From Natrinema soli (GTDB lineage: Archaea > Halobacteriota > Halobacteria > Halobacteriales > Natrialbaceae): a stretch of 25,886 nt of DNA. Made by a program: the position numbers and the translations under genes. Shown here piece after piece: positions 1 through 25,886 of the stretch; position 1 is the stretch's first letter, and the number at the start of each line of letters is the position of its first letter. The notes beneath the pieces are model-generated. The model worked only from the letters and a program-made list of their open reading frames with translations, ran no database searches and was not told the DNA's origin. The stretch spans positions 1-25,886 of the forward strand of contig NZ_JAQIVI010000272.1 of assembly GCF_028618695.1 (NCBI RefSeq), in the 5' to 3' direction.

Positions 1-1
1 G

Positions 2-328
2 GTGGATGTCCGCGAACACCGGGCGCGCACCGACCCGTCGCACGGCGTTCGCCGTCGCGATGAACGTGAACGAGGGGACGATCACCTCGTCGCCCTCGCC
101 GACGCCGTGGGCGGTCAGCGCGGCCACCAGTGCGGTCGTCCCCGAATTGACCGTCACCGCGTGTTCGACGCCGAGATACTCCTCGAGACCCGCTTCGAAC
201 GCCTCGACGTACGGCCCGTTCGCCCAGTAGCTCCCTCGTGTGATAGAATCGACGGCGTTGGCCACGTCCCGCTGGTCCCACGGAATTTCGAACAACGGTA
301 TCGAGTCGTTCATCGACTCGTCCGTCAT
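2..328 (-). CDS. DegT/DnrJ/EryC1/StrS-family aminotransferase, N-terminal part (runs off left edge)
   Basis: The minus strand reads 109 codons from an ATG at 328 and is still open at the window edge. The N-terminus carries the usual features of the PLP-dependent sugar aminotransferase family: IPLFEIPWD near residue 9, a GSYWANGPYVEAFE stretch (about residues 30-43), the phosphate-binding NSGTTAL motif followed by ALTAHGVGEGDEVIVPSFTF, and ARPVFADIH at the edge. The family converts keto-sugars to amino-sugars, often for surface glycans. The PLP lysine lies outside the window. A second ATG five codons downstream is possible. An AT-rich TACTTAATTC lies about 20 nt upstream and could be a TATA box for a nearly leaderless transcript. 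The family call is firm; the substrate cannot be told. Confidence 0.9.
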   Translation of the reverse strand, partial: MTDESMNDSIPLFEIPWDQRDVANAVDSITRGSYWANGPYVEAFEAGLEEYLGVEHAVTVNSGTTALVAALTAHGVGEGDEVIVPSFTFIATANAVRRVGARPVFADIH

Positions 329-392
329 CGAGCGATGAATTAAGTAGACGTTCGTTACCGTCCGGAAGACTGGCGTTTCGTCCGTTCTATTC

Positions 393-704
393 GCACAATC
401 GACGGAACGACGCTGGCCGTCCACTCAGTCGTGCTCATGCGGTTTCACCGCCGACAGGGACTGGAATGCAGCCGACAACATCTTGGTACGCGGACTGAAG
501 CAAGGAGGGACGGACTGTCCCGAATCAACGTCCTCAGAATCGCTGTGCGATTCTGATGGGCTGCGAAAATCACGCAGTGATTTTCGAACGCCTGCGGAGA
601 CTGTGCTTCCTACGGGAACCGATTCGGTTCCTGCAAAGCGCGTCGTGGAAACAGGAAGCCCCATCTGCTCACGGGCGCAAAGCGCCCGTTCGCATGGTCC
701 GTGA
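393..704 (+). pseudogene. 3' remnant of an IS200/IS605 (IS1341-type) tnpB
   Basis: An open plus-strand frame encodes a TnpB-like C-terminus without the rest of the protein. A CSCGF element resembling the last zinc-finger cysteines is followed by TADRDWNAADNILVRGL, which matches the RuvC-III D-R-D-x-N-A-A-x-N-I motif of TnpB. The tail, with PAETVLPTGTDSVPAKR and then VVETGSP, is of the kind seen in haloarchaeal TnpB proteins. The stop is TGA at 702-704. The left limit is approximate: sequence before about 410 is poorly conserved, and the large N-terminal part is missing, so the gene is dead. The remnant sits between the promoter of the aminotransferase and the 3' end of uspA. The family call comes from remembered motifs, not from an alignment. 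Confidence 0.65.
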
Positions 705-766
705 GACGAAGGTCTCACGCTCCCCTCAAGGAGCGAGCATGAGCGAGCGAGTAGGGTGGGGAGGAA
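534..766 (+). ncRNA. Tandem hairpin array at a tnpB 3' end; candidate omegaRNA/sotRNA and right end of the element
   Basis: Successive near-perfect hairpins lie on the tnpB sense strand. They are TCAGAATCGC/TGT loop (534-556, 10 bp), CGAAAATCAC/GCA loop (564-586, 10 bp), GGAACCG/ATT loop (615-631, 7 bp) enclosed by GCTTCCT (605-611) pairing with AGGAAGC (653-659), ACGGGCGC/AAA loop (671-689, 8 bp), CGTGAGAC/GAAG loop (700-719, 8 bp), and a weaker CGCTCC/GGAGCG (718-735). The tail, from 731, is GAGCGAG-rich and ends in GGGTGGGGAGG. Overlap with the tnpB 3' end is known for archaeal sense-overlapping transcripts and TnpB guide RNAs. That this copy is transcribed is inference. Confidence 0.45.
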
Positions 767-767
767 G

Positions 768-1151
768 TCACAGGGAAGGGATCGGAACGACGACGACCGG
801 CCGTTTTGCGTCCTCGAGGAGCCGTCGTGCGGTCGAGCCGAGTTCGCGCGTCGCATCGGGATCGCCGCCGTGTGCGCCGATGACGATTTCGTCGACATCG
901 AACTCCTTCGCTGCCTCGGCGAGCGTGTCCGCGGGGGGACCGGAGCGACGCTCGGTCGCGACATCGCCGACGGTCGCGAGTCGAACGGAAACCACGTTCA
1001 GCGCTTCGTCGCCGTCGCGGCGCGCCGTCGGATCGTCGGGCGGAACGACCGCGATCACGGTCACGGTGTCGTCGCCCGTCGCTCGCTCGTCGAAATAGTC
1101 ACAGATCGCCGCCGTCGTGTGGACGGAGTCGGTTCCCGCGAGATAGTGCAT
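768..1151 (-). CDS. Universal stress protein UspA family, small single-domain
   Basis: This 127-residue protein has the complete UspA fold length. The ATP-binding motif G-2x-G-9x-G-S is intact: G92-A-H-G95, nine residues, then G105-S106. The C-terminal beta strand is KRPVVVVPIP. An ATP-binding cytoplasmic stress protein is therefore likely; its partner is unknown. The frame stays open upstream to 1616, but ATG at 1151 starts the domain correctly (MHYLAGTDSVH), and the extension is arginine-rich and not UspA-like. The stop codon touches the right end of the tnpB remnant, so the mobile element seems to have landed just at the 3' end of this gene. Confidence 0.85.
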   Translation of the reverse strand: MHYLAGTDSVHTTAAICDYFDERATGDDTVTVIAVVPPDDPTARRDGDEALNVVSVRLATVGDVATERRSGPPADTLAEAAKEFDVDEIVIGAHGGDPDATRELGSTARRLLEDAKRPVVVVPIPSL

Positions 1152-1581
1152 AGCGGATCGACGCTGTCGATCTCGAAGAAAGCTCCGGAAAGTACCACCG
1201 AGACGCCACGGGGACACGGTCGTTTCCGATTCGGAAGGACGCCGTATTTTCTGACCCAGAGAACGCACTCCTATCACTAATACGACGGCACTGTCACGAA
1301 CGCACGGGGGACGAGAGAGGCCATCCCCGCGCGCCTTGGTGGTCCCCCGTGCTTCCCCGAATCCGATCATCCCAGGGTCGCGACGCACGTCCCACGCAGT
1401 CCCGCAATTTTCCCTCTCACGGGGCCGCGTTGCGTCGGCGCCCCTTCTCACTGCCGACAGGGTTCGGTCGTCGGTAGATCGCTTCGGCCCGCTCCCGTCG
1501 CTAGCGGTACTGAGATCCCGTTGACCCGATTCCTTCTCGACGCTGTCGTTCGCTACTGGTGACCGTCCTCCGACGGTGCCG
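1152..1581. other. Gene-free stretch of 430 bp
   Basis: No convincing gene or RNA was found here. The open frames have arginine/serine-rich translations typical of antisense reading of GC-rich DNA. The part next to 1151 should hold the uspA promoter. A lone GGCACTGTC at 1286-1294 resembles the tip of the MITE at 11169-11400 but has no partner. Confidence 0.4.
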
Positions 1582-1893
1582 TCAATGGTGACCGTACAAC
1601 GAATACGTGATCGCAACGAGGCCGAGCAGCCGGCTCACGTTCTCGAGCAGCGCGATGACGACCCGCTCGGGATCGACCAGCGTCGTGACCGCGACGTTGA
1701 GCAGGAACGGGAACAGCGTCAACAGGAGGAGCCCGAGCGCGAGATACAGCATGGACCGGGCGTCGTTCCGGCGGTAGCCACGGTAGGCCTGATAGGCGAT
1801 GAGCGTTCCGAAGAGCGCGACGAGGAAGAGACTCGCGACGGTCAACAGTTCGAACAACGTCGCCTCGTCGACCCGCACGACGTTCCGACTCAT
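1582..1893 (-). CDS. Small membrane protein coupled to wHTH regulator (DUF7521-like)
   Basis: The product has 103 residues. Three hydrophobic segments are visible: about residues 13-35 (LFELLTVASLFLVALFGTLI), 47-70 (SMLYLALGLLLLTLFPFLLN) and 78-100 (PERVVIALLENVSRLLGLVA). Between the first two is a basic, aromatic loop (YQAYRGYRRNDARS). Small haloarchaeal proteins of this kind sit directly after winged-helix regulators, and the DUF7521 label is from memory. The ATG at 1893 overlaps the TGA of the upstream gene by 4 nt (ATGA), which suggests translational coupling. A role in sensing or signalling at the membrane together with the regulator is possible, but the function is unknown. Confidence 0.7.
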   Translation of the reverse strand: MSRNVVRVDEATLFELLTVASLFLVALFGTLIAYQAYRGYRRNDARSMLYLALGLLLLTLFPFLLNVAVTTLVDPERVVIALLENVSRLLGLVAITYSLYGHH

Positions 1894-2237
1894 CGCATCC
1901 CCTCCCACATGCGCGTGAACTTGTCGGCGACGTCTTCCTCGCGGTACGTCAGCTCCAGCGAGAACGAGCCCTCGTCCAGCGACAGTTCCAGCCGGTCGAG
2001 GTTCGCACTGTAGACGCTGTAGTGGTTGCCGTCCGGCGCGAGTTCCGTCTCTTCGATGACGAGGTGACACTCCTCGAGTCGGTCGAGTCGCCGATAGATC
2101 GTCGGGAGGGAGGCGTCACACCGTTCGCTCAGGGTACTAGCAGACATGGGTTCGACGCTCGTATGGGTGAGGATTTCACGTGCGTACTCGTCGTCGAGCA
2201 CCGCGAGCAGCGTCGACAAGTCGGTGTCCTCACTCAC
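1890..2237 (-). CDS. Winged-helix (ArsR-like) transcriptional regulator
   Basis: This 115-residue protein starts with GTG at 2237. Residues 5-60 form a winged helix: LLAVLDDEYAREILTHTS, MSASTLSERCDASLPTIYRRLDRLEE as the recognition part, then the wing HLVIEETELAPDGNHYSVY. The C-terminal half is a short beta-rich extension ending in DKFTRMWEGMR. Haloarchaea encode many such small HTH proteins. A TATA-like element (AGTTATACC on the minus strand, about 2262-2270) lies some 30 nt before the start, as expected for a leaderless transcript. The target genes are unknown; the coupled membrane protein is the likely partner. Confidence 0.8.
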   Translation of the reverse strand: MSEDTDLSTLLAVLDDEYAREILTHTSVEPMSASTLSERCDASLPTIYRRLDRLEECHLVIEETELAPDGNHYSVYSANLDRLELSLDEGSFSLELTYREEDVADKFTRMWEGMR

Positions 2238-2342
2238 TGGTATAGCTGTTCGTTTCGGTATAACTATGAAAAGCGGTCCGGTTTTTCTGAGCGAGAAAAG
2301 ACTCCTCGAGCCGTCGCGGGCAGCGACGGGATTTCGGAGCGG

Positions 2343-3253
2343 TCAGGCTGTCGTATCACTGTCGGCGTCCGTGCCGACGTAGCCAGTACTCAGTGCCCAC
2401 ACCGCGAGGAGACTCGGCAGGACGAGGATACTCGCGAGGAACGCGTATCCGATCGCGACGCTCGTAACGAAGCCAAAGCGCTGGAGCGACGGGACGAACG
2501 CGAGCACGAGGACGCCGAACCCGGCCGCGGTCGTCGCGGCGCTGGCCAGCAACGCGCCGCCGGTTCCGCGAACCGTCCGCCGAAGTGACGCGATGTGATC
2601 GCTGCCGCGTTGCTCCTCGAGGAACCGTTCGCCGATGTGAATGGCGTAGTCGACGCCGATCTCGATCGCGGCGATGATGGTCGTTTCGGGCATGAACGCG
2701 ATCCCCGCGAGGGACATCGTTCCGAACAACCACGTCTGTGCGGGCAAGACCGGGGCCATCACGACCGCACCGAGCGTGAGCGTGCGATAGCGGAGCCAGA
2801 AGATCAGCGTCAGGAACGCGACGATGACACCGAACGTGAGGAGGAATCCCTGAACGAGCGACGTGAGCAGGCCCCGCTGGACGAGTTCCTCGACGATCGG
2901 CTGGCCGGTGGCAGTCACCGTCAGGTCGGACGCTCCCTCGATCGTCGCGACCCCGCTATCTCCTCCGTGACGGTTCCGGTATCCGCCCCGCCGGAGAGCC
3001 CCACCGAGAGACGGAGCGCTCGATACTCGCCGTCGTCGCGGTGGATCGTCGCTTCGCCGGCCTCCGAGTCGGCAGCGTATACGGCGTCGTACACCGTGGT
3101 GAGGTTCTCATCGGGTACCCCGTCACCGTCCGTATCCGCCTCGTCCACGACGGCGGCGACCGTCTCGTTGGTCGCCGCGACCGACTCGATCGTCTCCAGT
3201 GGCCCGGTCGCCCGCAGGCTCCCGTCACCGAGCCCGGCTAGGTAGCGGCTCAA
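2343..3253 (-). pseudogene. RND/MMPL-family exporter, C-terminal fragment with a frameshift
   Basis: Two adjoining minus-strand frames together give about 300 residues of an RND superfamily (MMPL) exporter, which is normally about 750-1000 residues long. The first part (2921-3253) looks like a periplasmic-type loop with a DTDGDGVPDE calcium-like motif. The second (2343-2918) holds the final transmembrane bundle, with GVDYAIHIGERFLEE, the usual MMPL signature. The two are joined by a one-base loss. Adding one G to the run at 2951-2954 restores EIAGVATIEGASDLTVTATGQP. The 5' half is missing: homology stops at about 3235-3253, exactly where copy E of the 26-bp island motif lies. The first codon listed would be TTG. 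A sequencing error could explain the frameshift but not the truncation. Confidence 0.7.
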
Positions 3254-3260
3254 TGCACAG
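3235..3260 (+). repeat. 26-bp island motif, copy E (diverged centre)
   Basis: CGGCTAGGT (3235-3243) and ATGCACAG (3253-3260) stand at the same 26-bp spacing as in copy A at 8979-9004, but the nine central bases differ. It lies at the point where the MMPL exporter is cut off and so marks the left edge of the island. Confidence 0.55.
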
Positions 3261-3272
3261 TGTGGATGTTCG

Positions 3273-3380
3273 TTACAGCTTTTCTTTGACCGTATCGAAG
3301 AAGTCAGGTACGATATTGAGTCTCCATCTCAGAATCGCCCCCTCTCCACGTGAAATAAAGGGTGCTGTCGACGAAAGCAT
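3273..3380 (-). pseudogene. Short open frame, possible C-terminal scrap of a mobile-element protein
   Basis: A 35-codon minus-strand frame starts with ATG at 3380, contains FISRGEGAILRWRL and ends in VPDFFDTVKEKL with TAA at 3273-3275. It lies between the truncated exporter and the TetR gene and has no promoter of its own. It reads like the C-terminus of a transposase or similar protein, but I could not place it in a family. The opposite strand is also open here (a frame from 3254 to 3384), so the coding strand is uncertain. Confidence 0.25.
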
Positions 3381-3448
3381 CTGACTTATCTGACCGAAAT
3401 CGACTAATAGTCATATAGCATAGAGGGACGCATGGGATCTAAACGAAA

Positions 3449-3470
3449 GGGCAATACTGGCAGTTTGCCC
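3449..3470. promoter_or_regulatory. Inverted repeat upstream of the TetR gene, candidate operator
   Basis: GGGCAA (3449-3454) pairs with TTGCCC (3465-3470), and inside it ACTG (3456-3459) faces CAGT (3461-3464). This gives a nearly continuous dyad with a one-base offset, about 70 bp before the TetR start. A TATA-like CATATAG (3412-3418) lies upstream of it. TetR proteins often bind such dyads in their own promoter. The function is inferred from position only. Confidence 0.35.
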
Positions 3471-3540
3471 GAGCGACGTCTGCGACACAGAGAGGAGAAC
3501 GTACCAACGGCTCACCACCTCCCAATTCATCAGACTAACC

Positions 3541-4176
3541 ATGCCGACCTTCACTGATGCAAAGCGCGAGCGCGTCCGCGAGTCGCTCCGTGACGCCGGA
3601 CGCGAGTTCTTCGGTCGCTATGGTATCGATAAGACTACGATCTCGGAACTCACCAAGACGGCAGAAATCGGCAAAGGGACGTTCTACCAGTTCTACGATT
3701 CGAAAGAGGAACTGTATATAGATATTATTGAACAATACCTAGAAGAATACATTCCTCGGTTGCTGAGCAATTCCTTCGAAGCGTACGACGACCCAGAAAA
3801 GGCGATTGAAGCGTACCTCGAAGAGTCGATGGATGAGCTCAACTCCAACCCACTTCTCCGGCAGCTTTTTCTCGATGATGACGTCAATCAACTGCTTGAG
3901 CAGTTCTCTGACGAGGAACTCAGCGAGGGTCACGAGAGGTCAGTCGAGTTCTTCCTGCCGTATATCGAACAGTGGTACGACGAGAGTAAAGTTACCGGAC
4001 CCGATCCTGAGACAATCGCCCACACGCTTCGGCTGGTTACTCGCCTCGAATTCTCTAAGGAGCACGTCGGCCGAGAGCGATACCCTGCTGTCCGGGACAC
4101 GCTCATCTCCGCAGTCGCGGCTGGGATAACGGACGGAACCGACGAATCACCTTACTCGGAGGACCATCATGAGTGA
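3541..4176 (+). CDS. TetR/AcrR-family transcriptional regulator
   Basis: The product has 211 residues. The N-terminal HTH is clear at about residues 8-55: RVRESLRDAGREFFGRYGI, then KTTISELTKTAEIGKGTFYQFYDSKEELY. The C-terminal half is a helical ligand-binding domain, rich in acidic and aromatic residues, with no recognisable ligand signature. The gene overlaps the following phosphotransferase-like gene by 8 nt (4169-4176), so the two are cotranscribed and the regulator most likely controls that operon in response to a small molecule. Codon use is more AT-rich than in the flanking core genes, in keeping with an acquired module. The ATG at 3541 is the only reasonable start. Confidence 0.9.
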   Translation: MPTFTDAKRERVRESLRDAGREFFGRYGIDKTTISELTKTAEIGKGTFYQFYDSKEELYIDIIEQYLEEYIPRLLSNSFEAYDDPEKAIEAYLEESMDELNSNPLLRQLFLDDDVNQLLEQFSDEELSEGHERSVEFFLPYIEQWYDESKVTGPDPETIAHTLRLVTRLEFSKEHVGRERYPAVRDTLISAVAAGITDGTDESPYSEDHHE

Positions 4177-6880
4177 GAGTGAAGACGTCCAGACAGGGAC
4201 GTACGTCGTCGGATTCGACGACCCTGGTGCAACAGACCGCGCGCTCGTCGGTGGCAAGGGCGCGAACCTGGCACGGCTGGTTAGAACTGGTCTGCCGGTG
4301 CCTGCGGGATTCTGCGTGACGACTACTGCGTACGAGGCACTGATCGACGATCCGGCCATAGAGGATGCCATCGACGAACTCGCAGCGCTCGAGCCGACGG
4401 ACACGGCGGCGATCGCGGACGTGGGCGCCGCCCTCCGTACTCGGATCGAGGACTGTGACGTCCCTGAAGAGGTCCGAGACGCGATCGAGACTGCCCTCGA
4501 CGAGAAGGCGACCGATCCAGAACAGGCGTATGCGATTCGTTCGAGCGCGACGGCCGAAGACCTCCCCGATGCGTCGTTTGCGGGCCAACAGGAGACATTC
4601 CTCAACATTCACGGCGCGGATGCAATCGTCGATCGGATCCGTGCGTGCATGGCGAGCCTCTTCACTGACCGTGCAATCGCGTATCGAGCGAGGAACGATA
4701 TTCCACACGAAGAGGTCGCACTAGCGGTCGTTGTTCAACGAATGGTATCCTCGGACATCTCCGGTATCCTCTTTACAGCCGATCCGATGACGGGTAATCG
4801 GTACGTCTCAGTTATAGAGGGTGGTCTCGGTCTCGGTGAAGCGTTCGTCTCCGGCGAAATGGCCGCCGACACCATTCGAGTCGATACGCAAACCAAGGAG
4901 ATCCGTAACTACGAAGTCGGTGACCAGCAACGCACAATACGCACGCTTCCCGAAGGCGGTACCGAGACGAGAGACATCCCACCCGCCGAACGGAGGACCC
5001 GTATACTCTCGGATGAACAGGTGCAGCACCTCGTGGAACTCGGAACGGAAATCGAAGCGATATTCGACCAGCCACAGGACATCGAATGGTGTATCACCGA
5101 CGATGAGATCTACGTCGTCCAAGCACGGCCAATAACGTCGTTGTTCCCTGTCCCGTCGCCCGAGCCATCCGATGACCGATTGCATGTTTACGTCAGTATG
5201 GGACACATTCAGGCGTTTGCCGAGCCATTGCCGCCGCTCGTGCGCGATCTCTGGATGACGTTCATTCAAACGATGTACGCGAAATTCGGCTTCGGGGCCG
5301 ATACGCAGTGGGCTGTCGAGGCAGGCGGGCGCGTGTATATCGACATGACCACACAGTTACGAATCGGGCCTCTCCGGGACCAGCTCCCAGACCAACTGGC
5401 AGCAACCAGTGAACCGGCGAGTGCCGGTATCAAGGACATTCTGAGACGACGTGATGGGGAGTTCCGTGAGCAGCGGTCAGTCGGGGAAACTATCACAGCA
5501 GTGCCTAAGCTCGCCGCTGCAGCGTGGACGGGCGCGAGAACGGGATATCCACTTGTCTCCGCTCTGCTAGATGGCTTCGTTGGATCCTTTATTGGAGGGC
5601 CAGCCCCACCTGAGCACGAGAAGGCTAAATGGGTGGACTGGGGGCAGAATATTGCTGAACAAGTACGCGCCCCTGATACCCCCGAAGAGCGCTCGCGTGC
5701 CGTCTTCAACCAGTTGGACGACGTCATTCAGCTCCCATCCGTCGGTCCGTTGGTTGCTGCGTTCGCCGCAGGAAGCTGGCTCGAACGGTTGTGTTCGAAT
5801 ACCCAGGAAGAGATTGATGCCATCGGGAGAGGTTTTCCGGATGAACTGGTGACACAAATCAATCTCGGACTAGGTGATCTCGCGGATGTGGCTCGCGCTC
5901 ATCAAGAGGTCGCTGATTCTCTTCGACAGAACGCGTCTCTAGAGGAGATCGAATCCCTCGAAGGAGGGGAAGACTTCGTGAACGCATTCGAGGAGTTCCT
6001 CGACGAATTCGGTTACCGTGCGACCGGTGAAATAGATATCAGCCGTCCGCGGTGGCGTGATGATCCCTCAGTGCTGCTCGAGACAGTTCGCGCGAATCTC
6101 GACCACGGTGAGTCGGGCGAACACCGCGAGCATGTCCGGCGGATGGAACGTGAAGCACTGGACGCAGCCAAGCGGCTCGAACAGCGAGCTGATAATGGAT
6201 TGTTCGGATCGGCTCGAAAGCGTCTCGTTCATCGATTTATCAGAACGTATCGCGCCTATATCCAGACACGTGAGTACCCAAAACAGGGTCTGGCCCACAT
6301 ATTCACGGCGTGGCATGAAACACTCCGTGACGCCGGCGACCTACTCGTCACGGAGGGGATTTTGAACAGTTCCGACGACGTCTGGTTCCTCCGAAAAGGC
6401 GAATTGTTCGCTGCGCTCGATGGTGACTCGATCGCGGTCGATATCGACGCCAGACGCGCCGCGTTCGACCGCTACGCGGCACTGGATGCGCCACCAGTGT
6501 TGACGAGCGAAGGTGAAGCGCCAAGCGCGGACATCGAGCGTGAGGATGTCCCGGACGACGCACTCGTCGGAACCGGCGTGTCAGGTGGCATCGTCGAAGG
6601 ATCGGCACGAGTCGTGCACGATCCCGCAGAAGAGACGATCGAGAAAGATGAAATCCTCATCGCTCCGTCGTCCGATCCCGGCTGGACGCCGCTGTTCCTG
6701 AACGCAGCAGGTATCGTCGTCGAGGTAGGGGGGCGGCTGAGTCACGGCGCGCTCGTTGCACGCGAATACGGACTTCCAGGCGTGGTGTCGGTTCCCGAAG
6801 CGACTCGCCGCATCAAGACTGGACAGCGGGTGCGGATTGACGGAACTCGGGGAACGGTTGAGATCATCGAGGACGATTGA
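4169..6880 (+). CDS. Rifampin-phosphotransferase-like / PEP-utilising dikinase family enzyme
   Basis: The product has 903 residues. Residues 1-330 form the PPDK/PEP-synthase ATP-binding domain, with GGKGANL (28-34), the RSSATAEDLPDASFAGQQET block (124-143), DIEW (304-307) and QARPIT (318-323). A long, mostly helical middle region (about 330-790) follows. The C-terminus (about 796-903) is the swivelling phosphohistidine domain, with GGRLSHG and His859 as the predicted phosphocarrier. There is no PEP-binding TIM barrel after the His domain. The order ATP-grasp, substrate domain, His domain is that of rifampin phosphotransferase, which moves the beta-phosphate of ATP onto an antibiotic, and not that of PEP synthase. 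The substrate is unknown. It is cotranscribed with the TetR gene, which suggests inducible detoxification. Confidence 0.8.
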   Translation: MSESEDVQTGTYVVGFDDPGATDRALVGGKGANLARLVRTGLPVPAGFCVTTTAYEALIDDPAIEDAIDELAALEPTDTAAIADVGAALRTRIEDCDVPEEVRDAIETALDEKATDPEQAYAIRSSATAEDLPDASFAGQQETFLNIHGADAIVDRIRACMASLFTDRAIAYRARNDIPHEEVALAVVVQRMVSSDISGILFTADPMTGNRYVSVIEGGLGLGEAFVSGEMAADTIRVDTQTKEIRNYEVGDQQRTIRTLPEGGTETRDIPPAERRTRILSDEQVQHLVELGTEIEAIFDQPQDIEWCITDDEIYVVQARPITSLFPVPSPEPSDDRLHVYVSMGHIQAFAEPLPPLVRDLWMTFIQTMYAKFGFGADTQWAVEAGGRVYIDMTTQLRIGPLRDQLPDQLAATSEPASAGIKDILRRRDGEFREQRSVGETITAVPKLAAAAWTGARTGYPLVSALLDGFVGSFIGGPAPPEHEKAKWVDWGQNIAEQVRAPDTPEERSRAVFNQLDDVIQLPSVGPLVAAFAAGSWLERLCSNTQEEIDAIGRGFPDELVTQINLGLGDLADVARAHQEVADSLRQNASLEEIESLEGGEDFVNAFEEFLDEFGYRATGEIDISRPRWRDDPSVLLETVRANLDHGESGEHREHVRRMEREALDAAKRLEQRADNGLFGSARKRLVHRFIRTYRAYIQTREYPKQGLAHIFTAWHETLRDAGDLLVTEGILNSSDDVWFLRKGELFAALDGDSIAVDIDARRAAFDRYAALDAPPVLTSEGEAPSADIEREDVPDDALVGTGVSGGIVEGSARVVHDPAEETIEKDEILIAPSSDPGWTPLFLNAAGIVVEVGGRLSHGALVAREYGLPGVVSVPEATRRIKTGQRVRIDGTRGTVEIIEDD

Positions 6881-7034
6881 TGGCTCACTCACTGGATCTT
6901 CTGAATCGTTCTGGAAAATCAGCTTCGGTAGTTCAAAGAAGTTCGATATTCTGCAGAGACTGAATCAGGGAGATAGTGTACTTGTGCATAGTGCGTGTTG
7001 AATCCAATCCAACCAGCCTACATTTCGGCGGTGG

Positions 7035-7060
7035 CTATGTATAACGAATCGACCTAGCCG
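7035..7060 (-). repeat. 26-bp island motif, copy D (inverted)
   Basis: On the minus strand this reads CGGCTAGGTCGATTCGT, then TATACATAG. Eighteen bases (7044-7061) are identical to copy C at 11423-11440. Relative to copy E it is inverted, so E and D face inward around the TetR/phosphotransferase module. The TAG (7056-7054) ends the 46-codon frame upstream. Confidence 0.65.
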
Positions 7061-7194
7061 ACTTCTGCCGTCAGCCAGTTTCCTGCGGAGGACGTGGCAC
7101 AGTTCATGCAGTCCGGGATCGAGTCCGGCAAGAACAGACACTCGTAGCGGACGGCGTTCGCTTGACCGAACCGTTCTGTATACCGGAATATGGT
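7054..7194 (-). pseudogene. Fragment ORF with a C-x2-C pair ending in motif copy D
   Basis: A 46-codon open frame without a usable ATG at its head contains RFGQANAVRYECLFLPDS, IPDCMNCATSSAG and NWLTAEVG, and stops at the TAG inside motif D. The IPDCMNC piece resembles the start of small haloarchaeal zinc-finger proteins, and an internal ATG (MNCATSS) exists. It could be the surviving 3' part of a gene cut by rearrangement. Confidence 0.25.
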
Positions 7195-7245
7195 TTATCT
7201 GGGCGGTCAGTGCCCGATCGAGCCGTCTCAGGGGCGATCGGCCGT

Positions 7246-7965
7246 CTACCCGAGCCAGCCGAACAGCCGCTCGAGCAACCGATCTTCGCCGTCCTGCGAG
7301 AATCGGTGGCCTTCGCCCGCGAATCGCTCGAGGAGGACGTCGGTCTCGAGTCGCTGAGCGGCATCGAAGCTATCGGCGGGATCGACGACCCCGTCGTCTC
7401 CGCCGTGGAAAACCGCGACCGGAACCGACAGCGTCGACGCGACGTCGTCGAACGGATACCGATCCAGGTGGTCGAAGAACCGCCGGTCGAGGCGCTCACC
7501 GGAATCGAACGTCACCTCGCCCTCTCGTTCGACCGTCGCCCGATACTCGTCGAAGGTCTCGTTGGTCGTCACCGGCGCTCGCGTGGCGATCGCGTCGACT
7601 CGGTCGTCGGCCGCTCCGGCGTGGAACGCGACTTTCCCGCCGAAGCTTGAGCCGAACAGGGTGTACGAGTCGGGATCGAAGTAGTCGACGACGTGGTGGA
7701 GGTCTGTCAGTCGCGCCTCGAGCGTCGACTCGACGAACTCACCGTCCGATTCGCCGCAGCCGCGACAATCGAATCGAACCGCGTTGTAGCCGGCCGCGAC
7801 CGCTCGGCGAGATCGCCGCTCGTAGCTGCCGGACTTGTCACTCCGAAGCCCGTGACAGAAGACGAGCCAGTCGTCGGACGACGCCTCGTGATGGACGGCC
7901 GCGAGTTCCGGTGGACTCCGTCCCGTCGCCGCGGTTTCGATCCGGATTCGGTGTCTGTCTGGCAT
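7246..7965 (-). CDS. Alpha/beta hydrolase (serine esterase/peptidase-like)
   Basis: The product has 239 residues. The fold shows the oxyanion HG (FCHGLRSDKSGSY, residues 37-48), the strand-turn AVRFDCRGCGESDGE (62-76), the nucleophile elbow G105-S-S107-F-G109, an acid in HGGDDGVVD (Asp190/191) and the histidine in GEGH220RF. The triad Ser107-Asp-His220 is therefore complete. No signal peptide is visible, so the enzyme is cytoplasmic. The length is typical of small monomeric hydrolases. The substrate is unknown. Base composition is GC-rich like the core genome, unlike the neighbouring phosphotransferase gene. It lies alone on its strand between motif copies D and A. Confidence 0.85.
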   Translation of the reverse strand: MPDRHRIRIETAATGRSPPELAAVHHEASSDDWLVFCHGLRSDKSGSYERRSRRAVAAGYNAVRFDCRGCGESDGEFVESTLEARLTDLHHVVDYFDPDSYTLFGSSFGGKVAFHAGAADDRVDAIATRAPVTTNETFDEYRATVEREGEVTFDSGERLDRRFFDHLDRYPFDDVASTLSVPVAVFHGGDDGVVDPADSFDAAQRLETDVLLERFAGEGHRFSQDGEDRLLERLFGWLG

Positions 7966-8431
7966 TCGTCTCCCCTGATGGGCCCCTCTTCCTTGATAGC
8001 GGTGTTCGAATGAGACGACCGATCGATACTCGAGCGCGTCGACCGTCGGCTACCTCATGACGAACTGTGCAGATGACCTCGCGTCGAGGGGCGAGGAATG
8101 GCTCACGAACGGATGAATCCCGGGGTCGAGGCGTCGGAACCGTCGTCGAATCGAATCCCGAGATCGCTGTCGGTGCTCCCGGCTCGTTCCGACGATCGGG
8201 TTTCACAGCGACAGCGGCTCTTTCTCTCCGTTCGAGAGAACGGGCGATACTACCGCTGCACCTCCGTTACCGCCGAACCGATTGCGAATCGCTTCCGACG
8301 GATGGGGTCGATCGTGGTCTTCTCGGAGCGACCTCCGTCGGATCCAACGAAGGAACTCGCGCCCGACTCGTCGGTCGACGCCGCTCTCTCGTGGCACACC
8401 GTTTTTGCGCTTCGAGAGAGTCGGTTCCGCT
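7966..8431. other. Gene-free stretch of 466 bp
   Basis: Open frames cross the gap but their translations are arginine/serine-rich and mutually overlapping, and none is convincing. A small hairpin, CCGTTC/GAGA/GAACGG (8228-8243), is the only local structure seen. The right end should carry the promoter of the zinc-ribbon gene. Confidence 0.35.
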
Positions 8432-8596
8432 ATGACCCGCACCACTTATCGGTGTGCGTGTGGCGCACACCTCGAGTTCAAACAGGACCTCGAGAAGGAG
8501 TCCGGAACGACGACGCCGACCTGGAAGTGCAAGGACTGCGGGACGCCGGTGCCGGGGATGACCGCCGAAAAGATCAGACATCAGGATCCATCCTGA
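8432..8596 (+). CDS. Small zinc-ribbon protein
   Basis: The product has 54 residues and starts at the ATG at 8432. Four cysteines stand in two pairs: CAC (Cys8, Cys10) and C-x2-C in KCKDCGTPVPG (Cys33, Cys36), separated by a hydrophilic stretch. This fits a rubredoxin-like zinc knuckle, such as the many small CPxCG-type proteins of haloarchaea. The first pair has only one residue between the cysteines, which is unusual. Role unknown; such proteins often bind nucleic acid or other proteins. A larger overlapping frame (8098-8676) is not favoured. Confidence 0.65.
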   Translation: MTRTTYRCACGAHLEFKQDLEKESGTTTPTWKCKDCGTPVPGMTAEKIRHQDPS

Positions 8597-9052
8597 ATCG
8601 TGGCACCGCTACGAGGAGCCTATCGAATGCATACCATCGCAGTTCGATAACTACGGTCCCGCGTTTTAACACCTGAGACGTGCTTTTCCACGGCTTTCGA
8701 TTGTTATCCGACGGACAGCTCTCCCCCTCACCCATAAATCAATAATAGCTATATTAAATTTGAGGGGCCGATATACGCTTGGCGTTCACCGTCACTGGGA
8801 CCCCAGACCCGAGGGCTGCTTGATTACTGGACGAGAAATGCGAGAGTTCGCGACCGCTGTGGTCTGTTCGGCGCCAGGTCTGTCCGAATCTCTACTCCGG
8901 TGCACCAGATACGACGTGCTCGAGTACGGGTCGACTTTCTGACCGCCTGTCTGTCCAGCAGTCGTTGGGACCTGAACTCGGCTAGGTCGGTTTGTCATGC
9001 ACAGATACCTGCGAAATTTAGGTTGTCGAGAGTGAGACGGTAGTTCTTTCAC
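8597..9052. other. Gene-poor stretch of 456 bp with an AT-rich patch and motif copy A
   Basis: An AT-rich patch (ATAATAGCTATATTAAATTT, 8742-8761) looks like a promoter and could serve a 34-codon frame from ATG 8839 to 8942 (MREFATAVVCSAPG...), which I do not recognise. Motif copy A follows at 8979-9004. A TATA-like AAATTTAGG at about 9014-9022 lies 30-40 nt before the next gene and is its likely promoter. Confidence 0.35.
8979..9004 (+). repeat. 26-bp island motif, copy A
   Basis: CGGCTAGGTCGGTTTGTC followed by ATGCACAG. The 23 bases 8982-9004 match copy B (9574-9596) at 22 positions in direct orientation. The upstream TGAACT (8973-8978) is shared with copy C. TAG at 8983-8985 closes an open frame that ends in GPELG. 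Confidence 0.7.
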
Positions 9053-9577
9053 ATGACAAATCGAATTAGGATCATGCCTGCATCACCGAGAACGGGGCTC
9101 GCTGGACGGGCATGGTCACCAGCGTGGGCAGGGTACATGGGCTGCGCATGGATGTTCGTATTCGCAGCAATGAGCTTCTACTGGGCACTGGGAGGAACCA
9201 CTGGTCTCAACACTGTCTCACTCGGTCAAGAACTTGCGGGTGAATCGTGGTTCATCATGGTCCTCTGGTTTACTGGCTTTCTGAAAGTCATCGGTGGCTT
9301 GCTCGCGCTTGCGCTCGTTCGGGCTTGGGATCGGTGGATTCCCCGCTGGCTGCTACTCATCGCCGCGTGGGGTGTGGGCGTAGTCTTGCTCCTCCATGGC
9401 GGTGATTTCATGGTTCAGGGAGCACTCACGGAGACAGGAATCATTAGTTTCTCGGGCCCTGCGACCTGGACGTCGGCTCACTGGCAGACGTTCGTGTGGG
9501 GGCCGTGGTGGCTTCTCGGTGGTCTCATCTTCTGTCTGGCGGCTTGGAACTACCAGTCGATCTCAGCGGTCGACTAG
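9053..9577 (+). CDS. DUF3995-like integral membrane protein
   Basis: The product has 174 residues and four hydrophobic segments: about 24-45 (AWAGYMGCAWMFVFAAMSFYWA), 67-92 (WFIMVLWFTGFLKVIGGLLALAL), 97-116 (IPRWLLLIAAWGVGVVLLLHGG) and 145-166 (TFVWGPWWLLGGLIFCLAAW). The pattern, with a tryptophan-rich last helix and the WDRWIPRWLLL loop, resembles the DUF3995 family, small membrane proteins of unknown function found mainly in bacteria. It is the only gene between motif copies A and B, and its TAG stop lies inside copy B. That makes it look like a single-gene cassette. A start at MPASP (9074) is possible. Confidence 0.7.
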   Translation: MTNRIRIMPASPRTGLAGRAWSPAWAGYMGCAWMFVFAAMSFYWALGGTTGLNTVSLGQELAGESWFIMVLWFTGFLKVIGGLLALALVRAWDRWIPRWLLLIAAWGVGVVLLLHGGDFMVQGALTETGIISFSGPATWTSAHWQTFVWGPWWLLGGLIFCLAAWNYQSISAVD

Positions 9578-9596
9578 GTCGGTTTATCATGCACAG
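9571..9596 (+). repeat. 26-bp island motif, copy B (overlaps the DUF3995 stop codon)
   Basis: CGACTAGGTCGGTTTATC followed by ATGCACAG. It differs from copy A at only two positions over 26. TAG at 9575-9577 is the stop codon of the membrane protein gene, so the repeat begins inside the coding region. Confidence 0.7.
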
Positions 9597-9718
9597 TTCC
9601 ATCTGGAGGCAGCTATGTCAATTTGTCACCAATATATTTTCTGGAATATGCTAACAGTGATGTTTTCACTTTCTGTCACGCTTGAAAAGTCTCCTTGCCG
9701 GACTTCAGAAGTGTATCT

Positions 9719-10357
9719 TTATTCCGTCTCCGTCTCTGCCGCTGCGACGAACTCTTTGATGATGTGTCCCTCAGCGCGGTGGAGGATGTCGCTCGCTGTG
9801 GATTTGCTGATGCCGAGTGTCGCGGCGAGCTCGGTGAGTGAACACTCGCGAGGGGTATCGTAGTATCCACGGGTGACTGCTTCGGTGACTACTCGCCACT
9901 GACGGTCAGTGAGGAGGTTGGTTGGATCGACCAACGGAGTTACCGATATGACCTCGTAAGGTACCCCGTTCGTTTCGAGTCCTGCTTTGAGCTGTGAGAG
10001 CTGCTCCTGAGCAGTGAATGATTCGACGATCACCCACCCGTTGCGAATCGCGAGTGGGAATTTCGGGGCTATTCCGGCAGAATGGAGCATCTGGCGCGGT
10101 AGCGGTTCTTGAATCACGTGCTGTATCAACAGCGTCTGTTCAGAGACATTGAGTACCTCATACGAGCGTACCTCGGAAGCCTCTTCGAAGTCTTGGATGA
10201 TGGCCTCAGCGCTCGATGTATCGGCTTCCATGAGCACGCACAGTCCATCCTCGGTGTCGTAGGAAGATAGGATTCTGAACTCATCGTTGGGATACCTCCT
10301 GGAAAATCGCTCGAACTGTTCGTGGGACGGTTTGATCTTGAGTTTGACTCGGGGCAT
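9719..10357 (-). CDS. HTH_10 (bacterio-opsin activator-type) transcriptional regulator
   Basis: The product has 212 residues. The first about 145 residues form an alpha/beta sensor-like part seen in haloarchaeal Bat-like proteins (MPRVKLKIKPSHEQFERFSRRY..., FTAQEQLSQLKAGLETNGV). The C-terminus is a typical HTH_10 domain: LTDRQWRVVTEAVTRGYYDTPR (about 149-170), then LTELAATLGISKSTASDILHRAE as the helix-turn-helix. Haloarchaea use such proteins to regulate stress, metabolism and bacterio-opsin genes. It diverges from the membrane protein gene at 10507 across a 149-bp intergenic region, so that gene is a plausible target. The ATG at 10357 is well placed. Confidence 0.85.
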   Translation of the reverse strand: MPRVKLKIKPSHEQFERFSRRYPNDEFRILSSYDTEDGLCVLMEADTSSAEAIIQDFEEASEVRSYEVLNVSEQTLLIQHVIQEPLPRQMLHSAGIAPKFPLAIRNGWVIVESFTAQEQLSQLKAGLETNGVPYEVISVTPLVDPTNLLTDRQWRVVTEAVTRGYYDTPRECSLTELAATLGISKSTASDILHRAEGHIIKEFVAAAETETE

Positions 10358-10494
10358 CTACGTCACATGTTCGACTGTGTGGTATTAGCTTGCACTACGG
10401 ACATGTTTGATGGTACGTTGATGAATATGCCCTGCCTCTTGTAGCGTGTGAAACCAAATACCACGAGAGTCCGAGAGAATCCCCCTGACACGCA

Positions 10495-10500
10495 GGAGGT
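10495..10500 (+). promoter_or_regulatory. Strong Shine-Dalgarno GGAGGT before the membrane protein
   Basis: GGAGGT ends 6 nt before the ATG at 10507. Most genes in this window lack such a site and seem leaderless or coupled, so it supports both the start choice and a transcript with a 5' leader. Confidence 0.6.
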
Positions 10501-10506
10501 CAGTCA

Positions 10507-11079
10507 ATGACGTCTGTGCGCTCTAGCATCCAGACGGCAGTTGAGGTGCCGCTCTGGGCGTTCACCTTTTACCGCACGCATTTATTCCTCATCGTGGGAA
10601 TTTCCCTCCTGCCAGCTGCACAGCGGTTCGTCGCCATATTGTGGGGGTGGAATCTCCCATCGCCGGGGGATCTGGCACTTGAGATTCTTGTCATGGGTGT
10701 CCGACTTCTGCTGTTCGGAGTGATTGTCTGGCTAGCTATCTCCCGTGATGACACGTTGAGTCAGGTCAATAGCGGGGAACGATGGGCGCGTATGAAGGCG
10801 TTTATCAGTACTCAATGGCCCAGTCTAATTGTCCAGTTTGTTCTACTCACTGGTGCCGTCATCATCTTCGACGTTATCCCAGAGCAGATTATCGTGCAGT
10901 GGATTCCCGCTAATCTTGAGTCGATTTATCTGGCGTCCTTGATCGCTGTGAAGAACCTCACCGTAATCGCCTTCACTATGATTTGGATGGTCGGAATAGT
11001 TCGACAGATGATGTTGTATTCCCGCGACGCTGTTGAAAGAACGGGTACAGAGCCGATTTCAGCGGAAGTCCACCAATGA
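10507..11079 (+). CDS. Uncharacterised membrane protein divergent from the HTH_10 gene
   Basis: The product has 190 residues and at least four hydrophobic segments: about 25-46 (HLFLIVGISLLPAAQRFVAIL), 57-80 (LALEILVMGVRLLLFGVIVWLAI), 105-125 (PSLIVQFVLLTGAVIIFDVIP) and 138-170 (SIYLASLIAVKNLTVIAFTMIWMVGIVR). The ends are hydrophilic. No family was recognised. Its position opposite a Bat-like regulator suggests regulation by it. Codon use is more AT-rich than in the Mrp genes. A short ORF starts on the ATGA overlap at its stop codon. Confidence 0.7.
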   Translation: MTSVRSSIQTAVEVPLWAFTFYRTHLFLIVGISLLPAAQRFVAILWGWNLPSPGDLALEILVMGVRLLLFGVIVWLAISRDDTLSQVNSGERWARMKAFISTQWPSLIVQFVLLTGAVIIFDVIPEQIIVQWIPANLESIYLASLIAVKNLTVIAFTMIWMVGIVRQMMLYSRDAVERTGTEPISAEVHQ

Positions 11080-11180
11080 TAGGACGGTTTGAAAGCGGCC
11101 TACAAGATATAGAGGATGCACGCAGCAGGGCGTTATCTACAGACGTTGCGATAACAAAGATGCCGCGAGGTACTGTCTAG
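11076..11180 (+). CDS. Possible 34-residue ORF coupled by ATGA, 3' end replaced by a MITE
   Basis: ATG at 11076 overlaps the TGA of the membrane gene. The frame (MIGRFESGLQDIEDARSRAL...) is acidic at first and ends at the TAG formed by the left tip of the MITE (11169-11400). With the MITE and one target copy removed, the frame would end RYF-stop three codons after the insertion. Size and coupling are the only support. Confidence 0.25.
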   Translation: MIGRFESGLQDIEDARSRALSTDVAITKMPRGTV

Positions 11181-11408
11181 ATAAGGGAAACCGCAAGACA
11201 GGACGACAATGAAGTGACGGTATCGGTTGTGAAATTACCATCTATGATTTAACATAAAGAGACCCTGTTCCACGAGCAGCGAAAATTCGGCTGCTTCAGC
11301 AAACGTCCCATAAACAGTAATGGTCCCAGATCCCATCGGTGTTGCTTCGACAGACGCTGAAACGGCGTTTGACGTTAGAATCGCTTAACTAGACAGTGCC
11401 TGCCGCGA
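11161..11408. mobile_element. 232-bp MITE (11169-11400) with IS6-like tips and 8-bp target duplication
   Basis: The left tip GGTACTGTCTAGATAAGGG (11169-11187) and the reverse complement of the right tip, GGCACTGTCTAGTTAAGCG (11382-11400), match at 16 of 19 positions. Both sides are flanked by the perfect direct repeat TGCCGCGA (11161-11168 and 11401-11408). An 8-bp duplication and a GGCACTGT tip fit the IS6 family. The interior has no transposase and so depends on one elsewhere. It contains a hairpin (AGCAGCGAA/TTCGGCTGCT, 11275-11295) and a 49-codon minus-strand frame (11235-11384, with GSGTITVYGTFAEAAEF) of uncertain meaning. Confidence 0.85.
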
Positions 11409-11423
11409 AGATACTTCTGAACT

Positions 11424-11449
11424 CGGCTAGGTCGATTCGTCGTATATAA
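11424..11449 (+). repeat. 26-bp island motif, copy C
   Basis: CGGCTAGGTCGATTCGTC followed by GTATATAA. Differences from copy A are transitions only. It starts 23 bp right of the MITE and is the last copy seen, marking the right edge of the motif-containing island. TGAACT upstream is shared with copy A. No gene was found between it and the TetR start at 11589. Confidence 0.65.
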
Positions 11450-11588
11450 TCCTGTATGAAATTTATACCATCAATTGATTCCAGCACCCACCGTGCATGA
11501 GGAAATCATCTGCTTGACTTCAGTCGAGACGGGTTCAGTGACTACGAGAGAGGATGGCTTATGAACCTACATCAGCCATACGAGTACA

Positions 11589-12221
11589 ATGGGCCGCCAT
11601 CCCGAAACTGAACAACGAATTAGAGAAGCCGCATTTCGCGCGCTTGTCGAACACGGATACGCGGATCTCTCCATCAAAGATATCGGTGAAGAGCTAGGCC
11701 AAAACCCGTCGCTCATATACCACTATTTCGATAGCAAGGACGATCTCTTACTCTCGATGCTCGATGTCTTCGTCGAAATATTCCTCGAGCAACGGACCGA
11801 GAAGGCGATTACCGACGCGCAAGCGGAGCTCCGGGAGTTCGTCCGTCAAATACTGCATCCGAAGCCGGCGCAGGTCGAACAGGTCATGTTCTCCCCGCCA
11901 TCGGATATCGAGACGGGGGTCTCTCGGATTTTCGTCGAGCTGTGGGCGCACGCGACGTGGGATGCCGACTTCCGCAGGAAAACCACGATGGTAGAGGACC
12001 GCCTCCGGGAAACGGTCACCCGGATACTCCGCGCCGGAATCGAACTCGAGCAGTTTCGACCCATTGATCCCGAGCTTACGGCGGATCACGTACTCTTTCT
12101 CCTCAAGCAAGGGATACATACGAGGACGACGACGAACCGGGATGCTGCCGTCGATCGGGTCCAAACGATCGTCGACGGAATTATAACTGATATCTCCCGC
12201 GAGAGCTATAGTAGCCACTGA
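11589..12221 (+). CDS. TetR/AcrR-family transcriptional regulator (P450/SDR cluster)
   Basis: The product has 210 residues. The N-terminal HTH spans about 10-55: RIREAAFRALVEHGYADLSIKDIGEELG, then SLIYHYFDSKDDLLLSML. The C-terminal domain is helical, with VEQVMFSPPSDIETGVSRIFVELWAHATWDADFR and a second half resembling the TetR_C domains that bind hydrophobic ligands. A TATA-like CTTATGAA lies about 30 nt before ATG 11589, which fits a leaderless transcript. The gene precedes the P450 on the same strand, and AT-rich palindromes at the P450 and SDR promoters are candidate binding sites. Its stop codon lies inside a large nested inverted repeat. Confidence 0.9.
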   Translation: MGRHPETEQRIREAAFRALVEHGYADLSIKDIGEELGQNPSLIYHYFDSKDDLLLSMLDVFVEIFLEQRTEKAITDAQAELREFVRQILHPKPAQVEQVMFSPPSDIETGVSRIFVELWAHATWDADFRRKTTMVEDRLRETVTRILRAGIELEQFRPIDPELTADHVLFLLKQGIHTRTTTNRDAAVDRVQTIVDGIITDISRESYSSH

Positions 12222-12298
12222 AACGATTTACATACCGATCGCGAAGTTGTCGTGCGATCGGGTGTGCATTGATTTTCAGTTTGTACTATAGCGGGAGA
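12193..12298. repeat. 106-bp nested inverted repeat overlapping the TetR 3' end
   Basis: Four collinear arm pairs are perfect: TCTCCCG 12193-12199 with 12292-12298; CTATAGTA 12206-12213 with TACTATAG 12284-12291; ACTGAAA 12217-12223 with TTTCAGT 12274-12280; and CCGATCGC 12235-12242 with GCGATCGG 12254-12261. That is 30 paired bases around an 11-nt loop, with symmetric internal loops. It could be an RNA hairpin (3' end of the TetR mRNA or a leader for the P450), a cruciform, or a decayed mobile element. No target duplication was seen. Confidence 0.6.
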
Positions 12299-12458
12299 GC
12301 AAGTCCAATACGTATCTGGCTCGAGTTATCCTCCGGCATTCGGTTACTCGACTTCTCAGCCTCGTTCCGCTGGTCACTCTTCGATACTGCTACCGCTCCG
12401 TTTACATGTTTGTGCGTCTAGATCGATGGGGGCGAGAATGCACCAAAAGGACTACAAC

Positions 12459-12481
12459 TGATTAAATGATCAATTAAATCA
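12459..12481. promoter_or_regulatory. AT-rich imperfect palindrome at the P450 start
   Basis: The 23-bp dyad TGATTAAAT-GATCA-ATTAAATCA has 8 of 11 pairs matching and touches the ATG of the P450. ATTAAAT also occurs twice, 11 bp apart (one helical turn). It resembles the palindrome upstream of the SDR gene and may be the operator of the neighbouring TetR protein. Confidence 0.45.
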
Positions 12482-13698
12482 TGGAGTCCCCCGATTCAGT
12501 CGTCGGAGTGGGCCGATCACCGGAAGCCATTCGAAGCCCCGAAGGACAACTTTCGCCGTTCGAGTGGTACGCTGAAATGCGTCAAGAGACGCCAGTTCAC
12601 TTCGACGAGCAGCGAGAGACGTGGGACGTATTTCGATACGAGGACGTCGAACGCGTGCTCAAAGACCACGACACGTTTACGGCTAATCGGGCTTTCGAAG
12701 CCGACGAGTCCTCGAACGACGGTGACGACGATAGCCCGATGCTTCAGACGATGATTACGACCGATCCACCGACACAGACCCGACTCCGAGGGTTCGTCGA
12801 CGACCGATTCCAGCCGGGGGCGATACGGGAGTACCAACCGCGAGTGGAGACGGTAACGGAGGACCTGTTGGACGACCTCGAAGACGAGAATAGTTTCGAC
12901 TTCGTCGACGAGTTCGCGATTCCGCTTCCCGTCATCGTCATCGCCGAACTACTGGGAATTTCCGCCGACCGTCGTGATCAGTTTAAAGAGTGGTCGGACG
13001 CACTCGTCGCGCGACCCGAAGACGACACTCCGGAGGAGATAGAACGGGTGCAACGGGAACAGAAGGAGGCCCAACGAGCGATGGGGAGATTCTTCGCGGA
13101 GTTACTGGAAGAGCGCGATGGCGGCGACGGCGACGATCTCATTACGCTCGCGGCGAACGCGGAGGAGTTATCCAGGGGTGAACAGATCGGCTTCTGCATG
13201 CTGCTCCTCCTCGCGGGCAACATCACGACGACGAATCTCCTCACCAACGCGATCTGGTCCGTCGAAGAACACGGGCTGACGGGCGCGATTCGTACGGGGG
13301 ACGTCGATCACACACAGGCTATCGAGGAGACGCTTCGATACCGATCCCCGATCCAATCGTTGAAGCGTATCGCCGTGGAGGACGTCGAGCTACACGGTCA
13401 ACGGATTCAGGCGGGGGACGTCCTCACGCTCTGGCTAGGTGCCGCAAACCGCGATCCGGAAATCTTCGATGCGGCCGAAGAGTTTCGGCCCGAGCGGCGT
13501 CCGAACCGCCATATGGCGTTCGGAACGGGAGTCCACTTCTGTCTGGGCGCTCATCTCGCACGGATGGAAGCGGACGTTGCCCTGGATCGATTGTTCGACC
13601 GTTTCGACCGCCTGGATGCGGATTTGTCAGATCTCGAGCCGTTGAGTGCCCTCTATGGTCTCGAATCACTCCCCTGTGAAGTGAGTCGAAACGCGTAA
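12481..13698 (+). CDS. Cytochrome P450 (bacterial class-I type, CYP)
   Basis: The product has 405 residues, the normal length for a soluble P450. The C-helix motif is DPPTQTRLR (95-103). The I-helix is LLLLAGNITTTNLL (241-254), the ExxR is E283-T-L-R286, and the heme loop FGTGVHFCLGAHLAR (347-361) has the thiolate Cys354. The I-helix acid usually found before the threonine pair is isoleucine here (A245-G-N-I248-T-T). The protein is soluble, with no membrane anchor, and would need ferredoxin-type partners, which are not in the window. The substrate is unknown; the adjacent SDR could oxidise the resulting alcohol. ATG 12481 gives the full N-terminus. Confidence 0.95.
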   Translation: MESPDSVVGVGRSPEAIRSPEGQLSPFEWYAEMRQETPVHFDEQRETWDVFRYEDVERVLKDHDTFTANRAFEADESSNDGDDDSPMLQTMITTDPPTQTRLRGFVDDRFQPGAIREYQPRVETVTEDLLDDLEDENSFDFVDEFAIPLPVIVIAELLGISADRRDQFKEWSDALVARPEDDTPEEIERVQREQKEAQRAMGRFFAELLEERDGGDGDDLITLAANAEELSRGEQIGFCMLLLLAGNITTTNLLTNAIWSVEEHGLTGAIRTGDVDHTQAIEETLRYRSPIQSLKRIAVEDVELHGQRIQAGDVLTLWLGAANRDPEIFDAAEEFRPERRPNRHMAFGTGVHFCLGAHLARMEADVALDRLFDRFDRLDADLSDLEPLSALYGLESLPCEVSRNA

Positions 13699-13782
13699 GC
13701 ATACGAAAAGCGTCGATATTGCTGGATTTTCCGGGCCACCGTCACACGTGCCCGGCGGATCGAGACGTCGTAGAACGGTGGT

Positions 13783-14553
13783 TCAGTCAGCCGCCTGACC
13801 GCCATCGACGGGGAGCGTGTGGCCGGTGATATACGACGCATCATCGGAACAGAGGAACGCGACCGCGCCGGCCATCTCTTCCGGGTTCGCGATGCGGTCC
13901 ATCGGGACGTCGATCATCGCCGACGTGTCGAACTCCATCTCCGACGGATCGCCGCCTCCCGACATTCCGGATTGGATGTTCGTGTTCGTCGGCCCCGGGG
14001 CGATAGCGTTCACTCGAATCCCTCGCGTCGCGTACTCGAGAGCCACCGTCTTCGTGAGGCCGACTACGCCGTGTTTGCTAGCCGAATAGCTGGCGAGTCC
14101 CCCCATCCCTACCAACCCGGATTCGGAAGCGGTGTTGACGATCGCGCCGCTCCCCTGTGCTTCCATGACGGGAAGTTCGGCTTTCAGACACGCCCAGACG
14201 CCTTTCAGATTGATATCGAGGAGCTTGTCCCACTGTGCTTCTTCGATGTCAGTTACTCCTGCAAACCCCGTGAGAATTCCCGCGTTGTTATGCGCGAAAT
14301 CGAGAGTTCCGTACGTGTCGACTGCGACATCGACCATTCGCTCGACCGACTCGAAATCGGCGACGTCAACTTCGACGAACGTGGCATCACCGCCGGCGTC
14401 CTCGATCAGGTCGACCGTTTCGCGACCGGTTTCCGCAGCGATATCTGCGACGACGACGTTCGCGCCGTCCGCTGCAAAGCGTTCTGCCGACGCACGTCCG
14501 ATTCCCGATCCCGCTCCCGTCACCAGAGCCGTCTTTCCGTCTATTCCGTTCAT
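13783..14553 (-). CDS. Short-chain dehydrogenase/reductase (classical SDR)
   Basis: The product has 256 residues. The cofactor motif TGAGSGIG stands at 12-19, and Asp37 at the end of beta-2 (VVVADIA) favours NAD(H) over NADP(H). NNAG is at 89-92, a serine in NTASES (143 or 145), and the catalytic pair Y156-x3-K160 in YSASK. The C-terminal ITGHTLPVDGG is typical of 3-oxoacyl-ACP reductase/glucose-dehydrogenase-like SDRs. It is convergent with the P450, with 84 bp between their stop codons, and has its own promoter carrying an AT-rich palindrome. Oxidation of a hydroxylated P450 product is a reasonable but unproven role. Confidence 0.92.
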   Translation of the reverse strand: MNGIDGKTALVTGAGSGIGRASAERFAADGANVVVADIAAETGRETVDLIEDAGGDATFVEVDVADFESVERMVDVAVDTYGTLDFAHNNAGILTGFAGVTDIEEAQWDKLLDINLKGVWACLKAELPVMEAQGSGAIVNTASESGLVGMGGLASYSASKHGVVGLTKTVALEYATRGIRVNAIAPGPTNTNIQSGMSGGGDPSEMEFDTSAMIDVPMDRIANPEEMAGAVAFLCSDDASYITGHTLPVDGGQAAD

Positions 14554-14567
14554 TATTGACCTGAGTG

Positions 14568-14587
14568 TTAATTAACCGTTTAATTAA
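14568..14587. promoter_or_regulatory. AT-rich palindrome in the SDR promoter
   Basis: TTAATTAACCGTTTAATTAA is a near-perfect dyad (9 of 10 pairs) that ends 15 nt before the SDR start at 14553. It is where a TATA box would stand for a leaderless gene, so a bound repressor would block TBP. The similarity to the P450 site suggests shared control. Confidence 0.5.
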
Positions 14588-14708
14588 TATAGTCCTTTGG
14601 CCGATCTCCGTGGCGGCGACCGAGCGCGCTCTCGCATCCGATCGCGATCGACGAGCGTTTTTTCCGGCTTCGTGAGACCGAAACACAGATTTAGGACCGT
14701 GGAACAGT

Positions 14709-14858
14709 ATGAGACAACTGATGACTCGAGGCGCCACCCACGCGATCCGTTCGTGGCACGGTGATAGCCCCCTCGAGCAGCCGAGCGGCGGCCGAAATCC
14801 GGAACGGCGACCCTCGGCCATCTGCCGTGCGAAGCCCGGGCGGGTGATCGGCCCGTGA
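14709..14858 (+). CDS. Possible 49-residue ORF coupled to the integrase by a GTGA overlap
   Basis: The ATG at 14709 opens a frame of 49 codons (MRQLMTRGATHAIRSWHGDS...) whose TGA overlaps the GTG of the integrase-like gene by 4 nt. The product is basic and arginine-rich, unusual for a haloarchaeal protein, and no family was recognised. A GATTTAGG element about 20 nt upstream could be a promoter. Coupling is the main support. The rest of the 301-bp gap between the SDR and the integrase shows nothing else. Confidence 0.3.
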   Translation: MRQLMTRGATHAIRSWHGDSPLEQPSGGRNPERRPSAICRAKPGRVIGP

Positions 14859-15976
14859 CCGAGGTGGCGATCACGGACGCGGTCGACACCTACCTGCAGC
14901 GAAAGGCCGTCGGCGATCCGAATGGCTCGGGTGCCGGAGCCTACGCGTCAAACGCGGAATCGATCCTCCGCCGGTGGGCCGACTGGCTCGATCGGGACCA
15001 CGGACTGACCTCGCTGTTCGCACTCGAGGTCGAACACATGCGCGCGTACGCCGAGGAACTCCGGCGTAAAACCGGTCGCGGCGAGTACACCGCCTCGACC
15101 GCCGGAACGTACTACGCGGTCGTCCGAGCGTTCCTCTCGTGGTGCGTCCGCGGTGGGATCCTCGCGGACAACCCCGCCGCGACCGACCGCGCGGAGGCTG
15201 CGCTGCCGACCGCCGACGAGCGACCGACGAGCGATTTCTGGACCGCGCGACAGCGTCGCGAACTCGAGCGGTACGTCCGCGAGCGGGCGCTCGATACCGG
15301 TCGATCGATGCACGAGCGACGCAGTCGACTGCGCGAGTACGCGATGGTGGCCGTCCTCGCTCACTCGACGGTCCGCGGATCGGAGCTGTTCCGGGTCCCC
15401 GACGACGATCGCCGGACGGGTGCCACGTGGGACGACGTCGATTTCTATACGGGAACGATCCGCGTCCTGGGGAAGTCCCAGCGACTCGAGGACGTTCCTC
15501 TCCCCGCCCGCGCCCGGACGCCGTTGCGCCGCTACCGGGTCGTCCTCGATCCGCCGTCGAACGACTGGCCGCTGTTCCCGACGGCCCACGCGCCGTCGAT
15601 CGCCGGTCGCGTGCGGTCCGTGCTGCGCGATCGGGGGTACGACGACGAGACGATCGAATCCCTGCTCGAGGACGCGACGGCGACGGAACTCGCTCGCGAA
15701 CGTTCGATCGCGCCGCCGGCGATCACCACCGAAGGAGCCCGGTCGGTGTTGCGCCGACGCTGCGAGGGTGCCGAGATCGACGTCGACGGTGACTATCTGA
15801 CGCCGCGGGGCGTCCGTCGAGATCGGTCGGGGGCGTCGTACCGACAGGAGGCGACGGCGTCGAAGCCGACGCTTCGGGCGTCGGTGCTCGAGCAGTCGAT
15901 CGTCGTTCCGGACTCCCAGTCCACGGTAGTGGATGCCGAGCCGGTCGAGGGAGACGAGTCGACGGAGACGGATTAA
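14855..15976 (+). CDS. Tyrosine-recombinase/integrase-like protein, active site incomplete
   Basis: The product has 373 residues and starts with GTG. Residues 5-115 form a SAM-like core-binding domain (STAGTYYAVVRAFLSWCVRGGILADNPA). The catalytic domain starts near 125. Arg174 stands in STVRGSELFRVP (the TGLRxSEL box), and Lys207 in VLGKSQRLEDVPL is the beta-hairpin lysine. The HxxR box reads P-R318-G-V-R321-R, so the histidine is replaced. No tyrosine stands about 30 residues after it: the sequence there is LRASVLEQSIVV, and the only later Tyr (329) is too close. The C-terminus is acidic. A non-catalytic DNA-binding relative or a decaying integrase is likely. Confidence 0.75.
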   Translation: MTEVAITDAVDTYLQRKAVGDPNGSGAGAYASNAESILRRWADWLDRDHGLTSLFALEVEHMRAYAEELRRKTGRGEYTASTAGTYYAVVRAFLSWCVRGGILADNPAATDRAEAALPTADERPTSDFWTARQRRELERYVRERALDTGRSMHERRSRLREYAMVAVLAHSTVRGSELFRVPDDDRRTGATWDDVDFYTGTIRVLGKSQRLEDVPLPARARTPLRRYRVVLDPPSNDWPLFPTAHAPSIAGRVRSVLRDRGYDDETIESLLEDATATELARERSIAPPAITTEGARSVLRRRCEGAEIDVDGDYLTPRGVRRDRSGASYRQEATASKPTLRASVLEQSIVVPDSQSTVVDAEPVEGDESTETD

Positions 15977-16311
15977 ATGAAGATGGACGATCGTTTTCTC
16001 GTGAACTTGTACTGTTCGCGTTCGATGCTGTGATTTTCCGTTGGTTGGTACTCGGTACAGTAGCGAACGGAACAGTGAGTTCTGATAGCGGTGTAGAAAA
16101 GGAGTGTCCTGCTATCGTGGCACCAAGGAATAGCCACGCCCTCCCCAACCGATTCGCTCGTTCCACTCGCTCATCCCTCGCACGGTATCGAGTCGCGGTT
16201 CGTCAGTGACTCACCGCGACCCAGCGCGCGCCACCGCACGGTGGATACCCCGTCCGAAATAACCGGTTTCTCACCGAGACTTCAAGTCACCATCCCGTCA
16301 CATCAGCCAAG
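15977..16311. other. Gene-free stretch of 335 bp with a hairpin and a tnpB-end-like tail
   Basis: A hairpin pairs ACTGTTC-g-CGTTCG (16011-16024) with CGAACGGAACAGT (16064-16076) around a 39-nt loop. Read on the minus strand, 16140-16175 contains ATGAGCGAG and GGTTGGGGAGG, close to the tail of the tnpB-associated hairpin array at 731-764. It may be the scar of a second element of that kind. No gene is apparent. Confidence 0.35.
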
Positions 16312-18141
16312 TTAAACGACGAGCAGCCACAGAATCACCGTCAGGACGAGCGTCAACAGGAGGACGCTCGTCCCGATGCTCGCCCGGAGGTGGATCGTCG
16401 AGGGGCGGCCGCCGTCGGTCGGCTGCCGCTCGTCGACATCGACCAGCGGGAGCCGCCGTGCGGCCGCGTCGACGGCGAGGACGGGGTTGTTCCCGACCCA
16501 GTAGCACCGTTTGACGGCTCCGACGACGGCGGCGTCGACGGCTGCGTAGGTTTCCGTCACTGCGAGCATCGTCCACCGGCTGAGGTGGTAGGTCACGGGG
16601 TAGACGACCATCGCCGGATCGCCGAGATCCAGCTTCGAGAGCGGCTTTCGGACGACGACGAACGCGACGGCCGCGACCCCCGTGAGGATCCCAGCCGTCT
16701 CGAGGTGGCTCGGACTGTAGGGATGGAGGTGGCTGTGTTCGCTGCCGCCGGCGTACGCGAACTCGAGGCCGTGGATCGTCGGCGCGAGGTCGGCCAGTCC
16801 CTGCCACCAGACGCCGAAGAGGAGACAGGCACCGCCGAGGCCGAGCATCGCGACCGTCTGGCCCGGTTTGGCGTCGGCGACCTCGAGATCGCTCTCGCCG
16901 TGGAAGAAGACGTAGTAGCCGAGCTTGATAAAGGAGAGCAGCGTCCCGATTGCACCGAGCCAGAGCAGCCAGTACAGCGCCTGATACTCGGGTTGACCGT
17001 AGTAGTGCGGATTGGCGGCATCGAAGATCATTCCCTTGCTGACGTAGCCGTTGAAGCCCGGAATCGCGGTGATCGAGAGCGCGCCGAGCCCGAACCCGAT
17101 CGCGGTCAGCGGCATTTCGCGCCAGAGGCCGCCGAGATCGTACAGGTCCTCCTCGCCGGTCCGGTAGATGACGACGCCGACGGCCATGAACAGCAGGCTC
17201 TTGAAGAGGATGTTGTTGAACAGGTGACTCATCGCACCCGCGACGGCGAGGTTGGAACCGATCCCGATCGCCGCGACGATGTATCCGAGTTGGGCCTGGA
17301 TGTGATACGAAAGAAGCGCCCGCATATCGTGTTGGAGCAGCGCGAAGGTCGCGCCGTAGACGGCCATCAGGCCGCCCATGTACGCGATGTAGATCGAGAG
17401 ATCGCTCTCGCCGCCGACTGGGAACGCCCGGTAGAGGACGAACGCGCTCGTCTTCGTCGTGTAAACTGAGAGGAACACCGAGGCCGCGAAGTGCGGTCGC
17501 GGATAGGTGTCCGGCAGCCAGGTGTGGACCCCGATGAACGCGACGTTGACGCCCATCCCGAGCACCGCGAGCAGCGCCGGAATCCCGTCGGCGATACCGG
17601 CCTCGGTGTAGACGAACGTGCCGGTCTGGACGTAGTGGACGGCGACCGCCAGCATCACGAGCACCCCGCCCGTGCCGTGGAAGAGCGCGTATCGGAAGCC
17701 GGCCCGGACCGCCTCGCCGCCGTAGTGCCAGACCACGAGCGTGCTGGTGACGGCCATCAGCTCCCACATGAACAGGAGCACGAGCCAGTCGCCCGCGAAC
17801 GCCGCCCCGATCGACGAGGAGACGTAGACGAGCGCGAACGCGACTAGGGTTCGGCTCGCCCCGCTCGAGTAGGCATAGATGACGCTACAGATCCCCAGAA
17901 AGCCGAGGCCGAGGCCGACCATCCGGGAGAAGTCGTCGACGTAGAACGGGACGGCCTCGAACCCGAGGAAGGTCCCGGCCAGGTGCTGGCCCTCGGGCGC
18001 GACCAGCGAGATCGCCAACACCGCCGCGAGGCTGAGTGCGCCGACGGCGAAGCCGGCGATTCGCGGCAGGACGAGCACGAGCAGGGCCGCCGCGAAGACG
18101 ATGAGCGGCGGGTACGCCAGCGACAGGAGTTCGAGTTCCAT
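16312..18141 (-). CDS. Mrp-type Na+/H+ antiporter, third antiporter-like subunit (MrpD/NuoL family)
   Basis: This 609-residue polytopic membrane protein has the proton-pumping NuoL/M/N fold. The TM5 glutamate is present (LFMWE127LMAV). The TM7 lysine is replaced: GVN199VAFIGVHTWLP aligns with the VKVAQWPLHTWQP of the operon's first D subunit. The TM8 lysine is retained (YTTK230TSAF). The C-terminus adds a long extension (after about 470) with further helices, including a last one in LLLTLVLTVILWLLVV. It is the last gene of the operon; the ATG at 18141 shares one base with the upstream stop (TGATG). It probably acts in the antiporter complex, perhaps in a structural role. Confidence 0.9.
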   Translation of the reverse strand: MELELLSLAYPPLIVFAAALLVLVLPRIAGFAVGALSLAAVLAISLVAPEGQHLAGTFLGFEAVPFYVDDFSRMVGLGLGFLGICSVIYAYSSGASRTLVAFALVYVSSSIGAAFAGDWLVLLFMWELMAVTSTLVVWHYGGEAVRAGFRYALFHGTGGVLVMLAVAVHYVQTGTFVYTEAGIADGIPALLAVLGMGVNVAFIGVHTWLPDTYPRPHFAASVFLSVYTTKTSAFVLYRAFPVGGESDLSIYIAYMGGLMAVYGATFALLQHDMRALLSYHIQAQLGYIVAAIGIGSNLAVAGAMSHLFNNILFKSLLFMAVGVVIYRTGEEDLYDLGGLWREMPLTAIGFGLGALSITAIPGFNGYVSKGMIFDAANPHYYGQPEYQALYWLLWLGAIGTLLSFIKLGYYVFFHGESDLEVADAKPGQTVAMLGLGGACLLFGVWWQGLADLAPTIHGLEFAYAGGSEHSHLHPYSPSHLETAGILTGVAAVAFVVVRKPLSKLDLGDPAMVVYPVTYHLSRWTMLAVTETYAAVDAAVVGAVKRCYWVGNNPVLAVDAAARRLPLVDVDERQPTDGGRPSTIHLRASIGTSVLLLTLVLTVILWLLVV

Positions 18142-20141
18142 CAGTCGCTCACCCCCGTCACGAGTTCGTCGAGCGGAACGCCGCTCAGCTCCTCGAACCG
18201 CATCCCGAAGACGCCCTCGACGATCCGGGTCGCTAACTCGAGGAACACGGCGTAGTCGGGGCCGATTCCGAGGACGATTGCACCCGTCGCGATGACGGCG
18301 ATCGGCGCGAGCATGAGCCACGTGCTCTCCGTGAACGGCGAGTGGCGTTGCCAGCCCTCCGCGGGCGGGCCGCCGGTGAGGTGGTCGTCGTGATCGCCGT
18401 GGTGGTCGACGACGCCGACGGCGTCGCCGGTGTCGCCGTGGTCATCGTGACCCGGCGCTTCGGCACCATCGTCGTGATCATCGGTTTCGAACGCTTGAGC
18501 GTCGGCTGAGTGGCTCGTCGCGTCCGCTCCGTCGGCGGTCGTGTGATCGCTCGGGTACTTGTCGACGGCGTACTCGAACTCCTCCTCGGCCGCGGGCTCC
18601 GCGTCCGTCGCGTCGGCCGTCTCCGTTCGGTCGGCCGGGTCCCCGCCGTCGGCGGCGACGTGGTCGTCGGTGGTCCCGTAGGATCGCAATACGCCGCCCC
18701 GAGGGAACTCGAGGAGGGGTTTGGCGTCGTGGCGGTCCTCGCTCTCGAAGAAGGCGGTGTAGACGATCGGCCAGAAGTACGCGACGTTGAGAACGGCCGA
18801 GAGCAACAGTGCACCGGCGAAGAGCCAGTACTCGCCGCCCATGTAGCCGGCTCCGATCAGCATGTAGAACTTGCTGACGAAACCGGCGATCGGCGGCAGT
18901 CCGGCCATGCCGGCCGCCCCGACGGTGAAGGCCGTCATCGTCAGCGGCATCCGTTTCCCGATACCGGCCATCTCGCTGATGTAGTCGGTGTGGGTCTCGA
19001 CGTGGATCGAGCCAGCACAGAAGAACAGGGTGAGCTTCGCGAACGCGTGCGCGGGGATGTGGAACAGCGCACCGACCATGGCGTAGGGGTGGAGCATCGA
19101 CAGCCCGAGCACGATGTAGGAGAGCTGCGCCGTCGTCGAATAGGCCAGTCTGCGCTTGAGGTGGTCCTTGCGCATCGCGATGATGCTCGCCGCGGTCAGC
19201 GTGAACGCGGCGACGATGGCGACCGGAATGTTCAGTCCGATCTCGCCGATCCCGGGGACGTCAAGCGGGAGATCGCGGATCAGTCCGGGCCCGTAGACCT
19301 CAAGGATGACTCGAGCGATACCGAACGCGCCGGACTTGACGACCGCCACGGCGTGGAGCAGCCCGGAGACGGGAGTGGGCGCGACCATCGCGTCGGCGAG
19401 CCACGAGTGCAGCGGCATCAGTGCGGCCTTGACGCCGAAGCCGGCGATGAGCAGGAAGAACGCGGCCTGGGCGTAGACCGGTTCCGCCTGCGCGGCCGTC
19501 GCGAGCGCCTCGATACCGCCCGCCTCGAAGGCGAGCGTCGGCCCCGAACTGACCAGACTCGTGAGCCAGTAGATCAGGACGGTGCCGGCCAGCAGGAAGA
19601 CGCCGCCGCCGAAGAACGTGTACGCGAGGTACTTTCGGCCGGCGATGCGAGCCTCGTTGTCCTCGTTGTGGGCGACCAGCGGATAGGTGACCAGGGAAAG
19701 CAGTTCGTAGAAGACGAAGATCGTCACCAGGTTCGCCGCGAAGGCGATTCCGACGGCAGCGGAGAGGCTGGCCGCGAACGACGCGAAGAAGCGCGTCTGG
19801 GCGTGCTCGTCGAGCCCGCGCATGTATCCCGCGGCGTAAAACGACGTGAAGATCCAGAGGAAACTCGCGAGGAGCGCGAAGAAGATCCCCAGCGGGTCCG
19901 CTCGCAGGGCGAAGTCGATCCCCTCGAGGAACTGGATCCCCGTCGAGTCCGCGAGACTCCACCGGAACACGGTGCCGTCCATGACCGCGGGGAGCATGCT
20001 GACGATGATGCCGAACTTCGCGAGGGCGGCCAGGACGGACCAGCCCTCCCGGAGGTTCGGCCGGCGATGCGACGCGACGATCAGGACGATAGCGACCGCC
20101 GACACCAACACGGCGGCGAGCGGTCGGAGATCTGCGACCAT
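18141..20141 (-). CDS. Mrp-type Na+/H+ antiporter, second antiporter-like subunit (MrpD/NuoL family) with a His/Asp-rich loop
   Basis: The product has 666 residues. The key residues of an active antiporter module are present: TM5 Glu146 (FVFYE), TM7 Lys238 (FGVK), TM8 Lys269 (AVVKSGAFG) and the PLHSWLADAMVAPTPVSGLLH signature (243-263). After the transmembrane core a hydrophilic segment (about 485-597) interrupts the protein before a final helix (606-628). It is very rich in Asp, Glu and His, with repeats such as DDHDD, GHDDHGD and DHHGDHDDH. Such a loop could bind metal or shield the protein in high salt. The ATG at 20141 overlaps the upstream stop by one base. Confidence 0.92.
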   Translation of the reverse strand: MVADLRPLAAVLVSAVAIVLIVASHRRPNLREGWSVLAALAKFGIIVSMLPAVMDGTVFRWSLADSTGIQFLEGIDFALRADPLGIFFALLASFLWIFTSFYAAGYMRGLDEHAQTRFFASFAASLSAAVGIAFAANLVTIFVFYELLSLVTYPLVAHNEDNEARIAGRKYLAYTFFGGGVFLLAGTVLIYWLTSLVSSGPTLAFEAGGIEALATAAQAEPVYAQAAFFLLIAGFGVKAALMPLHSWLADAMVAPTPVSGLLHAVAVVKSGAFGIARVILEVYGPGLIRDLPLDVPGIGEIGLNIPVAIVAAFTLTAASIIAMRKDHLKRRLAYSTTAQLSYIVLGLSMLHPYAMVGALFHIPAHAFAKLTLFFCAGSIHVETHTDYISEMAGIGKRMPLTMTAFTVGAAGMAGLPPIAGFVSKFYMLIGAGYMGGEYWLFAGALLLSAVLNVAYFWPIVYTAFFESEDRHDAKPLLEFPRGGVLRSYGTTDDHVAADGGDPADRTETADATDAEPAAEEEFEYAVDKYPSDHTTADGADATSHSADAQAFETDDHDDGAEAPGHDDHGDTGDAVGVVDHHGDHDDHLTGGPPAEGWQRHSPFTESTWLMLAPIAVIATGAIVLGIGPDYAVFLELATRIVEGVFGMRFEELSGVPLDELVTGVSD

Positions 20142-21703
20142 CAGTTGAACACCTCCGTGATGAACGGCTCGAGCAAGTCGGCGAACGTCCCCCCCGCGAA
20201 GCCGAGTGCGACGGCGGCGAGCGCAATGGCCACGACGATCGCGATCATGCCGACCGAGACGGCGTCAGGGGTGGCGTTGCCGTGCGTGCCAGCGGCGGCG
20301 GACCCGTCGTCAGCGTCTGCAGTACCGCCGTCCGTCGCGATCGAACCCGGCGCGTCCGCCGAACCGACCGAGAGCGGTGGTGTGAAGTACATCTTCTCGA
20401 GCAGGCGAGCGGCGTAGGCGAGGGTGAGCATGGTACTGAGGAAGATCACGGCGGCGACGGGCCACAGTTCCGACTGGACGGCACCGAGGGCGATGTACCA
20501 CTTGCCGACGAAGCCGACGCCCGGCGGGACGCCGACCAGAACCAGCAGGAGGACGGCCATCGAACCGGCGACGAACGGGCGTTCCCTGGCGAGTCCGGCG
20601 TACTCGTCGACGGTGCGAGCGCCGTAACTCGTCGCCACGAGTGCGGCCGCCAGAAAGAGGCCGGCCTTCAACAGACCGTGGCCGACGAGGTGAACGGTCG
20701 CACCGATGAGCGCCGTCTCGGAACCGCCCGCGATGACGACCCCGTAGGCGGCGATGACGAGACCGAACTGTGAGACCGAGGAGTAGGCGAGCATCCGCTT
20801 GACTTCGGTCTGGATCACGGCCAGTGCGGTGCCCGCGAGGACGCTCACGCAGCCGACGGTGACGACGATCGACGCCGCGTTCGGCATGGCGGCGAGATAG
20901 TCGACGCCGAAGACGGTCACGATCAGCCGACCGAAGGCGTACGCGGAGGCCGTCGAGACGAGGGCGGCGATCAGTGGCGTCACGCCGTCGGGAGCCCGCT
21001 GGTAGGCGCTCGGCTGCCACGTGTGCAGCGGCCACTGGGCGACCTTGACGGCGAAGCCGACGACGACGAACGCGAAGCCGGCCCGGATCAGGACCGGCCG
21101 TTCGGCCGCCGGAATCGCGGTCGCGAGTTCGACCATGTTGAGCGTCCCCGTCGCCATGAAGACGAAGGCGACGCCGATCAGGTACATCGACGCGGCGACG
21201 GTTCCCAGGATCAGGTACTGCAGGGAGGCGACCGCCGCCTCCGGGCCGTCGCCGCTCGCGACGAGCGCGTAGGTCGCGATGCTCGTGATCTCGAGGAAGA
21301 CGAAGAGATTGAAGACGTCGCCGGTCAGCGAGATGCCGAGCAGGCCGCCGACCAGCAGCAGGTACGCGGTGTAGAACGTGTTCCCGCGCGGGCCGCCGCG
21401 ACGCGTGTACGCGAGGACGCCGGTAGCGACGGCGGTCACGAGCAGGACGATCAGCATGGAGAACTCGTCGGCGACGAGTTCGATCCCGTACGTCCGGGGG
21501 TAGCCGCCGAGCGTGTGGTTCACCTGCTCGTCGGTGTAGACGACGCTCGCGAGGGCAATGGCTCCGGCGAGGAGACCGGTCGTCGTGAGCGCGGCGACGG
21601 ACCAGCCCGTTCGGTCGTACCGGAGTCCGAGGGCGATCGGAAGCGTCGCGGTGATGATGGGGACCGCGATCAGCAGCGGCAAGAGCAGGTCGACGCTACT
21701 CAT
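20141..21703 (-). CDS. mrpD: Mrp-type Na+/H+ antiporter subunit D
   Basis: This 520-residue polytopic protein is the closest of the three to canonical MrpD/MnhD. TM5 Glu138 (FVFLE) and TM7 Lys220 (FAVKVAQWPLHTWQP) stand almost exactly where Bacillus MrpD has its functional Glu137 and Lys219. The TM8 lysine position is threonine (LVST251ASAYAFGR). A low-complexity acidic loop (about 425-465) precedes the last helix. Start: ATG 21703 is taken; a GTG two codons earlier (21709) is equally possible. Both overlap the mrpC stop. Confidence 0.92.
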   Translation of the reverse strand: MSSVDLLLPLLIAVPIITATLPIALGLRYDRTGWSVAALTTTGLLAGAIALASVVYTDEQVNHTLGGYPRTYGIELVADEFSMLIVLLVTAVATGVLAYTRRGGPRGNTFYTAYLLLVGGLLGISLTGDVFNLFVFLEITSIATYALVASGDGPEAAVASLQYLILGTVAASMYLIGVAFVFMATGTLNMVELATAIPAAERPVLIRAGFAFVVVGFAVKVAQWPLHTWQPSAYQRAPDGVTPLIAALVSTASAYAFGRLIVTVFGVDYLAAMPNAASIVVTVGCVSVLAGTALAVIQTEVKRMLAYSSVSQFGLVIAAYGVVIAGGSETALIGATVHLVGHGLLKAGLFLAAALVATSYGARTVDEYAGLARERPFVAGSMAVLLLVLVGVPPGVGFVGKWYIALGAVQSELWPVAAVIFLSTMLTLAYAARLLEKMYFTPPLSVGSADAPGSIATDGGTADADDGSAAAGTHGNATPDAVSVGMIAIVVAIALAAVALGFAGGTFADLLEPFITEVFN

Positions 21704-22067
21704 CGGCACGCACCTCTCGAAGCGTGTCCTCGCGGAGCGTCCCGTACTCCGCGTAGATGCGGATGATCAGGGCCAGACCAACCGCCGTCAGCGCGATGCC
21801 GACGACGATGGCGGTCAGCACGATGACCTGTGGCAGCGGGCTCGCGACCATGACTTCCCCCGGAACTCCCTCGTGGGGGACGATCGGTGCCGAGCCGCCC
21901 TCGATGTAGGCCATCGAGATGAAAAACAGGAAGATAGCCGTCTGGAAAAGGTTCACTCCGATCAGCTTCTTCACGAGGTTCTCGCTGGCGATCACCATGT
22001 AGATCCCGAGACCCAGCAGGACGAACACCAGGACGTACGTGTAATGACTCGTCAGGAGCTCAATCAT
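21696..22067 (-). CDS. mrpC: Mrp-type Na+/H+ antiporter subunit C (NuoK-like)
   Basis: The product has 123 residues and three transmembrane helices: about 10-27 (YVLVFVLLGLGIYMVIAS), 35-55 (LIGVNLFQTAIFLFFISMAYI) and 78-105 (PLPQVIVLTAIVVGIALTAVGLALIIRI). The LIGVNLFQTAIFLFF and DPLPQ-like SPLPQVIVLTAIVVG blocks are typical of MrpC/MnhC and NuoK. An acidic tail follows. The ATG at 22067 overlaps the mrpB stop by 8 nt. Confidence 0.93.
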   Translation of the reverse strand: MIELLTSHYTYVLVFVLLGLGIYMVIASENLVKKLIGVNLFQTAIFLFFISMAYIEGGSAPIVPHEGVPGEVMVASPLPQVIVLTAIVVGIALTAVGLALIIRIYAEYGTLREDTLREVRADE

Positions 22068-22593
22068 CGTCGTTCACCTCCACGCCGGACGAATTGGGTG
22101 TCTCGGCGGCATCGGCACCGCTGACGCCACCGGTCCCGCTCGGTCGGTCGGGCGAGAACCCCGCTGCCATCGTAAAGAAGAGACTGATGATGGTCCCGGA
22201 GACGATCAGCGAGATACCGGCGATCTCGACGGCCTCGAGCCCCCACTTCGGTTTGATGTGGAAGACTTCCTTGAGCCGGTAGAACTCGAGGAAGTCCCCG
22301 CCGAGGGCGATCATCGCGAGGCCGATAGCGCCGAAGATGACGACGCCACCGGTGACGAGGCCGGCGAGGAACGAGTTCCGGAGCCACTGTCGAGTCGGTT
22401 CGATACCGAAGGCGAAGGCGAGCATGAGGACGGTGACACCGACGATGGTTCCGCCCTGGAAGCCGCCGCCGGGGGCGTCGCCACCGTGGAACGTCATGAA
22501 CAGCCCGTAGGTGAGCGTAAACGGTGCGATGATCTTGACGGCGGTCATGATCACCTGACTCTCGGTGTAAGTATCGTCGACGGATTCGGACAT
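22060..22593 (-). CDS. mrpB: Mrp-type Na+/H+ antiporter subunit B
   Basis: The product has 177 residues, with four helices and the MrpB/MnhB block HGGDAPGGGFQGGTIVG (41-57). A GGDFLEFYRL loop and a final helix (IAGISLIVSGTIISLFFTMA) follow. The C-terminus is a hydrophilic Ser/Gly/Asp tail absent from most bacterial MrpB proteins. The ATG at 22593 shares one base with the TAA of the preceding gene. Confidence 0.93.
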   Translation of the reverse strand: MSESVDDTYTESQVIMTAVKIIAPFTLTYGLFMTFHGGDAPGGGFQGGTIVGVTVLMLAFAFGIEPTRQWLRNSFLAGLVTGGVVIFGAIGLAMIALGGDFLEFYRLKEVFHIKPKWGLEAVEIAGISLIVSGTIISLFFTMAAGFSPDRPSGTGGVSGADAAETPNSSGVEVNDDD

Positions 22594-23135
22594 TAGACGA
22601 ACACCTCACGTTTCAGGACGAGCAGCGTCGAGACGCCGGCGGCAAAGACGACGACCGCTTCGCCGAAGGTGTCAAAGCCACGGTAGGCAGCGAGGACGGA
22701 CGTCACCGCGTTCTCGACGCCGGTTTGGTTGTACGTCTCCGTGATATACTGTTGGGTCACGTCCGGGTTCGACCAGACCGGCGTCTCCGTGCCGCCGACC
22801 GCGTACATCTCGGGCAGGACGGCGGTACAGAGCACGAGCACGAATGCGCCGACGACGACGACCGCCGGAACGTGAATTCGCTCCGTGAGCCGATTCGTCG
22901 AGGGCCGCGTCGTGCGCGCGATCGTCAGCAGGAGCAACAGCGTCGTCACGCCAGCACCGATCGCGGCCTCGGTCATCGCAACGTCGGGGGCTAACAGGAA
23001 CGTGTAGAGGATCGCCATTCCGAGGCTGTAGGCGCCGAAGACGATGATCACCGATAGCACGTCGCGGAACAGCGCCGTCGCGACGGCCGTCGCCAGGATG
23101 AACGCAACGAGGGTATACGCGAACAGACTCATCAC
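22593..23135 (-). CDS. MrpA C-terminal/MbhD-MbhE-like subunit (DUF4040)
   Basis: The product has 180 residues and five or six helices. The N-terminal part (LFRDVLSVIIVFGAYSLGMAILYTFLLAPDVAMTEAAIGAG) is the MbhD/DUF4040 domain found at the end of bacterial MrpA and as MbhD in membrane hydrogenases. The C-terminal part, with AYRGFDTFGEAVVVFAAGVSTLL, is the MbhE-like half. Here the domains stand as a separate gene instead of being fused to MrpA, the split organisation expected for archaeal Mrp operons. The start is GTG 23135 (GTGA overlap with mrpG) or the ATG immediately after it. Confidence 0.88.
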   Translation of the reverse strand: MMSLFAYTLVAFILATAVATALFRDVLSVIIVFGAYSLGMAILYTFLLAPDVAMTEAAIGAGVTTLLLLLTIARTTRPSTNRLTERIHVPAVVVVGAFVLVLCTAVLPEMYAVGGTETPVWSNPDVTQQYITETYNQTGVENAVTSVLAAYRGFDTFGEAVVVFAAGVSTLLVLKREVFV

Positions 23136-23500
23136 GGCTCACCGTCCGTTTCGGCAGGGGCGTCGATTTCGTCCGTCTCCGCGCCCGTTCCCTCCTCGGC
23201 GAGGATCGGTTCGACACCGGTCTCCGCTGCGGATCGGGCGATCGCGTGGGCCGCCGTCGGGTTCGTGATGAACACGAAGAACAGGAGGAGGACGGTGTAA
23301 ACCGCCGCGTGCTGCCAGCCGAACGCCACCGCGACGCCGGCGAGCGCGAAGCCCGCGCCGAGCGTGTCCGTCTGTGAGGCGGTGTGGGCCCGCGCGTAGA
23401 TGTCCGGGAGGCGGATGACGCCCACCGTCGAGACGAGCGTGAAGAAGACGCCCAGTCCGAGGCAGACGACGATCGCCCAGAACCTGATCGTCTCGATCAC
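23132..23500 (-). CDS. mrpG: Mrp-type Na+/H+ antiporter subunit G
   Basis: The product has 122 residues. Three helices are visible, with the family block VGVIRLPDIYARAHTASQTDTLGAG (about 25-49), then VYTVLLLFFVFITNPTAAHAIARSA. An acidic tail of about 35 residues follows. GTG 23500 is chosen because it makes a GTGA overlap with the mrpF stop and starts the domain correctly (VIETIRFWAIVV). The longer open frame upstream to 23788 is a shadow of mrpF. Confidence 0.92.
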   Translation of the reverse strand: MIETIRFWAIVVCLGLGVFFTLVSTVGVIRLPDIYARAHTASQTDTLGAGFALAGVAVAFGWQHAAVYTVLLLFFVFITNPTAAHAIARSAAETGVEPILAEEGTGAETDEIDAPAETDGEP

Positions 23501-23778
23501 AGCACGCCACCTCGCTCGACGGTGAACTTCGAAATCGCGATCGACATCAGGAAGTTCAGCAGTGCGTAGATCAGCGCCACGTCCAGGAACCACGACTGAT
23601 CGAGCCCCGCAGCCAGCAGGGCGAGGATGACGACCGTGTTCGTTCCGAGCACGTTCACTGCCAGCAGCCGGTCTTGCGTGGTCGGTCCCGCGACCGCGCG
23701 GTAGAACACCGCGATCGCGAGGATCACGAACATCGCGGCCGCGGCGAGGAAGACGTCCTCGAGCGAGACCGGGGTCAC
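23497..23778 (-). CDS. mrpF: Mrp-type Na+/H+ antiporter subunit F
   Basis: The product has 93 residues and three helices. The MrpF signature is VFYRAVAGPTTQDRLLAVNVLGTNTV (about 24-49), followed by DVALIYALLNFLMSIAISKF. The length is normal for the family. The GTG at 23778 overlaps the mrpE stop (GTGA), which shows tight coupling within the operon. Confidence 0.93.
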   Translation of the reverse strand: MTPVSLEDVFLAAAAMFVILAIAVFYRAVAGPTTQDRLLAVNVLGTNTVVILALLAAGLDQSWFLDVALIYALLNFLMSIAISKFTVERGGVL

Positions 23779-24842
23779 AGCTCGTCACCCCCGACGATCT
23801 CGGCGTCGTCGCGTTCGCGCGGCGAGGAGATCGCCGCGGATTCGCGACCGTAGAAGACGAAGCGGATCCCGCGCTCGAGCCCGCCGTCGAAGAGGTCCTC
23901 GCGAGCCGCCGGGATTAGGGTATGGACGAGCAGCTGCTGATTGTTGGCCCGGACCGTCAGCGTGCCCGGCGTGAGCGTGATGCTGTTCGCCAGTGCGGTC
24001 AGCGGGAGACCGCTTTGAACGCGGGCGTTGACCCGCGTTAGCGACGGTTCGATGGGCATCGACGGTCGAAGGATCACGGCGGTGACCGCGACGTTGGCCT
24101 TGACGATCTCCCAGAGCAGGTACGGGATGTAGATGGTGAACCGAACGATCCGGAGCGGCGACTGGACGCGGTCGAGCGGCACGGCAAACGTCACCTGTGC
24201 GAGCGAGACGGCGACGATACCGGCAACCGCAGCGCCGGTGAGGAGATCGAACCAGTAGGTCGGATCCCCGAGGACGAGATAGAAACCGTAGGAGAGCAGG
24301 AACGTCGCGAACAGGCGGTCGAAGTCCTCGGTCCCGCCGACGAGGCGGCCGCGTCGGGCGGGCCGATCGACCGGCGCTTCCTCGTAGGCGAGCCCGATCC
24401 GTTCGAGTTCGCGCTCGAGGGGCTGGAGCATCTGCGCGGTGACGCCCGGCTGATACTCCGGATCGAGCACGACGCGGTCGATCCCGTGTTCGTCGGCGTA
24501 GACGTCGAAGATTTCGGCGTAGTCTCGCGGCCCGAAGAGGTACTCGTCGGTCCCGAGCGTCGCCGTTTCGATCGCCACGTCGGCGTCGCCGGCGTCCTCC
24601 TCGACCCAGTTTCGAGCCCGGGAGAGCAGTCCGTTGGCATCCTCGCTGTACTGGTCGCTCTCCGGGACGTCGGCGTCGTAGGGCATCGCGACGACGAGGT
24701 GACACTCGAGCGAGTCGGCGGTCTCGAGTCCCGATTGGACGGCGTAGCCGACCGTCTGGCGAACGGTCACCGTGTCCGACAGCGGGACGAGCAGGCGTTC
24801 AACCGCCACCGCGTTTCCCTCCTGACGACCGTCGTTGGACAC
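23775..24842 (-). CDS. mrpE: MrpE fused to an N-terminal universal-stress-like domain
   Basis: The product has 355 residues and is the first gene of the Mrp operon. Residues 13-160 form a UspA-like alpha/beta domain (VERLLVPLSDTVTVRQTVGYAV, CHLVVAMPYDAD, HGIDRVVLDPEYQPG) without the ATP-binding glycine motif. Residues 170-330 are MrpE: helices LFATFLLSYGFYLVLG and AAVAGIVAVSLAQVTF, then YIPYLLWEIVKANVAV, LTALANSITLTPGTLTV and LVHTLIPAA, all typical. The fusion is common in haloarchaea and could link transport to a cytoplasmic signal. The GTG at 24842 is the only start covering the domain; the nearby ATG at 24846 is out of frame. Confidence 0.9.
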   Translation of the reverse strand: MSNDGRQEGNAVAVERLLVPLSDTVTVRQTVGYAVQSGLETADSLECHLVVAMPYDADVPESDQYSEDANGLLSRARNWVEEDAGDADVAIETATLGTDEYLFGPRDYAEIFDVYADEHGIDRVVLDPEYQPGVTAQMLQPLERELERIGLAYEEAPVDRPARRGRLVGGTEDFDRLFATFLLSYGFYLVLGDPTYWFDLLTGAAVAGIVAVSLAQVTFAVPLDRVQSPLRIVRFTIYIPYLLWEIVKANVAVTAVILRPSMPIEPSLTRVNARVQSGLPLTALANSITLTPGTLTVRANNQQLLVHTLIPAAREDLFDGGLERGIRFVFYGRESAAISSPRERDDAEIVGGDEL

Positions 24843-25016
24843 TCATGACTCTGGTTGTTAGTCGAACCAAGCGGTAGCCGTAGGAAAACGATTTCGTTAT
24901 TCGCCAGCAGTCACCCGTTCCGGCGGGTTCGGTTCGGCCGTTCGTATCAGTTCGACTGCGTTCTCGCCGATCGGCCGACGCGTGTCCAATCCGCTGGCGC
25001 CGCTGGACGATCGGTA

Positions 25017-25025
25017 CTTTTACAA
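25017..25025 (+). promoter_or_regulatory. TATA-like element before cbtB
   Basis: CTTTTACAA lies about 31-39 nt before the ATG at 25056, the right distance for an archaeal promoter with a short leader. It is the only AT-rich box in the 213-bp gap between mrpE and cbtB, where the mrpE promoter must also lie. No cobalamin riboswitch was recognised. Confidence 0.45.
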
Positions 25026-25055
25026 TCACACTTTCAGTAGAGAAAACTGACTTGT

Positions 25056-25238
25056 ATGACGACCGAAACCGTTCACGATCGAATCGGAACCGCACGCGAT
25101 GACCTCACGACCGGCCAGCTCGTGGCCGTCTTCGCGTTCGTCGCGGCGCTGGCATTCACACTGCTGTTCCTTCAGGAGCCGCTGGCCCACGACTCCATGC
25201 ACAACTTCCGGCACGCGGCCGGCGTGATCTGTCACTGA
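25056..25238 (+). CDS. cbtB: CbtB, small subunit of a cobalt/cobalamin-linked transporter
   Basis: The product has 60 residues. One transmembrane helix (about 20-41, LVAVFAFVAALAFTLLFLQEP) is followed by the C-terminal histidine motif HDSMHNFRHAAGVICH, which is characteristic of CbtB and presumably binds Co2+. The stop shares its last base with the cbtA ATG (TGATG). Cbt proteins are predicted cobalt transporters linked to cobalamin synthesis. Confidence 0.9.
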   Translation: MTTETVHDRIGTARDDLTTGQLVAVFAFVAALAFTLLFLQEPLAHDSMHNFRHAAGVICH

Positions 25239-25885
25239 TGCTCGTCGACTACCTCGAGCGCGGAGTCCTCGCCGGCGCGATCGCCGGAATCGCGTACGGC
25301 GCGTATATGGCGTTCGTTGCGAACCCGCTTATCGGGTACATGGAGACGCTTGCCGAGGGCGGCGAGCACGGCGAACACGCTCACGAAGCGGGCGAACACG
25401 CTCACGAGGCAGGCGAGCACGCCCACGCTGCCGGCGAACACGCCCATGCGGTGAGCGAGGCGACGACGGCCGCCGTGAGCATCGGCAGCGGCGTCCTCTG
25501 GGGGATTCTGCTGGGCGGCGTCTTGGCCCTCGGCTTCTACTTCCTCGAGCCGGCGCTGCCCGGCCGCGGGAACGTCAAGGCCTACGTACTGGCCGGTGCC
25601 GGCTTCTTCACCGTCTCGGTCGCGCCGTGGCTGGTGTTGCCGCCGACGGCACCGGGGGCCGAACAGGCGTACGATCCGACGCTTCGAATCGCGATCTACG
25701 TCGGTCTCATCGCCCTCGGCGCAGTCGTCGCGGCGGCATCGATCTACGGGTTTACCCGCGGGTCCGCGCGGAGTCGCCCGCTCGGAGTGGTCACGGCGGT
25801 TGTTCCCATCGTCGCCCTCGTCGCGGGCACCGCAATCGCGGCGCCGACCATCGTCGAATCCGGCGCGATGCCGGCCGATCTCGTC
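25238..25885 (+). CDS. cbtA: CbtA, cobalt transporter membrane subunit (runs off right edge)
   Basis: 216 codons are visible and the frame is open at the window edge. The N-terminus, LVDYLERGVLAGAIAGIAYGAYMAFVANPLIGYMETL, is typical of CbtA. Then come a His-rich hydrophilic loop (about 41-75), and helices at about 83-104 (VSIGSGVLWGILLGGVLALGFY), 116-135, 150-168 and 185-205. The loop contains four tandem copies of GEHAHxx. The gene is coupled to cbtB by TGATG. The family call is firm; the C-terminal end is not seen. Confidence 0.88.
   Translation, partial: MLVDYLERGVLAGAIAGIAYGAYMAFVANPLIGYMETLAEGGEHGEHAHEAGEHAHEAGEHAHAAGEHAHAVSEATTAAVSIGSGVLWGILLGGVLALGFYFLEPALPGRGNVKAYVLAGAGFFTVSVAPWLVLPPTAPGAEQAYDPTLRIAIYVGLIALGAVVAAASIYGFTRGSARSRPLGVVTAVVPIVALVAGTAIAAPTIVESGAMPADLV
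25370..25453 (+). repeat. Four tandem 21-bp repeats in cbtA (GEHAHEA units)
   Basis: Units start at 25370, 25391, 25412 and 25433 and encode GEHAHEA, GEHAHEA, GEHAHAA and GEHAHAV. The first two differ at only two of 21 bases, so recent duplication is likely. A partial GEHGEH stands just before them. Confidence 0.85.
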
Positions 25886-25886
25886 G

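Follow-up and report, generated by a model that had tools for sequence, protein, structure and literature searches.

Five copies (A to E) of a 26-bp motif separate the genes of an accessory island in Natrinema soli, raising the question of whether they are cassette-like recombination sites or the ends of a transposon family, both of which had been offered as guesses in the initial annotation. The window is the whole stretch of DNA analysed, 25,886 nucleotides of contig NZ_JAQIVI010000272.1, and all coordinates refer to it unless a locus is named. Judging from sequence comparisons, the motif very probably forms the terminal inverted repeat of a transposon family of haloarchaea, and pairs of these tips would bound the genes that are carried as passengers.

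The motif is one end of a larger element

All five copies were found where they had been reported, but the motif is only one end of something larger. A consensus search allowing at most three mismatches returned four copies in the window (7035 on the minus strand and 8979, 9571, and 11424 on the plus strand) versus none in 100 shuffles, and B, C, D, and E are therefore beyond chance. Site A (3235) keeps the two outer blocks of the motif, yet differs in kind, scoring 0.9 bits with the profile of the element to which the others belong. That element is ~108 bp long and non-coding, with imperfect terminal inverted repeats of ~33 bp, and CTGAAGTC is its tip sequence. Copy E, previously taken to be the weakest, is a complete element (Table 1). 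The tetranucleotide CTAG, which sits within the conserved tip GGCTAGGT, is indeed scarce in the window, with 21 occurrences versus ~90 expected from base composition and ~30 from a second-order estimate. That its TAG closes an upstream open frame at all five sites is trivially true, the open stretches being 124, 46, 53, 177, and 13 codons for A to E, respectively, but a Pfam-matched gene (DUF3995) ends there only at D.

Table 1. Features of the island in the window, in base-pair order.
Position	Strand	Feature	Remarks
3222..3227		left target duplication copy CCGTCA of unit A-B	exact 6-bp
3228..3361	+	copy A, end remnant (transposase side) of an ISH7-related transposon whose transposase is missing here	134 bp
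3541..4176	+	passenger gene, TetR regulator	PF00440
4169..6880	+	passenger gene, PEP synthase/rifamycin-phosphotransferase-like (Rph-like) enzyme	PF01326, PF00391
6960..7067	-	copy B, complete 108-bp element	90.5 bits, E=1.1e-27; right boundary of unit A-B
7068..7073		right target duplication copy CCGTCA of unit A-B	exact 6-bp
7097..8971		backbone: hydrolase gene (7246-7965) and small ORF (putative zinc ribbon in the initial annotation)	in relatives; no passenger
8965..8971		left target copy TTGGGAC of unit C-E	relative reads TTGAGAC at its empty site
8972..9062	+	copy C, 108-bp element, right end decayed	53 bits; bounds unit C-E on the left
9053..9577	+	passenger gene, DUF3995 protein	PF13160; copy D provides the final codons
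9564..9605	+	copy D, 40-bp element-end fragment	~18 bits (17.7)
about 9603-9709	+	diverged element of the 108-bp type, following D directly	27.5 bits
9719..10357	-	passenger gene, HTH_10 regulator	PF04967
10507..11079	+	passenger ORF without Pfam match (putative membrane protein in the initial annotation)	
11417..11523	+	copy E, complete element	87 bits; bounds unit C-E on the right
11524..11530		right target copy TCGAGAC of unit C-E	

An ISH7-related transposon shares the tip

Copy A aligns along its full length with 10 transposon ends, and the transposon-end profile matches it at 3235-3360 (76 bits, E=4.3e-23). When a score matrix built from the element ends was run on transposase loci, 14 of the 15 closely related ones showed a tip at a fixed distance, ~191 bp from the stop of the transposase, whereas the five distant relatives showed none. 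The transposase is of the DDE type (PF05598 and PF01609, i.e., DUF772 and DDE_Tnp_1), and its 40.0% identity to ISH7A (ISNCY) over query residues 88-666 (E=2e-122) assigns it to the ISH7 group by homology; the NCBIfam models, ISH3 included, all scored below cut-off. ISH7A itself, from Halobacterium salinarum pNRC100, has a similar tip (CTGATGT...ATGCATAG; 16 bits) 187 bp from the stop, but the interior of its repeat differs, and its far end carries a repeat-like match of 15/20 bases that was not found in the new transposon. Complete copies of the latter additionally encode a PF00239 serine recombinase, and on that side no recognisable 33-bp tip was found at seven loci, the repeat having been recognised on the transposase side only. 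Two other candidate autonomous units (L051:7228-7853 and L068:2309-4392) held no transposase recognisable by eye.

The family would therefore appear to have two kinds of member, a transposon encoding the ISH7-related DDE transposase and a ~108-bp non-coding miniature inverted-repeat element (MITE) with the same tip. The latter is MITE-like in its size and terminal repeats, in the tips common to it and the autonomous transposon, and in the target duplications or empty site of three single copies.

Among the candidates scored per genome, 23 of the 391 haloarchaeal genomes yielded the element. A co-occurring recombinase had been suggested as a check, and the likely mobilising enzyme that does co-occur is the DDE transposase: of the 12 genomes whose transposase match counted as long (79% or more across no less than 0.9 kb), 11 carry the element, versus 12 of the 379 others, the searches having scored 9 and 2 candidates per genome and the counts being confounded by kinship. 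The 12 leave out shorter matches of 80-83% in G079 and G341, which have the element, and in G325, which does not, as well as a 73% match in G277, also without the element; adding the three short-match genomes gives 13/15. Viral contigs searched with a 22-bp pattern yielded zero matches.

Two units are absent as blocks from relatives

It had been proposed that the motif copies separate gene modules. The borders do coincide with element tips, but the supposed hydrolase and zinc ribbon module is backbone, shared with relatives whose corresponding locus is free of the element. These relatives also yield two empty sites, one for unit A-B and one for unit C-E. The G413 stretch (L195), in which no tip scored 11 bits or more, matches the window at 777-3226 (in two pieces), 7097-8971, and 11523-12203; its homology breaks off at 8971 and picks up again at 11523, where E has its last base. 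Unit A-B is flanked as CCGTCA-unit-CCGTCA, the relative's empty site being CCGTCG. The duplication of unit C-E, which starts and finishes at element tips, is imperfect (5/7; TTGGGAC-unit-TCGAGAC).

Unit A-B (3228-7067) would accordingly be read as a TetR gene and an Rph-like gene between two tips, the transposase having later been deleted, and unit C-E (8972-11523) as DUF3995, HTH_10, and a further ORF set in backbone common to the relatives. The NCBIfam matches of the Rph-like gene product were all below their cut-offs. On a plasmid of Natrinema SYSU A 869, the TetR-Rph block (89% to the window over 3.46 kb) is flanked by a transposon tip with transposase on one side and by the 108-bp element on the other, with an exact 8-bp duplication outside and outer flanks that differ from those of the window. 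Natrialba aegyptia shares 6075-7067 (92%), homology stopping at the outer tip of B, and on N. taiwanensis contig C59 (L198) the block has no tip on either side. The blocks look like transposon passengers and not integron-type cassettes, because tip pairs bound both inserted blocks. The transposase presumably works on a pair of correctly oriented tips and carries along whatever lies between, and neighbouring genes would therefore become passengers.

Target duplications around tip pairs and single copies

Convergent tip pairs within 20 kb were scored for exact outer duplications of 6, 7, or 8 bp in 61 stretches, excluding L094, which overlaps L055. Such duplications were present at 9 of 184 convergent pairs (control mean ~0.04), and by length numbered 2, 2, and 5 versus control means of 0.022, 0.022, and 0.000. 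Tip A of the window was placed by hand after its duplication had been seen; the test was repeated without it and gave 8 of 181. None of 118 divergent pairs had an exact duplication. Duplications occur around single miniature elements and also around long units that have a transposon tip at one end and an element (or lone end) at the other, or an element at each end. Six of the duplication-bearing pairs are 2.6-8.9 kb apart; five of these units have the transposase-side tip at one end, the far end of L172 is a lone tip, and two surround the same TetR-Rph block in different genomes. No matching duplication was found for L051:14247-18694, where a transposase and two ABC-transporter-like genes lie between two tips, or for the transposase-containing units of L165, L161, and L166.

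An improbable alternative is that these are plain MITEs that inserted singly, with the borders produced by later deletions or homologous recombination and genes never being passengers. Three single copies do have their own 6-8-bp duplications, one of them with uninterrupted sites in two other genomic places (the shared left flank is short), elements are often nested or adjacent, and one-sided truncations recur at the tips of several copies; this account may hold for many copies in G001. Against it stand the six distant tip pairs just described and the absence of both window units, as blocks, from G413. That the element inserts follows from the empty sites and target duplications, but most copies are not demonstrated as simple insertions, because just 2 of the 44 complete copies that passed as clean are flanked by their own near-exact duplication (~0.3 expected from shuffles). 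These 44 comprise 42 from the copy-rich genome G001, one from L014, and one from the window, 5 of 49 having been dropped for short flanks or unclear ends; their flanks have symmetric base preferences, with T at +2 (49/88) and G at +9 (42/88). The homology of Haladaptatus chromosome copies is one-sided only, and the sole difference in element number between two Halocatena marina isolates reflects the duplication of a stretch 13.9 kb or more in length and not the movement of an element.

Cassette-type and regulatory explanations

Considerably less credible is the guess of a cassette-type site resembling integron attC, at which a site-specific recombinase would move a gene plus one element. Integron gene cassettes are likewise modules with a short, imperfectly palindromic repeat at their borders, the PF00239 serine recombinase accompanies complete transposon copies, and in G363 a CPBP-protease gene and its element match a G001 copy tip to tip, with different neighbours on both sides. 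However, orientations here are mixed, 6-8-bp target duplications are present, the units are composite, the shared tip adjoins a DDE transposase, boundaries fall at the outer tips of the ~108-bp element and not within a core site, and one of the modules is backbone. That the motif is a regulatory element (promoter or operator) or an RNA element recurring upstream of genes is scarcely believable: the centre has a conserved GAAATTTAG, which resembles a haloarchaeal BRE/TATA box, but the copies differ entirely in their flanks, there are uninterrupted sites with duplications, and the single-strand DNA folding of five copies is unremarkable (z from -1.81 to +0.71).

The transposon-family reading, the other of the two original guesses, is supported by the tips shared with the transposon, the duplications, and the empty sites. 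Within it, a two-part form of gene capture is conceivable, if rather doubtful: the transposon, with a recognisable tip only on its transposase side, would borrow its far end from a free-standing 108-bp element.

Relation to known systems and significance

The closest analogue we found is the bacterial TIME-COMPs, in which a miniature element likewise has the tips of an autonomous transposon and two copies bound and move DNA in the manner of a composite transposon (PMC4133298, PMC13367494). The present element differs in being archaeal and ~108 bp long versus 262 or 244 bp, and its duplications are 6-8 bp versus the 5 bp reported for TIME-RES (PMC4133298, PMC13367494). As in TIME-COMPs, two tips bound passengers with a duplication outside in the six units of 2.6-8.9 kb. 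Tn3-type parents carry a resolvase, with which the serine recombinase of complete transposon copies here may be compared. The system would function like a TIME-COMP but is none, because its transposase is ISH7/ISNCY-related (PF05598 and PF01609) and not of the Tn3 family.

By description, the element also resembles SMR-A of Haloquadratum walsbyi, which is ~110 bp long and non-coding, with prominent inverted terminal repeats and up to dozens of copies (PMC3119063). SMR-A is described as having no target duplication and with ends unlike those of any transposon, whereas target duplications and transposon-shared tips are both present here, though most single copies have no duplication (PMC3119063). 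With regard to the SMR-A targets, near-terminal palindromes of PATE or IS605, one copy here sits in the end of a repeated sequence, and in the 44 clean copies the joined flanks of individual copies form no palindrome (173 matches versus 180 shuffled). The family had been called undescribed, and among the titles and abstract openings searched in the open-licence literature, none described this element or any archaeal composite with miniature elements as its bounds.

The mobilisation of the ~110-bp Haloquadratum repeats has been called enigmatic, and the present family offers a testable lead: one would look for a transposase whose tips match those of the repeats, and for duplications that flank long units and not single copies. 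If the two-part reading is true, each dispersed element would be a ready-made far end, the genes between becoming passengers, and this would be a general way to build accessory islands in haloarchaea rich in the element. The transposon family would explain in concrete mechanistic terms why haloarchaeal islands are a patchwork of small gene modules: the ends of mobile units carrying regulators, transporters, and enzymes would be marked by a 108-bp element that annotation easily misses.

Extent and distribution of the repeat

The five 26-bp copies reported in the initial annotation are only partly upheld: the four best lie beyond chance (four matches versus none in 100 shuffles), but the repeat itself is longer. 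Copies B and C share an inverted 52-bp match, and a genome scan with the 22-bp core returned 12 loci in six haloarchaeal genomes, together defining an element of ~108 bp, CTGARGTCGGCTAGGTCGATTCGTCATGCATAG ... GCGAAATTTAG ... GCATGAGAAATCYACYTGCCTGACTTCAG, with imperfect inverted repeats at either end. In a profile of this element, copies B, E, C, D, and A score 90.5, 87, 53, 18, and 0.9 bits, respectively, and a diverged copy directly after D scores 27.5 bits. The flanks of 44 clean copies show a symmetric base preference outside both tips, i.e., the outer end motifs (A at +1, T at +2, G at +9), which is perhaps the target-site preference of a transposase.

A covariance model built from 11 copies recovered the element in all six genomes that had supplied the first loci, counting 141 matches (overlaps and both strands included) in Halobacteriales archaeon YIM A00010, and in 23 of 391 genomes of the class (E<=1e-8, strict filters, nine candidates scored per genome). 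A profile search of 20 YIM A00010 stretches, the window, and stretch L014 gave 84 non-overlapping copies (78, five, and one, respectively), frequently nested or adjacent and oriented both ways.

Transposase and recombinase

A position matrix of the element ends, which reached ~7 bits at most when one 20-kb stretch was shuffled 20 times, matched the start of a longer repeat containing a 666 amino acid transposase ORF (domains DUF772 and DDE_Tnp_1). Among named relatives, ISH7A (ISNCY) comes closest, at 40%; its own tip, CTGATGT...ATGCATAG, scores 16 bits and lies 187 bp from the stop. Twenty transposase loci were fetched, 15 with a 74-92% identical transposase including the 3' end, and five others 48-58% identical. 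At 14 of the 15 close loci, a tip of 18-40 bits lies 189-203 bp from the last matched transposase base, the match being four residues short in the 203-bp case; no tip above 12 bits was found at the remaining close locus, L163, and none at the five distant loci, where the 3' end is present or nearly so.

By DNA search, the transposase matched 30 of 391 genomes at E<=1e-40 (two candidates scored per genome). The initial annotation had proposed looking for a co-occurring recombinase; a likely mobilising enzyme does co-occur. If a transposase genome is taken as one matched at 79% or more across 0.9 kb or more, a hand-picked threshold, the element is present in 11 of 12 such genomes (G136 being the exception) versus 12 of the remaining 379 (Fisher p=2e-14); the statistic ignores kinship, and some of these genomes also supplied model copies.

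Seven loci carry a serine recombinase, matched along the whole 231-residue query and assigned to PF00239 from one of the seven. Their far ends align mutually, and a search there for the 33-bp tip found none. The transposon might have a tip on its transposase side only and borrow its second end from a free-standing 108-bp element, but the common far end of these seven copies speaks against that reading.

Copy A (window 3228-3361) aligned over its full length with 10 transposon ends and scored 76 bits (E=4.3e-23) against a profile of 12, from which we infer that it is the end of an ISH7-related transposon whose transposase is gone in the window. In two further places, the Natrinema SYSU A 869 plasmid and an N. 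taiwanensis contig (G002:C59), transposase sequence adjoins the TetR-Rph block at the junction seen in the window; in the C59 stretch, however, neither flank of the block showed a tip.

Insertions, empty sites, and duplications

Searching 125 genomes of the family with a 6.9-kb window piece, and fetching stretches from some of the best matches, revealed empty sites, whose existence the initial annotation had suggested checking. The stretch from G413, a relative without the element at this locus, matches window 777-1522, 1577-3226, 7097-8971, 11523-12203, and 12289-17520. The 3,840-bp unit A-B lies between a left flank ending ...CTCCCGTCA and a right flank starting CCGTCAGCCAGTTTC, where G413 has CTCCCGTCGGCCAGTTTC; the unit is flanked by a 6-bp duplication. 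For the 2,552-bp unit C-E (window 8972-11523), GTCGTTGAGACGAGTTCAG in G413 corresponds to GTCGTTGGGAC-unit-TCGAGACGGGTTCAG in the window, a duplication of 7 bp in which each side carries one change. The hydrolase stretch, first taken for an inserted module, is present in G413 and partly in G378 and G410, and no tip was found in the fetched stretches of these three; it is therefore backbone.

At window 7095-7097, right of B and 28 bp outside unit A-B, ~2.5 kb is deleted relative to G413 and G378; because the gap starts 28 bp beyond B, this deletion is separate from the insertion. In the G413 stretch (L195), the missing DNA contains most of a 617-codon open frame.

The test for target duplications covered 61 non-overlapping stretches containing 202 tips (that of copy A hand-placed) and, in them, the convergent tip pairs no more than 20 kb apart. 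Exact 6-, 7-, or 8-bp duplications flank 9 of 184 pairs (8 of 181 once the tip of copy A is left out), against control means of 0.022, 0.022, and 0.000, respectively, with flanks shifted 15-59 bases outward; divergent pairs in the same stretches had duplications in 0 of 118. A first run including one overlapping stretch gave 9/185 and 0/119. A transposase-side tip forms one end of five of the six long units. The other transposase-bearing pairs tested (L051, L161, L165, L166) had no duplication.

Elements and units with target duplications (L, fetched stretch; L200, SYSU A 869 plasmid; genes inside, apart from transposase and recombinase, are Pfam matches among the ORFs scanned)
Feature	Location	Duplication	Genes inside
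Single element	L061:259	exact	
Single element	L054:4437	exact	
Single element	L051:11947	exact	
Unit	L066:309-2939	exact	VWA domain
Unit A-B	window 3228-7067	exact	TetR, Rph-like gene
Unit	L158:2991-8304	exact	DUF7347 regulator, MFS transporter, transposase, partial recombinase
Unit	L200:3230-9002	exact	TetR, Rph-like gene, transposase
Unit	L172:1646-7972	exact	two HTH_10 regulators, methyltransferase, transposase
Unit	L156:552-9417	exact	MFS transporter, aldo-keto reductase, transposase, full-length recombinase

Some evidence does not fit. Only 2 of 44 clean complete copies (42 of them from YIM A00010) have their own near-exact duplication, and at several tips a homologous gene or repeat ends on one side only; deletions out of a tip, decay, or partner tips beyond the fetched stretches are possible causes. 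A CPBP-protease gene and its element are common to YIM A00010 and G363 (L061:3895-5115, L073:1501-2613); both ends of the homology fall at element tips, the neighbours differ, and no duplication accounting for the sharing was found in these stretches.

Other elements

A separate ~232-bp element (window 11168-11401) has inverted ends TACTGTCTAG / CTAGACAGTGCC, with the direct repeat TGCCGCGA outside them; plasmids of Natrinema and Haloterrigena (L013, L015, L016) contain stretches that are 79-84% identical to it. At window 12204-12288, an insertion of ~85 bp that has CTATAGTA as its inverted ends is missing in G413 (L195 7748/7749 are contiguous); the SYSU A 869 plasmid contains a copy (L200 10755-10839). 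In plasmid 2 of Halocatena marina QDMS1, a stretch no shorter than 13.9 kb occurs twice, either a duplication or an assembly artefact, where the RDMS1 plasmids showed one element (L084, L085, L086).

Relation to known systems and proposed mechanism

TIMEs form TIME-COMP units (PMC4133298, PMC13367494), and the 108-bp element works alike, although the transposase of its family is not Tn3-family. Compared by description, it also resembles the Haloquadratum SMR-A repeats, except that two features given for them in PMC3119063, no target duplication and tips unrelated to any transposon, do not hold for it. A review of prokaryotic MITEs (PMC10969869) names Halobacterium and Haloquadratum among the archaea that have such elements.

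At the level of sequence, the tips, their spacing, insertion, the duplications, and the passengers are established. The ISH7-related transposase would act on convergent tip pairs, and the recombinase would resolve cointegrates, as a recombinase does in Tn3-type transposons. The motif repeats are real and lead to transposon ends, and behind them very probably stands a haloarchaeal family that comprises miniature elements as well as transposons with passengers.
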